From Pseudomonas fluorescens (GTDB taxonomy: Bacteria; Pseudomonadota; Gammaproteobacteria; Pseudomonadales; Pseudomonadaceae), in contig NZ_CP015637.1 in NCBI RefSeq assembly GCF_001708445.1, positions 6,449,001 through 6,513,000 of the forward strand: DNA of 64,000 nt, given 5' to 3'. This document shows, one piece after another, positions 1-64,000 of the stretch. Every line of letters starts with the position of its first letter. Within the stretch, counting starts at the first letter, position 1. The notes under the pieces were generated by a model. It was not told where the DNA came from. It did not search any database and worked only from the letters and a program-made list of their open reading frames with translations. Both the position numbers and the translations under genes were made by a program.

Positions 1-996
1 CGCAACGGTCAGGCCCCAACCAAAGCGCGACTTCAGGCGTTCTTCCAGGCCTTCGATTTCCTTCGGATAACGGTCGCTGGTCAGGATGACCTGCTGGCCG
101 CCTTCGAGCAGGGCGTTGAAGGTGTGAAAGAACTCTTCCTGGGAACGTTCCTTGCGGGCGAAGAATTGAATGTCATCGATCAACAAGGCATCAACGGAAC
201 GGTAGAACCGCTTGAACTCGTTGATGGCATTGAGCTGCAGGGCCTTGACCATATCAGCCACGAAGCGCTCCGAGTGCAGGTACACGACCTTGGCATTCGG
301 GTTCTTCTTTAATAGATGGTTACCCACAGCGTGCATCAAGTGAGTCTTACCCAAGCCAACGCCACCATAAAGGAAGAGTGGGTTGTAACCATGCTTGGGG
401 TTATCGGCCACTTGCCAGGCGGCCGCCCGGGCCAGCTGGTTGGATTTACCTTCGACGAAGTTCTCGAAGGTAAAGGTGCGGTTCAAGTAGCTGGTGTGCT
501 TGAGCGCGCCTTCCACCTGCACAGTGCGCTGTTCCGCGCGAACCGGGGCCTGCTGCGAGCTGGCACCTGCCATTGGGTCGAAGCTGTCGCGGGACGGCTC
601 TTCATTTATAGGCGCGTTTTTCTGCGACGAGGATTTTGAAGGCGTCGGAGCAACCGGTGCTGGCGAGTTATTAACAGGCGCGACAGCGGACTGTGCCTGC
701 GAGGCACTCGCTGCCAACGGCGCATTCGGCGCAGCGCGAGGCGCCGAGCTGCGTTTGCTGCCTATTAATAAGGAGAGCACGGGCGCGAGGCCATTGCCAT
801 GCTCATCGAGCAATTCGAGAACGCGGCTCAGGTACTTCTCGTTGACCCAGTCGAGAACAAAACGATTGGGTGCGTAGACACGCAACTCGTCGCCTTCGGC
901 TTCGACCTGTAGCGGACGGATCCAGGTGTTGAATTGCTGGGCAGGCAGCTCATCGCGCAAAAGCTCCACGCACTGCTGCCAAAGTTCCACTGACAC
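1..996 (-). CDS. dnaA: Chromosomal replication initiator DnaA, 5' part only
   Basis: DnaA binds the 9-bp boxes in oriC, oligomerises with ATP and opens the duplex for DnaB loading. Translation from a GTG at 996 gives a product beginning [13 protein letters not shown], the usual Pseudomonas DnaA start. Domain I is followed by a long Ala/Pro/Ser linker, then the AAA+ domain with Walker [11 protein letters not shown] and Walker [10 protein letters not shown]. The frame stays open for 332 codons to base 1, so the end of the AAA+ domain and the DNA-binding domain IV lie outside the window. It is divergent from rpmH across oriC, the standard Pseudomonas arrangement. A perfect DnaA box lies 67 bp upstream of the start, consistent with autoregulation. 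The only oddity is truncation by the window edge. Confidence 0.97.
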
Positions 997-1581
997 GGAT
1001 ATCCCCTAAGTTGAAAGCCGGTGAGGCAAAAACAGCCGCCATTGTAGCGGCCAGCCGCCCACTTATCCACATGTAGGTTGCTCACACACCAGCCAAAATC
1101 AATGCCTTAACCGTAAAGAAGGCGACAGATGGTCTGTGCATAAGCTCTGTGGATAAGCGCACCTAAGCCCATTGTACAAGTGGGGTCGAAAGTCTGTGGG
1201 TAACCGGCCTGTGGATAACAAGCCATTCCACACACAGCTTATCCGACAGCGCAGCACAGGCAGAGCACCGTTTCTCCCCCGTGTTGTCATTCTCTGTACA
1301 TCACGTGGAATATGGCCTCAAGGCAGTTATCCACAGACGAACGCTTCCCTAGCTTTTATAAGCTTTACAGAAAAGCTTTAAATAACTTCCTTCTTTATTT
1401 TTATATCTATGGCATTGCCCATGGAAGCCAGGCGGACAGAAAAGGCCTGGATACGTGCAAAGATCTAATTAAAGGAAAAGCTGGTTGGAAATTGACCTAG
1501 AGGCTTGCTTTCTCTAGAATCGCCGGTCTCTTAAAACGGGGGCCATTCCGGCCCGTTGTGGACGAACCAGGTAACAACGCC
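997..1581. other. oriC: oriC: replication origin between dnaA and rpmH
   Basis: This 585-bp gap separates divergent dnaA and rpmH. I see four perfect DnaA boxes: TTATCCACA at 1063-1071 and 1327-1335, and the reverse complement at 1148-1156 and 1210-1218. Two near-matches are TGTGGGTAA at 1195-1203 and TTATCCGAC at 1239-1247. They are followed by an AT-rich stretch, giving the box-cluster-then-unwinding-element order of a bacterial origin. The Pseudomonas origin is known to map between dnaA and rpmH. The rpmH leader and promoter must lie in the last 150 bp. Confidence 0.93.
1351..1412. other. AT-rich putative DNA unwinding element of oriC
   Basis: This stretch is almost free of GC-rich runs and contains repeated AAGCTTTA-like and TTTATTTTTATAT tracts. 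It lies directly beside the rightmost perfect DnaA box. In bacterial origins the unwinding element is such a tract next to a box array. The exact opening point cannot be read from sequence alone. Confidence 0.7.
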
Positions 1582-1716
1582 ATGAAACGTACTTTCCAAC
1601 CAAGCACCATCAAACGCGCCCGTACCCACGGCTTCCGTGCTCGCATGGCCACCAAGAACGGCCGTGCTGTCCTGTCGCGTCGCCGCGCCAAAGGTCGTGC
1701 GCGTCTGGCAGTTTGA
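1582..1716 (+). CDS. rpmH: 50S ribosomal protein L34
   Basis: This 44-residue, highly basic protein begins [18 protein letters not shown] and ends RARLAV, which is the L34 signature over its whole length. L34 is a late-assembling component of the large ribosomal subunit. The ATG at 1582 is the family start. The stop at 1714-1716 is 13 bp before rnpA, so both are very likely on one transcript, as in most bacteria. It is too short for ordinary gene-length cut-offs but unmistakable. Confidence 0.97.
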
Positions 1717-1729
1717 TAATCCGGTACTG

Positions 1730-2137
1730 GTGGTGAGTCAGGACTTCAGTCGGGAAAAGCGCCTGCTTACCCCCCGGCACTTCAAGGCAGTCTTTGACTC
1801 CCCCACCGGCAAGGTTCCGGGGAAAAATCTCCTGCTCCTTGCGCGTAACAACGATCTGGATCACCCCCGTCTCGGGTTGGTGATCGGCAAGAAGAGCGTA
1901 AAGCTCTCCGTTGAGCGCAATCGCCTCAAGCGTCTGATGCGCGAATCGTTTCGCCTCCACCAGGACACTCTGGTTGGTTGGGATATTGTTATCGTCGCGC
2001 GCAAAGGCTTGGGGGACGTAGAAAACCCCGAATTGATTCAGCATTTCGGCAAGCTCTGGAAACGTTTGGCGCGTACCCACAAGCCAGCACCAGCAGTCAG
2101 CACCGAAACTGTAGGGGTAGACAGCCTTGATGCGTAA
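1730..2137 (+). CDS. rnpA: Ribonuclease P protein component
   Basis: RnpA is the protein subunit of RNase P and helps the RNA subunit bind pre-tRNA 5' leaders. The product is about 135 residues starting [13 protein letters not shown]. The conserved basic RNR motif is visible as [18 protein letters not shown]. The frame is open further upstream, overlapping rpmH in another frame, but Pseudomonas homologues start at the GTG chosen here; the adjacent GTG at 1733 is the alternative. The stop codon lies 5 bases inside yidD, indicating translational coupling in an rpmH-rnpA-yidD-yidC operon. Confidence 0.95.
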
Positions 2138-2375
2138 ACTGGCGCTCGTTCCGATCCAGTTTTACCGTTATGCCATTAGTCCTCTGATGGCCAACCACTG
2201 TCGTTTCTACCCCAGTTGTTCCTGCTACGCGTTAGAGGCCATAGAAAATCATGGTCTTCTGCGCGGTGGCTGGCTGGCCTTTCGTCGTTTAGGCCGCTGT
2301 CATCCGTGGAATCCCGGTGGTTATGACCCGGTTCCACCTATCCCTACCTCCCGTTCTTCTTCGATGGCCGAGTAA
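2130..2375 (+). CDS. yidD: Membrane protein insertion efficiency factor YidD
   Basis: This small protein of 81 residues carries the family core [16 protein letters not shown] and the [15 protein letters not shown] motif. YidD is a membrane-associated helper of YidC-dependent insertion. The ATG at 2130 overlaps the end of rnpA by 8 bp, and the gene ends 2 bp before yidC, the classic order. A TTG codon directly upstream is possible but less likely as the start. Confidence 0.94.
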
Positions 2376-2377
2376 TC

Positions 2378-4060
2378 ATGGATATTAAACGCACGATCCT
2401 GATCGTCGCCCTGGCAATCGTGTCCTACGTCATGGTTCTTAAGTGGAACCAGGACTATGGCCAAGCTGCCCTGCCGACTCAGAATGTTGCTACCAATCAG
2501 GCTGCGCCGGCTATTCCGGACACCCCGCTGGGTAACAATGCGTCCGCGAGTGCCGATGTTCCCAGCGCGAATGGCGAGACAAGCGCCCCTGTAGAAACGC
2601 CAGTAGTCACCAATAAAGACCTCATCCACGTCAAAACGGATGTGCTCGACCTGGCTATCGATCCACAAGGTGGTGATATCGCCCAGCTGAAGCTGCCGCT
2701 TTATCCACGTCGCCAAGACCATCCGGGTGTTCCGTTCCAGCTGTTCGATAACGGCGGCGAACGCGTTTATCTGGCACAAAGCGGCCTGACTGGCACCAAC
2801 GGTCCGGATGCTCGTGCTACCGGTCGTCCGGTTTATTCGACCGAACAGAAGACTTATCAACTGGCTGATGGCCAAAACCAGTTGAACGTTGACCTGAAAT
2901 TCAGCCTCGATGGCGTCAACTACATCAAGCGTTTCAGCTTCACCCGTGGTTTGTACGACTTGAAGGTCACTTACCTGATCGACAACGAAAGCGACAAACC
3001 GTGGAGCGGCAACCTGTTTGCCCAGCTCAAGCGTGATGGCAGTTCCGATCCGTCTTCCAGCACCGCCACCGGCACCGCGACTTACCTGGGCGCCGCCCTG
3101 TGGACAAGTAACGAGCCGTACAAAAAAGTGTCGATGAAAGATATCGACAAGGGCGCGCTGAAAGAAACCGTTCAAGGTGGCTGGGTTGCCTGGCTGCAAC
3201 ACTACTTCGTGACCGCATGGATTCCGAACAAGGGTGAAGCCAACCTGGTGCAAACCCGCAAGGACAGCCAGGGCAACTACATCATTGGCTTTACTGGCCC
3301 GGCGTTGACCGTCGCTCCAGGCGCCAAGGCTGAAACCAGCGCTACCTTGTATGCCGGCCCGAAAAGCCAGGCAGTACTGAAAGAGTTATCCCCAGGCCTG
3401 GAACTGACTGTGGATTACGGCATCCTGTGGTTTATTGCCCAGCCGATCTTCTGGCTGCTGCAACATATCCACAGCATCGTCGGCAACTGGGGCTTCTCGA
3501 TCATCTTCCTGACGATGCTGATCAAGGGGATCTTCTTCCCACTGTCGGCCGCCAGCTACAAGTCGATGGCGCGCATGCGTGCCGTGGCCCCTAAATTGGC
3601 CGCGCTGAAAGAACAACATGGTGACGACCGGCAGAAAATGTCGCAGGCCATGATGGAGTTGTACAAGAAAGAGAAGATCAACCCGCTGGGTGGATGCTTG
3701 CCGATTCTGGTACAAATGCCGGTATTCCTTTCGCTGTACTGGGTACTCCTGGAAAGCGTGGAAATGCGCCAGGCTCCGTTCATGCTGTGGATAACTGACC
3801 TGTCGATCAAAGACCCGTTCTTTATCCTGCCGATCATCATGGGCGCGACCATGTTTATCCAGCAGCGCTTGAACCCAACGCCGCCGGATCCGATGCAGGC
3901 CAAGGTAATGAAAATGATGCCAATCATCTTCACCTTCTTCTTCCTGTGGTTCCCAGCTGGCCTGGTGCTGTACTGGGTGGTCAACAACGTGTTGTCGATC
4001 TCTCAACAGTGGTACATCACACGTAAGATCGAAGCGGCTACCAAAAAAGCCGCGGCGTAA
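2378..4060 (+). CDS. yidC: Membrane protein insertase YidC
   Basis: YidC inserts and folds inner-membrane proteins, alone or with SecYEG. The product has 560 residues, normal for Gammaproteobacteria. It has an N-terminal membrane helix (about 5-20), a Ser/Ala/Asn-rich linker, a large periplasmic beta domain (about 80-340), and a C-terminal five-helix Oxa1-like domain beginning near LTVDYGILWFIAQPIFW. The segment LGGCLPILVQMPVF is typical. It closes the rpmH-rnpA-yidD-yidC cluster and is followed by an intrinsic terminator. F0 subunits from the ATP synthase operon in this window are known YidC clients in E. coli. Confidence 0.97.
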   Translation: MDIKRTILIVALAIVSYVMVLKWNQDYGQAALPTQNVATNQAAPAIPDTPLGNNASASADVPSANGETSAPVETPVVTNKDLIHVKTDVLDLAIDPQGGDIAQLKLPLYPRRQDHPGVPFQLFDNGGERVYLAQSGLTGTNGPDARATGRPVYSTEQKTYQLADGQNQLNVDLKFSLDGVNYIKRFSFTRGLYDLKVTYLIDNESDKPWSGNLFAQLKRDGSSDPSSSTATGTATYLGAALWTSNEPYKKVSMKDIDKGALKETVQGGWVAWLQHYFVTAWIPNKGEANLVQTRKDSQGNYIIGFTGPALTVAPGAKAETSATLYAGPKSQAVLKELSPGLELTVDYGILWFIAQPIFWLLQHIHSIVGNWGFSIIFLTMLIKGIFFPLSAASYKSMARMRAVAPKLAALKEQHGDDRQKMSQAMMELYKKEKINPLGGCLPILVQMPVFLSLYWVLLESVEMRQAPFMLWITDLSIKDPFFILPIIMGATMFIQQRLNPTPPDPMQAKVMKMMPIIFTFFFLWFPAGLVLYWVVNNVLSISQQWYITRKIEAATKKAAA

Positions 4061-4085
4061 CTTACTCTGTGGATAACCACTCAAG

Positions 4086-4108
4086 ACGCCCCCTAGTGGG
4101 GCGTTTTG
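4086..4108 (+). terminator. Intrinsic terminator after yidC
   Basis: A 7-bp perfect stem, ACGCCCC (4086-4092) with GGGGCGT (4098-4104), closes a 5-nt loop and runs into TTTT. It lies 26 bp after the yidC stop and 32 bp before the mnmE start. Confidence 0.85.
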
Positions 4109-4139
4109 CTTTCCGTCACTTTTGTTCTGGAACCTGCTG

Positions 4140-5510
4140 ATGAGCGCTCCTCGTGAAACCATCGCTGCTGTCGCTACCGCTCAAGGTCGCGGCGGTGTCG
4201 GTATCGTTCGAATTTCCGGGCCGCTCGCCGGCATTGCCGCCAAAGCCATCAGTGGTCGTGATCTCAAGCCTCGCTACGCGCATTACGGCCCCTTCCTGGA
4301 TGCGGATAACGGGGTATTGGACGAAGGCTTGGCACTTTATTTCCCGGGCCCTAATTCCTTTACCGGCGAAGATGTCCTCGAATTGCAAGGACACGGTGGC
4401 CCGATCGTCCTGGATATGTTGCTGCAACGCTGCCTGCAACTGGGTTGTCGCCTGGCGCGCCCGGGAGAATTCAGCGAGCGGGCATTCCTCAACGACAAGC
4501 TCGACCTAGCGCAGGCCGAAGCGATAGCCGACTTGATCGAGGCCAGTTCTGCACAGGCTGCGCGCAATGCATTGCGCTCGCTGCAGGGGGCGTTTTCCCT
4601 GCGTGTGCATAACTTGACCGAGCAACTGATCAGCCTGCGTATCTACGTGGAAGCGGCGATTGATTTTCCGGAAGAGGAAATCGACTTCCTTGCCGATGGC
4701 CATGTATTGGCGATGCTGGACAAGGTCCGCGACGAATTATCCACAGTACTGCGCGAAGCCGGGCAAGGCGCCTTGCTGCGTGACGGCATGACCGTGGTGA
4801 TTGCCGGTCGACCCAATGCCGGTAAATCCAGCTTGCTCAATGCCCTGGCGGGGCGTGAAGCGGCGATCGTTACCGAGATTGCCGGTACCACACGGGATAT
4901 CCTGCGCGAACATATCCACATCGACGGTATGCCCTTGCATGTGGTCGATACCGCCGGTCTGCGTGATACAGACGACCAGGTGGAAAAGATCGGTGTAGAA
5001 CGGGCGCTCAAGGCCATCGGCGAAGCGGATCGGGTGCTGCTGGTGGTGGATGCCACCGCACCTGAAGCTGTTGATCCTTTTGCGCTGTGGCCGGAATTCC
5101 TTGAACAACGGCCAGACCCGGCCAAAGTCACCTTGATCCGCAATAAGGCTGACCTCACAGGGGAAGCCATTGCCATGGAAACCAGTGACGATGGCCACGT
5201 CACCATAAGTCTGAGTGCGAAGTCGGCCGGGGACGGCCTGGAGCTGCTGCGTGACCACCTCAAGGCCTGCATGGGTTACGAACAGACTTCAGAAAGCAGC
5301 TTCAGCGCTCGCCGCAGGCACCTGGAGGCGTTGCGTCATGCCCGCGCGGCCTTGGAACACGGTCGGGCACAGCTGACCTTGGCGGGGGCAGGGGAGCTGC
5401 TGGCTGAGGATCTACGCCAGGCCCAACAGCTGTTGGGCGAAATCACGGGGGCATTCAGCTCGGATGATTTGCTGGGACGGATTTTTTCCAGCTTCTGCAT
5501 CGGTAAATAG
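4140..5510 (+). CDS. mnmE: tRNA modification GTPase MnmE (TrmE)
   Basis: MnmE works with MnmG to place the carboxymethylaminomethyl group on U34 of certain tRNAs. From the ATG at 4140 the protein has 456 residues, the usual Pseudomonas length. The N-terminal formyl-THF-binding domain begins [18 protein letters not shown]. The G domain has P-loop GRPNAGKSS and [10 protein letters not shown]. The protein ends in the catalytic C-terminal CIGK motif. An in-frame upstream start at 4122 would add six residues and sits almost on the terminator tail, so it is less likely. Its partner mnmG follows after the origin-like gap. Confidence 0.96.
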
Positions 5511-5523
5511 TCTTTCGTTTTCC

Positions 5524-5553
5524 ACAGGCAGGCCATTCGCGCCTGTCTGTTTC
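5524..5553 (+). terminator. Probable intrinsic terminator after mnmE
   Basis: An inverted repeat, ACAGGC (5524-5529) with GCCTGT (5541-5546), is followed by CTGTTTCTTTC. It starts 13 bp after the mnmE stop. The stem is short and the U-tract interrupted, so strength is uncertain. Confidence 0.55.
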
Positions 5554-5559
5554 TTTCGC

Positions 5560-6057
5560 GTCACCCGATTTCCTCCTTTCTCTATGCATAACCAGGTCGT
5601 GGGTGGCCTCCGCGTGCGCGCAATTTGCTTCAGTGCTCCCATTTCTGTGGATTAAGCCCTGTGAATAACCGCCCCTGTGCTCGGTTGATAACAGGGCTCG
5701 AAACCTGGGCTAAAACCCGCCTGTGGATAACCACCTGTTTAATCCACAGGCTTAAAGCACTTATCCAAGCCCCTCATGGGCACATGACCACAGACTTTTA
5801 AAGCGCTGTACACGAAGAAAATAAAGGCCTGTAGAGATCTATCCACAGAAAGGTGCCTCAGTAGAAATAAACATAAAAACAAAGATTTAATAAACTTCTC
5901 TCTTTTAATTTCTATTGTCTGTGATTCATCCACAGCTGGTTAAATTTTGTGCAAAGGGTTCTTTAGGGAGGGCTAAGTCCCTATACTTGCCGCCAAAGCT
6001 CTAAAACCAGCTCAACCAATCAATTCCTAATTACCTACATAAGCAGGCACGAGGTGC
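5560..6057. other. Second origin-like DnaA-box cluster between mnmE and mnmG
   Basis: No gene fits here. The gap holds one perfect DnaA box (TGTGGATAA at 5722-5730) and several one- or two-mismatch boxes: 5646-5654, 5660-5668, 5740-5748, 5761-5769, 5839-5847 and 5926-5934. These flank a very AT-rich stretch at about 5865-5912. This copies the layout of oriC about 4.5 kb away. From memory, a second autonomously replicating fragment has been described near the Pseudomonas origin. The mnmG promoter and leader must also lie in this gap. Confidence 0.65.
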
Positions 6058-6060
6058 GTG

Positions 6061-7953
6061 GTGGATTTCCCTTCCCGTTTTGAAGTGATCGTCATCGGCG
6101 GCGGTCATGCCGGTACCGAGGCAGCACTGGCGTCAGCACGCATGGGCGTAAAAACCCTGTTGCTGACGCACAACGTGGAAACCCTCGGTGCGATGAGTTG
6201 CAACCCTGCCATCGGTGGGATCGGCAAAAGCCATCTGGTCAAGGAAATCGACGCCCTTGGCGGCGTGATGGCCATGGCTACCGACAAGGGTGGCATTCAA
6301 TTTCGCGTGCTCAATAGCCGTAAAGGCCCGGCCGTGCGTGCCACACGGGCTCAAGCCGACCGCATCCTGTACAAAGCAGCGGTTCGCGAAACCCTGGAAA
6401 ACCAGCCGAACCTGTGGATATTTCAACAGGCCGCCGATGACTTGATCGTCGAGCAAGACCAGGTACGTGGTGTCGTCACCCAGATGGGCCTGCGTTTCTT
6501 CGCGGAATCCGTGGTGTTGACCACCGGTACCTTCCTCGGCGGACTTATCCACATCGGCATGCAGAACTATTCCGGCGGCCGCGCCGGTGATCCTCCGTCG
6601 ATTGCGTTGGCAAAGCGCCTGCGTGAATTGCCGCTGCGTGTCGGTCGCCTGAAAACCGGGACCCCGCCGCGTATCGACGGGCGGTCCGTGGATTTCTCTG
6701 TGATGACCGAGCAAGCCGGCGATACACCGATCCCGGTCATGTCGTTCATGGGCTCCAAAGAACAGCACCCGAAACAGGTGAGCTGCTGGATCACCCACAC
6801 CAATGGCCGCACCCACGAAATCATTGCCGCGAATCTCGACCGTTCGCCGATGTACTCCGGGGTGATCGAAGGCATCGGTCCACGGTATTGCCCGTCGATC
6901 GAAGACAAGATCCACCGCTTTGCCGACAAGGAAAGCCACCAGGTCTTCATCGAGCCCGAAGGCCTGACCACTCATGAGCTGTACCCGAACGGGATTTCCA
7001 CTTCCCTGCCGTTCGATGTGCAAATCCAGATCGTGCAATCGATTCGCGGCATGGAAAACGCACACATCGTGCGCCCGGGCTACGCCATCGAGTACGACTA
7101 CTTCGACCCGCGTGACCTGAAGTACAGCCTGGAAACCAAAGTGATCGGCGGTTTGTTCTTTGCCGGACAAATCAACGGCACCACCGGTTATGAAGAAGCT
7201 GGTGCCCAAGGTTTGCTGGCCGGAACCAACGCTGCATTGCGTGCCCAGGGTAAAGACAGCTGGTGCCCGCGTCGCGATGAGGCGTACATCGGTGTATTGG
7301 TCGACGACCTGATTACCCTGGGCACCCAGGAACCGTACCGGATGTTCACGTCCCGGGCGGAATATCGCCTGATCCTGCGCGAAGACAACGCCGACCTGCG
7401 CCTGACCGAAAAAGGTCGCGAACTGGGCCTGGTCGATGACGCACGCTGGGCAGCCTTCTGCAAAAAACGCGAAAGCATCGCGTTGGAAGAGCAGCGCCTG
7501 AAAAGCACCTGGGTCCGCCCGGGCACCGAGCAGGGCGATGCGATTGCTGAAAAATTCGGCACGCCGCTGACCCACGAATACAACTTGCTGAACCTGCTGT
7601 CCCGTCCGGAAATCGACTACGCTGGTCTGGTCGAAGTGACCGGGCAGGGCGCAGAAGATCCGCAGGTCGCCGAGCAGGTCGAAATCAAGACCAAATACGC
7701 CGGTTACATTGACCGCCAGCAGGACGAGATCGCCCGCTTGCGCGCCAGTGAAGACACCAAGCTGCCTGCGGATATCGACTACACCGGCATTTCCGGGTTG
7801 TCGAAGGAAATTCAAAGCAAGCTGGGGATAACTCGGCCGGAAACCCTGGGCCAGGCGTCACGTATCCCTGGCGTAACCCCGGCAGCCATTTCGCTGTTGA
7901 TGATTCATTTGAAAAAACGCGGCGCGGGCCGTCAGTTGGAGCAAAGCGCTTGA
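6061..7953 (+). CDS. mnmG: tRNA uridine-5-carboxymethylaminomethyl modification enzyme MnmG (GidA)
   Basis: MnmG is the FAD- and NADH-dependent partner of MnmE in wobble-uridine modification. The N-terminal dinucleotide fold [10 protein letters not shown] follows within about 15 residues of the start, and [13 protein letters not shown] and [11 protein letters not shown] are characteristic family blocks. The length of 630 residues is normal. Two consecutive GTG codons exist (6058 and 6061); a GAGG at 6051 is better spaced for the second, which gives the usual MDFPSRFEV start. The stop overlaps rsmG by 4 bp, so mnmG, rsmG, parA and parB are probably one operon. Confidence 0.96.
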
Positions 7954-8594
7954 GTTCGTTGGTCACCTCGCAACACGCCGAAGAGTTATCCACAGGCGCA
8001 CGCCAACTGGGTGTGCATCTGACCGAAACCCAGCAAGAGCTGCTGCTGGGCTACCTGGCCCTGTTGATCAAATGGAACAAGGCTTACAACCTCACGGCGG
8101 TACGCGATCCCGATGAAATGGTCTCGCGGCATTTGCTCGACAGCCTGAGCGTGATGCCGTTTATCGAAAACGGCCGCTGGCTTGACGTGGGCAGTGGCGG
8201 CGGCATGCCTGGTATTCCGTTGGCTATCCTGTTTCCGGAGTCGCACGTGACCTGCCTGGACAGCAATGGCAAGAAAACCCGCTTCCTGACCCAGGTCAAA
8301 CTGGAGCTGAAGCTGGACAACCTGCAAGTTATCCACAGTCGTGTCGAAGCCTTCGTACCCGAACAGCCCTTCAGCGGAATTGTTTCCAGGGCGTTCAGCA
8401 GTATGGAGAACTTCTGCAACTGGACCCGCCACCTGGGCGACCGCGAAACCCGTTGGCTGGCAATGAAGGGCGTTCATCCAAGCGACGAGCTGTTAGCATT
8501 GCCGGCAGACTTCCACCTCGATAGCGAACACGCCTTGGCCGTACCCGGTTGCCAAGGCCAACGCCATCTGCTGATACTGCGCCGCACGGCATGA
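7950..8594 (+). CDS. rsmG: 16S rRNA (guanine527-N7)-methyltransferase RsmG (GidB)
   Basis: RsmG methylates G527 in the 530 loop of 16S rRNA using S-adenosylmethionine. The product has 214 residues. Visible features are the family N-terminus with [20 protein letters not shown], the SAM-binding loop [15 protein letters not shown], and the acidic CLDSNGKK after motif I. The TTG start at 7950 overlaps the mnmG stop in a TTGA arrangement, so translation is coupled. A perfect DnaA box lies inside the gene at 7986-7994 and another at 8329-8337. Confidence 0.95.
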
Positions 8595-8612
8595 TTGGGA
8601 ACACAAGCAAGA

Positions 8613-9410
8613 ATGGCTAAGGTATTCGCGATAGCGAACCAGAAAGGTGGCGTGGGCAAAACCACCACCTGCATCAACCTCGCAGCATCCCTGGTCGCGA
8701 CAAAGCGCCGGGTGCTGTTGATCGATCTCGATCCACAGGGCAACGCCACCATGGGTAGCGGTGTGGATAAACACGGCCTGGAAAACTCGGTCTACGACTT
8801 GCTGATTGGTGAGTGCGACCTCGCCCAGGCCATGCACTACTCCGAGCATGGCGGTTATCAACTGCTGCCGGCCAACCGCGATTTGACCGCGGCGGAAGTC
8901 GTGCTGTTGGAAATGCAGATGAAAGAAAGCCGCTTGCGCAGTGCCTTGGCGCCGATCCGCGAGAATTACGACTACATCCTGATCGACTGTCCGCCGTCGC
9001 TGTCGATGCTCACGCTCAACGCTTTGGTGGCTGCCGATGGGGTAATTATCCCCATGCAGTGCGAGTACTACGCACTGGAAGGGTTGAGCGACCTTGTGGA
9101 TAACATCAAGCGTATCGCCGAGTTGCTGAACCCGAACCTGCAGATCGAAGGCTTGCTGCGGACCATGTTCGACCCGCGCTTGAGCCTGATGAACGATGTT
9201 TCGGCGCAGCTCAAGGAACACTTTGGCGAGCAACTGTACGACACCGTGATCCCGCGCAATATCCGTCTGGCCGAAGCGCCAAGCTACGGCATGCCGGCTT
9301 TGGCATACGACAAAACATCGCGTGGTGCGATTGCCTACCTGGCCCTGGCCGGCGAGATGGTTCGTCGCCAACGCCGCAATTCACGCACTGCTGCAGCCCA
9401 GCCAACTTAA
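8613..9410 (+). CDS. parA: Chromosome-partitioning ATPase ParA (Soj)
   Basis: ParA is a deviant Walker ATPase that binds the nucleoid and moves ParB-parS complexes after origin duplication. The product is 265 residues beginning MAKVFAIANQKGGVGKTT, with the signature KGGVGKT loop, then LLIDLDPQGN and YILIDCPPSLS. An in-frame TTG at 8595 could extend it by six residues, but homologues start at the ATG used here. It lies 18 bp after rsmG and 9 bp before parB. Two perfect DnaA boxes occur inside the gene. Confidence 0.95.
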   Translation: MAKVFAIANQKGGVGKTTTCINLAASLVATKRRVLLIDLDPQGNATMGSGVDKHGLENSVYDLLIGECDLAQAMHYSEHGGYQLLPANRDLTAAEVVLLEMQMKESRLRSALAPIRENYDYILIDCPPSLSMLTLNALVAADGVIIPMQCEYYALEGLSDLVDNIKRIAELLNPNLQIEGLLRTMFDPRLSLMNDVSAQLKEHFGEQLYDTVIPRNIRLAEAPSYGMPALAYDKTSRGAIAYLALAGEMVRRQRRNSRTAAAQPT

Positions 9411-9419
9411 GGAATCCCC

Positions 9420-10292
9420 ATGGCCGTCAAGAAACGAGGTCTCGGACGTGGACTGGATGCGCTCCTGAGTGGTCCGACTGTCACGACCCTTGAAGAACAA
9501 GCGGTGCAGGCCGACGAGCGTGAGCTGCAACACCTGCCGCTGGACCTGATCCAGCGCGGTAAATACCAGCCACGGCGGGACATGGACCCCCAAGCGCTTG
9601 AAGAGCTGGCCAATTCGATCAAGGCTCAGGGCGTGATGCAGCCGATCGTGGTACGCCCGATTGGTGGTGGCCGCTTCGAAATCATTGCCGGTGAACGCCG
9701 CTGGCGCGCCAGCCAGCAGGCCGGCAAGGAAACCATCCCGGCGATGGTGCGCGATGTCTCGGATGAAACTGCCATCGCCATGGCGTTGATCGAGAACATC
9801 CAGCGAGAAGACCTCAATCCGATCGAAGAAGCGATCGCCCTGCAGCGTTTGCAGCAGGAATTCCAGCTGACCCAGCAACAAGTGGCCGAGGCGGTGGGTA
9901 AATCCCGCGTCACGGTCTCCAACTTGTTGCGCCTGATCGCTCTGCCGGAAGTCATCAAGACGATGCTTTCCCATGGCGATCTGGAAATGGGTCATGCCCG
10001 CGCTTTGCTCGGTTTACCGGAAAATCAACAAGTTGAAGGGGCGCGACACGTTGTCGCACGAGGTCTCACCGTTCGTCAGACTGAAGCCCTGGTTCGCCAG
10101 TGGCTCAGTGGCAAACCTGCACCGGTCGAAACGGCCAAACCTGATCCGGATATCGCGCGTCTCGAGCAGCGCCTGGCCGAGCGCCTGGGCTCTGCGGTGC
10201 AAATTCGCCATGGCAAGAAAGGCAAAGGCCAATTGGTCATCGGATATAACTCGCTCGATGAGCTTCAGGGCGTCCTTGCCCACATTCGCTGA
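9420..10292 (+). CDS. parB: Chromosome-partitioning protein ParB (Spo0J)
   Basis: ParB binds parS sites, spreads as a CTP-dependent clamp and stimulates ParA. The product is 290 residues: a basic N-terminus KKRGLGRGLDALL (the ParA-contacting peptide), then the ParB/Srx domain with IIAGERRWRAS, an HTH region around VAEAVGKSRVTVSNLLRLI, and a C-terminal dimerisation domain. It follows parA by 9 bp and has a clear GGAATCCCC leader. I could not find a perfect parS palindrome in the window, so its nearest sites must be elsewhere or degenerate here. Confidence 0.95.
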   Translation: MAVKKRGLGRGLDALLSGPTVTTLEEQAVQADERELQHLPLDLIQRGKYQPRRDMDPQALEELANSIKAQGVMQPIVVRPIGGGRFEIIAGERRWRASQQAGKETIPAMVRDVSDETAIAMALIENIQREDLNPIEEAIALQRLQQEFQLTQQQVAEAVGKSRVTVSNLLRLIALPEVIKTMLSHGDLEMGHARALLGLPENQQVEGARHVVARGLTVRQTEALVRQWLSGKPAPVETAKPDPDIARLEQRLAERLGSAVQIRHGKKGKGQLVIGYNSLDELQGVLAHIR

Positions 10293-10440
10293 AACATTTG
10301 CTTATGTAGCGCGTGATCGGAAATCACTACCCGGCAGTTGAATAGGGGCAGAACCGCCCCTATACTCTGCGCGCATTTTGTCGGCACAAATTATGCCAAG
10401 TTATTGATTTCCGGCAGCCGACCATTGAGGAGCAAGAGTG
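10293..10440 (+). promoter_or_regulatory. parB-atpI gap: hairpin and ATP-operon leader
   Basis: An 8-bp perfect stem, ATAGGGGC (10342-10349) with GCCCCTAT (10356-10363), has a 6-nt loop but no clean U-run. It could weakly terminate parAB or act in the atp leader. The atp promoter should lie downstream of it, but no convincing -35/-10 pair stands out. An AGGAG ribosome-binding site at 10428-10432 precedes atpI. Confidence 0.5.
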
Positions 10441-12125
<1,685 letters not shown>

Positions 12126-12182
12126 TCACTCGAATTTTCGAGTTGATTGGGGTGATGGACAACGAATGAGCGAGGTGTTGGC

Positions 12183-12653
12183 GTGAACATTAATGCAACC
12201 CTGATTGGCCAATCCGTTGCGTTCTTCATTTTTGTAGTGTTTTGCATGAAGTTCGTGTGGCCTCCGGTCATCGCGGCTTTGCACGAACGTCAGAAGAAGA
12301 TCGCTGATGGTTTGGACGCTGCCAGCCGTGCAGCTCGCGACCTGGAGTTGGCCCAAGAGAAAGTGGGTCATCAACTGCGCGATGCTAAAGCACAGGCAGC
12401 TGAAATCATTGAGCAAGCCAAGAAGCGCGGCAACCAGATCGTCGAAGAGGCTGTTGAAAAAGCCCGCGTCGAAGCTGACCGTGTGAAGGCTTCGGCTCAT
12501 GCCGAGATCGAACAGGAACTGAACGGCGTCAAAGACGCGCTGCGTGCCCAACTGGGTGCTCTGGCGGTCGGCGGTGCTGAGAAGATCCTCGGTGCCACAA
12601 TCGATCAAAACGCGCACGCGGAGCTGGTTAACAAACTGGCTGCTGAAATTTAA
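12183..12653 (+). CDS. atpF: ATP synthase F0 subunit b
   Basis: Subunit b is the peripheral stalk. The 156-residue product has one N-terminal membrane helix ([21 protein letters not shown]), then a long charged helix rich in Ala, Glu, Lys and Arg. It starts with GTG at 12183 behind GCGAGG. The product ends AAEI just before atpH, whose subunit delta it binds on top of F1. Confidence 0.95.
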
Positions 12654-12665
12654 GCGAGGGCGATC

Positions 12666-13202
12666 ATGGCAGAACTGACCACGTTGGCCCGACCTTATGC
12701 TAAGGCAGCCTTCGAGCACGCCCAGGCCCACCAGCAGCTGGCCTCTTGGTCAGCCATGCTCGGCCTGGCTGCAGCAGTGTCGCAAGATGACACCATGCAG
12801 CGCGTGCTCAAGGCCCCGCGCCTGACGAGCGCAGACAAGGCCGCCACTTTTATTGAAGTGTGCGGCGACAAGTTTGATGTGAAAGTGCAGAACTTCATCC
12901 ACGTCGTTGCCGAAAACGACCGTCTCCCGCTACTGCCGGAGATTGCCGCTCTGTTCGACCTGTACAAGGCCGAAGCGGAGAAATCGGTAGACGTTGAAGT
13001 GACCAGTGCTTTTGCATTGAACCAAGAACAGCAAGACAAACTCGCCAAGGTTCTCAGTGCACGACTCAATCGGGAAGTGCGCCTGCAAGCTACGGAGGAC
13101 GCATCCCTGATTGGTGGTGTCGTTATCCGCGCCGGCGACCTGGTTATCGATGGCTCGATTCGCGGCAAAATCGCGAAACTTGCCGAAGCATTGAAATCTT
13201 GA
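12666..13202 (+). CDS. atpH: ATP synthase F1 subunit delta
   Basis: Delta caps F1 and joins it to subunit b. The product is 178 residues beginning [18 protein letters not shown], the conserved N-terminal helix of the OSCP/delta family. The C-terminal block [20 protein letters not shown] is diagnostic. A GAGGGCGATC leader precedes the ATG, 12 bp after atpF. Confidence 0.96.
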
Positions 13203-13223
13203 GTTTGAAGGGGCAGCAGAGCA

Positions 13224-14768
13224 ATGCAGCAACTCAATCCTTCCGAAATAAGTGAAATTATCAAGGGCCGCATCGACAAGCTCGATGTGACCTCCCAAGC
13301 CCGTAACGAAGGCACTGTCGTCAGCGTATCTGACGGTATCGTGCGGATTCACGGTCTGGCCGACGTCATGTACGGCGAGATGATCGAGTTTCCGGGCGGC
13401 GTCTACGGTATGGCCCTCAACCTGGAGCAAGACTCCGTAGGTGCCGTTGTATTGGGTGCGTACACCAGTCTGGCTGAAGGCATGAGCGCCAAGTGCACCG
13501 GCCGCATCCTGGAGGTTCCGGTTGGTAAGGAACTGCTGGGTCGCGTAGTCGACGCACTGGGTAACCCTGTTGACGGTAAAGGTCCACTGGGCAACACCGA
13601 GACCGATGCGGTCGAGAAAGTTGCTCCAGGCGTGATCTGGCGTAAGTCGGTAGACCAGCCTGTACAGACTGGCTACAAGGCTGTCGATGCCATGATCCCT
13701 GTCGGCCGTGGCCAGCGTGAGCTGATCATCGGTGACCGTCAGATCGGTAAAACCGCTCTGGCGATCGACGCGATCATCAACCAGAAGAACAGCGGCATTT
13801 TCTGCGTCTACGTAGCCATTGGTCAGAAGCAATCGACCATCGCCAACGTGGTTCGCAAGCTGGAAGAAAACGGCGCCCTGGCCAACACGATCATCGTGGC
13901 TGCCAGTGCTTCGGAATCTCCTGCGCTGCAATTCCTGGCACCGTACTCCGGTTGCACCATGGGTGAATTCTTCCGCGACCGCGGTGAAGACGCGCTGATC
14001 GTTTATGACGATCTGTCCAAGCAAGCAGTGGCTTACCGCCAGATTTCCCTGCTGCTGCGCCGTCCACCAGGCCGTGAAGCTTACCCAGGCGACGTGTTCT
14101 ATCTCCACTCCCGTCTGCTGGAGCGCGCATCCCGCGTTTCGGAAGAATACGTAGAGAAGTTCACCAACGGCGCAGTGACCGGCAAAACCGGTTCCCTGAC
14201 CGCATTGCCGATCATCGAAACCCAGGCTGGCGACGTTTCCGCGTTCGTTCCGACCAACGTGATTTCCATCACCGACGGTCAGATCTTCCTGGAATCGGCC
14301 ATGTTCAACTCGGGCATTCGCCCTGCAGTGAACGCCGGTGTTTCGGTATCCCGTGTGGGTGGTGCCGCTCAGACCAAGATCATCAAGAAGCTCTCCGGTG
14401 GTATCCGTACCGCTCTGGCTCAGTACCGTGAACTGGCGGCATTCGCCCAGTTCGCTTCTGACCTGGACGAAGCGACCCGTAAGCAACTTGAGCATGGTCA
14501 GCGCGTTACCGAGCTGATGAAGCAGAAGCAATACGCCCCAATGTCGATCGCTGACATGGCGTTGTCGCTGTATGCCGCTGAGCGTGGGTTCCTGACCGAC
14601 GTTGAAATCGCCAAGGTCGGCAGCTTTGAACAAGCGCTGATTGCTTACTTCAACCGCGATCACGCCGAATTGATGGCGAAGATCAACGTGAAGGGTGACT
14701 TCAATGACGATATCGACGCTGGCATGAAAGCCGGTATCGAGAAGTTCAAGGCCACCCAAACCTGGTAA
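13224..14768 (+). CDS. atpA: ATP synthase F1 subunit alpha
   Basis: Alpha subunits alternate with beta in the F1 hexamer and hold non-catalytic nucleotide sites. The product is 514 residues, beginning [17 protein letters not shown], with P-loop [10 protein letters not shown] and the family signature around [17 protein letters not shown]. The long open frame on the opposite strand is only a coding shadow. Confidence 0.97.
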
Positions 14769-14773
14769 GCCGC

Positions 14774-14797
14774 AGCGGGAGCCGCAAGGCTCCCGCT
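14774..14797 (+). other. Intra-operon hairpin with GCAA tetraloop (atpA-atpG)
   Basis: A perfect 10-bp stem, AGCGGGAGCC (14774-14783) with GGCTCCCGCT (14788-14797), is closed by GCAA, a GNRA tetraloop. There is no U-run, so it is unlikely to terminate. It probably shields the end of the upstream message from 3' exonucleases or separates expression levels within the operon. Confidence 0.8.
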
Positions 14798-14818
14798 TGC
14801 TAACCTGATAGGTGTTAC

Positions 14819-15679
14819 ATGGCAGGCGCAAAAGAGATTCGCAGTAAGATTGCGAGCATCAAAAGCACGCAAAAAATTACCAGCGCCATGGAAAAAGTGG
14901 CGGTCAGCAAAATGCGCAAGGCACAAATGCGCATGGCTGCTAGCCGTCCTTATGCGGAGCGTATCCGCCAGGTAATTGGGCATCTGGCCAACGCCAACCC
15001 GGAATACCGCCACCCGTTCATGATCGACCGCGCAGTCAAGCGTGTGGGTTATGTGGTAGTGAGCAGTGACCGTGGTTTGTGCGGTGGTTTGAATACCAAC
15101 CTGTTCAAGGCCCTGGTCAAGGACATGGCGGTAAACCGCGAAAACGGCGTCGAGATCGATCTGTGTGTCGTTGGTAGCAAGGGTGCGGCCTTTTTCCGTA
15201 ACTTCGGCGGTAACGTCGTTGCAGCTATCAGCCACCTGGGTGAAGAACCGTCGATCAATGATCTGATCGGCAGTGTGAAGGTGATGCTGGATGCGTACCT
15301 GGAGGGCCGGATTGACCGCCTGTCCGTGGTATCCAACAAGTTCATCAACACCATGACCCAGCAGCCAACCGTGGAGCAATTGATCCCACTGGTGGCGACC
15401 CCGGATCAGGAACTCAAGCACCACTGGGACTACCTCTACGAACCAGACGCCAAAGAGCTGCTTGACGGCTTGATGGTGCGCTACGTGGAGTCGCAGGTGT
15501 ACCAGGCGGTGGTCGAGAACAACGCAGCTGAACAAGCGGCGCGGATGATCGCGATGAAAAACGCTACCGATAACGCCGGTGATCTGATCAGCGATTTGCA
15601 GCTGATCTACAACAAGGCGCGTCAGGCTGCGATCACCCAAGAGATCTCGGAAATCGTCGGCGGCGCTGCCGCGGTTTAA
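14819..15679 (+). CDS. atpG: ATP synthase F1 subunit gamma
   Basis: Gamma is the central rotor shaft of F1. The 286-residue product starts [20 protein letters not shown] and contains the [11 protein letters not shown] block and the C-terminal helix ending [15 protein letters not shown], both standard for the family. An AGGTGTTAC leader precedes the ATG. Confidence 0.97.
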
Positions 15680-17083
<1,404 letters not shown>

Positions 17084-17088
17084 TCCCG

Positions 17089-17106
17089 GCGCCCGGCAAC
17101 GGGCGC
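17089..17106 (+). other. Intra-operon hairpin with GCAA tetraloop (atpD-atpC)
   Basis: A perfect 7-bp stem, GCGCCCG (17089-17095) with CGGGCGC (17100-17106), is closed by GCAA. Like the atpA-atpG hairpin it lacks a U-run and directly follows a highly expressed gene. Confidence 0.75.
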
Positions 17107-17127
17107 TCATCAGGTTGAGGCAATCAG

Positions 17128-17544
17128 ATGGCTATGACAGTCCATTGCGATATCGTCAGCGCGGAAGGGGAAATCTTCTCCGGTCTGGTAGAAATGGTGA
17201 TTGCACACGGCGAACTCGGTGACCTGGGTATTGCCATGGGCCACGCGCCATTGATCACCAGCTTGAAGCCAGGTCCGATTACGCTGACCAAGCAAGGCGG
17301 GGAAAAGGAGGTGTTCTACATCTCCGGTGGTTTCCTCGAGGTTCAGCCGAACATGGTCAAGGTACTTGCCGACACCGTGCAACGTGCTGGCGACCTGGAC
17401 GAAGCTTCTGCTCAGGAAGCCGTCAAGGCTGCCGAGAAGGCCCTGCACGAGAAAGGTGCGGACTTCGACTACAGCGCTGCTGCTGTACGTCTGGCCGAGG
17501 CTGCAGCTCAGCTGCGCACGCTCCAGCAGATCCGCAAGAAGTAA
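17128..17544 (+). CDS. atpC: ATP synthase F1 subunit epsilon
   Basis: Epsilon binds gamma and can inhibit ATP hydrolysis. The product is 138 residues: an N-terminal beta sandwich ([34 protein letters not shown]) and a C-terminal helical hairpin rich in Ala and Glu. It is the last atp gene and is followed by a strong terminator. Confidence 0.96.
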
Positions 17545-17579
17545 GCGGCCACGCCGTCATGCTTCATGCGCGATTGATT

Positions 17580-17612
17580 AAAAAGGGTAGCCTCGGCTAC
17601 CCTTTTTCTTTT
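17580..17612 (+). terminator. Strong intrinsic terminator after the atp operon
   Basis: A perfect 13-bp stem, AAAAAGGGTAGCC (17580-17592) with GGCTACCCTTTTT (17595-17607), has a 2-nt nominal loop and runs on into CTTTTTT. Because it is A-rich on one arm and T-rich on the other it could also act on the minus strand. Confidence 0.93.
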
Positions 17613-17667
17613 TTAGCAAAATACTTCTCTGGTCTGAAGCCGGACCGCCCAGGATTGGTAGCCATTC

Positions 17668-19035
17668 ATGTCTCTTGAAATCGTCATTCTCGCCGCAGGC
17701 CAGGGCACCCGCATGCGTTCGGCATTGCCCAAGGTGCTGCACCCGGTCGCGGGTAACTCCATGCTCGGGCATGTTATCCACAGTGCCCGGCAGTTGGACC
17801 CACAACGTATCCACGTGGTGATCGGCCATGGTGCTGATGTGGTGCGTGAGCGCCTGGCCGCGGATGACCTGAATTTCGTTCTGCAAGACAAGCAACTGGG
17901 GACCGGTCACGCCACCGCCCAAGCCGTGCCGTTCATCACAGCCGACACCGTGCTGATCCTCTACGGCGATGTGCCGCTGATCGAAGTCGAAACCCTGCAA
18001 CGCCTGCTCAAGCATGTAGTACCTGGCCAGATGGGCCTGCTCACCGTAGAACTGGATGACCCTACCGGCTACGGGCGCATCGTGCGTAACACTGACGGGA
18101 AGGTCGCGGCAATCGTCGAGCACAAGGACGCCAGCGAAGCCCAGCGCGCCATTACCGAAGGCAACACCGGTATTCTTGCGGTCCCTGCCAATAAGCTCGC
18201 GGATTGGATGAGCCGTTTGTCCAACAACAACGCCCAGGGCGAGTACTACCTCACTGACGTGATCGAAATGGCTGTCAGCGATGGCCTGCTGGTCGCCACC
18301 GAGCAGCCCCACGACCCTATGGAAGTGCAAGGCGCCAACGACCGCAAGCAGCTTGCAGAGCTCGAACGTCACTACCAACTGCGTGAAGGCCGCCGCCTGA
18401 TGGCCCAGGGCGTGACCCTGCGCGACCCGGCGCGTTTTGATGTACGTGGTGAAGTCACCGTGGGCCGCGACGTGCTGATCGATATCAACGTCATCCTCGA
18501 AGGCCGCGTGATCATCGAAGACGACGTGGTGATCGGCCCGAACTGCGTGATCAAGGACAGCACCCTGCGCAAAGGCGTGGTGATCAAGGCCAATAGTCAT
18601 ATCGACGGTGCAGTGATGGGCGAGGGCAGTGATGCGGGTCCGTTTGCACGGTTGCGTCCGGGCAGCGTGTTGGGAGCCAAGGCCCATGTGGGTAACTTTG
18701 TCGAATTGAAAAATGCCCATCTGGGCGAAGGCGCCAAGGCCGGCCACTTAACGTACCTGGGCGATGCTGTGATCGGTGCGCGGACCAACATCGGCGCCGG
18801 CACCATCACCTGCAACTACGACGGTGCCAACAAGTATCAGACGACTATTGGTGAGGATGTGTTTATAGGCTCCAATAATTCGTTGGTTGCACCTGTAACC
18901 ATCGGAGATGGCTCGAACACCGCTGCCGGTTCCACCATCAATCAGGATGTGGATAAGTCCCAACTGGCCGTAGCCCGCGCCCGCCAACGCAACATTGACG
19001 GATGGAAGCGTCCGGTCAAAATCAAAAAGACCTGA
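17668..19035 (+). CDS. glmU: Bifunctional N-acetylglucosamine-1-phosphate uridyltransferase / glucosamine-1-phosphate acetyltransferase
   Basis: GlmU acetylates glucosamine-1-phosphate and then makes UDP-GlcNAc for peptidoglycan and LPS. The product is 455 residues. The N-terminal pyrophosphorylase domain starts [20 protein letters not shown]. The C-terminal left-handed beta-helix contains hexapeptide repeats (around [22 protein letters not shown]). It is separated from glmR-glmS by a REP doublet, although all three serve the same pathway. A perfect DnaA box lies immediately after the stop (19037-19045). Confidence 0.97.
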
Positions 19036-19067
19036 GTTATCCACAGCCTCATCAGCAGTGCTATCCA

Positions 19068-19162
19068 AATGTGGGAGGGGGCTTGCCCCCGATGGCGGAT
19101 TTTCAGTCAATGTTTTAGTCGACTGATCTACCGCAATCGGGGGCAAGCCCCCTCCCACATTT
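19068..19162. repeat. REP doublet (REPIN) between glmU and glmR
   Basis: Two REP copies face each other. The left one (19068-19099) begins AAATGTGGGAGGGGGCTTGC and the right one (19131-19162) is its near-perfect reverse complement, separated by about 31 bp. This is the paired form mobilised by RAYT transposases in fluorescent pseudomonads. No RAYT gene is in the window. Confidence 0.92.
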
Positions 19163-19240
19163 GTCGTGTGTTGTTCGAAAAATCTGTTCCCGACGCTTGA
19201 CGATATCTTGCCAATAGGTTTTGATTGCCTTCGTTATCTT

Positions 19241-19277
19241 TCGAAACGAAACTTATCATTACCATGTCGAAACGAAA
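19241..19277 (+). promoter_or_regulatory. Direct repeats at the glmR start, candidate operator
   Basis: TCGAAACGAAA occurs at 19241-19251 and again at 19267-19277, 26 bp apart. The second copy overlaps the first codons of glmR. DeoR-family repressors often bind spaced direct repeats in their own promoters, so this is a reasonable autoregulatory site. Because the second copy is coding, chance remains possible. Confidence 0.45.
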
Positions 19278-20031
19278 TACACCCCAACGACGCCACAACA
19301 TCCTGACGTTGCTCAATGAACAGGGCGAAGTCAGCGTGGACGAACTGGCCAAGCGTTTCGAAACCTCGGAAGTGACCATCCGCAAGGACCTGGCCGCCCT
19401 CGAAAGCAACGGCCTGTTGCTGCGTCGCTACGGCGGCGCAATCACCATGCCCCAGGAACTGGTCGGTGATCCGGCCCAGCCCATCTCGGCCTACAAGCGC
19501 GCTATCGCCCGTGCCGCCGTGATGCGTCTGCGCGAACACGCCCGCATCATCATCGACAGCGGCAGCACCACTGCCGCCATGATCCCCGAACTGGGCCATC
19601 AGCCCGGCCTGGTGGTGATGACCAACTCCCTGCACGTGGCCAGCGCCTTGAGCGAACTGGAACACGAGCCGGTGCTGTTGATGACCGGCGGCACCTGGGA
19701 CCCCCATTCGGACTCGTTCCAGGGGCAAGTCGCCGAGCAGGTGTTGCGGTCCTACGACTTTGATCAACTGTTCATCGGTGCCGACGGCATCGATCTGCAG
19801 CGCGGTACCACCACCTTTAACGAATTGCTGGGCCTGAGCCGCGTGATGGCCGAAGTCGCCCGGGAAGTGGTGGTGATGGTCGAATCCGACAAGATCGGCC
19901 GCAAGATTCCCAACCTGGAACTGCCCTGGAGCAGCGTCCATACCCTTATTACCGATGATCGCCTGCCGCTCGAGGCCCGCGACCAGATCCAAGCCCGCGG
20001 CATTACGCTGATATGCGCGGCAATCATCTAG
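19264..20031 (+). CDS. glmR: DeoR-family transcriptional regulator GlmR
   Basis: The 255-residue product has an N-terminal winged HTH ([35 protein letters not shown], read as consecutive parts) and a DeoR C-terminal sugar-phosphate-sensing domain with [15 protein letters not shown] and [11 protein letters not shown]. It lies 10 bp before glmS, so they are co-transcribed; the same pair exists in P. aeruginosa, where the gene is named glmR. It probably tunes amino-sugar synthesis in response to a hexosamine phosphate. An upstream TTG (19225) could extend the frame, but the ATG at 19264 gives the normal family start. Confidence 0.88.
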
Positions 20032-20041
20032 GAGAAACACC

Positions 20042-21874
20042 ATGTGTGGAATTGTAGGCGCAGTCGCTGAACGCAACGTCACCGCCATCTTGCTCGAAGG
20101 CCTCAAGCGCCTGGAATACCGTGGGTATGACAGCGCCGGTGTGGCTGTCTTCACCAACGCCGGCAAGCTCGAACGCATGCGTCGCCCAGGCAAGGTCAGC
20201 GAGCTGGAGCAGGCGTTGCTCGGTGAGCCGCTGGTCGGCCGCCTGGGCATTGCCCACACCCGTTGGGCTACCCACGGTGCGCCGTGCGAACGCAACGCCC
20301 ACCCGCATTTCTCCGGTGACCTGGCGGTGGTGCATAACGGCATCATCGAAAACCACGAAGTGCTGCGCGAACAACTCAAGGGCCTGGGCTACGTGTTCAC
20401 CTCGGACACCGATACCGAAGTCATTGCCCACCTGCTGAACCACAAGCTCAAGGACCTCGGTGACCTGACTGTCGCCCTCAAGGCCACCGTCAAGGAGCTG
20501 CACGGCGCCTACGGCCTGGCGGTGATCAGTGCCAGCCAGCCCGACCGCCTGGTCGCCGCCCGCAGCGGTAGCCCGCTGGTGATCGGCCTGGGCCTGGGCG
20601 AGAACTTCCTCGCCTCCGACCAACTGGCCCTGCGCCAGGTCACCGACCGTTTCATGTACCTGGAAGAAGGCGATATCGCCGATATCCGCCGTGAAAGCGT
20701 GCAGATCTGGGACGTCAACGGCCAATCCGTCGAGCGCGAAGCCGTGCAATACCGCGACGGTGCCGAAGCCGCCGACAAAGGCGAGTTCCGCCACTTCATG
20801 CTCAAGGAAATCCACGAGCAGCCCGCCGTGGTGCAACGCACCCTGGAAGGTCGCCTTGGCGACAAGCAAGTGCTGGTCAACGCCTTTGGCCCGCAGGCCG
20901 CCGAGCTGTTCGCCAAAGTACGCAATGTCCAGATCGTCGCCTGCGGCACCAGCTACCACGCCGGTATGGTTGCGCGTTACTGGTTGGAAGAACTGGCCGG
21001 CATCCCTTGCCAGGTCGAAGTCGCCAGCGAGTTCCGCTACCGCAAGGTGGTGGTGCAGCCCGACAGCCTGTTCGTGACCATCTCCCAGTCCGGTGAAACC
21101 GCCGATACCCTGGCTGCCCTGCGTAACGCCAAAGAACTGGGCTTCCTCGCCAGCCTGGCGATTTGCAACGTCAGCATCAGCTCCCTGGTGCGTGAGTCCG
21201 ACCTGACCCTGCTGACCCAAGCCGGTCGCGAAATCGGCGTCGCCTCCACCAAGGCGTTCACCACCCAACTGGTGGGCCTGCTGCTGCTGACTCTGTCCCT
21301 GGGTCAGGTACGTGGCACATTGGCCGCCGGTGTCGAAGCCACCCTGGTAGAAGAACTGCGCCGCCTGCCGACGCGCCTGGGCGAAGCCCTGGCCATGGAC
21401 AGCACGGTAGAAAAAGTTGCCGAGCTGTTTGCCGACAAGAATCACACCCTGTTCCTGGGTCGTGGCGCCCAGTACCCGGTAGCGATGGAAGGCTCCCTGA
21501 AGCTCAAGGAAATCTCCTATATCCACGCCGAAGCTTATCCGGCCGGCGAGTTGAAACACGGCCCATTGGCGCTGGTGGACGACGACATGCCGGTGGTCAC
21601 CGTGGCGCCAAACAACGAACTGCTGGAGAAGCTCAAGTCCAACCTGCAGGAAGTCCGCGCCCGTGGCGGCCAGTTGATCGTCTTCGCCGACGAAAAAGCC
21701 GGCATGACCAACGGCGAAGGCACCCACGTCATCAACATGCCGCATATCCACGACACCCTGTCGCCGATCCTCTACACCATCCCGCTGCAGCTGCTGTCTT
21801 ACTACGTCGCGGTGCTCAAGGGCACTGACGTCGACCAGCCGCGTAACCTGGCGAAGTCGGTGACGGTGGAGTAA
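20042..21874 (+). CDS. glmS: Glutamine-fructose-6-phosphate aminotransferase (isomerizing)
   Basis: GlmS makes glucosamine-6-phosphate from fructose-6-phosphate and glutamine. The 610-residue protein begins [10 protein letters not shown], where Cys2 becomes the N-terminal nucleophile of the glutaminase domain. Two SIS domains follow ([19 protein letters not shown]) and it ends NLAKSVTVE. The last codons form the conserved attTn7 recognition site bound by TnsD in Tn7, and the Tn7-like element in this window begins 25 bp after the stop codon. Confidence 0.98.
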
Positions 21875-21898
21875 CCCGCTTTACCCTGGAGGCCCAAC

Positions 21899-21943
21899 TG
21901 AAGCTACGAAATAAAGTCTGTCGGAAATAAATAAAGTCTGTCG
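21899..21943. repeat. glmS-proximal transposon end (R-like) with two TnsB-type sites
   Basis: TGAAGCTACGA is followed by AATAAAGTCTGTCG at 21910-21923 and again at 21930-21943. In Tn7 the R end has close-packed TnsB sites containing AATAAAGTC; here only two copies are clear. The end abuts the tniQ gene, whose start is 35 bp further in. Confidence 0.88.
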
Positions 21944-21977
21944 CTGGCGCCTTCGATCCCCCGCGATTGAGGAGCCG

Positions 21978-23141
21978 GTGACGCTTTGTCCGGGCCACCG
22001 TGCTCGGGACGCACTTCAAGGTTTAGACGAGCAAATGATCTTAGCTATTCAGCCTGAGGAGACGGTGCGTTCCTTTGTGGCAAGAACTCTTTTTATTAAA
22101 GGGAAACATTCTTCCGAGGAGGTTTTTCGGAAGTTTCCCAAAAACTGCATCTTAAGCACGGATATTTTGTCGATCGCCGGAACGCAGGGATGGATTGGTT
22201 GCTACGGCTTTAACAAAATTCTTCATAAGCATACTGATTATCCGCTAAAAGAGATTTTTAAAAATATTCAAGATATTTCCTACTCTAGGGACGAATATAT
22301 AGGTCGTCCGAATCTCTATAGTTCCGATAGTACCCAGGCCGGGTTTTGCCCAGTTTGTGTTGCCGAAGATGTTGAACGCTTAGGGTTCTCCTTTTGGCGA
22401 CGTGCTCACTGTTGTGAGCTGAAAGTCTGTGCTGAGCACAATGTAGAGTTAGTCAAACGCTGCCCATACTGTGACAAGCCGTTCCGCCATGGTGGCCATG
22501 ATCTGAATGTGATGTGGGCTACCTGTGAGGGACAGCAGTTTAAAGATAGCTCAGTGATGTTGAACGCAGACCAATTTGAGCTGAAGAAAGCTCAATTCTT
22601 TGCAGAGATCCTGTCAGCCACCCATCACCTCTCTGAGGAGGCAGTTCTTGCGGCCTTGGATGAGAAAGTCCATCAAAATGACAAACTAAAGCTTAAAATT
22701 TGGAATTCCAGATACAACCAGCCTCTAGGATATACAATTAAACGGCGGCTAGAGATTGTCCAAGAGGCTAGGTCTAGGAACAGGCTGCCACATGGAGAAA
22801 CTACTGATTTTATTATTCAGGCTATATTGGGAGTCTATGAAAGATTTGCTGACTTTGTCATTGACGTGAAGTCGTATGGGGACGAAGTTCGCCCAGTGGA
22901 GACATTATGGTCTACTTATATAGCAGGACATCAAGAGTCAACACATTTCGTTGAAGAAAACTATGACCAAGGTGTTGGTGTCTGGTGTTGTCCGTTCCCT
23001 GCTAGGGACTTTTTACGGATGTGGGATTGGCGGCCAGTGTATTATCCCTGCTGTAGTTTTGAGCGACCAAAAAGAAAAGGTCCTCAACCTCGACCCGAGC
23101 TAGTCAAGAAAGCGCCGCCGGGTGTTTACAGACGGAAATAG
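21978..23141 (+). CDS. tniQ: TniQ-family targeting protein (second TniQ/TnsD-like)
   Basis: The 387-residue product has the TniQ fold signature: a start region QPEETVRSFVARTLF, then CPVC (near 123) followed by VCAEHNVELVKRCPYC, a CCCH zinc site with an additional CPxC pair. TniQ proteins select target DNA for TnsC. It is shorter than TnsD and lacks the YAWLYR-type C-terminal block, so it may use another target or partner. The GTG at 21978 has AGGAG very close by; an ATG at 22035 (MILAIQPEE) is an alternative 368-residue start. It is transcribed away from glmS, separately from tnsABC. Confidence 0.85.
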   Translation: MTLCPGHRARDALQGLDEQMILAIQPEETVRSFVARTLFIKGKHSSEEVFRKFPKNCILSTDILSIAGTQGWIGCYGFNKILHKHTDYPLKEIFKNIQDISYSRDEYIGRPNLYSSDSTQAGFCPVCVAEDVERLGFSFWRRAHCCELKVCAEHNVELVKRCPYCDKPFRHGGHDLNVMWATCEGQQFKDSSVMLNADQFELKKAQFFAEILSATHHLSEEAVLAALDEKVHQNDKLKLKIWNSRYNQPLGYTIKRRLEIVQEARSRNRLPHGETTDFIIQAILGVYERFADFVIDVKSYGDEVRPVETLWSTYIAGHQESTHFVEENYDQGVGVWCCPFPARDFLRMWDWRPVYYPCCSFERPKRKGPQPRPELVKKAPPGVYRRK

Positions 23142-23294
23142 GTTTCCGCTCTAAATGTACGCTACGAGGACTAACCTCCAATAAAGTGATTCCCATGAGT
23201 ATCGATATCCCCGTCATACTATAGGATCAACAGCTCAATCCCTGGCGGTGAGCACCGCTTTTCCTCTCGCAGGCCGCTAGGGAGCCAGAACAGG
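23142..23294. other. Gap between tniQ and the DUF2384 gene
   Basis: The two flanking genes converge here. I see no strong hairpin and no open frame worth calling. An AATAAAGTGATT at 23180 resembles the end motif but diverges after AATAAAGT and is probably chance. Confidence 0.4.
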
Positions 23295-23561
23295 TCACAT
23301 ATAGACTCCGTGTTCAATTCTGAGCAATACGTCTCGAACCTCGGGATAGCCGCTAGGTTTGGTCAGCATCTCGCAAGGGCTGCGTCGGTTGAGCGCAAGT
23401 ACTGGTGAACCGAGCCACCTATCGGCGCTTTTACGATTTCCTAAGGTGTGACTTGCCTGCATCAAGACTTGTACCCGTCTGAACTCGTAGCCACGGTATG
23501 TTGAGCTCCAGCATGCTGGCGGGCGCGAAAGGGCCAATCCTAGGATCGAAATCTTACTCAT
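23295..23561 (-). CDS. Small protein with MbcA/ParS/Xre-type (DUF2384) C-terminal domain
   Basis: The 88-residue product carries the pattern of the antitoxin toxin-binding domain: RKSADRWLGSPVLALNRR, then a PCEML block, then VRDVLLRIEHGVYM. In full Xre-ParS antitoxins (about 130-150 residues, partners of RES toxins) this follows an HTH domain, which is missing here, and no RES toxin is nearby. A GAGGTG sits 7 bases before the ATG, so it looks translated. It lies 40 bp downstream of tnsD on the same strand and may be co-expressed. It is either a remnant or a regulator of transposition. Confidence 0.68.
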   Translation of the reverse strand: MSKISILGLALSRPPACWSSTYRGYEFRRVQVLMQASHTLGNRKSADRWLGSPVLALNRRSPCEMLTKPSGYPEVRDVLLRIEHGVYM

Positions 23562-23601
23562 GTCCTTACACCTCGTTCGTTTCTTCAGCTAGCGTGAGGG
23601 G

Positions 23602-25245
23602 CTACCGAAATCCGCTGGCCTTACCGCATTGCACGTGGTCGTGAAGGACCTTCGACTTGGAGCGATGCAGCACCGTGGACAAGAATGCTCTTGAGGCGGG
23701 GTATCGGTTCCGATTTTCCAAGCAAGACGAGAGCATGGGAACCCGGGCGTAAAGCTCGGTCGTAGTGACTGGACCGCGCTGCAGTCCAGTAATCGCCTCG
23801 TACGCCGTTCGTATCATGCTGAGCAGCCGAGAATCCCGGGCCTCCCAGTCAATGGGGTGTTTTTCCACTTTGGCCGGTTTGACGAAGGTTTGCTCTTTGG
23901 CCATCAACCATGCTTTGTCGTTTCTATAAAGCCAGGCATAGATAGAAGGAATGGTGTTTCTCAAAGCCTGGACCCCCAGTTCAGGATGCAAATTGTGTAG
24001 ATATTGCCACTGCGCTCTGTGCTCCGCTAGTTCCCGGCTGTTCCTAGCTTCAATAGCCAGGGCATTGGTAACTGGATTGGCACGCAACAACCTATTGATC
24101 GTTGAGACCGAGATCTCAAGCTCTTTACAAAGCTTCTGTTTCGGAATGCCCTTGCCCAGTTTTGAGAGCAGAACCTCTTTAAGCTGGCCTTTTAATCGTT
24201 TGGGCCTTGGAGTGTTTTTGGTTGGAGCCGCAGCGTTTGAAAGCGAGACTTGCTCATCAGGTTTTCGCGATGGAGTGCTAGCGACTCGCTGGACTAATCT
24301 GGCGACTTCAGCGTCGTAGGCCTTCAGGAACGAGCGCAGGTCATCAAATAGCCAATCAATCAGTAGCAGATGCTTCAAAGGATGAATGCTTCTGCGGGGG
24401 GTACGGATAAGCTGGTTCATAAATGACTCAGTGCTTTTCTCATCTTCCGGCAATGATTCAAACAGATGAAAGCGGCGAAGCGGCTCTATGCGATCAAGCA
24501 GCGATGCAGATCTACCCCCTTGGAGCACAGCTTTTCGATAGGTCGCAGCGACGGTGCAGGACTCGAGGGACATTACTCTGCCGATGACCGCAAGATCGAT
24601 GACATTGTTTGCCAAGTTCAGGAAAGCCGGGCGTAACCACAGCTTCTGTGAGGAGGCCTGTTGGATCAAGCAGTCCTTGGTTGGTAGCGACCATTCAAAC
24701 CTACCTGACCACCGCCTACTTTTGGTGGATACCATGAGCCAAGCTTGGTGGCGTGGACAGATCAACACACCTGGATATTGGTGTGTGAGGTGCCAGTAAG
24801 CTATACCATGGGCGTCCACATCCTCGCGCATACAATACGGACATGCTTTCAACGGGTGTTCAGCGCCAAAACCACTTGATACCAAGCCAAGTCGATATTT
24901 AAGTGAATCAATTCGATCGCCTTTTATAGTTATTATTGCATCTTCAATTTTTATTTTATTTTGGAACGGTACAAACACTGAGAATATTGTGTGATGTAGG
25001 AGAATCGACTCCGCGTTTCCCCAATAATGAAATCCATTCTGTTCTAAAGCTGCTATGCCGCAAGGAATATCATGCTTTATAAATTTCTCAGATAGGCCCA
25101 GCACGGCAGTCGATGTAGTCGCAGGGTCCAGGTTACCCATTACAAGATGCTGTCGACTGCATAGGCTGAATAGTGTTTCGTCGGGTAGCCAGTCCAGCCG
25201 AGGGAATTGCCCTCTCACCCATTCCTGACCTGAAGTGACGCTCAT
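23602..25245 (-). CDS. tnsD: Transposon target-selection protein TnsD
   Basis: TnsD recognises the 3' end of glmS and recruits TnsC. From the ATG at 25245 (GGAGG seven bases upstream) the protein has 547 residues. It shows the TniQ N-terminus LDWLPDETLFSLCSR, a zinc site CPYC with later ICPRHQ, a central HTH-like stretch KQKLCKELEISVSTINRLL, and a C-terminal block SIYAWLYRNDKAWLM then IDWEARDSRLL that aligns with the Tn7 TnsD end as I remember it. The frame is open 21 codons upstream. Unlike in Tn7 it is on the opposite strand to tnsABC. Confidence 0.9.
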   Translation of the reverse strand: MSVTSGQEWVRGQFPRLDWLPDETLFSLCSRQHLVMGNLDPATTSTAVLGLSEKFIKHDIPCGIAALEQNGFHYWGNAESILLHHTIFSVFVPFQNKIKIEDAIITIKGDRIDSLKYRLGLVSSGFGAEHPLKACPYCMREDVDAHGIAYWHLTHQYPGVLICPRHQAWLMVSTKSRRWSGRFEWSLPTKDCLIQQASSQKLWLRPAFLNLANNVIDLAVIGRVMSLESCTVAATYRKAVLQGGRSASLLDRIEPLRRFHLFESLPEDEKSTESFMNQLIRTPRRSIHPLKHLLLIDWLFDDLRSFLKAYDAEVARLVQRVASTPSRKPDEQVSLSNAAAPTKNTPRPKRLKGQLKEVLLSKLGKGIPKQKLCKELEISVSTINRLLRANPVTNALAIEARNSRELAEHRAQWQYLHNLHPELGVQALRNTIPSIYAWLYRNDKAWLMAKEQTFVKPAKVEKHPIDWEARDSRLLSMIRTAYEAITGLQRGPVTTTELYARVPMLSSCLENRNRYPASRAFLSTVLHRSKSKVLHDHVQCGKASGFR

Positions 25246-25962
25246 GTGGCCTCCGAGCGGAAACAGAGGAAATGAGTTTAGCGGCCGGCTACTCGTGCTA
25301 CGGATCAATTTCGCCTAAACAGGTAGACGATTATTCACGAATCGTAGGTCCCATAACTGGGGGGATTTACCAAATTTTTTTAATTGCCGGGTCATCTATG
25401 CATGCCGGTTTTTGGCGCTCCAAGCACCGAAAACACTGGGAAGTCAGTAAAAAAGCGCCGGCGGAGGCGCAACTTAGCTGTTTTATTCCAGTTGTCAACC
25501 GACATTTTTCGGCGGTACCATGCATCATTAATTGACGTTTACTAAAGGCAGTACTGAAACTGAAGATGCATTACAAACGACCGATGCAAATTCTGCCTAA
25601 TTAACGTCGAGGTTGCTATCAAAGTGCAGCTATCTCAAACGAGATAGTTTGAGTGCCTATTACTGAAGCTTGAGGAAAAACAACATGGAATCTGGATAGA
25701 AAACCCAGGAGCCAGATAGACAAAGGCCCAAGTGTGACCTTGGGCCTTTGAGGATAAGTCAGCTTTCGACTCCTGACGAATCCATTGTCTATCCCCTCGC
25801 GTAGGGCGTCAAGCCCTGCACGGCTCCGCTCGTCTCCAGAAAAGTATACCGCGCGTGGTGTAGCTATCGCCGTGCCCGCGCTATTGGATGGCTTATTCAA
25901 CCGATGTAGGTGGACTGTTATGCGTCACCTGCTAAGGATTGAATGGATGGTAGATAACATAA
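25246..25962. promoter_or_regulatory. Divergent control region between tnsD and tnsA
   Basis: This 0.7-kb region must hold the promoters of tnsD and tnsABC. A perfect 11-bp stem, AAAGGCCCAAG (25722-25732) with CTTGGGCCTTT (25739-25749), lies in the middle. On the minus strand it is followed by TTTGTCTATCT, a weak terminator tail. Minus-strand open frames through it look non-coding. I see no unambiguous -10/-35 pair. Confidence 0.5.
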
Positions 25963-26925
25963 GTGGATCTAAAAAAATCGTTACTCCGCATAATAGGCCG
26001 ACAAGGCCGTTTCAAATGGGGAGACAATTACTTATCCGGAATTTATGCGGTCCCTGGTGAAGCACCCAAGGGCTCTCGTATATGCCGCCTTAATAGCAGG
26101 AAGCTTGGACGAGCGCTGCATCTTCTTTCTACCCCTGAAAGAATCTTCGCACAACTGGCTCTTTATAATCCCGACGTGTTCGAGTTGCATGAGCAGAAAA
26201 TGCTCAGCCCCATTCCACAAGTTCATCCACTTCAAGGAAACCCCTTAGCTGCTGGGCTGAAACTTCTGCCAGTGAAGGGAACATCATTGGTTGCAGAGGA
26301 AATCGGTCTCAAACACGCTACAGCTGTCGTGACCTACGATGATGGTGAGCGCCAGAGGGTTCCCCACCCCTATTTGGGCGATCTGCTTCTCTATATCCAG
26401 CCGCAAGGCTCGGACCCCTATGCCGTGAACTGGACAGTAAAGTTGAATGCGATGGATTTTGATGAGGTCGCTCGGGGAAGTTTGAAGAGCTTGGCGAAAC
26501 AGAAAGAAAACCGCGAGAAAGCTCGCTTACGGCACGCCTTGGAAGAGATTTACTACCACAGTGCAGGAATCAGGACTGTGAGGGTTTCCAGGGATCTGCT
26601 GGATCCAGTCCTAGTGGCCAACTTGGATCTTCTGTATGGCTACCATGATCGCGAGATCAGCCTCGAATCAAATCTTCTCGAGGATTTCTCACACGACATC
26701 GAAGACTGTGTCACTCAAGGGAGACCAGTAGCGTCCGTTGCGTTGATGTACGGACAGCGGTGGGGGCGGCGTGATCTGTTTCTGACGAAGATCTACAAAG
26801 ACATATGGGAGCGCAAACTACCGGTCAGTTTGTTTGACCCGATCCTTATCGATCATCCATTGATGACGGATGCGCCGGATGTTCTGCAGGTCTATAGCTC
26901 ACTTTTTGCCGGGCTATCCGAATGA
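25963..26925 (+). CDS. tnsA: Transposase endonuclease subunit TnsA
   Basis: TnsA cuts the 5' ends of the element so that Tn7-type elements move by cut-and-paste. The 320-residue product keeps the family layout: GDNYLSGIYAVPGEAPKGSR, NSRKLGRALHLLS, then Glu59 in STPERI, Asp140 in YLGDLLLYI and Lys160 in VNWTVK as the likely endonuclease triad. It is somewhat longer than Tn7 TnsA (273). GTG at 25963 directly follows an in-frame stop, so no longer start exists. It overlaps tnsB by 4 bp. Confidence 0.9.
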   Translation: MDLKKSLLRIIGRQGRFKWGDNYLSGIYAVPGEAPKGSRICRLNSRKLGRALHLLSTPERIFAQLALYNPDVFELHEQKMLSPIPQVHPLQGNPLAAGLKLLPVKGTSLVAEEIGLKHATAVVTYDDGERQRVPHPYLGDLLLYIQPQGSDPYAVNWTVKLNAMDFDEVARGSLKSLAKQKENREKARLRHALEEIYYHSAGIRTVRVSRDLLDPVLVANLDLLYGYHDREISLESNLLEDFSHDIEDCVTQGRPVASVALMYGQRWGRRDLFLTKIYKDIWERKLPVSLFDPILIDHPLMTDAPDVLQVYSSLFAGLSE

Positions 26926-28955
26926 TCACTGGTTCTAAGCTGAGAGCACCTGAAGGATTCAAAGGGCTGACGAAGGATGTCGAATACTATTTCCTTGCAG
27001 GTGACGGCAGGGTAAACAGGGCACGCCTTGTATTTTTTGATGAAGAGGGCACGACTGCAAGTTTGCTAACGTTTTCCCGGCCTGAATTTGATCTGGCTCT
27101 GACCAATGGTGATCTTGTGGAATGCGGTAGCGACGCCACACCTCCTTGGTTAATGGCCATCCGTGGCATTTCAGTGGATCAATTGGAAAAAGATCGGGTA
27201 AGGGCAACGAAAAGCTACGATGAAATGGTTAACAAGCGTTACCTCGCCATAGCGGAGTTGGTAGGCCATGCTGAAGAGATCCTCTCTAACGACAATCCCG
27301 AATCGATCATCAACGCTCATGCTGCCAATCAGTCACCTTCTCAGAATGCAGCCCGGTTGAGGTTTTGGTTTTTTAGCTATCTGGTATTCGGCCGCTCGAA
27401 GTGGGCGCTTATGCCCAAGTTCGACCGCTGCGGCAGAGGCAAAAGGGAACAGACCGCAGACGGGCAAATGTTGGGAAGGCCGCCAAAGTCAGGACGCAAA
27501 TCCCGATCTCCTGCTACGGCCCAAATGCAGGCTTCTATCCTGGACGGGTTCATCAAATACAACGATAAAACTAAATCTGACGCTGAAATCTTTGGTGCCG
27601 TGCTGGTGGGTGAATTCGGTTGTATTCCTTTTACAACATCGACAGGAAATAAGAAGTTCTATCACCCCGAAGGTAAGCCTTTCCCCACAAAAGGACAGTA
27701 CGATTACTACCTTGGTCAGGCGATAAGCACCAAGGCATATAGGAAGGCACGTAGAGGTACCAGTGGGGCTCGAGCTAAGTCCGGGTTTGTTGGAAGCTTT
27801 TCCCATGACTTGGTCAATGTAAACCAACTTGTTGAATTTGACGGCTATAACCCCAAAGGCAAGATATCTGGCTTGCTCGAAGGATCCGCTATGGATTCGG
27901 CCTGTATAGTTCGAGGGGTGTGTGGCCAGTCTGGTGCCGTAGTCGCCTTGGGTTTCTCCGAAAACAAAGAAACTATGGAAGCCTACCGCATGGCCCTGTT
28001 CTCGATGGCCATTTGCAAGGTCAAATTTGCGTCGTTGTTTGGTCTGACGATCAGAAAAGAAGACTGGCCGACTTACGGTCTGCCGCAAAACATCGTCTTT
28101 GACCGTGGGCCAGGCTCTACCATGGGCGTACCGATTCGTTCAGAAGCAGTGGCCCGTGGCGAAATGATGAGTTGGTTATCCAGACTTGAACTGACTCCTA
28201 CTCACTCGGGTCAGTCGAAAGCAACGGTTGAATCGTCGCATCCTAGGACCAAATCTGACAATGATCAGCCAACACACTTTCATAGCTCTCTCAACTTTGT
28301 AGAGATATGCAAGCGGCATATTCTGCAAGCTATTTACGATAACCATGTTTCAGATGCTGAAGGGAGAATGACACCTGAGATGTTGGAAGTGGGCTTCAGC
28401 CCCACCCCGCATAACATTTACAAGTTCTATAGTGATCTTGGTTACGATTCCGGCACGGAGGTAAGTTTTGACTACGCCGTGAGAGAATTCCTGACACTTC
28501 ATCCGGCGCACATCAAAAGGAGTGGGGTATATTTTTATGGTCGTAAGTACAATTCATCGAAGCTAATTGACACCGAGGTTTTTGACCGCATTGCGCTCAA
28601 TGGCAAGATACCGGTCAAAGCTTATGTGATGACCATGTGTGTCAGACATATCTGGATCGAATTAGAAGGCGTTTTGTACGAGTTGGACTTTGTAAAGCCG
28701 GCGAGCGTACATCCCAGCAGTGTCGACATTTCGCTGTCGGATCTTCAAGTGCTCAATGAGAATCGGCTGCGCGGCAATGCGGAGCGTCGTGAGGAGAAGC
28801 CCGCAATCCTTCAGGATCGCAATGCCCAATTTTTTCACGCCACAGGCAAAGCCTGGGACAGTGGCACCCGCAAGCCTGGGCGTCCTGCGAAGGGCGGAGC
28901 GGCTGAGCGTGATGCCGCTGACCAGAAGCGGTTGATGGGGAAAGGCAATGACTAA
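26922..28955 (+). CDS. tnsB: Transposase subunit TnsB (DDE integrase)
   Basis: TnsB binds the end repeats and performs 3' strand cleavage and transfer. The 677-residue product has an N-terminal DNA-binding part and an RNase H-like core with Asp307 (QLVEFDGY), Asp394 (NIVFDRGPG) and Glu437 (KATVESSHP). The C-terminal basic tail probably contacts TnsC. It overlaps tnsA by 4 bp and tnsC by 8 bp. The cognate sites should be the AATAAAGTCTGTCG copies at both ends. Confidence 0.95.
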   Translation: MITGSKLRAPEGFKGLTKDVEYYFLAGDGRVNRARLVFFDEEGTTASLLTFSRPEFDLALTNGDLVECGSDATPPWLMAIRGISVDQLEKDRVRATKSYDEMVNKRYLAIAELVGHAEEILSNDNPESIINAHAANQSPSQNAARLRFWFFSYLVFGRSKWALMPKFDRCGRGKREQTADGQMLGRPPKSGRKSRSPATAQMQASILDGFIKYNDKTKSDAEIFGAVLVGEFGCIPFTTSTGNKKFYHPEGKPFPTKGQYDYYLGQAISTKAYRKARRGTSGARAKSGFVGSFSHDLVNVNQLVEFDGYNPKGKISGLLEGSAMDSACIVRGVCGQSGAVVALGFSENKETMEAYRMALFSMAICKVKFASLFGLTIRKEDWPTYGLPQNIVFDRGPGSTMGVPIRSEAVARGEMMSWLSRLELTPTHSGQSKATVESSHPRTKSDNDQPTHFHSSLNFVEICKRHILQAIYDNHVSDAEGRMTPEMLEVGFSPTPHNIYKFYSDLGYDSGTEVSFDYAVREFLTLHPAHIKRSGVYFYGRKYNSSKLIDTEVFDRIALNGKIPVKAYVMTMCVRHIWIELEGVLYELDFVKPASVHPSSVDISLSDLQVLNENRLRGNAERREEKPAILQDRNAQFFHATGKAWDSGTRKPGRPAKGGAAERDAADQKRLMGKGND

Positions 28956-30300
28956 CATCTTTTCTGCACGCTTTGACGGGCTGGACACGCTGGCTGATAT
29001 CCGGCGTTTGATTACAGTGCAACCTGATCCGGTAGCCGGGCTTGAGGAGTTGAGCCCTGCATTGGCCGCTGAGCGTTTGTCAGAGGTACTGAAGACGATT
29101 TTCCTTCCCAACCAGTTTTCTTTGGACTTCATCAAAGATAGCGTTGATCGTGCGCGCAGCTTTTCGGCTGAGAGTTTCTCCACGGACCGGCAATATCAGC
29201 GGCGGCTGTATCACCCCCCTGAGAACGAGGCGTTTCCTATCTGCCTCACCGGCCTTGCAGGGGTTGGGAAGAGCCAAACTATCAGTGCGCTGATGAAGGT
29301 GATGCCTGGACCTGCACCGTATGCATCCGCTCATTACCACGAACCTCATATATTAATCTCGTACTGGTACGCCAGCGCCAGGGGTAAGGCTGGCGGCAGG
29401 CAGCTGTTGGGAGACTTCCTTGGCGGCGACGCAACAGGGGTGAGAGCGAACACGTCCAAGCTTCTGACCGAATGCCGGCGTAGGGTCAATCGTGATGGTG
29501 TATCACTGATGGTGCTCGAAGAAATGCAGCATCAGAGTACTGGGCAAGGCGTAGCCCGGGTGACGGACATATTGCTCACCATGGCCGGGCTTGGGGTTCC
29601 TATGATCTATGTGGCCAACTACAGCCTGGGCCACAAATTGCTGACAAGGAACAGTGAGGACAAGCAACGGCTTCTCTCTGAACCCCGTGTCATGCTACCG
29701 GACCATCCTGACTCGAAGGCCTGGAAGGATTACGTTCTAGAATGCATACGGGTAAGCGGGCGGCGCGTATCTGCAGATCCGAGTGCCCTGATACATGAGC
29801 TGTATCGCTGGACGTTCGGTATAAAGCGCTTGGCGGTACAACTGATCAAGGTGGCGTATCTTGAAGCCCGTGCAGCCCGTCGCCATACGATTACTTTGGA
29901 GGACGTCAATAAAGCATACCTTTCAGCCGCTTACTCCAGTAGTAGGGACGACGTCGAGGAGCTAATTCGCCTCAGCGTTCATAAGAACAAAACCAGGGTC
30001 AGGCCTGACCTTCGTTGCCCGTTCCCGGTGCCGATGCCATCAAACGTCTTGAGCTTTGCCAAGGACGATCGTGCTTCACGGGTGAGCGAGAAGGTTTTTG
30101 TTTCATCCCTTACAGCCGAGGAGCGCAAGAGTTTCGAGCAGCTCCATCCACCGGGTTCACCGTCCAATCTCCCTTCGAAGCCCAAGCGGGAGAAGAAACC
30201 AGCATTGCCCGCGCAAACTCGGGAAGGCTTAGAAGATGCGTACAGCCGACTGCTATCAGAGTCCAAAGGGTCACCTAAGCCCAGAGGGCCTGCAAAGTAA
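28948..30300 (+). CDS. tnsC: Transposition regulator ATPase TnsC
   Basis: TnsC is the AAA+ ATPase that links target selector (TnsD or TniQ) to TnsAB. The 450-residue product has Walker A GLAGVGKSQ (102-110) and Walker B-like SLMVLEEMQH; VTDILLTMAGLGVPMIYVAN follows as the sensor region. The C-terminal 100 residues are basic and proline-rich. It ends the tnsABC operon and faces the sirtuin gene 45 bp away. Confidence 0.93.
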   Translation: MTNIFSARFDGLDTLADIRRLITVQPDPVAGLEELSPALAAERLSEVLKTIFLPNQFSLDFIKDSVDRARSFSAESFSTDRQYQRRLYHPPENEAFPICLTGLAGVGKSQTISALMKVMPGPAPYASAHYHEPHILISYWYASARGKAGGRQLLGDFLGGDATGVRANTSKLLTECRRRVNRDGVSLMVLEEMQHQSTGQGVARVTDILLTMAGLGVPMIYVANYSLGHKLLTRNSEDKQRLLSEPRVMLPDHPDSKAWKDYVLECIRVSGRRVSADPSALIHELYRWTFGIKRLAVQLIKVAYLEARAARRHTITLEDVNKAYLSAAYSSSRDDVEELIRLSVHKNKTRVRPDLRCPFPVPMPSNVLSFAKDDRASRVSEKVFVSSLTAEERKSFEQLHPPGSPSNLPSKPKREKKPALPAQTREGLEDAYSRLLSESKGSPKPRGPAK

Positions 30301-30344
30301 GCTCTACGAAAGCAGTCGCGTGTCCTTCCAAGACATTGTCAGTC

Positions 30345-31106
30345 CTATGAAGAGGGTGTGGCCTGCAACAGCGCAGGCAACACATTCTCGGCCGAGCCCA
30401 TGAGCATCAGCTCGTTTGGAGCTCCTAGGCAAACGTCTGCAATGTTGACGTGGATGACCGTCGCGCCAGATGTCGACGCGATTTCAGGAATATCCGCCGC
30501 AGGCCTGACGATTCCCGAAGTCCCGACGGAGATCAGAACGTCGCAATTTTTGACGTCAGCCAATGCTGCTTTCCAAGATCCTGAAGGCAGATCCTCTCCA
30601 AACCACACAACTCCGGGTCGGAGTTTCCCATTGCACCGGGTACACCGTGGAGGCTCTACCCATTGTCCTTCTGCAGAGACCTGGAATTGATCAGTTGTGA
30701 GTTCCGCCGGACGCTTGCAGGCAAAGCAGATCGGATTGATCAAGCTGCCGTGCAAATGCACGACGTTCTGAGATCCCGCGCGCTCGTGCAGGTCATCGAT
30801 ATTCTGAGTGATAACCGAAACCTTTATGCCGGTGCTCGCCAGTCGGCTAATCGAAAGATGAGCGGCGTTTGGTTGGGCTTGGCCAGCTTGGGAACGCCGC
30901 CACAGGTACCACCCCCAGACCAGTTGAGGGTTCTCTCGAAAAGCCCGTGCTGTTTCCAACTTTTCAGGGGCGTGTTTCTCCCAAAAGCCTGTGAGCTTGT
31001 CGCGAAATGTTGGAATTCCACTTGCAGCAGAGACGCCGGCGCCGGTGAAAAACACGACTTTTCGAGCAGCGGCCAGGGCTCCGATAGCTCTATCCCAATC
31101 GTTCAT
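30345..31106 (-). CDS. Sirtuin (SIR2/CobB-type NAD-dependent deacylase)
   Basis: The 253-residue product is a complete sirtuin: FFTGAGVSAASGIPTFR, TQNIDDLHERAG, catalytic His in VVHLHGS, zinc cysteines CFACK and CTRCNG, and GTSGIVRPAA. A YLWRR stretch fits the YxxR motif of class III (desuccinylase-type) sirtuins such as CobB. As a transposon cargo gene it could modify host or phage proteins rather than act in core metabolism. It overlaps the small upstream gene by 4 bp, so the pair is an operon. Its stop lies 45 bp from the end of tnsC. Confidence 0.9.
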   Translation of the reverse strand: MNDWDRAIGALAAARKVVFFTGAGVSAASGIPTFRDKLTGFWEKHAPEKLETARAFRENPQLVWGWYLWRRSQAGQAQPNAAHLSISRLASTGIKVSVITQNIDDLHERAGSQNVVHLHGSLINPICFACKRPAELTTDQFQVSAEGQWVEPPRCTRCNGKLRPGVVWFGEDLPSGSWKAALADVKNCDVLISVGTSGIVRPAADIPEIASTSGATVIHVNIADVCLGAPNELMLMGSAENVLPALLQATPSS

Positions 31107-31378
31107 CTGGGGACTTTCGCGTCTGTGGCGTAAGTGATCGGGGAGTGATAGCTGCTTTCGGTGGAAGAGCTGAAAACCGGACCCATTGGGGACACGTCAG
31201 GATCTGAAGCTTCTTCTATCCTACCCGCCAGCAGCATCTGAAACGGATTTGGATAGTGACGCAGGAGAAATTTGGCTTCACGGCGTATCCGTTCGGGCAA
31301 AGATATATCTTGGGATAGTTCGAGCAGAAATTCCCCCGATTGAATGACTGCACGGGTGCGTTCATTCGGCATGGTCAT
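31103..31378 (-). CDS. BPSL0761-family small protein of unknown function
   Basis: From the ATG at 31378 (GAGGGG six bases upstream) the product is 91 residues starting MTMPNERTRAVIQSGEF. The block LPERIRREAKFLLRHYPNP matches a small protein family I recall from Burkholderia and Pseudomonas accessory regions; no function is known. The frame is open 15 codons further, but without a ribosome-binding site. It overlaps the sirtuin start by 4 bp, implying translational coupling and possibly joint action. Confidence 0.75.
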   Translation of the reverse strand: MTMPNERTRAVIQSGEFLLELSQDISLPERIRREAKFLLRHYPNPFQMLLAGRIEEASDPDVSPMGPVFSSSTESSYHSPITYATDAKVPR

Positions 31379-31547
31379 ATTGAGCCCCTCAAAGTCATCG
31401 TGCAGGAGTACCTTGGTACTCATTCTCGGTAATCTTCAGTTTAGCTCTGTTGAGCTGGCCTAAGGGCTAGGCACGCCGATCTGCATCTTCTATGGCTCCA
31501 GGTGCTCCTAACCTCGGGTGCTGTGCATACCGTAACCTCCTATCTTT

Positions 31548-32810
31548 TTATATGTCCTTTTTCAACAACAAGACACATAAAAAAAGGGTTGCCTTGATAA
31601 TGTGGTTCACGCTGTGAACTTCCCTGAATAGAAGCAGTGATTTTCTAATGAAACTCATGAGTTGGATTTCATAGTACTTTTCCCGGCTCATGCCTTCCTT
31701 GCTCGGATAATACGTGATGCATTGACTTGACTCCTTATAGTTATATTTGTAGTGGGCGATGGCATTCCTAAGTTTGTTATCGATGGCATTAAGATCTATC
31801 GCATAAAATGAGCTGTCTATGAAATCGATTTTGTTGCCTAGGTCGACGTTAGCAAAAGCATCAAGGCTTTCTAGGCCTGGCCTAATACCCTTTTTCGTTT
31901 GCTTTAAAGACGATTCGAACTGGTTAAAGTCGCCACGTTTCAATAGGTTGTTGATACCGGCAATCAGTGTTATTTGACGTGAGAATACTTCAGCAAGGTC
32001 TTTGTAAAAATTATTGCAACTATCAAAGTCTGCAGTCGACATCATGGCTGGGATGTCACCCAGCTGTTCTGTATCAGCGTAGTCATAGAAGAAAGCAGGC
32101 CGAAAAGCTAAGTCCATAGAAACTAATTTTGGATATAGAGATAGACAGTCGTTGTGTAAGTTTTTAAGGAAGCCATTGCTCAGTATACTGTCGATGAACT
32201 CAATAGTTTTTTCGCGATGATTGTCGAGTAGCCAATAATAAATTTTAGGAGCCACATCGCTAATCTCAGCATTATGCTCATGTATCGTAAATGGCGAGGA
32301 CATGACTGAAGTCGCAGAATACAGTGCTGCTAATACGTCTTGTTTCTTTCTCGATATTAAGCTGACCCCTGGAATTCTTGCGCAAACCTTTTCGAAACTA
32401 TCAAGATCTCCTCTTTTGTACTGGGTAATAAGGCTGAACAGATCTCGTTGTACCGGATAGAGGTAATTCAGCATATGCAGTCGCTGATTAAGATGTGCGT
32501 ACGCTCCCATACCTAGCTCTTGGGTCACACGAAGAAATGTAGTCATCCCCTGCTTGTATTCCCCTACGTAGACAGGAAAATCTAGGTGGAGGTCGACAAA
32601 AGGCTTATCACCCTTGAATGGGGCCTCAAAATCCTCGACTTTTTCAGCCCCCTGCAGTTCGGCGTCAACTTGCCCGAACACAAATGAAATCCTTTCCTCG
32701 CAGTTGGGGCAGGCGAACTGGAAGGGTTGAATGTCACGATTTGACATCCCAATCCGACAGTCGATTTCAGTCCCGCATGTGATACACCTAAAACATTCAC
32801 AAAGATTCAT
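31548..32810 (-). CDS. Zinc-ribbon protein with C-terminal HEPN-like RxxxxH motif
   Basis: I do not recognise a named family. The 420-residue product opens with two CxxC pairs (CECFRCITC and FACPNCEER, within the first 36 residues), a probable zinc ribbon. The middle is helical. Near the end Arg348 and His353 in NKLRNAIAHYKY form an R-x4-H motif as in HEPN ribonucleases, followed by a hydrophobic C-terminus (FLCVLLLKK). HEPN proteins are common RNA-cutting effectors of phage defence and toxin systems. The gene is visibly AT-rich compared with its surroundings, suggesting separate acquisition. No antitoxin partner is adjacent. Confidence 0.7.
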   Translation of the reverse strand: MNLCECFRCITCGTEIDCRIGMSNRDIQPFQFACPNCEERISFVFGQVDAELQGAEKVEDFEAPFKGDKPFVDLHLDFPVYVGEYKQGMTTFLRVTQELGMGAYAHLNQRLHMLNYLYPVQRDLFSLITQYKRGDLDSFEKVCARIPGVSLISRKKQDVLAALYSATSVMSSPFTIHEHNAEISDVAPKIYYWLLDNHREKTIEFIDSILSNGFLKNLHNDCLSLYPKLVSMDLAFRPAFFYDYADTEQLGDIPAMMSTADFDSCNNFYKDLAEVFSRQITLIAGINNLLKRGDFNQFESSLKQTKKGIRPGLESLDAFANVDLGNKIDFIDSSFYAIDLNAIDNKLRNAIAHYKYNYKESSQCITYYPSKEGMSREKYYEIQLMSFIRKSLLLFREVHSVNHIIKATLFLCVLLLKKDI

Positions 32811-33366
32811 CTTGGCTCCCTATTATTCCCAAGATATGCCTCGTTTCTAACTGGCACATTCAGCCAGTGGTTATCTGCAACGTTCTTGATCTAGCTAATG
32901 AGTCATTGTGACTGGACATAGGTATTGCTGGAAATACGTTAGTGCCCTTAATTGATTCCAGCCAGCTTTTGGTTTGCGCCAAGCCATTGGCCTGCTGAGC
33001 CTCACAAGGATGGTTGGGGCCTAGCCGTATGGGCTAGCTCACCGAATGTGCTACATGTGAGAAGTCTTCCCAAAGACCTGATCGATTCGGATCCCCGGAT
33101 CGGGACGGTAGTGGCGCTGAAGGTGAGTTGTTTACAAAGAGAATGACCTTATGGTCTTTACAAGAGAAGGGACCGGTGGGCGCTGGGCACGCGCGCTCGC
33201 TAGGGTAAAAGATCATGCAGGGGGCCGCCGCAAGAGGCGAATCTGGCAGCGCCCCGATGCGGGGCGCCATCCGCTGCGGAGTTAACTTATAAAAACTGTG
33301 CTAAAAGGAGTGGTTTCGCTCAATCTAGTTTAAAGGCCATACCAGTGCCCAGCAGCTGAGCCTTGC
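32811..33366. other. Intergenic region with hairpin and one doubtful short frame
   Basis: A perfect 8-bp stem, GCGCCCCG (33249-33256) with CGGGGCGC (33260-33267), has no U-run. A 64-codon plus-strand frame at 32952-33146 starts with TTG and has no ribosome-binding site; its codon pattern is not absurd, but I cannot support it as a gene. Otherwise I see nothing. Confidence 0.4.
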
Positions 33367-34263
33367 TTATGAAAGTAGCTGCTCACTTTGCTTTGGGCTC
33401 ATGTAGGAGTGCTGCTGCGTCCAGTCAATGCTGGAAGGCGATCTACCAGCACACAGCGGATATAGCCAAGACGCTCGACTGCAATGCTTAAAATCAAGGT
33501 AGTAGTTAGGGTGGTGGTCCCACATCGTAGAGTCATTAGTCGGCGCTGTGCAGTTGTACTCGCTGAATTGCAAGTTTCTATTCTCATTGAGAAACTTGAC
33601 GAAACTTGCCAGGCAGCCATGACCACCACCACCCATATGACCATTTAGATAAAAGCGACCGCTATATCCCGATGCAATGTTTAGTTTGTCGTCCTTGCAT
33701 CTGAACATCAGCAAGGTACCGTCATGCGGGCCTGAATTGCCTTCGGCATCCTCAACGGTGCAGAGCCGGACCAGCTTGATACTGATACCGCTACCGCTGA
33801 TAGCTGGCTCGAAAAACTCGTGATAGTTCCCGCCAATTTCTGGATATGAAAACATGGAGCTAGAGCCACTGATTAGCCACTCCAGGCTGCAACTGTAGCG
33901 ATCAGCAATACGTTTGGCCAGATCAAAGGGCAGCGCTTCACGACCGTCGATGCAGTTCATCAGCGTTGCCGGCGACGGTTCCCCCAAGGCCAGCGACAGG
34001 TGAGGTAAATCGCTGCGCTCGTGCCAAGGAAAAACGTTGTCTTCGCGCAAGCGCGCAAATAGCTTTTGCAAGCGCTGGCCTGTAGAGCGCTGCCAGGATT
34101 CACATAAGGACGTCGCCTCAGGCTTGGGCGCATTGAGAGACTCGAGGTAGCGCGCCAGGCCAAACCGTGTTTCCCCCTCTAGGGAGCGTTCATGTCTGGC
34201 AGCTGACTGGAGCAGCAACTGGTGCAAGTTATCAGGAAAGTCGCGAACGCTTAATCTGGCCAT
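33367..34263 (-). CDS. Regulator with N-terminal ribbon-helix-helix and HTH-like segment
   Basis: The 298-residue product starts MARLSVRDFPDNLHQLLLQS, the pattern of FitA/Arc-type ribbon-helix-helix DNA-binding domains. A second DNA-binding-like part (about 70-135) reads like a Cro/C1-type helix-turn-helix ending in a SLEWLISG block, common in mobile-element regulators. The last 160 residues, with a GGGGHG motif and several His/Cys, match nothing I know. A long inverted repeat just upstream is a likely operator. It is transcribed divergently from the 80-residue gene at 34369. Confidence 0.65.
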   Translation of the reverse strand: MARLSVRDFPDNLHQLLLQSAARHERSLEGETRFGLARYLESLNAPKPEATSLCESWQRSTGQRLQKLFARLREDNVFPWHERSDLPHLSLALGEPSPATLMNCIDGREALPFDLAKRIADRYSCSLEWLISGSSSMFSYPEIGGNYHEFFEPAISGSGISIKLVRLCTVEDAEGNSGPHDGTLLMFRCKDDKLNIASGYSGRFYLNGHMGGGGHGCLASFVKFLNENRNLQFSEYNCTAPTNDSTMWDHHPNYYLDFKHCSRASWLYPLCAGRSPSSIDWTQQHSYMSPKQSEQLLS

Positions 34264-34274
34264 GGATGATACTC

Positions 34275-34332
34275 GCTGTCATTTTGAGGGCATTTTGCTG
34301 TCATGTCGGCATAATAGCGTCAAAATGACAGC
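34275..34332. promoter_or_regulatory. Perfect 13-bp inverted repeat, candidate operator
   Basis: GCTGTCATTTTGA (34275-34287) and its exact reverse complement TCAAAATGACAGC (34320-34332) lie 32 bp apart. A third partial copy, GCTGTCAT, is at 34298-34305. The array sits 12 bp upstream of the ribbon-helix-helix regulator start and ahead of the divergent gene. Multiple half-sites at such spacing fit cooperative binding by a ribbon-helix-helix protein. Confidence 0.7.
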
Positions 34333-34368
34333 AAGCGCTATCTATTGCGGTATATCTGAATAATCACA

Positions 34369-34611
34369 TTGCTAAGGCTGGATACGGGCGGGCATCAAGT
34401 TGGCACGTTAGAGGCACGTTGGGGTTACGGCGCTGCTCACGACGGGGATCGTTATGAATTGCACCTTTGTGAAAGGTGCTTCTTCCAGACAGTCGCATAC
34501 CTAAAACAGGAGAGGCGAACTCAACATATGTTTAGCGCAGATGCCTCCGAGCTGCCCGATGATCTCAGTCTCGTGGCGAAGGATGACTACTTCGCTGACT
34601 CTGGCCGTTGA
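34369..34611 (+). CDS. Small conserved accessory-element protein, start uncertain
   Basis: The 80-residue frame contains GTLEARWGYGAAHDGDRYEL and LCERCFFQTVAYLKQERR, a pattern I recall in short hypothetical proteins of Pseudomonas integrative elements. The CxxC may bind metal. The only early start is a TTG at 34369; an in-frame stop lies at 34357-34359, and there is no good ribosome-binding site. The original N-terminus may have been lost by rearrangement, although the rest is intact. No function is known. Confidence 0.5.
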   Translation: MLRLDTGGHQVGTLEARWGYGAAHDGDRYELHLCERCFFQTVAYLKQERRTQHMFSADASELPDDLSLVAKDDYFADSGR

Positions 34612-34892
34612 GGTGGGAAATGAAAGGGCGTCGAAAGATCAAAACGGATAAGTGGTTTATTCGGGAGTAGATCATCAAGGAAGTCCGAGAAAAACTGTTT
34701 TCTAAAGTGGGTGTAAACCGGACTTGTTAGAAAGCATTTGTGCTTCAGATCGACTGGCGAAGTCTACACAGTGCCAGGAACCGATCAGCACTAAGTCGCT
34801 CCTTATAGCGCTCAGCGGTGAGCGTCCGCGAGGTGCTTGATCCGCCGCTAGAAGAAAGCAGTGTCGGCAACTCTCAAATAGAGTCAAGTCAG
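34612..34892. other. Intergenic region with 16-codon mini-frame
   Basis: At 34620-34670 a 16-codon frame (MKGRRKIKTDKWFIRE) follows a convincing GAGGTGGG site. It may be a leader peptide or the stub of a broken gene. Nothing else is apparent. Confidence 0.35.
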
Positions 34893-35258
34893 TTACTTCC
34901 GACCACCTCCGTGCGAGGCTCGGATAATGGGTCCCATGGCTTCGATCATTAACGCCAAGGTCTGCGCCCCCTCTTCTGTTCCATCCCAAGCACAACCCAG
35001 CGCTTTGCGAATCGCAGGGTGCTGAGCCAAGTCTGTTACATCGTGAACTATGCCAATATTGGCATAACTTAATGCTTTCTCGATTGCGGGAGTGAGGCTC
35101 TTGATGTGCCCAGTCAAAAACTTCGAAATGGTATATTGGGGCACACCACAACGCCTTGAGTACTCATTATCTGAGATCCCTAGGTCTGTGATATAACGTC
35201 GAAGCTGCCCACGAGCAGCGAGCACTTCTACTGATGATGTTGTTGCGATTCTTGGCAT
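34893..35258 (-). CDS. XRE-family transcriptional regulator
   Basis: The 121-residue product has one helix-turn-helix: ISDNEYSRRCGVPQYTISKF then LTGHIKSLTPAIEKAL. It is divergent from the methyltransferase gene, with only 66 bp between starts, so it probably controls it, in the manner of the controller proteins of restriction-modification loci. The C-terminal half shows no known domain. No strong ribosome-binding site precedes the ATG. Confidence 0.75.
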   Translation of the reverse strand: MPRIATTSSVEVLAARGQLRRYITDLGISDNEYSRRCGVPQYTISKFLTGHIKSLTPAIEKALSYANIGIVHDVTDLAQHPAIRKALGCAWDGTEEGAQTLALMIEAMGPIIRASHGGGRK

Positions 35259-35324
35259 AGATCAGTACGATATCAAGTGTGAGCTAGGGCAACAAGCTCT
35301 CAATCACTAGGAGGTGGAAGAGGG
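35259..35324. promoter_or_regulatory. Divergent promoter between XRE regulator and methyltransferase
   Basis: Only 66 bp separate the two starts, so promoters must overlap or lie within the genes. An AGGAGG at 35310 gives the methyltransferase a strong ribosome-binding site. GAGCT and AGCTC around 35282-35300 form a weak imperfect palindrome that could be the XRE operator. Confidence 0.45.
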
Positions 35325-36545
35325 ATGCGAACGATTGACTCTGTGAGACGCTACCGGGCAGCGCTGGATGCGCGCACCCGTTTGGGTCAAATCCTGACTC
35401 CGCAACCCATGGCTGATGCCGTGCTGCGACTGCTTGGTGCCCAAGGCGGTGATTGGTTGGAGCTTGGATCTGGCTCAGGCCGCTTGGCTCAGGCCGTTCA
35501 TAGTGCAGCGCAGCCGGCAAGTTATACCGGGGTGGAACTTGAACAGGCCATGATCGATGCCAGCCCGCAGCTGAGTGGCGTGCGCTATCTAAAGCGCGAT
35601 GTACTGTCGGTCTCCGGCCTAGGAAAAGCGCTTGGGAACGCCCAATTCGACCATGTGATCGGCAACCCGCCATACGGTATTCACGATCTACCCGCCCGAG
35701 CACGCAAGCGCTTAATGTCCTTCTGCCCCGACCTCGACATTCAACACGCCTGGGCCCCCATCGATCTCTACTTCGTCATGGAGTCATTGACCAGACTCAA
35801 AGCTGCAGGCTCTGCGGCCTTCATTGTGGGCGCTGATATCCCCTGCGCCATCCAGAGCCAGCCATTCCGCAAGCAACTCATCGAATCGGCAAGTTCAGTG
35901 GAATGCTACGAGCTCCCCAGATTCGCTTTCGGCTGGCAGGTCGAGGTTCAGGCCTATGTTCTGGTGATTCGATTCGGACACAAACGACTTCGCCATGTCA
36001 CACTGGGGAAGCTCGACGATGAGTTTGCGTTGATCGCACAACGCAGAATCGGCGTCGCGCAGGCCATCGAAAGCATGGACTCTAGCCACCATGCATTTGA
36101 GGAAATGGATTCTACCCTGAGGCGCGCTCGCGGCTCTGTCACCATGAGAGACCTCAACGTGTCCATCGTCAGGGGAAGTCGAACTCGCACCCAATTTGCG
36201 CAACTTGGTGTGCAGCACTTTCACACGTCGGACTTCCCCAAGTCTGGCCTGGAAATCGCTTTCGAAAGCGCTACATTGCCCGGCTACCAGCACGCCACGG
36301 CCGGAGATATTCTGCTGCCGCGGGTGGGAACTCGCTGCATCGAACGCAAAGCCGTGGTAGTCAGTGGGGAGAGCCCATATTCGGACTCAGTATTCAGAGT
36401 ACGAGCGCCGGCCGAGCACCTGGAGCGAGTCGTGCGCTGGATTACCAGCGCTGAATGCTCGGATTGGCGCCGCGGAGCGGCACGGGGGGCTTGCGCCAAG
36501 CATTTGACCGTCGCGAAACTTCTCGACATGCCCGTACCTGTTTGA
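35325..36545 (+). CDS. N6-adenine DNA methyltransferase
   Basis: The 406-residue product has the order GQILTPQPMADAVLRLL, SAM loop WLELGSGSGRLA (46-54), and the catalytic NPPY at 114-117 in HVIGNPPYG, the gamma-type arrangement of HsdM/Eco57I-like enzymes. The last 150 residues could be a target-recognition domain, since IVRGSRTRTQF and GDILLPRVGTRCIERKAVVV resemble HsdS-like repeats. No restriction endonuclease is adjacent. The next gene, 60 bp on and in the same direction, encodes a SIR2 protein that could serve as effector. Confidence 0.83.
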   Translation: MRTIDSVRRYRAALDARTRLGQILTPQPMADAVLRLLGAQGGDWLELGSGSGRLAQAVHSAAQPASYTGVELEQAMIDASPQLSGVRYLKRDVLSVSGLGKALGNAQFDHVIGNPPYGIHDLPARARKRLMSFCPDLDIQHAWAPIDLYFVMESLTRLKAAGSAAFIVGADIPCAIQSQPFRKQLIESASSVECYELPRFAFGWQVEVQAYVLVIRFGHKRLRHVTLGKLDDEFALIAQRRIGVAQAIESMDSSHHAFEEMDSTLRRARGSVTMRDLNVSIVRGSRTRTQFAQLGVQHFHTSDFPKSGLEIAFESATLPGYQHATAGDILLPRVGTRCIERKAVVVSGESPYSDSVFRVRAPAEHLERVVRWITSAECSDWRRGAARGACAKHLTVAKLLDMPVPV

Positions 36546-36605
36546 AACCAAGAACACGGATCGATTTGGCGCCAAGGGCTGCAACATTACGAAGAGCGAA
36601 AAATC

Positions 36606-37625
36606 ATGCACAGCTTGTTGCTAGGGAATGGCGTCAACCGGGCTGCGTTGCAGAAAGACTGGACACAGATCCTGCGCGAGCTGGCCACACAGTTCGAGGT
36701 AGCAGAGTTGATCGATTATCTGGACGATAAGCCTTTGTCCATGTTCATCGAAGAATTGTGCGCTCGATCACCTGGCGTTTTCCGAGAAACCGAACACGCT
36801 GTGAAAGTGGCATTCGCCAAACTGCTTGAGCAGATCAGCCCTATTGAGGCGCACCGGCGAATATGTGAGCAATTCAAAGTCATCCTCACTACCAACTACG
36901 ATTTCACCATTGAGGAAGCGTTCACAGGCCCACTCCATGCTCCTGCCTTTCTGTCCCCCGAATCTCGATACAGTCTATTCCGTCGCTATAAAGCAGGCGA
37001 AAGGGAGGTCTGGCATATTCATGGCGACTCAGACAGACCCAGCTCAATGGTCTTGGGATACGACCAGTATGCCGGCAGCCTTCAGAAAATCCGTAATTAC
37101 GTCACTGAAGGCGTAGAGATCAAGAAGCTCGGTTACCGCCTCTCCTCTCCGGTCAAGAATGGCGATCTCGATTTCACGTCGAATAAAAGTGTCTATTCTT
37201 GGGTCGATCATTTCCTCAGAGATCACCTACATATCGTCGGATTGGGCATGGATTTCACCGAAATTGACCTTTGGTGGCTGCTCCTCCATAAGCGTAGACG
37301 CCTCAACCAGACAGGCAAAGTTTTTTACTACCAAGCGGGACTTGCTCCCAGCAAAAATACAGCCGCCACGTCACTGATGAAGTCCCTCAACGTGGAAATC
37401 GTTCACGTCGTGGCGGATAGTTGGACCGAGTGCTATCTACACATCGCCGACGAGATCGGACGCAGGGTTAACGCTCACCCTGAACTACTAACCCGACATG
37501 ATCGCTCGACAGGGGGATTTAGCTCCCCGCTACCCCGCAGCCCAAGGCCAAAACAAAAACAGGGAAGTTTCAAATTCCCTGTCACTCCAGAGGATCTGAG
37601 GCGCTTCAAAAGCCTCCGCCCTTAG
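36606..37625 (+). CDS. SIR2-domain protein (putative defence NADase)
   Basis: The 339-residue product belongs to the SIR2-like family of phage-defence proteins rather than to classical sirtuins: LLLGNGVNR at the N-terminus, LTTNYDF (N97), WHIHGD with H139, and IVGLGMDFTEIDLWWLL; zinc cysteines are absent. Related proteins hydrolyse NAD+ when triggered by infection. The C-terminus is basic and proline-rich. It follows the methyltransferase by 60 bp and converges with, and overlaps by 4 bp, the next minus-strand gene. Confidence 0.82.
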   Translation: MHSLLLGNGVNRAALQKDWTQILRELATQFEVAELIDYLDDKPLSMFIEELCARSPGVFRETEHAVKVAFAKLLEQISPIEAHRRICEQFKVILTTNYDFTIEEAFTGPLHAPAFLSPESRYSLFRRYKAGEREVWHIHGDSDRPSSMVLGYDQYAGSLQKIRNYVTEGVEIKKLGYRLSSPVKNGDLDFTSNKSVYSWVDHFLRDHLHIVGLGMDFTEIDLWWLLLHKRRRLNQTGKVFYYQAGLAPSKNTAATSLMKSLNVEIVHVVADSWTECYLHIADEIGRRVNAHPELLTRHDRSTGGFSSPLPRSPRPKQKQGSFKFPVTPEDLRRFKSLRP

Positions 37626-38542
37626 GCCATCTCTACCTCATACCAATGCATGCAATGCACACCCCTGGTACGACCCGGCTTTCGCTTGGGGTGATCGAAA
37701 AGAACACGAGCCTTGCGTTGGTCGGCGCAATACAACGCCGCTCCGATCGCCATCGGCTTAGTACCGAACGGGCAGATGGCCAAGCGGTTGCATTCGCTTC
37801 TCGAGGTGAGTGCCGAAGTGGCCGTCATGAGCAAATCATAAGCAGCTTTCGGGTTATTCGCCCCGCAGTACTTAACGTTCGCTTTGGACGTTTCCAGCAG
37901 TCGACTGTTGGCCATGAACGCCTCAAGGTCCCAGGTCGCCTGGAAAGGAGGGATTCCAAATACGATGGTAACCTTTCGAAAATGCTGACCATCATCTTCA
38001 TTGAGCTTCTGGGTGAGTCTCCCACCTTCAAAGCCCAAGAACGCGACAAGATGCACCGTATCACTCGGGGTGAGCAATGGGATGAATGGTGGAATCGGCT
38101 GCCTTGAAAAGCCACTGCTAAGATCAAAGGCCGCACCGTGAACCGCTGGTTCTTCAAGGTTGCGGCGTACATATTCCTTTGGCTCGACATACAAGAATCC
38201 GACCCTCGGCTGCTTGTTCGAAAAGGTATACGCATAAAGCAGGAGCGCGATTTCCGAAAAATCTAAAGAGGTAGCGTCTACTACGATTGAGACCGCCCTG
38301 TGATCCCGACAAAAGTCCTCAAATCCGGCGTCAGTGACACGGTACTGCTTTCCGCCAACATGCAGAACTAAAGCCTCAGGGTCATATCGCACTTGTACAC
38401 TCCGGCGCGCCAACAGCCTTGAGCGCGCGACTGAATAATCGGTACGGTCATCCAGACCCTCCACCCCAGTGAAGGCAATTTCCATCTTGGCCAAAGCATC
38501 GAGGCCTGGCTCATCAATCAGGTCTTGTCTGATAAATCGCAC
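37622..38542 (-). CDS. Unknown protein, third gene of the ATPase-phosphoribosyltransferase operon
   Basis: I do not recognise this family. From the GTG at 38542, which has GAGG five bases upstream and sits just after the ATPase stop, the product is 306 residues; a TTG at 38605 would extend it into the ATPase gene and is less likely. The fold looks mixed alpha/beta, with a Rossmann-like segment SIVVDATSLDFSEIALLLY, then VHLVAFLGFEGGRL and KVTIVFGIPPFQATWDLE. Close linkage to the ATPase and phosphoribosyltransferase implies a shared function. Confidence 0.7.
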   Translation of the reverse strand: MRFIRQDLIDEPGLDALAKMEIAFTGVEGLDDRTDYSVARSRLLARRSVQVRYDPEALVLHVGGKQYRVTDAGFEDFCRDHRAVSIVVDATSLDFSEIALLLYAYTFSNKQPRVGFLYVEPKEYVRRNLEEPAVHGAAFDLSSGFSRQPIPPFIPLLTPSDTVHLVAFLGFEGGRLTQKLNEDDGQHFRKVTIVFGIPPFQATWDLEAFMANSRLLETSKANVKYCGANNPKAAYDLLMTATSALTSRSECNRLAICPFGTKPMAIGAALYCADQRKARVLFDHPKRKPGRTRGVHCMHWYEVEMA

Positions 38543-38549
38543 GATAACC

Positions 38550-40568
38550 TCAGAACAGGGATCCAGTGATCTGAGCAGTGATGTCGTCGTCTTGCGAGTC
38601 GACAAGCTGCTTCACCAACGTTTCAAAGTTTGAGTCCGACTGAGACAATATGATGTCGAGCTCCGCTGCAGTGAGCGTGATCTTGCGCCGCTTTCGGTAA
38701 CTGATTCTGAAGTGCGGTGCGTAAATGGCATTCAGAACCAACTCGAATTGCGCTGTGTCCACTTCAGCTTTGTTTTTGGTGTCTTTAGTCTCCCTAAGTA
38801 CCGACCAGATTTTTGCCTCTCGCAAAATAGTCTGAGCATCCGCAGAAAGACCCGACGTGTCAGCCTCGTTGATCGAGAAGTGATTGATCTCTGGCTCGCT
38901 TTGGCTACGGCGCCTGTTATATGCCTCGAAAAGCCCACCGAGACGTCGCGCGAACTCGAGCAGCCGATAGCCCTGCGGGCCTAGCTGCATAATGTCTCCG
39001 AACATGGCATCCGAGACTTGCTTGACCGCGGTCGCCTGGGTGTCGTAGTCGACACGTAGTGGCTCCCCTATGTCATTTGCCGATTTGCGCTGATACCCCA
39101 AAAGCAAAGTGTTGTGACATAGCTCTTGGAAAAACCGCAGGTTCGGCGCTGTTATCTTGCAGAACCGCGAGAAACCGGAGTAGAGGATGTTGGGCCGTCT
39201 AGGCAGGCCAGCGTAGAGATGAAAAAGGCAGCCGTATAGGTTGTTGTCTACCCACCCCCCCTGCTTGTGGAATGGATCTGTCTTGGAGCGGCCGTTGACC
39301 AGCAGTTTCTGGAACAAGCCCAGGGCGTCTTTCCCGGATTGAGTTTTACGATTGAGGATCGCACCAAGCACGACTGTGGCTTCCGGAACATTCTCATTGA
39401 TCAGATCGTCAACCTCAACGGTGCGATCCAATCCTTGAAACTCCAATCCTTTCTTGATCATCTTCCCGACCCGCTGACGAAGCGACTGGTCTTGAAGCGC
39501 CATGCGGGCAATTTCAGGTGCACTCAGTTCGGGGAGGATCTGCTTCACACAGTTGACCACGTCCTGCCGGTACTCTTCAGTAAGCCGGTAGGTCAGATGC
39601 TTCGGATCGTGAAGCAGCTCGGGCCTGAAAGCTGGACAGGAAATCACGCCATCTGCTTGGTAGATTCGGAATAGAAATAGCTCCGCAGCCAAGACATCAA
39701 AGTCGCTATCGCGGGCCAGATACGATTCAAGATCGATCGTTCGAATATCATGGATTTCGGCGATCCGCTCCACGCCACTGGTTTTAAGGTCTGTCACCGC
39801 GTCCCGCTTATGAGCTATGTGCACCGCAATCCGCTGGCTTGGGTGCTTGATTGCATCGCAGACTATTTCACGGTGACGAGGCAACAGGTTCTCGAACTCA
39901 TCCACGAACACGCGAAATGCTATCGACTCCAGGCGTGGCGAATACTTCGCCAGATCCTTCGCCAAGGCGGTAAGGATGACGGAGAAATGGACAAACTGCG
40001 GCACCTGGCAGTGATCAGGGTTACGCACCCAAAGATCGAACTCTGCCATGCTCTGCTCAATCCTCTGGTGCAATGCAGCAATGCTGGGCTCGGGCAATCC
40101 AAGTTGACTAACCAACGTCGCTCCCAGGCGTGCACTTCCAACGCTCAGTGGACCATTGGCCAGGTTCTTGGCCGCATCGATAGTTTTGATGGCCTCGCAG
40201 ATCTCAGCAACCAAGCTCAGCGTAAGGTAGTGGGAGAACGCATGACCATCTTTCTGGCCCTGCAACCATTCAGACGTCATCAGGGAACAGAAGCCGGTGT
40301 CGGGACGGAAATACAATCCAAGGTTCGAAAAAACCTCATCGCTGATGTTCTCCCTGTGACCGCTGAAAGTAGATCCGTGACAGAGGAACTTCAAAAACAT
40401 CGTCTTGCCGCAACCTCGACCGCCCAGGATCCGTACTGACTTCTTGTCTTGGAAAATGCTGATGTGCTGGAAGAACGGTGGAACGATGAATTCCTGAAAG
40501 ACGTCAGGCGGCAGGTTGTCAGCTCGGTTCTTCAGAAACGCATCTGCTAGTGCTGGCATTGAAGTCAT
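38550..40568 (-). CDS. AAA/ORC-CDC6-like P-loop ATPase
   Basis: The 672-residue product has Walker A GGRGCGKTMF (49-58) and Walker B RVFVDEFENLL (about 210), with RIAVHIAHKRDA as the likely sensor strand, as in ORC/CDC6- or KAP-like ATPases of conflict systems. The C-terminal 300 residues are helical with no identified domain. It overlaps the phosphoribosyltransferase stop in an ATGA motif and is followed 7 bp later by the unknown gene. Such large ATPases often sense infection and gate a partner effector. Confidence 0.75.
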   Translation of the reverse strand: MTSMPALADAFLKNRADNLPPDVFQEFIVPPFFQHISIFQDKKSVRILGGRGCGKTMFLKFLCHGSTFSGHRENISDEVFSNLGLYFRPDTGFCSLMTSEWLQGQKDGHAFSHYLTLSLVAEICEAIKTIDAAKNLANGPLSVGSARLGATLVSQLGLPEPSIAALHQRIEQSMAEFDLWVRNPDHCQVPQFVHFSVILTALAKDLAKYSPRLESIAFRVFVDEFENLLPRHREIVCDAIKHPSQRIAVHIAHKRDAVTDLKTSGVERIAEIHDIRTIDLESYLARDSDFDVLAAELFLFRIYQADGVISCPAFRPELLHDPKHLTYRLTEEYRQDVVNCVKQILPELSAPEIARMALQDQSLRQRVGKMIKKGLEFQGLDRTVEVDDLINENVPEATVVLGAILNRKTQSGKDALGLFQKLLVNGRSKTDPFHKQGGWVDNNLYGCLFHLYAGLPRRPNILYSGFSRFCKITAPNLRFFQELCHNTLLLGYQRKSANDIGEPLRVDYDTQATAVKQVSDAMFGDIMQLGPQGYRLLEFARRLGGLFEAYNRRRSQSEPEINHFSINEADTSGLSADAQTILREAKIWSVLRETKDTKNKAEVDTAQFELVLNAIYAPHFRISYRKRRKITLTAAELDIILSQSDSNFETLVKQLVDSQDDDITAQITGSLF

Positions 40569-41470
40569 CTCTTAAACAAAGGGGTCCAGTTATCCGATCC
40601 CGCCCAAAGCAGGGACAGCGAATTGTTGGGCGTGGAATGCTCAAATCCGAGTACAAGCTCCAAGCCGTGCCTCGTGGTTGGCGGGATGCCTTTGTCTTTG
40701 GCCAACTGATCGTAAAACGCACGTGCGTCCGCAACGGTGTTGGTGTCATCAATCGCCCACAGGCCCGGGGTCTTTACTGACTCACTGAAGAACTGATGAC
40801 GCGCCTCCAGTACTTCTATGGGCAATACAGTCAGCCAAGGGCTTTTCTCGAACGCTTTTACGCCCGCCCGGAAAGCTACGAATGGGCAATACACCATGTG
40901 CACGCCTTCAAGCTCCTCCAGCTTGTTATCGCGTACAAAGTCCTTGAACTGCTTGCCCGTTCCCAGCATGTCGTCAACAAACACGAGGCACTTGACCTGC
41001 TCGGGCAGCGGATGCAGCTTGTCCGGCCGACAGGTGAGGATCTTGTTGATACCTGCGTGGCGTTTGTAGTGGCGGATGATGACCGCACCACTTTTCCCTG
41101 TATCGGATGCCTTTTGGCCATCGACACCCACAAAACGCAACGGGTAGGACGAGTCCGGCTTACCTAGTGCCTCAAGGAAAGCCTCGATACTCGAGTGCGA
41201 ATAGAGTTCGTGTTGGCGGAGATATGCAGGGAGTACGCAATGCAGCAACTGGTCGATCGAGCTTTCGATCATGCTCTGTGAGCGGAAAATCAGCCGCTCC
41301 AAAACGCGGGAAGCGAAATATAGTTCTTCATCGCTTTGGAAGTTGTCGAGCCAGCGGTCGAGGGTTGATTCCTCAGTGCCGGTGATCACTCCTCGCTGCA
41401 GCATGCCTTTAAAACGACGCTCGACTTCGCTGTAAAGGGAGTAATACCTTTCGGGGACGTGGAAGGGCAT
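40565..41470 (-). CDS. Phosphoribosyltransferase-like protein
   Basis: From the ATG at 41470 (AGGA six bases upstream) the product is 301 residues. LVFVDDMLGTGKQF is the PRPP-binding loop of phosphoribosyltransferases; the N-terminal 130 residues are helical. The family resembles phosphoribosyltransferase-like proteins which, as I recall, were proposed as parts of bacterial conflict systems. It heads a three-gene operon with the ATPase and an unknown protein. The frame continues open for 69 codons upstream, but that part lacks family features. Confidence 0.78.
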   Translation of the reverse strand: MPFHVPERYYSLYSEVERRFKGMLQRGVITGTEESTLDRWLDNFQSDEELYFASRVLERLIFRSQSMIESSIDQLLHCVLPAYLRQHELYSHSSIEAFLEALGKPDSSYPLRFVGVDGQKASDTGKSGAVIIRHYKRHAGINKILTCRPDKLHPLPEQVKCLVFVDDMLGTGKQFKDFVRDNKLEELEGVHMVYCPFVAFRAGVKAFEKSPWLTVLPIEVLEARHQFFSESVKTPGLWAIDDTNTVADARAFYDQLAKDKGIPPTTRHGLELVLGFEHSTPNNSLSLLWAGSDNWTPLFKR

Positions 41471-41817
41471 GGAGCATCCTTTGCTAATGTGGCTTTGGAC
41501 TCGATAGAGAAACCAACCTCTCCGGAGCACCCTTGGCAGCGTCAATGCTAGCCTTTTGCTAAGATTGCTTCCTCTTGGGAGCCGACGCAAGCATCTTTCG
41601 TCTACCACTGCTCTGTCTCGCTGAACTAAAGGCCGACACACCCCGAACTCCAATAAATCGATAGTGGGCTTGGTCACAGTGATTTTTGCTAGTGAGTGTT
41701 TGGTCCTCGCAAACTCAACGTTAGCCGATAACTACGACAACCATGCTCTTACATCTGTAGGGTGTCCTCGACTGGTTCAGTTACACCACTTCCCGGGACA
41801 CGATCGAGGCAGTAGCA
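41471..41817. promoter_or_regulatory. Divergent promoter region between the two nucleotide-related operons
   Basis: About 350 bp separate the phosphoribosyltransferase and QueC-like starts. I see no strong hairpin, repeat or clear sigma-70 pair. Both operons must be driven from here unless internal promoters exist, so they could be co-regulated. Confidence 0.5.
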
Positions 41818-42486
41818 TTGGAGAAATCGGTGGAAACGGAGCACGAAGTGGAAAAGGAAAAACGGAAGATTGTCGTGCTGCATAGCGGTGGGCTGGACTC
41901 TACTGTCTGCGTACTACTCGCACAATCGCGTGGGCATGAGGTCGTTAGCCTCGGAGTCAGCTACAACCAGCATCATCACGTCGAGCTGGACTATGCAGCG
42001 GCCCAGTGCGCTCGCTTCGGCATTGAGCGAAAGATTGTGTCGGTCGCTTGGAGCAAGCCCGTACGTGAGATCCCAAAAAACCGCTCCATGGCAGAAATTA
42101 AGAAGGGGATTTCGAGTGCCTTCCTTCCAGGCCGCAATGGGATTTTCCTCATGCTGGCTGCGGCCGAAGCAGCGGGGATAGGCGCTGACGAAGTATGGAC
42201 GGGAATCAACTCGATTGATTTCTCCGGCTATCCTGACTGCCGCCCCGAGTTCATCGAAAGTTTCAGAGAGATGCTCTCATACGCTATTCCCAAAGGGCCA
42301 AAGCTTTCCGCGCCGCTGCAAAAGAAGTCGAAGCCTCAGATCGCCAAGCTCGCCCACCGTCTGGGCCTGCAGCGCCATGACACATGGAGCTGCTACAGGC
42401 CAAAAATTGCAGAGGCCGGATTCGTACCATGCGGCGCGTGCGACGCGTGCAAACTCCACGAGTTCGCGTGGCAGGGCATTAAGTGA
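41818..42486 (+). CDS. QueC-like 7-cyano-7-deazaguanine synthase homologue
   Basis: The 222-residue product has the QueC hallmarks: PP-loop SGGLDSTV (23-30), FLPGRNGIFL, INSIDFSGYPDCRPEF, and zinc cysteines in WSCYRP and CGACDACK. QueC converts 7-carboxy-7-deazaguanine to preQ0 using ATP and ammonia. QueC-like proteins also occur in phage-defence operons (QatC, CBASS Cap9). Housekeeping queC genes sit with other que genes, but here the neighbours are a nuclease, a SIR2-kinase and a deoxyribosyltransferase. Start is uncertain: GTG codons at 41830 and 41848 both have GGAG six bases upstream. It overlaps the next gene by 4 bp. Confidence 0.87.
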   Translation: MEKSVETEHEVEKEKRKIVVLHSGGLDSTVCVLLAQSRGHEVVSLGVSYNQHHHVELDYAAAQCARFGIERKIVSVAWSKPVREIPKNRSMAEIKKGISSAFLPGRNGIFLMLAAAEAAGIGADEVWTGINSIDFSGYPDCRPEFIESFREMLSYAIPKGPKLSAPLQKKSKPQIAKLAHRLGLQRHDTWSCYRPKIAEAGFVPCGACDACKLHEFAWQGIK

Positions 42487-43721
42487 CGGAGTTTTTGGAG
42501 AAGGCCCGCGTGAATACAGTTTGTTTGGTCGCTTGTACCAGTAGAAAGGGTGATCAACCGGCAACAGCTGAGTTTATCTACCGGTCACCGCTCTTTTTTG
42601 CTGCGCGCAGCTACGCTCAACGGCGTGCCGATCAATGGTTTATTCTTTCTGCGAAGCATGGACTGCTGTCTCCCGAGGAAGTAATTAACCCTTACAATGA
42701 GTCGCTCCTAGAACAAAGCGAGACGCAACGACAAGCATGGGCTGCAGATGTCCGTAGTGCCTTAAATGCGCGCGTGCCCACAGGGGGGCGTGTCATATTT
42801 TTGGCGGGATCTGCATATCGTTCGTATCTTGCTCCTGCATTCGAGGCAGACGGCCGTGAAACTGCAGCTCCGATGTCGGCGCTGGGGATTGGTAGCCAGG
42901 TATCTTGGCTGCAGAAAGTCGAAAGCGAACACGCACGCCTGTGCTACATTGACCGCTTTTACGCGCTTCTTGAGCGTGTCGCAGCTTTGAATACCGGCTT
43001 GGGTCGGAAACTATCTCAGCAGACGGCTGCATCGGTTAGACACAAACGCGGCATCTACTTTTTCTTTGAAGATGGCGAGATGCGTATGACCTCACCGTTC
43101 GAGCACCGAGTTGTTCGAATCGGCACTCATGCGGTAAGTGTGGGATCGAAGGCCACCCTTTGGAACCGCCTCCGTACGCATCGTGGGGGAGGCAACGGTC
43201 TTGGTAATCACCGCGGATCAATTTTTCGCCTTCACGTGGGCGAATCCCTAATAAGGCGTGGCGCGCTTGAGCCAAACTTCCCTACTTGGGGCAAGGGACA
43301 GTCTGCATCGACCGACGTTCGCTCTGCAGAAGAACAGATTGAACTAGCAGTCTCCGAGCACATTGGAGGTATGGAAGTAGTATGGCTGGAGGTGCCAGAC
43401 ATATCGTCGGCTGATAGTGATCGCGGTTATTTGGAAAGGAATTTCATTGCACTCCTGGCAGGCCCAACGGGGCCATTAGACCTACCAAGTGGAAAGTGGC
43501 TCGGCCGCTGGAGCACACGCGAAGCCGTCAAAAGCTCAGGGCTCTGGAACGTAAATCATGTGTACGAGACATTTGATGCAACGTCCCTAGACGTATTTGA
43601 ACAACACATTGAAGTCGCCGAGGGACTACGTGCTAGAACAGAACAGTCTTTAGCGCCAAATGGATGGCGCCTGCGCATCAAAGAGCGTGAAAACGCGAGC
43701 GGACAAATTGATTTACTATAG
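42483..43721 (+). CDS. DUF6884 and GIY-YIG nuclease-like fusion protein
   Basis: The 412-residue product has two parts. Residues about 10-140 read VCLVACTSRKGD, then YRSPLFFAARSYA, WFILSAKHGLLSPEEV and INPYNESL, the DUF6884 pattern. Residues about 185-370 show the GIY-YIG order: GIYFFFE, VVRIGTHA, an Arg in LWNRLRTHRG, RGSIFRLHVGES, a Glu in YLERNFIALL and an Asn in SGLWNVNHV. This suggests a base-recognition or modification module fused to a DNA nuclease. The GTG start at 42483 overlaps the queC-like stop, and the end is 8 bp before the SIR2-kinase. Confidence 0.8.
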   Translation: MTEFLEKARVNTVCLVACTSRKGDQPATAEFIYRSPLFFAARSYAQRRADQWFILSAKHGLLSPEEVINPYNESLLEQSETQRQAWAADVRSALNARVPTGGRVIFLAGSAYRSYLAPAFEADGRETAAPMSALGIGSQVSWLQKVESEHARLCYIDRFYALLERVAALNTGLGRKLSQQTAASVRHKRGIYFFFEDGEMRMTSPFEHRVVRIGTHAVSVGSKATLWNRLRTHRGGGNGLGNHRGSIFRLHVGESLIRRGALEPNFPTWGKGQSASTDVRSAEEQIELAVSEHIGGMEVVWLEVPDISSADSDRGYLERNFIALLAGPTGPLDLPSGKWLGRWSTREAVKSSGLWNVNHVYETFDATSLDVFEQHIEVAEGLRARTEQSLAPNGWRLRIKERENASGQIDLL

Positions 43722-43729
43722 GGCTGAGC

Positions 43730-45397
43730 ATGGTCAAGGAAAACGATAAAGATAAGGATTTTTGCGATCTTCTGAAGCGGTACCCTCGCGCCATCGTGCA
43801 TTTACGAGCACAAGTCCGCAAGCAACGCTTTGGCACAATCCTTGGAGCAGGAATCAGCGTTGATTTTGGTGCTCCGCAGTGGGGTAAGTTGATCAATGAC
43901 ATCGCTTCAGATCCCGCCGTGGACGCAAAAGATATAGTTGAAGGTAATGCGTTCAAGAGCATGGCAGCCCCCTACCAGACAGAAATTCTCTATCAAAAAT
44001 TTCGAGCCGCGTTTTTTGAAAAAACGACGGATCTATCCCCAGCGGAACAGTTGAACACTGTAGCGGCGGAGTGGCTCACTATTTGTCAAAAATATTTATA
44101 CAAGACACCACCGATCGACATAGCTGCTGAACTACCAAAACACTCCTATATGGAAGCGCTGATCCCACTAGTTCAAAATAGCGCGCTAACTATTAACTTT
44201 AACTTCGACGACTATCTAGAGCGCGCACTCGCGGTAAGAAAGCGCAATAAAGATAAGGGTAACCGCGGCTTCGAGGTTGTCACTGATCCGTGGCCACAAT
44301 TTCGGCGACAAGACTGTGTGATTTATCATCTTCACGGATATGTTCCCGAAGGGCTTATGGAGAAAACTGTCGACCGTTTTGTATTTTCAGAGGCTTCGTA
44401 TTCAAAGCAATATGTAGGCTCTCGGGGTCACGACTCGTCATTTCTTTTGGCTCACTTAGCTAGAAATACCTGCCTGCTAATCGGCTGTTCACTAGAGGCA
44501 GAACTTAGAAATGTTTTAATGCGAGGCGCCGAGACAAATCCCGGAAACTTTCACTACTATTGTCATTGGATTCAAAATAGGGAAACCCTTTCCGAAATCG
44601 AACAACAGCTAATTTCCGAGACAAATTTCAAAGTCTATAATCTAATAACGCTTTTTTTAACATCTTCAGAAGTTAGATTGCTACTAAAACTAATAAATGA
44701 GGATGCTATTTCTGACGGCAAACTTAGTGACCTGGCGACACGCAGCGGCACTCCTCTGCAATACACTTTCTATATGACTGGCGCCCTAGGAGTTGGTAAG
44801 AGTACGACTACCAGTCATCTCCGCAACCTGAACGTTTTGGACGAGTGGCTCGAACCTCGGCCCGATGTGTTAGGTATCCCGTGGGACAAACTGACGGAAG
44901 AGGAGAAAGTTTTCACAGACAACTGGATCGCAGATCAATTTACGAAAAAAAATGACACGCTTCGGTATGAGAAACAAGCCGTAATCAGTGTTGTTGACCG
45001 TCCACCGCTTGACCCATTAGTTTTCACGGCTAGTAATGAGAGATCCGCCAAGGCAGAATTCCTAGCGAATCACATATGCCCTGATGATGGACACGGCGGC
45101 TACGGTATCGAAAAAGGCGTCGTCATCCTGTTGCTAGGTGATCCCAAAGAGCTGTCGGCCCGAGTACGTGCCACAGGCAGGGATAAATATACTGAGAAGA
45201 AACTGGAGGCTATGCAGAAGGACATGAGGGATCTATACGAACCCATGCCGGGCACCATCACAATCGATACTCAGTTTATGGGTATTGCGGAGCTAACGAA
45301 GCGAGTCGCCGAAGTCATACACCGCCAGAAATACGAGCCGGCGGATCTGACTCAAAAGCTGCGGAGCTACATAGGAGCAAACAGTGGATCTGTTTGA
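43730..45397 (+). CDS. SIR2 domain fused to nucleoside/nucleotide-kinase-like P-loop domain
   Basis: The 555-residue product joins two enzymatic domains. The N-terminal SIR2-like domain has TILGAGISVDFGAPQW (GAGIS 39-43), LTINFNFDDYLERAL and YHLHGY with His202, but no zinc cysteines, as in defence NADases. The C-terminal domain has P-loop GALGVGKST (351-359), VVDRPPLDP and an Arg-rich lid RVRATGRDKY, like deoxynucleoside or thymidylate kinases. A nucleotide ligand may be made or sensed by the kinase part and NAD+ destroyed by the SIR2 part. The DNA is AT-rich. The 3' end overlaps the next gene by 14 bp. Confidence 0.8.
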   Translation: MVKENDKDKDFCDLLKRYPRAIVHLRAQVRKQRFGTILGAGISVDFGAPQWGKLINDIASDPAVDAKDIVEGNAFKSMAAPYQTEILYQKFRAAFFEKTTDLSPAEQLNTVAAEWLTICQKYLYKTPPIDIAAELPKHSYMEALIPLVQNSALTINFNFDDYLERALAVRKRNKDKGNRGFEVVTDPWPQFRRQDCVIYHLHGYVPEGLMEKTVDRFVFSEASYSKQYVGSRGHDSSFLLAHLARNTCLLIGCSLEAELRNVLMRGAETNPGNFHYYCHWIQNRETLSEIEQQLISETNFKVYNLITLFLTSSEVRLLLKLINEDAISDGKLSDLATRSGTPLQYTFYMTGALGVGKSTTTSHLRNLNVLDEWLEPRPDVLGIPWDKLTEEEKVFTDNWIADQFTKKNDTLRYEKQAVISVVDRPPLDPLVFTASNERSAKAEFLANHICPDDGHGGYGIEKGVVILLLGDPKELSARVRATGRDKYTEKKLEAMQKDMRDLYEPMPGTITIDTQFMGIAELTKRVAEVIHRQKYEPADLTQKLRSYIGANSGSV

Positions 45398-45863
45398 TCA
45401 CAATCGGCCGCTTGTGTACCTCGCGGCCCCCCTTTTTTCAGAAGCCGAACTTGACTTCAATCTCGCTCTAACGGAACGAATTGAGGCAAGCTTGGATGTC
45501 TATCTACCACAGAGAGACGGCGGCAAACTCGTTGATTTGCTGGCTTGTGGTGTAGAAAAGCGAGCAGCCTACAAGTCGATTTTTGACCGTGACGTGCGAG
45601 CTCTAGAGGCCGCATGTGCGGTAATAATCGTACTTGATGGACGTACGATCGATGAAGGCGCAGCGTTCGAGCTCGGGTACGCCTATGCTCAATCAAAGCT
45701 TTGCTTCGGCCTCCAAACCGATCCCCGACGTCTACTGCCGTCAGGAAATAATCCGATGATCGAAATGCCGCTGCAAAAGATTTTCCATAGTATCGAGAGT
45801 GCTGGCGAGTGGGCCGACTTGTTCGCTCGTTCTCAGATAAGGTCGATGTCGCGCAGGCACTAG
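45384..45863 (+). CDS. Nucleoside 2-deoxyribosyltransferase-family protein
   Basis: The 159-residue product fits the family in length and motifs: VYLAAPLFSEAE at the N-terminus, VIIVLDGRTIDEGAAFELGY with the likely nucleophile Glu96, then DPRR and NNPMI. These enzymes move deoxyribose between nucleobases or hydrolyse the N-glycosidic bond. It starts with GTG behind AGGAG, overlaps the SIR2-kinase by 14 bp, and is the last gene before the transposon end. Together with a QueC-like enzyme and a kinase it could complete a route to a deazaguanine deoxynucleotide; this is inference. Confidence 0.85.
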   Translation: MDLFDHNRPLVYLAAPLFSEAELDFNLALTERIEASLDVYLPQRDGGKLVDLLACGVEKRAAYKSIFDRDVRALEAACAVIIVLDGRTIDEGAAFELGYAYAQSKLCFGLQTDPRRLLPSGNNPMIEMPLQKIFHSIESAGEWADLFARSQIRSMSRRH

Positions 45864-46224
45864 GCTACTTCGCGGGTGAACCTCCGTGTGTGCTGCCAGT
45901 GGGCGGTGGTTATGCTGGTGGGGGGTAGGCGTTCCTACCCGAGTCGATTACATGAGTGCACGATGACGGAGTGGCTCAATGCTACCGGTGCAATATATCC
46001 TGCTGACTATAATTTATAGTCGGTAGGATATATTCGGATATTAACTCTGGACCGGGATGGCGGTGCACTATAAAAGGTGCGTTGCTTCCAAAAGAGTGGC
46101 CTCTCCATCGGACACGTCGACGACGTTATAGATTCTCAACCGTCATAATTCCAATGTGCTCGCGCTCGGCGCATTTTTGTTTTTTATGAATAAAACGTTT
46201 TAAAATCAATTGTCTGCATGTTCT
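45864..46224. other. Gap between last cargo gene and distal transposon end
   Basis: No gene is visible. The stretch contains a GTAGGCGTTCCTAC small palindrome near 45927 and the long palindrome annotated separately, then becomes AT-rich towards the end repeats. It may contain a transcription stop for the cargo operon. Confidence 0.45.
45992..46034. repeat. 43-bp near-perfect AT-rich palindrome
   Basis: The sequence is symmetric about base 46013: the core GACTATAA-T-TTATAGTC is perfect and the outer arms AATATATCCT / AGGATATATT also match, with two mismatched pairs in between (19 of 21 pairs). No U-run follows. It could be a dimeric protein's operator, a recombination or cruciform site, or a bidirectional transcription stop. 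Confidence 0.75.
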
Positions 46225-46361
46225 AGACAGACTTTATTTAGTAGGTCGAACGGCAACGCCCCATAAAAATGGCGTTGCGACAGACTTTATTTCTGATCAG
46301 CCCACCGGCTAGCCCTTGTAATTTCTGGGCGCGATCCGACAGACTTTATTCCGTGGGATCA
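46225..46361. repeat. Distal transposon end (L-like) with three TnsB-type sites
   Basis: CGACAGACTTTATT, the reverse of the proximal motif, occurs at 46278-46291 and 46337-46350, and with one mismatch at 46225-46238. Spacing is 53 and 59 bp, like the dispersed sites of the Tn7 L end. The outermost motif is 11 bases from the proposed terminus ATCA at 46361, equal to the proximal end. Confidence 0.88.
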
Positions 46362-46401
46362 CAACCGGGTCTCCAGGCCCCCGCGAAAGGACACGCCTTC
46401 G

Positions 46402-46779
46402 ATGAACACCCCCTCGCAAATCCACAAGCGTTTGAACAACCGCCGATTCACCGTCGCCAACAACACCCACGGGCTATCCGGCGCGGGCACGGTGTTTCAT
46501 TACCTGGTTGAGGGCGATGCGGTTTCCGGTACGTACCAAGGCGGTCGAATTCGCTTGGGTACGCAGGTTGGGCGCGTCACAGGTCCAGACTCTATCGAGC
46601 TGTTGTATCAGTGCCTGACGCTGGAAGGTGAACTGCTGGCCGGCTGGTCGCGAGGCATCGTCGGTGTGGATGCTGTCGGGCGTACCACGCTGAGTTTCGT
46701 GTGGGGGTGGTTGTCGGGGGCGACAGGAGGTGGGGAGTCGAACTATGTGGAGATCGCAGAGGGTGATGGCCACACCTAA
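46402..46779 (+). CDS. Conserved hypothetical protein flanking attTn7
   Basis: The 125-residue product has repeated beta-strand patterns (NNRRFTVANNTHG, GAGTVFHYLVEGDAV, SGTYQGGRIRLGTQVGRV, LLYQCLTLEGELLAG). It resembles a family found in many bacteria, sometimes labelled N-acetylglutamate synthase without good support. It starts 41 bp beyond the transposon and would lie directly downstream of glmS in the uninterrupted chromosome. It converges with pbpC and overlaps it by 4 bp. Confidence 0.7.
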   Translation: MNTPSQIHKRLNNRRFTVANNTHGLSGAGTVFHYLVEGDAVSGTYQGGRIRLGTQVGRVTGPDSIELLYQCLTLEGELLAGWSRGIVGVDAVGRTTLSFVWGWLSGATGGGESNYVEIAEGDGHT

Positions 46780-49073
46780 GGCACAAACTCCACCCTCAAC
46801 CCCCGGCTCACACTCCGTCCCTGATCATCACTGACCCGCAACCGATACTCGCCCGACTTGCCCGGCCGCCAGTTCAAGGTGGCTTGTGGCGGGCCCTGGC
46901 CGATCAGGGTTTGGTCGGCGAACCAGTAAAGCGTCGTCGCATCGCTGGCCGCGTTCGCGTTCAGCGGGATGCTTTCCTGGGGTTGGGACAGGCGCAACTG
47001 ATAACTCACTTGCGTCAGGGGCGAGCGGATCTGTGGGGCTTCGCTCTGGTCGCTGATGCGGTTGGGCTGGCAGTTTTTCATCACGCCGGGCGGCGTGCGC
47101 CGGGGCAGGCCGGCGGCGCGGTACAGGCGCTGTATGTCGCTGGGCCAGAATTCGAAGACTTCTTCGCGGGTGTACTGTGGATCGAACGGCGGGCAGGCGG
47201 CCTTGCCGGTGCGGGTGTCGATCAGCACCGGGCGATGCAGGTTGGACACGCGAATCGGCGAGACGCCGGGGATGTACCAGGTCTTGCGGGTTTGCGGGCA
47301 CCAGCGGTTGGGTAACTCGCCGGACGCGGCGCACACGTCGATGCGCACCAGCCCGGCGGGCGGCTTGTCGGGCTTGATGACGGTGTTGGGCAAGGCCAGG
47401 GGCAGGGCATCGGCGATGCGGAAAAACAGCGGCGCGGCGGTCTTGGCGCCAATAAACGCGGGGTTCGGGCGACCGTCGAAGTTGCCCACCCACACCACCA
47501 GCACATAGGGGCCCACCAGGCCGGCGCTCCAGGCATCGTGAAAACCCCACGAGGTACCGGTCTTCCAGGCAGTGCGCCAGTGGCGGCCGGGCAGGCCATC
47601 CGGGCGCGGGTTGCGTCGCAGCATGTCGCGCACCATAAAGGCGGCCTGGGGCGTGAGCAGCGCCGCTCCGGTGGTTTGCGGCTGTTCCTGTAAATAGCGC
47701 AAGGGTCGCAAATGACCGTCACCGGCCAGCATCACGTACAGCCGCGCCAGTTCCTCCGGGGTCATCTCACCCCCACCCAGCGCCAGCGCCAGGCCGTAAT
47801 GGCTCTCGTTGCGCAGGCCCTTGATGCCCGCCTGTTGCAGTAATCCGTAGAGCGAGGGCGATTTCACCTGGCTGGCCAGCCACACGGCCGGGATATTACG
47901 GCTACGGATCAACGCATCGCGCGCCGTCAGTGGCCCGACAAAACTGCCGTCGAAATTTTCCGGTTGGAAGTAGCCGAAACTACTGGGCAGGTCCTTGAGG
48001 ATGCTCATGGGGTGGATCACCCCTTGGTCCAGCGCCAGCCCATACAGAAACGGCTTCAGGGTCGACCCAGGCGAGCGGCGCGACAACACGCCGTTAACTT
48101 GGCCGTGGATGCCTGTGGATAAATAATCCGCCGAACCCACCAGCGCCTTGACGCTCTGGTCGCGACTGTCGATCAGGATGGCGGTGGCGTTTTCCACACC
48201 GGTGCTGCGCCGCTCGGCGATAAACCCGCTGATCAGGCGCTCGAGCAATTGCTGCAAGGGCAGGTTGAGGGTGCTGTTGAGTTCGTTACCCGGTTGGGAC
48301 GCGAGCAGTTGTTCGCTCAGGTGCGGTGCCAGGAACGGAATCTGCTGGCGGTTGCGTGCTTCCAGGGGCAAGTCCAGCAAACTGTCGTTACGCGCGTCCT
48401 GTGGATAAGTACTCCGCCAGTCATTCATCAAGCGCAGCCGTGCGTTTTGCAGCGAGGGGCCGAAGCGCGCACGCCTTCCCGGCTGTTGCGGGATCACTGC
48501 CAGCGCCAGGGCCTCGGATAACGAAAGCTGCGCCGCTGACTTGCCAAAATAGATGCGACTGGCCGCCTCCGCGCCTTCGATATTGCCGCCCATGGGGGCC
48601 AGGTTCAGGTAGGCCTCCAGGATGTCGTGCTTGCTGTAGCGCGCTTCCAGCCACAACGCCAAGGCCATCTGCTGCAATTTGCCCGGCACCTGGCGCGTAT
48701 TGAGGTCCCATAGGCGCCGCGCCAGTTGCATGCTCAAGGTCGAGCCACCCTGGCGCTGCCCGCCGCTGTAGGTGGCCATGGCCGCGCGCAGCAGCGCCGG
48801 GGGATTGATCCCCGGGTGCCAATAGAAATTGCGGTCTTCCTTGAGCAGCAAGGCTTCGACCAATGACGGCGAGATCCGCTCCAGCGGCAGCCAGAGGCGG
48901 TATTGCCCATCATCCGCCAGGGTCATGCGCAGCAGTGAGCCATCGTCAGCCAGTACCACCCTGGAGGACGTTACCGCCTGTTCCAGCGGGGCATGGGGCC
49001 AAAGCCGCAACCCCGCCAGTACCACCGCCGCTGCGAGCAGCGGCGTCAGGCACTTAAGGCTTGGTAATTTCAA
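46776..49073 (-). CDS. pbpC: Penicillin-binding protein 1C
   Basis: PbpC is a bifunctional-type peptidoglycan enzyme of the inner membrane. The 765-residue product has an N-terminal membrane helix (LTPLLAAAVVLAGLRLW), a glycosyltransferase domain (LKEDRNFYWHPGINPPALLRA in consecutive blocks, GGSTLSMQLARRL), a transpeptidase domain with active Ser in SPGSTLKPFLYG, SRN and KTGTSWGFHDAW, and a C-terminal BiPBP_C domain. It overlaps the alpha-2-macroglobulin gene by 20 bp; the same pairing (yfhM-pbpC) is known in E. coli, where the two products are thought to act together against foreign proteases at sites of wall damage. Confidence 0.95.
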   Translation of the reverse strand: MKLPSLKCLTPLLAAAVVLAGLRLWPHAPLEQAVTSSRVVLADDGSLLRMTLADDGQYRLWLPLERISPSLVEALLLKEDRNFYWHPGINPPALLRAAMATYSGGQRQGGSTLSMQLARRLWDLNTRQVPGKLQQMALALWLEARYSKHDILEAYLNLAPMGGNIEGAEAASRIYFGKSAAQLSLSEALALAVIPQQPGRRARFGPSLQNARLRLMNDWRSTYPQDARNDSLLDLPLEARNRQQIPFLAPHLSEQLLASQPGNELNSTLNLPLQQLLERLISGFIAERRSTGVENATAILIDSRDQSVKALVGSADYLSTGIHGQVNGVLSRRSPGSTLKPFLYGLALDQGVIHPMSILKDLPSSFGYFQPENFDGSFVGPLTARDALIRSRNIPAVWLASQVKSPSLYGLLQQAGIKGLRNESHYGLALALGGGEMTPEELARLYVMLAGDGHLRPLRYLQEQPQTTGAALLTPQAAFMVRDMLRRNPRPDGLPGRHWRTAWKTGTSWGFHDAWSAGLVGPYVLVVWVGNFDGRPNPAFIGAKTAAPLFFRIADALPLALPNTVIKPDKPPAGLVRIDVCAASGELPNRWCPQTRKTWYIPGVSPIRVSNLHRPVLIDTRTGKAACPPFDPQYTREEVFEFWPSDIQRLYRAAGLPRRTPPGVMKNCQPNRISDQSEAPQIRSPLTQVSYQLRLSQPQESIPLNANAASDATTLYWFADQTLIGQGPPQATLNWRPGKSGEYRLRVSDDQGRSVSRGLRVEFVP

Positions 49074-52000
49074 GCTGGCCTACTTTGCCACGCCCTTGCA
49101 GGGTGGTTTCGTACATACCTTCGGCGTAGGCCGGTGGTGTATTAAAGGTGCCGGCGTTGGTGGCGCGCACGCGGTAGACGAAGGTGCCGGCATCGCGCAA
49201 CGCGGTGCCGTACAACACCACCCGATCATCGCGTACATCCACATAATCCGGCTGCCAGTTGCTCAACGCGGTCTCGCCGATCGGCGCTTGCCAGGTGTCG
49301 GCTTCCTGGTTGTCTTCGACGTATTCAGACTCTTCGCCTTCACCTTCGCTGTCCTCGCCGCTGGCGGTTTCCGGCTCCGGCGGCAAGTTATACACAGGCT
49401 CGACGCCACCGGGCAGCAGGTCAACCACGGCCACTTGCTGCACCTGATCGCGATCCGTTGCGCGCAGGCGCAGGCGTACGAGGAATTCGTCGCCCACCGC
49501 GACCTTGCTCACCGGCTCGCCTTTGAGGTCAAGGTACTCGTGGATGATTTCCAGGCCGTTGTTGATGGGCTTGAGCTTGGAGCCCTTATCGAAACCGGCT
49601 TCGCTGAGCATGTAGAACGCTGCCGGGCCTTCGGTTTTTTCCATCAGCAGTTTTTGCGTACCCACGGGCACGGCGGCACGCGGTGGCTGGCCGGCCATCT
49701 CCAGTAATTGTTGCTGTTTTTCACCCAGCCACGCGGTGGCCTTGAGGGTCATGTCGCTTTGCGCGCGCTGGCCATAGTTGTCCAAGGCCCGCAGGAGCAG
49801 GGCGGCCGAGAGTGAGTTGTAGCGCTGTTCATTCAGGCGCTTGCCGAGTTTATCCAGCAACGCCGTAGGTACCTCGTCAAGCAGCTCGGGGAAGTGCCGA
49901 GCCAGCAGGTGCAAGTGTTCGGCATCGTGCACCAGCGGGTCGTAATAAAGGCCGTCGCTGTCCCACTTATCCACAAGCGAACGCCATGGGATTTTGCGCA
50001 ACAACGTATCGGCCTGGCGATCCTGCTTGAGCAGCTTGTAGCTGGCGGCCAGGTAGGCGGCACCGAGGTCGTTCTGCCAGCTATCCTTGAAGGTGCTTTC
50101 GTAGCGTTCGCGGATATCGCTCAAGGCGCCACTGACGAGAATCCCCTGACGGCTCAGCAGGTAACTGGCGTAGGCACGGTTGCGCAATTCCGACAGGCCT
50201 TCGCTCGGGCCGTTGGCCAGGTCCGTCAGATAGGCATTGGCTCGCACCAACAGGTCTTCCGGTACTGGCAGCCCGCGCTCCTTGGCCTCGATCAGGAAGT
50301 CGGTGGCGTACAGGCTGGCGTAGGGCGCTACATCCGGGTTGGCCGCCCATAAACCAAAGCCGCCGGCCTGGTTCTGGCGTTGGCGCAGCATGCGCACCGC
50401 GCTGCCGAAGGCTTGCTCGGCCTCTGGCGCCGTACCGCCCCAGATCAACGCTGGCATGGCCTTGGACACCAGTTGTTCGGTGCAGGCATAGCCATAATCA
50501 TCCAGGTACTGCTTGAGGCCATTGGCCCACACTAACGGGGAGGCCGCCACACCCACCTGTACATCGCGCAGTTGGTTGAACAGTTCGCGGGTGGGCTTGA
50601 GCTCTTTGCTGGCGCTGTCGAAACGTCCCAGGCTCAGGGCCACGCGATGCTCACTCAGGGGGCGGATCGACGTGGTTTCCGCCACTTGGATACGCTTGCC
50701 GTCCGGCAGCACCGCGACAAAGCGCAGATCCGCCGAGCCGAGGTGCTCGCCGACCTTGATCTTGAACTCGGCGGTACCCTCCTTGCGCGGTTGCAGTGAC
50801 AAGGTTGTGCCCTTGCCGCCCTTGACTACCAGTCCGTCGCTGGTCTGCACTTCAAACTTCACATCCGCCGCGGCATCCAGGTTGCTGAACACCCCGGCAC
50901 TCACGTTGAACACATCCCCCGGCGCGACAAAGGCCGGTACGTTGGGGGTAATGACGATCGGCCCGCGTACTTCGGTGTTGGCCTCGCTGACACCGACGCT
51001 GTCAGCATCCACGGCCACCGCAAACAGGTGCAGCTTGCCATTGAAGCTGTCTGGCACCTGGTAATGCAGCACGCTTTCACCGGCGGGCAGGTCCACCAGC
51101 CCGGACCACCAGGCCACAGGCGGCTGATGTTTGCGCTTGAACGGGTTGAGGTGATTGGCCAGGGCGCCTTCGGTATCGCCACCGGGCGCGGCCCCACTGA
51201 GCAGGCGGCTGAATTCCGGCAGGATCAGGTCAAGGATCTGACTGGTGCCGACCTCCAGTGCACGCTTCTGGAAGAAGAAGCCCAACGGGTCCGGCGTCTG
51301 GTAGCGCGCTACTTGCAGGATCCCTTCGTCCACCGCGTAGACCACCGCCCGGCCCGGGCGGTCGGCGGTGACCTTGATATCCAGGGTCTGCCCCGGCTCG
51401 ATCTTCGCCGGGCCTTCCACCTTCAGCGCCATGCGCCGTGCGTCGAGGTTGATGCTGAACGGCACCACGCCATAGGACAGCGGGCTCATGTACACCTCGG
51501 CCGAACCCATGTCGCGTACAAACTGCACGTTGACGTAGGCATTGCCCTCAAGCCCTGCGGGAACGCGGATATGTTGCACGCTGTTGGTGCTGTCGGCCTT
51601 GAACCATTGCTGGGTATAGACCTTGTCGCGTTCGATGGTGATCAGGCCCGCACCGGTATACGGCGCACGAATGCTGATCGCGATCTCATCCCCGGTGGCG
51701 TAGCTGCGTTTATCCAGGCGCAGTTGCAGCTCGGCGTTGCGTTCCAGGGAGCGCGAAGTGTTGCCACGCCCGGCCACGCTGTAGTCGATCTGGTTGAGCA
51801 GGTTGCCGTTGGCATCCTTGAGTTGCAGGGTGAAATCGCCCGGCGTGGCGGTGTTCAGTGTCTGCTTGGCGCCTTCCTGGGTCATGACCACCGGCGAGGC
51901 CGGCTGGCTGATGTTCTTGATGCGCGACTCGTATTTGTAGGTGCCGTTGGACTGCTTGACCAGCACCGAGACGTAGCGGTGCTCGACCACTTCGCTGGTC

Positions 52001-54861
52001 AGGCCATCCACCGCCAGCGGCGTGAGGTCCGGCGCCACGGCCAGCCAGTGCACCTGGCGGGGAGCGTCTTTGGCGACATACGACAGTGAGTCCTGACTTT
52101 TCACACCGACCAGATAGGGCGCGGACGACACCAGCAACGCACTTTGCGCCGCCACGTTACGTCCACCTTCGGCTTCAAATACCTGGGTCATCACTTGCAG
52201 GCGGTAGGTGCTGTTGGCAAAGCGTTGCAGGTTGAGGTCAAGCAGCGCCTGGCCGTTATCGTCGACGGTGGTCTCGGCCAGGTCTTCGGTGCTGGCCTCG
52301 TCCAGCGAGTTGTTGAGGCGGAAGCGATAATCGGGGTAGCGATCGAAGGCTGCCAGCGTCGGGCTCAGGGACATTTTCGCGGTGACGCGACGGCCGGACG
52401 CCGGGGCCCCGAACAGGTGCATCGCGGTGACTTTGGCCACCACCTGGTCCGGTGGAATCCAGCCCAGCACCGGGGTGTCATGCAGGCTGAGGCTGACCTT
52501 CATACGGTCCGGCTCGAAATCGCGAACCTTGAAGCTGACGCTGCCCAGGTCTGTGCGGGTCTGCTTCTGGCCGATCAACTGCAAGGTGGCGGTGTAATCC
52601 CCGGCGGGGGCGGTCTCGCTGCTGGGGAAATCAAAGGCTTCAAAGCCGCTGGTGGACAGCTTCAGCGGTTGGCGAATCACTTCCAGGCCGCGTGGGTCGG
52701 TGATCTGCAGTTCCACCGGCAGGCCCTGCAGGGCGCCTTTCCAGTTGCCGCTGCGTACGATCATGCCCAGGTGCGCGGTTTCACCGGGCCGGTACAGGCC
52801 ACGGTCGGTGAATAAGTAGGCGCTGAGACGATCAATCGCACCGTCCTCTTCCAGGCCGCCGACATCGAAGCGCGATAGATCCAACTGCTGGGACTGACGG
52901 GCAATCGGCAGGAAGGATTGGTCATTGCCACGGCTGACCACATACATCAGCGGCGTTTTCTCACGGCGCAGTTCATCGAGCTTGGCGAAATGCGCGTGGC
53001 CTTCGTTATCGGTGTGGCCGCTGGCGACCGGCAAACCGTTACGCCCGATGATATCGACCTGGGCGTCGGCGACCGGCGAGCCATTGCCGATGGACTGTAC
53101 ATACACATCATGGCTGCCGTCGCTGGAGCGTTTGGCGATGATCCCCAGGTCCGTGACCACGATAAAGCGCAGGTCGCTGGTACTGCTGCGCGAATAATCG
53201 AAGGTGCGTTCGGCCGGTTCATCCTGCGGGCTGAGCTTGAGCACGAAGATGCCGCGACGACCGCCGTTGGCGGTGAGGTAATGGCTGAGGTCGACGTTGT
53301 CATAGACGGTTTTCGCCGGGTCATTGGACGACAGCGGAATATCCAGCGCCTGACGCTCGACCATGCGATCGAAATACTCGTTGCCGAAGTTAGGCCGGGC
53401 GAAGCTGCCGCTGCTTTGGTCGACCAGATGCTGCAATTGGTTGGGCAGCAGGCGCGCGATTTCCACATGGGCACCCGGCACGCCACGGGCCATGAAACCC
53501 AGGCGTTTTTCGCCGTTGAGGCTGAGCAGGGCGCCGTCGGAGAGGAACTGCAAGGTGCGCGGATACGCCGGCATGCTGATCAGGGACGCTGTGGGGTTTT
53601 TCGCCAGGTAGCCGCCGATGGCTTCCAGGTTGGCGGGCACTCGCACATACAGCGCTCGACCGGCCGGGGCCTTGAACTTGAAGGCGTGCAGGGTGTTGAG
53701 CGGCTCGACGCTGGGCACGTGGGTCAGGTTGACCTTGGTGCTGCGGGCGAGCAGGGCATCGTCGATATCGTTGCTGTTATAGGGGCGGGTGTCGTCCTGG
53801 GCTTTTTCCGGCAACAGCCAGGCCTGGACCTTATTGGCGATGGTGTCATCGGCTACGGCACTGGAACTGCTGAACATCAGCACCGGCTCCGGTTCGCCGC
53901 GTTCGTTGTCCACAAAGCTGACTTCGGCGCCGGTAAAGGTCAGGCGATAACGACCCGGTACGGTGACTTCCGCCACCAGCGGTGCGGTGCTGGCGTTACC
54001 GCCGTCGCGGGCCTTGATGCCTTCATCGAGCTTGGCGCTGACAGGCGTGCTTTCCAGCGGGGTAGCCAAGGCGGCAGAGCGCACGAAGGCGTTGAGCTTG
54101 GTGTCGTCGAAGGTTATTTCCGGGCGGTTGGGCAGCTGTGCATCGCGGTAGGCCAAGCCTTTTCCTAGGGCGACCGATACGCGCTTGCGCACGCTTTCTT
54201 CATCAACCGGGTGGGAAAAACGGAAGGTCGCTACCAGTTGTTTCAGGGTTGGGTTGGATGGGTCCTGGTACAGCTCGTTTTGCGCCAGGCTGGCGCGGAA
54301 CGGCTGGGTGGAGAATTGGCTACTGTACTGGCTGAGCAACACGCCGTCGGCCAGCAGGCTTTTCTTCGCCAGGTCGAGGGTGTAGTGGGCGTCAACGGGC
54401 CAGTCTTTTTCCGGCACAAACACCAGGCTGCGATCATCCGACCAACGCCACGTGCCTGCTATCGCAGGTTTGAGGCTGATGCCCTCGTTCACGGGTTTGC
54501 CGATGGCGGCCAACGGTGCCACGGATTCGGCAAAGCGCACCTGCAGGTTATCCACAACCGGTGGCTGCTGGGTGTAGTCGGTCAGGTTGGGTTTATGCAG
54601 CGAATAGCCCACGGTGTGGGGCTGCGGCAGGTGGGTGTACCAGTGCCAGCCATAGAAAGCCGCGGCGGCCAGCAGCACCAGGCCCAATACGCCGGCACCG
54701 GCCTGGCGCGGATAAGCGCGGGCTTTGTTGCCCAGGTTCGCCAGGCCGCGGCCAATGGCACGCAGCCATAGCGGCGGATGCCATTGACCGAAAACGGCCC
54801 CCACCACAGTCAGAAACACACCGACAACACGACGGCTGATGGCTTTGAGCGAATCGAACAT
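49054..54861 (-). CDS. yfhM: Alpha-2-macroglobulin family protein
   Basis: Bacterial alpha-2-macroglobulins trap attacking proteases in the periplasm. This 1935-residue protein is larger than E. coli YfhM (about 1650). It has an N-terminal membrane anchor (GAGVLGLVLLAAAAFYGW), many macroglobulin beta domains, and an intact thioester motif CTEQ near residue 1460, followed by the helical thioester domain. A late acidic linker (EDSEGEGEESEYVED) precedes the C-terminal receptor-like domain. The ATG at 54870 is possible, but its leader places AGGG against the start codon, so 54861 is preferred. Confidence 0.94.
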   Translation of the reverse strand: MFDSLKAISRRVVGVFLTVVGAVFGQWHPPLWLRAIGRGLANLGNKARAYPRQAGAGVLGLVLLAAAAFYGWHWYTHLPQPHTVGYSLHKPNLTDYTQQPPVVDNLQVRFAESVAPLAAIGKPVNEGISLKPAIAGTWRWSDDRSLVFVPEKDWPVDAHYTLDLAKKSLLADGVLLSQYSSQFSTQPFRASLAQNELYQDPSNPTLKQLVATFRFSHPVDEESVRKRVSVALGKGLAYRDAQLPNRPEITFDDTKLNAFVRSAALATPLESTPVSAKLDEGIKARDGGNASTAPLVAEVTVPGRYRLTFTGAEVSFVDNERGEPEPVLMFSSSSAVADDTIANKVQAWLLPEKAQDDTRPYNSNDIDDALLARSTKVNLTHVPSVEPLNTLHAFKFKAPAGRALYVRVPANLEAIGGYLAKNPTASLISMPAYPRTLQFLSDGALLSLNGEKRLGFMARGVPGAHVEIARLLPNQLQHLVDQSSGSFARPNFGNEYFDRMVERQALDIPLSSNDPAKTVYDNVDLSHYLTANGGRRGIFVLKLSPQDEPAERTFDYSRSSTSDLRFIVVTDLGIIAKRSSDGSHDVYVQSIGNGSPVADAQVDIIGRNGLPVASGHTDNEGHAHFAKLDELRREKTPLMYVVSRGNDQSFLPIARQSQQLDLSRFDVGGLEEDGAIDRLSAYLFTDRGLYRPGETAHLGMIVRSGNWKGALQGLPVELQITDPRGLEVIRQPLKLSTSGFEAFDFPSSETAPAGDYTATLQLIGQKQTRTDLGSVSFKVRDFEPDRMKVSLSLHDTPVLGWIPPDQVVAKVTAMHLFGAPASGRRVTAKMSLSPTLAAFDRYPDYRFRLNNSLDEASTEDLAETTVDDNGQALLDLNLQRFANSTYRLQVMTQVFEAEGGRNVAAQSALLVSSAPYLVGVKSQDSLSYVAKDAPRQVHWLAVAPDLTPLAVDGLTSEVVEHRYVSVLVKQSNGTYKYESRIKNISQPASPVVMTQEGAKQTLNTATPGDFTLQLKDANGNLLNQIDYSVAGRGNTSRSLERNAELQLRLDKRSYATGDEIAISIRAPYTGAGLITIERDKVYTQQWFKADSTNSVQHIRVPAGLEGNAYVNVQFVRDMGSAEVYMSPLSYGVVPFSINLDARRMALKVEGPAKIEPGQTLDIKVTADRPGRAVVYAVDEGILQVARYQTPDPLGFFFQKRALEVGTSQILDLILPEFSRLLSGAAPGGDTEGALANHLNPFKRKHQPPVAWWSGLVDLPAGESVLHYQVPDSFNGKLHLFAVAVDADSVGVSEANTEVRGPIVITPNVPAFVAPGDVFNVSAGVFSNLDAAADVKFEVQTSDGLVVKGGKGTTLSLQPRKEGTAEFKIKVGEHLGSADLRFVAVLPDGKRIQVAETTSIRPLSEHRVALSLGRFDSASKELKPTRELFNQLRDVQVGVAASPLVWANGLKQYLDDYGYACTEQLVSKAMPALIWGGTAPEAEQAFGSAVRMLRQRQNQAGGFGLWAANPDVAPYASLYATDFLIEAKERGLPVPEDLLVRANAYLTDLANGPSEGLSELRNRAYASYLLSRQGILVSGALSDIRERYESTFKDSWQNDLGAAYLAASYKLLKQDRQADTLLRKIPWRSLVDKWDSDGLYYDPLVHDAEHLHLLARHFPELLDEVPTALLDKLGKRLNEQRYNSLSAALLLRALDNYGQRAQSDMTLKATAWLGEKQQQLLEMAGQPPRAAVPVGTQKLLMEKTEGPAAFYMLSEAGFDKGSKLKPINNGLEIIHEYLDLKGEPVSKVAVGDEFLVRLRLRATDRDQVQQVAVVDLLPGGVEPVYNLPPEPETASGEDSEGEGEESEYVEDNQEADTWQAPIGETALSNWQPDYVDVRDDRVVLYGTALRDAGTFVYRVRATNAGTFNTPPAYAEGMYETTLQGRGKVGQLEITKP

Positions 54862-54960
54862 GGTGAGCATCCCTGGCTAAGTGCGGCGTATCTTACACGC
54901 GTCTTTGATACAAAAGATGACACCGATACGCCGCACGGCGGGGATGTTTACCGGGTCAGC

Positions 54961-54981
54961 GGGGCCCCTCCCACATTTTGA
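54961..54981. repeat. Single degraded REP half
   Basis: GGGGCCCCTCCCACATTTTG matches the outer half of the REP sequences at 19131-19162 and 60891-60916. It has no partner within 100 bp, so it is a solitary remnant between the alpha-2-macroglobulin and ynbB-like genes. Confidence 0.6.
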
Positions 54982-55010
54982 TCGTCATTGGGCTTGAGAG
55001 GGGTGTGGGG

Positions 55011-55943
55011 TCAGGTCCACCAGTAGCGTACGAGGTGAAAGAAGATGGGGGCGGCGAAACACACCGAATCCAGCCGATCCAGCATGCCGCCGTGCCCTTC
55101 GATCATATGGCCCCAGTCCTTGACCCCGCGGTCGCGCTTGATTGCCGACATGACGATGCCGCCGGCGAAGCCGAGCAGGTTGATCAGCAGGGCGATCAAA
55201 AACGACTGCCATGGGTTGAACGGCGTGGTCCACCATAGTGCCGCGCCGATCAGGGAGGACAGCAAGATCCCGCCGACAAAGCCTTCCACGGTTTTCGACG
55301 GTGACAGGTTGGGCGCTATCTTGTGTTTGCCGAACAGCTTCCCGCACACGTACTGCAGCACGTCCGACAGTTGCACCACGATCACCAGGTACGCGATCAG
55401 CAGCAGGTTACGGCCTTCGTAGCCGGGGATATCGAGGGTCAGCAGGGCGGGCACGAAGGACACGCAGAACACCGCGATCATCAGGCCCCATTGCACCTTC
55501 GACGCGCGTTCCAGGAAGTGCGTGCTGTCGCCGCCGAGGGAGGCGAGGATCGGCAGCAGCAGGAACACGTATACCGGGATGAAAATGGAGAACAGGCCGT
55601 ACCAGTCGGCATAGATCAGCAGGTATTGCAGCGGCAGGGCCAGGTAGAACGCGGCCACCAGGGCCGGGTAGTCGCTGCGCCGGGTGGGGGTGAGGGTCAG
55701 GAATTCGCGCAGTGCATAGAACGACACCGCGTAGAACAGCAGGATCACCGCGCCGGTACCCAGCCAGAAGGCAATGCCGATCACGACCACCATCACCCAC
55801 CAGGCGTTGATGCGCGCGTTGAGGTTGTCGATCACCGCATTCGGCGCGCCACGGCTGCGCAGCTTGAGGATCAGGCCGATCAGCGAGGCGAGTACCAGGA
55901 TCGCGCCGATCCCGCCGAACAACATCAGGGTTTGGCTAGCCAT
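55011..55943 (-). CDS. ynbB: Phosphatidate cytidylyltransferase (CdsA/YnbB family)
   Basis: This enzyme makes CDP-diacylglycerol from phosphatidate and CTP. From the ATG at 55943 the product is 310 residues, with about eight membrane helices and the family signature SPSKTVEGFVGGILLSS, followed by VMSAIKRDRGVKDWG and HGGMLDRLDS. It is the last gene of a six-gene phospholipid-type operon, 1 bp after the acyltransferase stop. The housekeeping cdsA is normally elsewhere (with uppS-dxr), so this is a second, specialised copy like E. coli YnbB. An open frame upstream is out of family. Confidence 0.9.
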   Translation of the reverse strand: MASQTLMLFGGIGAILVLASLIGLILKLRSRGAPNAVIDNLNARINAWWVMVVVIGIAFWLGTGAVILLFYAVSFYALREFLTLTPTRRSDYPALVAAFYLALPLQYLLIYADWYGLFSIFIPVYVFLLLPILASLGGDSTHFLERASKVQWGLMIAVFCVSFVPALLTLDIPGYEGRNLLLIAYLVIVVQLSDVLQYVCGKLFGKHKIAPNLSPSKTVEGFVGGILLSSLIGAALWWTTPFNPWQSFLIALLINLLGFAGGIVMSAIKRDRGVKDWGHMIEGHGGMLDRLDSVCFAAPIFFHLVRYWWT

Positions 55944-55944
55944 G

Positions 55945-56565
55945 TCAGGAGTGCTCCGGGGCGAGGGCGAGCAGGGCGTCGCGGGTACGGGCCAGGAACA
56001 GCGCCTTGTCTTCGCCTTCCTCCAGTTGCAGCGGTGCACCGAAGCTGGTGGTGCATAGCAGCGGCAGTGGCAGCACACGACCCTTGGGCATGACCCGGTT
56101 GAGGTTGGCGATCCACACCGGGATCAACTCAGCCTGTGGGTAACTTTTTGCCAGGTGGTACAAGCCGCTTTTGAACGGCAGCAGGCCGTCTTCCAGGTTG
56201 CGCGTGCCTTCGGGAAAGATGATCAGCGAGTCCCCGCCTTCCAGCGCGGTGAGCATGGGTTGCAAGGGGTTATCCACAGGGTCCTTGCGTTCGCGGTCGA
56301 TCAACACGCCGTTGAATACGCGGTTGATGATGTAGCGGCGCAGTGCGCTTTTGTTCCAATAGTCGCTGCCGGCCACTGGGCGCGTGAATTTGCGCAGGTT
56401 CTGCGGCAACGACGCCCATAGCAACACGAAATCGCCGTGGCTGCTGTGGTTGGCGAAGTAGATGCGTTGCACCGGCACCGGTGCGCAGCCCAGCCACAGG
56501 CTACGAGCCCCGGTGACGGTGCGGGCCATCGAGGTAATCAGCGTGGCAACCACGGGTTCGAACAT
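55945..56565 (-). CDS. 1-acyl-sn-glycerol-3-phosphate acyltransferase family protein
   Basis: The 206-residue product has the acyltransferase motifs: FANHSSHGDFVLLW (the H-x4-D catalytic pair), LIDRER, and FPEGTRN, with VIPVWIAN-type strand IPVWIANLN late. It should acylate lysophosphatidate or a related acceptor, feeding phosphatidate to the next gene (ynbB-like). E. coli ynbABCD has no such member in the operon. Confidence 0.87.
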   Translation of the reverse strand: MFEPVVATLITSMARTVTGARSLWLGCAPVPVQRIYFANHSSHGDFVLLWASLPQNLRKFTRPVAGSDYWNKSALRRYIINRVFNGVLIDRERKDPVDNPLQPMLTALEGGDSLIIFPEGTRNLEDGLLPFKSGLYHLAKSYPQAELIPVWIANLNRVMPKGRVLPLPLLCTTSFGAPLQLEEGEDKALFLARTRDALLALAPEHS

Positions 56566-56574
56566 GGGGATTCC

Positions 56575-57018
56575 TTATCCTGCGAAAGGTAGCCAAGGGC
56601 TGGCGAGGATCACGGCCAGGGTCAGCAGCACTTGCGCGCCCAGTAGCCAGGCTTGTTTGCGCAACAGTTTGAGAGCACCGCGACGGCGTTCGGTCCAGGG
56701 TCGACCGGCGCGTTTGGGCGATTGCAGGCCGAGGGTTTGCAACGCCTGGTCGAGGTCCGGGGTGCGCTCGGTGTCGCGGGCCAGCAGGGCGAACAGGTCG
56801 GCGTCGAAGGCTACCCGCAGCGACCAGTACTTTTGCAGCAGGCCGAGGATAATCATCCACAGGCTGAGCAACAGGCAGATGGACGAAATGCTGGCGAGCA
56901 GCAGTTGCGCCAGGCCGAACAATACCCCCAGTAATGTCAGGCCTGTGGATAACTGATCCAGCGAACGGCCGCGGCGCAGCAGGCTGGCGACGACTTGGAG
57001 TTCCATATCAGCGGGCAT
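56575..57018 (-). CDS. Small membrane protein of unknown function
   Basis: From the ATG at 57018 (GGAGGG eight bases upstream, overlapping the previous gene) the product is 147 residues, MPADMELQVVASLL. It has three hydrophobic segments (LTLLGVLFGLAQLLLAS, ICLLLSLWMIILGLL, VLLTLAVILASPWL) around a charged cytosolic-type stretch. No family is recognised. Tight coupling on both sides puts it in the same pathway as the phosphatase and acyltransferase. Confidence 0.75.
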   Translation of the reverse strand: MPADMELQVVASLLRRGRSLDQLSTGLTLLGVLFGLAQLLLASISSICLLLSLWMIILGLLQKYWSLRVAFDADLFALLARDTERTPDLDQALQTLGLQSPKRAGRPWTERRRGALKLLRKQAWLLGAQVLLTLAVILASPWLPFAG

Positions 57019-58303
57019 GGAGCAGACCCTCCAACGCTTCACGGTGAGCAGGATGCAGGACCACTTGGTCCCGCGCTGTACGAATAATAGCCAGTGCTTC
57101 ATCCACCGTGGCGGCGCGCCCGCTGTGCAGCAGCCAGGCGGCCATGGCGGTGGCGCTGCGCGAGTAACCGAGGGCGCAACACACCAGCAGCGGGCCGCTG
57201 GAGCGCAGGCGTTCGATGGCGTGTGCCGCTTGCAGGCATTCGGCGGCGGTTGGGGCGATCAAGTCCAGCACCGGAACGCATTGATAAGCGCCCTGTGGAT
57301 TAATCGGCAGTTCGGCACACAGATCGACGATTGCCTTGAATGAAGCCTGCTCGTTCGTGGCAGGAATCCTTCCAAGCCACACGTTATCCACAATCCGGTC
57401 GGGCTGTGGATGCTGACGTGTCCACAGGCGTGAATTGATCCACGCGGCCGCCAGGTAGGGCGCATACAGCCAGCGAGCCGCCGGCGTGAGACGGCCATCG
57501 GCACGTTTCTGAAAGCCCGCCGCGCCGAGCACACAGTAATTGGCGTTGACCAGGGCCAGGGACACCGCCGGCCACAGCAGCCATAGCCACCACCCGCGCA
57601 GCACCCAGGCGAGGATCACCAGCGTCAGGGCGCCCAGGCCATAGCGCAGACCCAACCGCCAGCGCTTGGGGTCGCGGCTAAGCCGCGCATTCAGCAACGG
57701 GCTGGGATGTTCCAGCGGCCACAGCCACACACACAGCCAGCCGGCGAGGGCGCCTGTGGGTAAGTCAATAAAGTGGTGTTGATAAGTGGTCAGCACCGAA
57801 ATACCGATCAACCCGAACCAAGCATGCACCACCCAGCGCCACACGCCCTGGGCATGGCGCTGGTACATGATCCACAGGATCACCAGCAGCGCGATATGCA
57901 GCGAGGGTGCCTGGTTGAACGGTTTGTCGAAACCCGCCAGCACGGCAAACAGCCAGCCGAACACGCCGTCCAGTTCCGGCCGCTCGAAGGTGAAGCGCAG
58001 TGGCCAGATCAAGAAGCAGCTCACGGCGATGACCTGGGCACTGAGCAGGCGCAGCGCATGTTGCTTCAGTTCATGGCGGGTACTGGGCAGCAGCAGTGAG
58101 AAGCCGTAGAGCAGGTCGATGGACCAGTAGGGCACGATGGTCCACGCCCAGAATGGCATATGGGTTTCCCAGCCGAACACCAGCGTGCCGACGTCGCTGC
58201 GCTGGCTGGTGACCCAGGTGGCGAAACCATAGGTGCTGAAAAACAGCGGCGCCAAGAGCAGCAGCCACAGGACAGCTGGCTTTAACAGGCCGGGTTCGCG
58301 CAT
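57008..58303 (-). CDS. ynbD: PAP2-like membrane phosphatase fused to dual-specificity phosphatase domain
   Basis: The 431-residue product matches the size of E. coli YnbD. The N-terminal part has several membrane helices and PAP2-like blocks (FNQAPSLHIALLVI, TYQHHFIDLPTG). The C-terminal 130 residues form a dual-specificity phosphatase with the CxxGxxR loop VCCALGYSRSA. The ATG at 58303 lies 2 bp after the upstream stop. It may dephosphorylate a lipid phosphate such as phosphatidylglycerol-phosphate or an analogue. Confidence 0.87.
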   Translation of the reverse strand: MREPGLLKPAVLWLLLLAPLFFSTYGFATWVTSQRSDVGTLVFGWETHMPFWAWTIVPYWSIDLLYGFSLLLPSTRHELKQHALRLLSAQVIAVSCFLIWPLRFTFERPELDGVFGWLFAVLAGFDKPFNQAPSLHIALLVILWIMYQRHAQGVWRWVVHAWFGLIGISVLTTYQHHFIDLPTGALAGWLCVWLWPLEHPSPLLNARLSRDPKRWRLGLRYGLGALTLVILAWVLRGWWLWLLWPAVSLALVNANYCVLGAAGFQKRADGRLTPAARWLYAPYLAAAWINSRLWTRQHPQPDRIVDNVWLGRIPATNEQASFKAIVDLCAELPINPQGAYQCVPVLDLIAPTAAECLQAAHAIERLRSSGPLLVCCALGYSRSATAMAAWLLHSGRAATVDEALAIIRTARDQVVLHPAHREALEGLLHAR

Positions 58304-58305
58304 GT

Positions 58306-60060
58306 TCAGATCTTCTGTGCCAGGGACACGGTAAAGATGCCCCACTCATCCACACGCTGGGTGATTTTGCGGAAACCGGCGGCCTCCACCAGTTGGTCCA
58401 TTTCCGCCTGGCTGCGGCGACGCATCACCCAGGCCTGGCCTTGGCGATGGCTGGTCAGCGCGCGGGCAATCAACTCCAACTGCGGGTGCCATGGCTGGCC
58501 GGTGTAGACCAGGTAACCGCCGGGTTCCACCGCGTCAGCCAGGCCGGCCAGCGAACCGCCGACCATGGCGTTATCGGCGAACAATTCATACAGCCCGGAG
58601 ACCACGGCCAGCGTCGGCTTGGGCGCCAGCGCGGCCAGGTCAGCGCGGTCGAACGCATCGCCTTTGACGAACTGCGCAATCTCCCCCAGGCCTTTCTCAC
58701 GAATCAGCGCGCTACCGTCGCGCACGTTGATGTCGCTGTAGTCGCGCAGCAGGATCGATTCCGGCAGCGGCGACACGCCTTGCAACGCTTCAAGGATGTA
58801 GCGGCCGTGGCCGGCGGCGATGTCGACAATGCGTACTTCACGCTGTTCATCCCGCAGCTTGGCCATGGCCAGGCGCAGCAGTTCTTCGACGTTCAGCTTG
58901 CGCTGGCGAATACCGCGCCAGCCGATGGAGTTGAGGTAATTGGTGTCGATCATCCGACCCAGCGCGCCTTTGCCGGTGGGCGTGTTGCGGTACACGTAGT
59001 CCAGGGTGCTGCCGGAGTCGAACCCGGTGTCGAAGCCCAGCTTTACGCCATCCGACAGGTTCTTGCCCAGGCCCATGCTGGCGCGGGTCATGCGCCAGTA
59101 CAGGTCGCGCAGGGAGTTGCGCGGCAGTGGCGCGGCAAGGGCTTCGGACTCGGCGCAGGTGGCGCCCAGCTTGTCGGCGTCCAGCAGAGACGCGCGGTCC
59201 AGCGGCTGGGTGAAGTTTTGCAGGATAAAGCGCCTGGCGCTGCTTACGGCCACGGCGCGGTTACGTTCGCCGAGGGTGTCGTGGAAAAAGCCGGGGAGGA
59301 TATGCAGCTCTTTTTTCAGGCTGCCCAGGCGATCGAAAAACTGCTGCTGGGGTTTGCGGTGCACCACGAAGTCGGAGCCGGAGATCAGCAACTGGGTGGG
59401 GACCTGGATCGCCTGGGCATCGGCTACAACCCGGTCGGCCGCTTCGTACAAGCCCAGCAGCACATTCACCGAAATCGCCTTGGTGATCAGCGGGTCGCTG
59501 TCGTAGGACGCCACGCGCTCCGGATCATGGCTGAGGAACTTGGCCTTGACGTAGCTGTTGACGAAAAAGTTGCCGCGAAACTTGCGCATCAGTGCCAGGC
59601 CGGGGCGGGCGAAAGGCACGTACAGCTTGACCTTGAACGCCGGGGAGGCCAGCACCAGGGCACGGATTTTAGGGGCGTAGTCGTGGACCCAGGTGGCGGC
59701 GATCACGGCGCCGACGCTTTGGGCGATCACGGCGACATTTTCTTCCTCGATACCGTGGGTGGCGCCGACATGGTCGCAGAAGGTCTGCACGTCGCGGGCG
59801 CTGGTGGCGAAGCTGGGGCTGTCGCCGCGTGCGCCAGGCGATTGGCCGTGGCCACGGGCGTCCCAGGCAAAGAAGTCGAACTGCGGCAGGTTCAGTTCAT
59901 CGACCAGGTGGGCGATGCGCCCCGAATGCTCGTGACCGCGATGGAACAGCAGGATCGCCTTGCGTGGCTCGCCGTCCGCGGGGGCGGTGGCCGGCCAGTG
60001 CCGGTAGAAAAGCTCGACGCCGTCATGGGTAGCGAAGGTGTGTTCTTGCTGTTCGCGCAT
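58306..60060 (-). CDS. ynbC: Bifunctional alpha/beta hydrolase / SAM-dependent methyltransferase
   Basis: The 584-residue product has the length of E. coli YnbC (about 585). Residues 1-300 form an alpha/beta hydrolase with FAWDARGHGQSPG and the nucleophile elbow IAQSVGA. Residues about 330-584 form a class I methyltransferase with IVDIAAGHGRYILEAL as the SAM loop. It probably acts on a lipid, removing an acyl chain and methylating the head group or product. It sits 10 bp after ynbA-like and 2 bp before ynbD-like genes. Confidence 0.9.
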   Translation of the reverse strand: MREQQEHTFATHDGVELFYRHWPATAPADGEPRKAILLFHRGHEHSGRIAHLVDELNLPQFDFFAWDARGHGQSPGARGDSPSFATSARDVQTFCDHVGATHGIEEENVAVIAQSVGAVIAATWVHDYAPKIRALVLASPAFKVKLYVPFARPGLALMRKFRGNFFVNSYVKAKFLSHDPERVASYDSDPLITKAISVNVLLGLYEAADRVVADAQAIQVPTQLLISGSDFVVHRKPQQQFFDRLGSLKKELHILPGFFHDTLGERNRAVAVSSARRFILQNFTQPLDRASLLDADKLGATCAESEALAAPLPRNSLRDLYWRMTRASMGLGKNLSDGVKLGFDTGFDSGSTLDYVYRNTPTGKGALGRMIDTNYLNSIGWRGIRQRKLNVEELLRLAMAKLRDEQREVRIVDIAAGHGRYILEALQGVSPLPESILLRDYSDINVRDGSALIREKGLGEIAQFVKGDAFDRADLAALAPKPTLAVVSGLYELFADNAMVGGSLAGLADAVEPGGYLVYTGQPWHPQLELIARALTSHRQGQAWVMRRRSQAEMDQLVEAAGFRKITQRVDEWGIFTVSLAQKI

Positions 60061-60070
60061 CGCAAAATCC

Positions 60071-60694
60071 TTATGCAGAAGGGGAGATGGAGTGTTCTTC
60101 TTTGAGACCCTGGCGCACCCGGTTGATCAAGGTGTAGGCGAGCAGGGCGGCGACCAGCCACATCACCACATCGACCCAACCGGCGCCAAGCCAGCCCAGC
60201 GCCACACCCATGGCCAGTACGCCAAGGACGAACGCCCGATCACTCTTGCCCATTGGCCCGTCATAACGCCGTGATGCGCCAATCATCGGTCCCAGCACAC
60301 CCGCGTATTCGCTGAACACCGCAAGCAAGGTCACCAGCAGTACGGGCACCAGGCTGACGCCGGGGATCAGCGCAAAGGGCAGGATCAGCGCGCTGTCGGC
60401 GATCACGTCGCACAGTTCATTGAGGTAGGCACCCAGGCGCGACTGCTGGCCGAATTCCCGCGCGAGCATGCCGTCGATGGCGTTGAGGGCCATGCGCAGG
60501 ATCATCCACAGCGGGATCAGTGCAAACAGCCAAAGGTGCTGGGCGAAGCCAGCGATCAGCAGACCGACCAGCAGGGAAACGACGCCGGCCAGTACGGTGA
60601 TCTGGTTGGCGGTGGTGCCGTTGTCGTAGAGGCGCTGCACGAGGGGGCGCAGCAGGTTTTGAAAACGCGGTTTGAGCTGATAGATCGAAATCAT
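60071..60694 (-). CDS. ynbA: CDP-alcohol phosphatidyltransferase (YnbA family)
   Basis: The 207-residue polytopic protein has the CDP-OH-P signature in variant form: NAIDGMLAREFGQQSRLGAY then LNELCD. The canonical pattern is D-x2-DG-x2-AR-x8-G-x3-D-x3-D; here the first and third Asp are Asn. It would condense CDP-diacylglycerol with an unknown alcohol. It is the first gene of the operon whose last gene supplies CDP-diacylglycerol. Confidence 0.87.
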   Translation of the reverse strand: MISIYQLKPRFQNLLRPLVQRLYDNGTTANQITVLAGVVSLLVGLLIAGFAQHLWLFALIPLWMILRMALNAIDGMLAREFGQQSRLGAYLNELCDVIADSALILPFALIPGVSLVPVLLVTLLAVFSEYAGVLGPMIGASRRYDGPMGKSDRAFVLGVLAMGVALGWLGAGWVDVVMWLVAALLAYTLINRVRQGLKEEHSISPSA

Positions 60695-61015
60695 GGGAGG
60701 TGACGCTTCCTTGTCCGTGAGCCCGCGAAAAACTGGTTTGGAGTGTGCCGATTATTCGTGGCCTGTACCAGTGATGGCTTGTGTTTATGGGGGGTTAGTC
60801 ACGATCTGGAAAGCACGCAAGAGCAAATGTGGGAGGGGCTTGCTCCCGATAGCGGTCTGTCAGTTGATGCCGGTGTTGGCTGATCCACTGTCATCGGGGG
60901 CAAGCCCCCTCCCACAGGGGATCTGTGGGCGGCTTGAAAAGGGGTGTTTATCGAACAAAAATTTCACTATCCGTGTTATATCGTAACGAATTGTGTACGA
61001 GCGGGCGTTGAGTGG
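60695..61015. promoter_or_regulatory. Divergent region between ynbA-like and hflK-like genes
   Basis: Promoters for both divergent operons must lie here. The region contains the REP doublet annotated separately. No clear promoter elements stand out; the frame of the hflK-like gene is open back to 60944 but starts later. Confidence 0.5.
60825..60916. repeat. Asymmetric REP doublet (REPIN)
   Basis: The left copy (60825-60855) reads GTGGGAGGGGCTTGCTCCCG then ATAGCGG, and the right copy (60891-60916) is the reverse of the GGCTTGCCCCCGAT type. The two halves therefore belong to different REP subtypes, unlike the symmetric doublet at 19068. Confidence 0.88.
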
Positions 61016-62941
61016 ATGCAACTGGATCTAGAAGCTGAAGGCGCCTCGGTAGAAGGCCTGCCGCGTTTTCAGCAAGGGCTGTTCCATGCCCGTCGATTGA
61101 GACAAGCCGGTATCAGCCTGACCCTGCTGGCTATCAGTGGCTGGGTATTGGCGCTGTTTGTCGCGCTGTTTGCGCCGCTGTCGATCTGGCCGGTGGTGTT
61201 GATCAACTGCGCGTCGGCCCTGCTGGTGCTGGTGGCCGGCTTGCAGTCGGCGTGGTGGGTGGCCGATTGGCGCGCCCAGGCGCTGGAAGGGACCATCGTC
61301 GAGCTGATCGAGCCACCTGTTGAGCCTGCCGCCTGGCACCGCGACCTGATCAATCGATTCGGCAGCGGGCTGCTTGCCCAGATCGGCGCGCCCGTGTTGT
61401 GGCTCGTCGGTTGGTCGCTGCTGGCGCTGGTCAGCGTCCTCGAGTTCTGGAACCTGGCCTTGCCTGCGGCGGCGGTTAGTCAGTCTGCCAGCATCGGCGC
61501 GGCGCTGGCGCTGGCATTGGCCTTCGGCTTGCTGGTGTTCGAGCGCCGCCTGGCACAGGAAACCGCTGCGCAGTGGCCGGAAGCCGCGCAGTTGGTGCAG
61601 CTCAGTCGAGTCGCGATCATCTGCCTGGTGGTCAGTGCGATTTGCCTGTTGTTCGCGGGTGCCGAAGCGGTCTGGCCATTGCGCTTGGCCACGCTGATCG
61701 GGCTGTTGCCGGCGCTGGTGGCGCTGGAGTTTCTGTTACGCGGCCTACTCTCGTTGTTCAGCCCACGGCAGCCGCGCCTGGAACCGCGCCTGATGGCGCA
61801 GAGCTTTATCGCCGGGTTGCTGCGCTGGCCGCCACAACCCTTGCAGGCGCTGCAGCACGAATTGCACAACCGCTTCGGCATCGACCTGCGCCAGATCTGG
61901 GCGTTTACCTACATGCGCCGGGCGTTCCTGCCGGTATTGCTGGTGGTGCTGGCCGTAGGCTGGGCACTGACCGGCGTACACGAAGTGCCCCTGCAAGGCC
62001 GTGGGATTTATGAGCGCTTCGGCAAACCCGTGGAGGTCTTTGGCCCTGGCCTGCATGCCGGCTTGCCCTGGCCGCTGGGCCGCGTGTTGAGTGTGGAGAA
62101 CGGCGTGGTGCATGAGCTGGCGACCAGCGTCAGCGAGGCGGCCACGCCGGAGCTTGCCGCCGCCGAAGGCCCTGCGCCGTTGATTGCCAACCGCTTGTGG
62201 GACGCCAGCCATGTCAATGACAAATCCCAGGTGATCGCCAGCAGCAGCGGCGACAAGCAGAGCTTCCAGATCGTCAATATGGACGTGCGTTTCGTCTACC
62301 GTATCGGCCTGACCGACCAGGCCGCGCTGGCCGCCACCTATAACAGCGCCGATGTGCCGACCCTGATCCGCAGCACCGCCAGCCGCATCCTCGTGCATGA
62401 CTTCGCTTCACGCACCCTCGATGAATTGCTTGGCGAACAACGCACCCGCTTGGCCGACGAAATCGGCCACGCCGTACAAACCGACCTGCAAACGCTCGAC
62501 AGCGGGGTGGAAATCTTGGCGACCGTGGTGGAGGCGATCCACCCGCCGGCCGGTGCCGCCAATGCCTACCACGGCGTGCAAGCGGCACAGATCGGCGCCC
62601 AGGCCCTGATTTCCCGTGAGCGCGGCGCTGCCAGCGAACAAACCAACCAGGCGTTGTTGCAAGCCAGCACCGCCCGCGACCAGGCATTGGCCATCGCCCG
62701 TGAAGTGAGTGCCGGCGCCCAGGCGGCAGACCTGCGTTTTAGCGCCGAACAGAAGGCCTACGCCACGGCCGGCCGGGCCTTTGTGCTGGAACAGTACCTC
62801 GGCCAACTCAGCCAGGGCCTGGCCCACGCCAAACTGTTGATTCTGGATCATCGCCTGGGCGCCAACAGTGCGCCGACGATCGATCTGCGTTCTTTTACCT
62901 TGCCGGCCGATCCCTCGGTACCGCGTAAAGCCGTTCAATAA
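61016..62941 (+). CDS. SPFH-domain membrane protein, HflK-like
   Basis: From the ATG at 61016 (MQLDLEAEGA) the product is 641 residues, much longer than E. coli HflK (419). The N-terminal 290 residues hold several membrane helices not present in HflK. A band-7/SPFH domain follows from about 310 (GRGIYERFGKPVEVFGPGLH), then a coiled-coil rich in Ala and Gln. SPFH proteins assemble membrane rings that modulate proteases such as FtsH. The next gene is HflC-like, 12 bp away. Confidence 0.82.
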   Translation: MQLDLEAEGASVEGLPRFQQGLFHARRLRQAGISLTLLAISGWVLALFVALFAPLSIWPVVLINCASALLVLVAGLQSAWWVADWRAQALEGTIVELIEPPVEPAAWHRDLINRFGSGLLAQIGAPVLWLVGWSLLALVSVLEFWNLALPAAAVSQSASIGAALALALAFGLLVFERRLAQETAAQWPEAAQLVQLSRVAIICLVVSAICLLFAGAEAVWPLRLATLIGLLPALVALEFLLRGLLSLFSPRQPRLEPRLMAQSFIAGLLRWPPQPLQALQHELHNRFGIDLRQIWAFTYMRRAFLPVLLVVLAVGWALTGVHEVPLQGRGIYERFGKPVEVFGPGLHAGLPWPLGRVLSVENGVVHELATSVSEAATPELAAAEGPAPLIANRLWDASHVNDKSQVIASSSGDKQSFQIVNMDVRFVYRIGLTDQAALAATYNSADVPTLIRSTASRILVHDFASRTLDELLGEQRTRLADEIGHAVQTDLQTLDSGVEILATVVEAIHPPAGAANAYHGVQAAQIGAQALISRERGAASEQTNQALLQASTARDQALAIAREVSAGAQAADLRFSAEQKAYATAGRAFVLEQYLGQLSQGLAHAKLLILDHRLGANSAPTIDLRSFTLPADPSVPRKAVQ

Positions 62942-62953
62942 GGAGTCTGTCTG

Positions 62954-63940
62954 TTGAGCGCTCATTCTCACGATCATGGTCACCACCACGGCCACCATCA
63001 TCACCATCATGGTGATGAACAACCCGCCGGCCCATTCCCTTGGCGCCGCATGGCCTGGGCCGTATTGCTGGTGCTGTTTGCGGTCGCTGCCGCCAGCCTG
63101 GTGCAGGTGCGGTCGGGCGAGGCCACGGTGATTACCCGTTTCGGCAACCCATCGAGAGTGCTGCTGGAGCCGGGCCTGGGCTGGCGCTGGCCGGCACCGT
63201 TCGAAGCGGCGATCCCGGTTGACCTGCGCTTGCGCACCACTTCCAGCGGTTTGCAGGACGTGGGCACCCGCGACGGCCTGCGCATTATCGTGCAGGCCTA
63301 TGTGGCATGGCAGGTACAAGGCGATGCCGACAATGTGCAGCGCTTTATGCGTGCAGTGCAGAACCAACCGGATGAAGCGGCGCGGCAGATTCGCACCTTT
63401 GTCGGTTCGGCACTGGAAACCACGGCGGCCAGCTTCGACCTGTCCAGCCTGATCAATACGGATGCCAGCCAGGTGCGCATCGCCGAATTCGAGGCGCAGT
63501 TGCGCCAGCAGATCGATCAACAATTGCTGACCACCTATGGCGTACGCGTGGCACAGGTGGGTATTGAGCGGCTGACCTTGCCGTCGGTGACCCTCACTGC
63601 CACCGTCGACCGCATGCGCGCCGAGCGTGAAACCATCGCCACTGAACGCACCGCCGTGGGCAAGCGTGAAGCGGCGCAGATTCGCTCCGCTGCCGAGCGC
63701 GATGCGCGGATCGTGCAGGCTGACGCCACGGTAAAAGCCGCCGATATCGAAGCCCAATCGCGGGTCGAAGCCGCGCAGATTTATGGTCGTGCCTACGCCG
63801 GCAACCCGCAGCTGTATAACTTGCTGCGCTCCCTGGATACCTTGGGCACCGTGGTCACCCCGGGTACCAAGATCATCCTGCGCACTGACGCTGCGCCATT
63901 TCGCGTCTTGGTGGACGGGCCGAAGGACGTTCAACCATGA
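62954..63940 (+). CDS. SPFH-domain protein, HflC-like, with His-rich N-terminus
   Basis: The 328-residue product starts with TTG behind AAGGAG (8-base spacing). The first 20 residues are mostly His (SHDHGHHHGHHHHHHGDEQ), a possible metal-binding tail on the cytosolic side. A membrane helix (WAVLLVLFAVAAASLV) follows, then an SPFH domain (EATVITRFGNPSRVLLEPGL, TSSGLQDVGTRDGLRI) and coiled coil with ERxAxA-type repeats, ending ILRTDAAPFRVLVDGP. It overlaps the next gene in an ATGA motif. Confidence 0.87.
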   Translation: MSAHSHDHGHHHGHHHHHHGDEQPAGPFPWRRMAWAVLLVLFAVAAASLVQVRSGEATVITRFGNPSRVLLEPGLGWRWPAPFEAAIPVDLRLRTTSSGLQDVGTRDGLRIIVQAYVAWQVQGDADNVQRFMRAVQNQPDEAARQIRTFVGSALETTAASFDLSSLINTDASQVRIAEFEAQLRQQIDQQLLTTYGVRVAQVGIERLTLPSVTLTATVDRMRAERETIATERTAVGKREAAQIRSAAERDARIVQADATVKAADIEAQSRVEAAQIYGRAYAGNPQLYNLLRSLDTLGTVVTPGTKIILRTDAAPFRVLVDGPKDVQP

Positions 63941-64000
63941 CTGAGCGTGACAGCCCGGACAGCCCCTGGATCCAGGCCGGCCGCCTGACGTTCCTGGCGC
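63937..64000 (+). CDS. Partial gene running off the right edge, third gene of the SPFH operon
   Basis: An ATG at 63937 overlaps the HflC-like stop by 4 bp and opens a frame (MTERDSPDSPWIQAGRLTFLA) to the end of the window. Only 21 codons are visible. Position suggests a further HflK-type SPFH protein, but the sequence present does not prove it. Confidence 0.65.
   Translation, partial: MTERDSPDSPWIQAGRLTFLA

Follow-up and report, generated by a model that had tools for sequence, protein, structure and literature searches.

The four-gene operon at positions 41818 to 45863 of the window, the 64,000-nucleotide stretch of Pseudomonas fluorescens DNA analyzed here, is quite possibly a mobile anti-phage system, though this reading is tentative. 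Its core would be a SIR2-kinase fusion protein (SIR2K) and a nucleoside 2-deoxyribosyltransferase (NDT) family protein, and a deazaguanine pair, a QueC paralogue and a DUF6884 fusion protein, would be an add-on of the four-gene form.

All four open reading frames described in the earlier note were confirmed in the sequence, on the forward strand and with overlaps and short gaps between the genes. The family assignments were backed by family scans, with fold evidence needed for the kinase and GIY-YIG parts. The first gene (41818-42486, likely start GTG 41848) encodes the QueC paralogue, of the 7-cyano-7-deazaguanine synthase family. Gene 2 (42483-43721, likely start GTG 42510) encodes a DUF6884 domain of the YaaA/DpdC superfamily with CxxxK and LSAxxG motifs (42519-42917), fused to a GIY-YIG-like domain with a precomputed PF26468 match (43002-43553). 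Gene 3 (43730-45397) encodes SIR2K, which has a ThsA/KomC/DSR2-like SIR2 domain with His202 (residues 12-328, 43763-44713) and a thymidylate-kinase-fold domain with P-loop, DEW, and DRPPLDP motifs (residues 344-536, 44759-45337). The NDT (45384-45863) keeps Glu96, Asn123, and Met125. The start codons are less certain than had been stated, since the position matching GTG 42510 is where many homologues of gene 2 start. Homologue alignments A1 (37 rows) and A2 (39 rows) each contained the window's own sequence and a selection from 120 listed homologues.

To examine conservation, a gene 2 profile was run against contigs from one genome per species (84,980 species), and 80 of 83 loci were kept. A SIR2K gene was found in nine of these, all nine with an NDT gene. 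QueC adjoins gene 2 in seven loci (L001-L007), six of which also have SIR2K and NDT in the gene order of the window; the bearers are Burkholderia, P. rhizoryzae, Sideroxydans, Nitrosomonadales, Sedimentisphaerales (Planctomycetota), and Ectothiorhodospiraceae. In L007 (Planctomycetota), only QueC and gene 2 of the set are present, and QueC is the only gene of the set missing from L011 and L012. In 53/80 loci, many of them haloarchaeal, residues before 119 were not matched, which puts the beginning of the match in or close to the C-terminal domain. In 71/80 loci, some of them on short contigs, no SIR2K gene accompanies gene 2 or its C-terminal domain, and the recurring neighbor families of such loci included no clear common partner.

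Two loci came from viral contigs, L084 with another operon of all four genes and L085 with a SIR2K-NDT pair, and plasmids carried SIR2K-NDT behind a KAP ATPase (L089, Rhizobium) or without gene 2 or QueC (L090, Eleftheria). Among 20 SIR2K loci, with the window included and L017 counted although cut by a contig end, NDT was present in 20, gene 2 in 11, and QueC in 8, suggesting that SIR2K and NDT form the core and that QueC and gene 2 are an add-on. NDT lies directly 3' of SIR2K in 19/20; in L017 it is upstream, with two genes between. Eight loci (L085, L090, L104-L108 from five Pseudomonas genomes, and L155 from the same phylum) have SIR2K-NDT with neither QueC nor gene 2, which rules out four obligate genes. 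A conserved set is thus supported, but the smallest unit is not the four-gene set of the earlier note. In L155, the gene found 190 bp upstream on the same strand encodes 577 residues and has no PADLOC match.

The distribution of SIR2K is patchy. Full-length matches, with the window genome counted, came from 6/398 Pseudomonas genomes, 1/369 genomes of the class, and 2/398 of the phylum. These counts leave out partial SIR2-domain matches (L097-L103, L110, L111, and L148-L154) and a Klebsiella plasmid match covering 43% of the query (H3); the surroundings of L097 (L109) had no adjoining NDT. Three of the five Pseudomonas matches were flagged with one internal stop, yet open reading frames of 539-546 residues cover the gene. 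No copies were found in complete E. coli genomes, and none of SIR2K in phage records. The SIR2Ks of four-gene operons group together in a tree that omits L017, whose SIR2 gene runs off the contig with its kinase half out of view, and L155, found later; the support of 91/85 is below the starred level and the branches are long.

The operon QueC has an ancestry separate from that of housekeeping QueC. Nine operon QueCs formed a single clade against 15 housekeeping QueCs with 100/100 support, although their bearers span two phyla. The window genome and those of L001-L007 all (8/8) have a separate housekeeping QueC (231-273 bits) and QueD, so CDG should be available. The separate copy and clade rule out that the operon QueC is the housekeeping enzyme; each of the five Pseudomonas genomes with the bare core (L104-L108) carries a single housekeeping QueC, with none of the operon type. 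The operon QueC scored 160.5 bits against TIGR00364, canonical QueC (cut-off 150.3), and its alignment has the catalytic signature YxQxHxxE, RN, YPDC, CY, and four zinc Cys, as defined in PMC13329287. The Tyr of YxQxHxxE, the Arg of VPxRN, the Tyr of YPDC, and the Tyr after the first zinc Cys are essential in E. coli QueC (PMC13329287) and are kept by the operon QueCs, unlike QatC. The first zinc spacing exceeds C(x)8C, the RN loop reads LPGRN, and the QueC of L005 has Ser in place of the His of YxQxHxxE.

L017 (Lachnospiraceae), with the gene order NDT, transporter, gene 2, SIR2K, gave the strongest sign that the form with gene 2 needs a 7-deazaguanine base. The transporter matches TIGR00697, the queuosine precursor transporter (123.5 bits, cut-off 50.95), and the genome, a MAG for which completeness is not given, had no match to QueD and none to QueC above 22 bits. 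This is a sign that a deazaguanine transporter stands in for QueC. The L011 genome, with QueC and no QueD match, fits such a need poorly. Of nine operon-type QueCs reached through gene 2 or SIR2K matches, eight have SIR2K-NDT and nine have gene 2, the latter figure being biased since seven were found through gene 2. A QueC-like open reading frame in L022 (82 bits), 1.6 kb from a stand-alone domain, was not counted as an operon QueC. The 7-deazaguanine link drawn in the earlier note is supported.

The halves of gene 2 match PADLOC PDC-M57A (118.4 bits) and PDC-M57B (237.2 bits) in fused form and, thus, were already listed as a defense candidate; the PDC-M57 name was not found in the literature searched, which left most subscription papers outside its coverage. 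DUF6884 is reported as the DpdC family, which gives QueC a concrete reason to lie beside gene 2, and DpdC is reported to act on dPreQ0 in DNA. The DUF6884 domain scored 16.9 bits (E 7.9e-4) against PADLOC DpdC, reached a profile E of 0.01 to a 304-bit DpdC, and has the CxxxK and SAxxG motifs in common with DpdC. The C-terminal domain is predicted from its modeled fold to be GIY-YIG-like and may be a nuclease. GIY-YIG was absent among the 50 Foldseek rows first listed and came up on a second look; this agrees with the nuclease-like domain already suggested.

Gene 3 has both domains assigned to it before. Its SIR2 domain is predicted to have the fold of the phage-defense NADases ThsA, KomC, and DSR2, and the kinase half is refined to a thymidylate-kinase-like (TMPK) dNMP-kinase fold with a P-loop and DR motif. 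The proposed SIR2 catalytic residue, His202, is present in the window protein and is Asn in 14/20 loci, so NAD depletion cannot be assumed family-wide. This weakens the view of SIR2 as a universal NADase effector. NDT scored 69.2 bits against PF05014 (cut-off 28.8), and 20/20 core NDTs retain the catalytic Glu96 and the N-x-M motif, plus Asp; we assume for these residues the roles of Glu, Asp, and Asn-x-Met in L. leichmannii NDT. The deoxynucleoside chemistry that had been suggested is supported. Among solved structures, 7O62, the NDT of Desulfotalea psychrophila (PMC9570332), is closest (E 3.9e-36, or 2.2e-47 with a two-gene NDT as query). NDTs and Thoeris EcThsB2 have in common a Tyr-Glu active site, with Tyr beside the catalytic Glu (PMC11204291). 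QueC and NDT genes also adjoin independently in a Streptosporangium plasmid cluster, QueD-QueE-x-QueC-NDT, without SIR2K, and in Cluster 4 of a QueC sequence similarity network (SSN), with PfkB-NDT (PMC13329287).

A Tn7-like element with TniQ and TnsD genes, lying after a SIS + GATase gene (20042-21874) that we take to be glmS-like, carries the window operon as its last cargo. Two exact repeats of GACAGACTTTATT on the reverse strand (21910-21942) are presumed left-end sites, and three on the forward strand (46226-46350), about 0.4 kb past the NDT stop, are presumed right-end sites. With up to two mismatches allowed, 6 copies were found against 0.81 expected. Naming the genes of 25963-30300 as TnsA/B/C was set aside, as all three lacked a PADLOC match; 25963 and 26922 had no Pfam match, 28948-30297 had AAA matches below cut-off, and 26922 and 28948 had no PDB match. 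Window neighbors include a methyltransferase, an AbiH/SIR2 protein, and a CARF/ORC-CDC6-like/PRTase-CE set. Elsewhere, L084 and L085 lie among phage genes, and L002 and L105 among conjugative-element genes. Fifteen hand-picked proteins beside the genes in other loci were scanned with PADLOC (E up to 0.001), and the matches of 12 are support, not a rate, since the proteins were chosen and not random. They included type III restriction (L006), type II restriction (L007), Hachiman HamB (L105), Gabija GajA/GajB (L107), DndH-like (L155), the KAP ATPase (L089), and weaker ones. The mobile setting with defense neighbors was therefore seen at several loci, as prophage, conjugative, and Tn7-like cargo.

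In the mechanism we propose, NDT would exchange or remove bases on 2'-deoxynucleosides or dNMPs. Infection would change the dNTP pool, and the kinase domain would phosphorylate or bind the resulting non-canonical deoxynucleotide. This step would switch SIR2 on, and His-bearing members, including that of the window, would cleave NAD+, giving abortive infection. By analogy, the logic would be that of Kongming, whose SIR2 NADase is activated by dITP; in the system here, NDT and a kinase fused to the effector would take part. In the four-gene form, the QueC paralogue would make preQ0, or ADG, from host CDG, and NDT would put the 7-deazaguanine base on deoxyribose. The DpdC-related DUF6884 domain would act on that base in a nucleotide or in DNA, and the fused GIY-YIG-like domain would cut nucleic acid bearing the mark. 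The deazaguanine deoxynucleotide may act as a signal, may mark phage DNA, or may be attached to a protein.

A more specific version is doubtful. In it, QueC, the deoxyribosyltransferase, and the SIR2-fused dNMP kinase would together make, independently of DpdA, a free 2'-deoxy-7-deazaguanine nucleotide (dPreQ0 or dADG phosphate), this nucleotide would be an immune second messenger or a DNA-incorporated mark targeting replicating phage DNA for the DpdC-like/GIY-YIG nuclease, and SIR2-kinase with NDT would be a general effector cassette with pluggable inputs (QueC with DUF6884-GIY, KAP ATPase, or none). If true, nucleotide-based bacterial immunity would extend to 7-deazaguanine deoxynucleotides. 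It would also help account for the recurrence of QueC genes in defense operons, and give a chemical role to DUF6884-GIY (PDC-M57) and a physiological one, beside biocatalyst use, to the NDT family of 7O62.

Another possible explanation is that the operon QueC joins 7-deazaguanine to an operon protein and primes it, with the base not used as a nucleotide. The QueC-family enzymes of type IV CBASS and Qat, Cap9 and QatC, have been so interpreted (PMC13279940; PMC13329287), Cap9 keeps the canonical QueC core, as does the operon QueC (PMC13329287), and the KAP ATPase upstream of SIR2K-NDT in L089 is QatA-like. In CBASS the base is accepted by an N-terminal Gly carried on a long, flexible tail, as has been proposed for Qat too (PMC13279940), whereas the candidate starts of gene 2, SIR2K, and NDT in the eight four-gene loci have no conserved Gly at position 2, which occurs at one candidate start only, NDT of L003. 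Since the SIR2K N-terminus is also modeled as a helix, the NCBIfam QatC model scores 16.9 where its cut-off is 280, and NDT and the dNMP-kinase fold would be left unexplained, we regard this modification as somewhat unlikely. That DUF6884-GIY recognizes 7-deazaguanine in phage DNA (type IV-like), or its absence after self-marking (Dpd-like), with the SIR2 core as a separate back-up, is unlikely. The reported DpdC activity, the phages with dPreQ0, dADG, dG+, or dPreQ1 (PMC6884629), and the many gene 2 loci without SIR2K would fit it. The operon and the scanned neighbors have no TGT/DpdA, leaving no known route for the base into DNA, and QueC would be superfluous if modified phages were simply restricted.

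It is quite unlikely that a queuosine-type QueC/DUF6884 unit merely adjoins a SIR2K-NDT defense unit with no common chemistry. Gene 2 and SIR2K-NDT do each occur without the other, and L007 has QueC and gene 2 only, but the overlapping or closely spaced genes, the transporter in place of QueC in L017, the grouping of four-gene SIR2Ks (despite its modest support), and the company kept by operon-type QueCs (8/9 with SIR2K-NDT; the 9/9 for gene 2 is biased) all argue for a connection. NDTs occur in nucleoside salvage, and the Streptosporangium cluster lacks SIR2K, as nucleoside salvage or secondary metabolism would allow. Such a role outside defense is improbable given the SIR2 fold of phage-defense NADases, the mobile cargo settings with defense neighbors, and the patchy distribution.

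SIR2 effectors, NDTs, QueC in defense, and PDC-M57 are each already known or proposed. No description of the four-gene set was found in the literature searched, with most subscription papers outside coverage, and there the TMPK-SIR2 fusion, the two-gene core, and the four-part combination appear undescribed. PDC-M57 itself differs in that M57A and M57B are here one protein, found with QueC, SIR2K, and NDT. QueC SSN Cluster 4 also has a QueC-family gene adjoining an NDT-family gene, but its motifs, YGQ(x)6E and CH(x)5CxxCxGCxK, rule out the operon QueC as a member; its NDT is fused to PfkB, and the available text mentions no SIR2 (PMC13329287).

We do not place the system in Kongming, Thoeris, Qat, CBASS, or Dpd, since at least one tested defining feature of each was absent. 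Dpd would have in common DUF6884, reported as DpdC, and preQ0 chemistry; the operon lacks DpdA/TGT, DpdB, and the helicase set, and adds the GIY-YIG-like fusion and the SIR2 core. Qat and type IV CBASS likewise have a QueC-family enzyme in a defense operon, but the operon QueC keeps the canonical residues and no conserved N-terminal Gly acceptor is present. Apart from the low QatC score, the four genes include no Qat protein, QatB and QatD among them, and neither they nor the five neighbors scanned include a CD-NTase or Cap10. Thoeris (ThsA/ThsB) is also a two-gene core of a SIR2 protein and an N-glycosidic-bond enzyme, with SLOG in place of the TMPK fold and TIR in place of NDT (PF05014). For Kongming, gene 3 is predicted to resemble the SIR2 NADase subunit KomC. 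KomA, a deaminase, and KomB (HAM1-like) are absent from the four genes, which have NDT instead, and the TMPK-like domain is fused to SIR2. The dITP role is the one described for Kongming, where KomA together with a phage deoxynucleotide kinase and host NDK turns dAMP into dITP, the activator of the SIR2 NADase (PMC12774641; PMC12948488). We file the system as a variant of SIR2-effector, nucleotide-controlled defense.

The catalytic residue 202 of the SIR2 domain was found to vary naturally in the fusion of SIR2 with a thymidylate-kinase fold (SIR2K). His202 is replaced by Asn in 14 of the 20 SIR2K loci, window included, and Asn158 and Asp160 are retained despite this change. SIR2K homologues of the two-gene type, in which SIR2K is accompanied only by the nucleoside 2-deoxyribosyltransferase (NDT), were named by the protein search for Pseudomonas aeruginosa (53 member sequences), Pantoea dispersa and Klebsiella pneumoniae, the last as a partial protein (P0252, P0284, P0289).

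The operon (41818-45863) is the last cargo of a Tn7-like element (21910-46350), which lies downstream of the glmS-like gene and bears repeats at its ends. The element encodes TniQ (21978-23141) and TnsD (23602-25308), followed by three undiagnosed genes (25963-30300) where TnsABC would be expected. The cargo has the look of a defence island. Inside the element, at 30345-31106 and 33367-34263 (-), lie a PF02146 sirtuin and a protein whose N-terminus is a FitA-like ribbon-helix-helix, and further on an Eco57I-like methyltransferase, under the Pfam cut-off, and then a SIR2_2/AbiH-like protein (35325-37625). Next come three minus-strand genes for CARF6-like, ORC-CDC6-like ATPase and PRTase-CE proteins (37622-41677), a candidate further conflict system. 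This set is divergent to the operon, with about 140 bp between them.

NDT and QueC also occur outside the SIR2K setting. A Streptosporangium plasmid carries a QueD-QueE-x-QueC-NDT-TIM barrel-epimerase-HAD cluster (L112, 2234-5474), perhaps a deazaguanine natural-product pathway. Phages of Lactococcus, Bacillus and other hosts encode NDTs akin to that of the core (27 records in the phages collection, H54-H80), possibly reflecting counter-defence or a common nucleotide chemistry.

Two Pseudomonas genomes with a bare SIR2K-NDT core have queuosine genes nearby (queA in L104 and L106, tgt in L106), and this proximity may reflect a mere integration hotspot. Immediately upstream of SIR2K-NDT on a Rhizobium plasmid (L089) is a large KAP ATPase (4360-7998), which resembles QatA (75.9 bits, below the cut-off of 600) and may serve the core as another input module.
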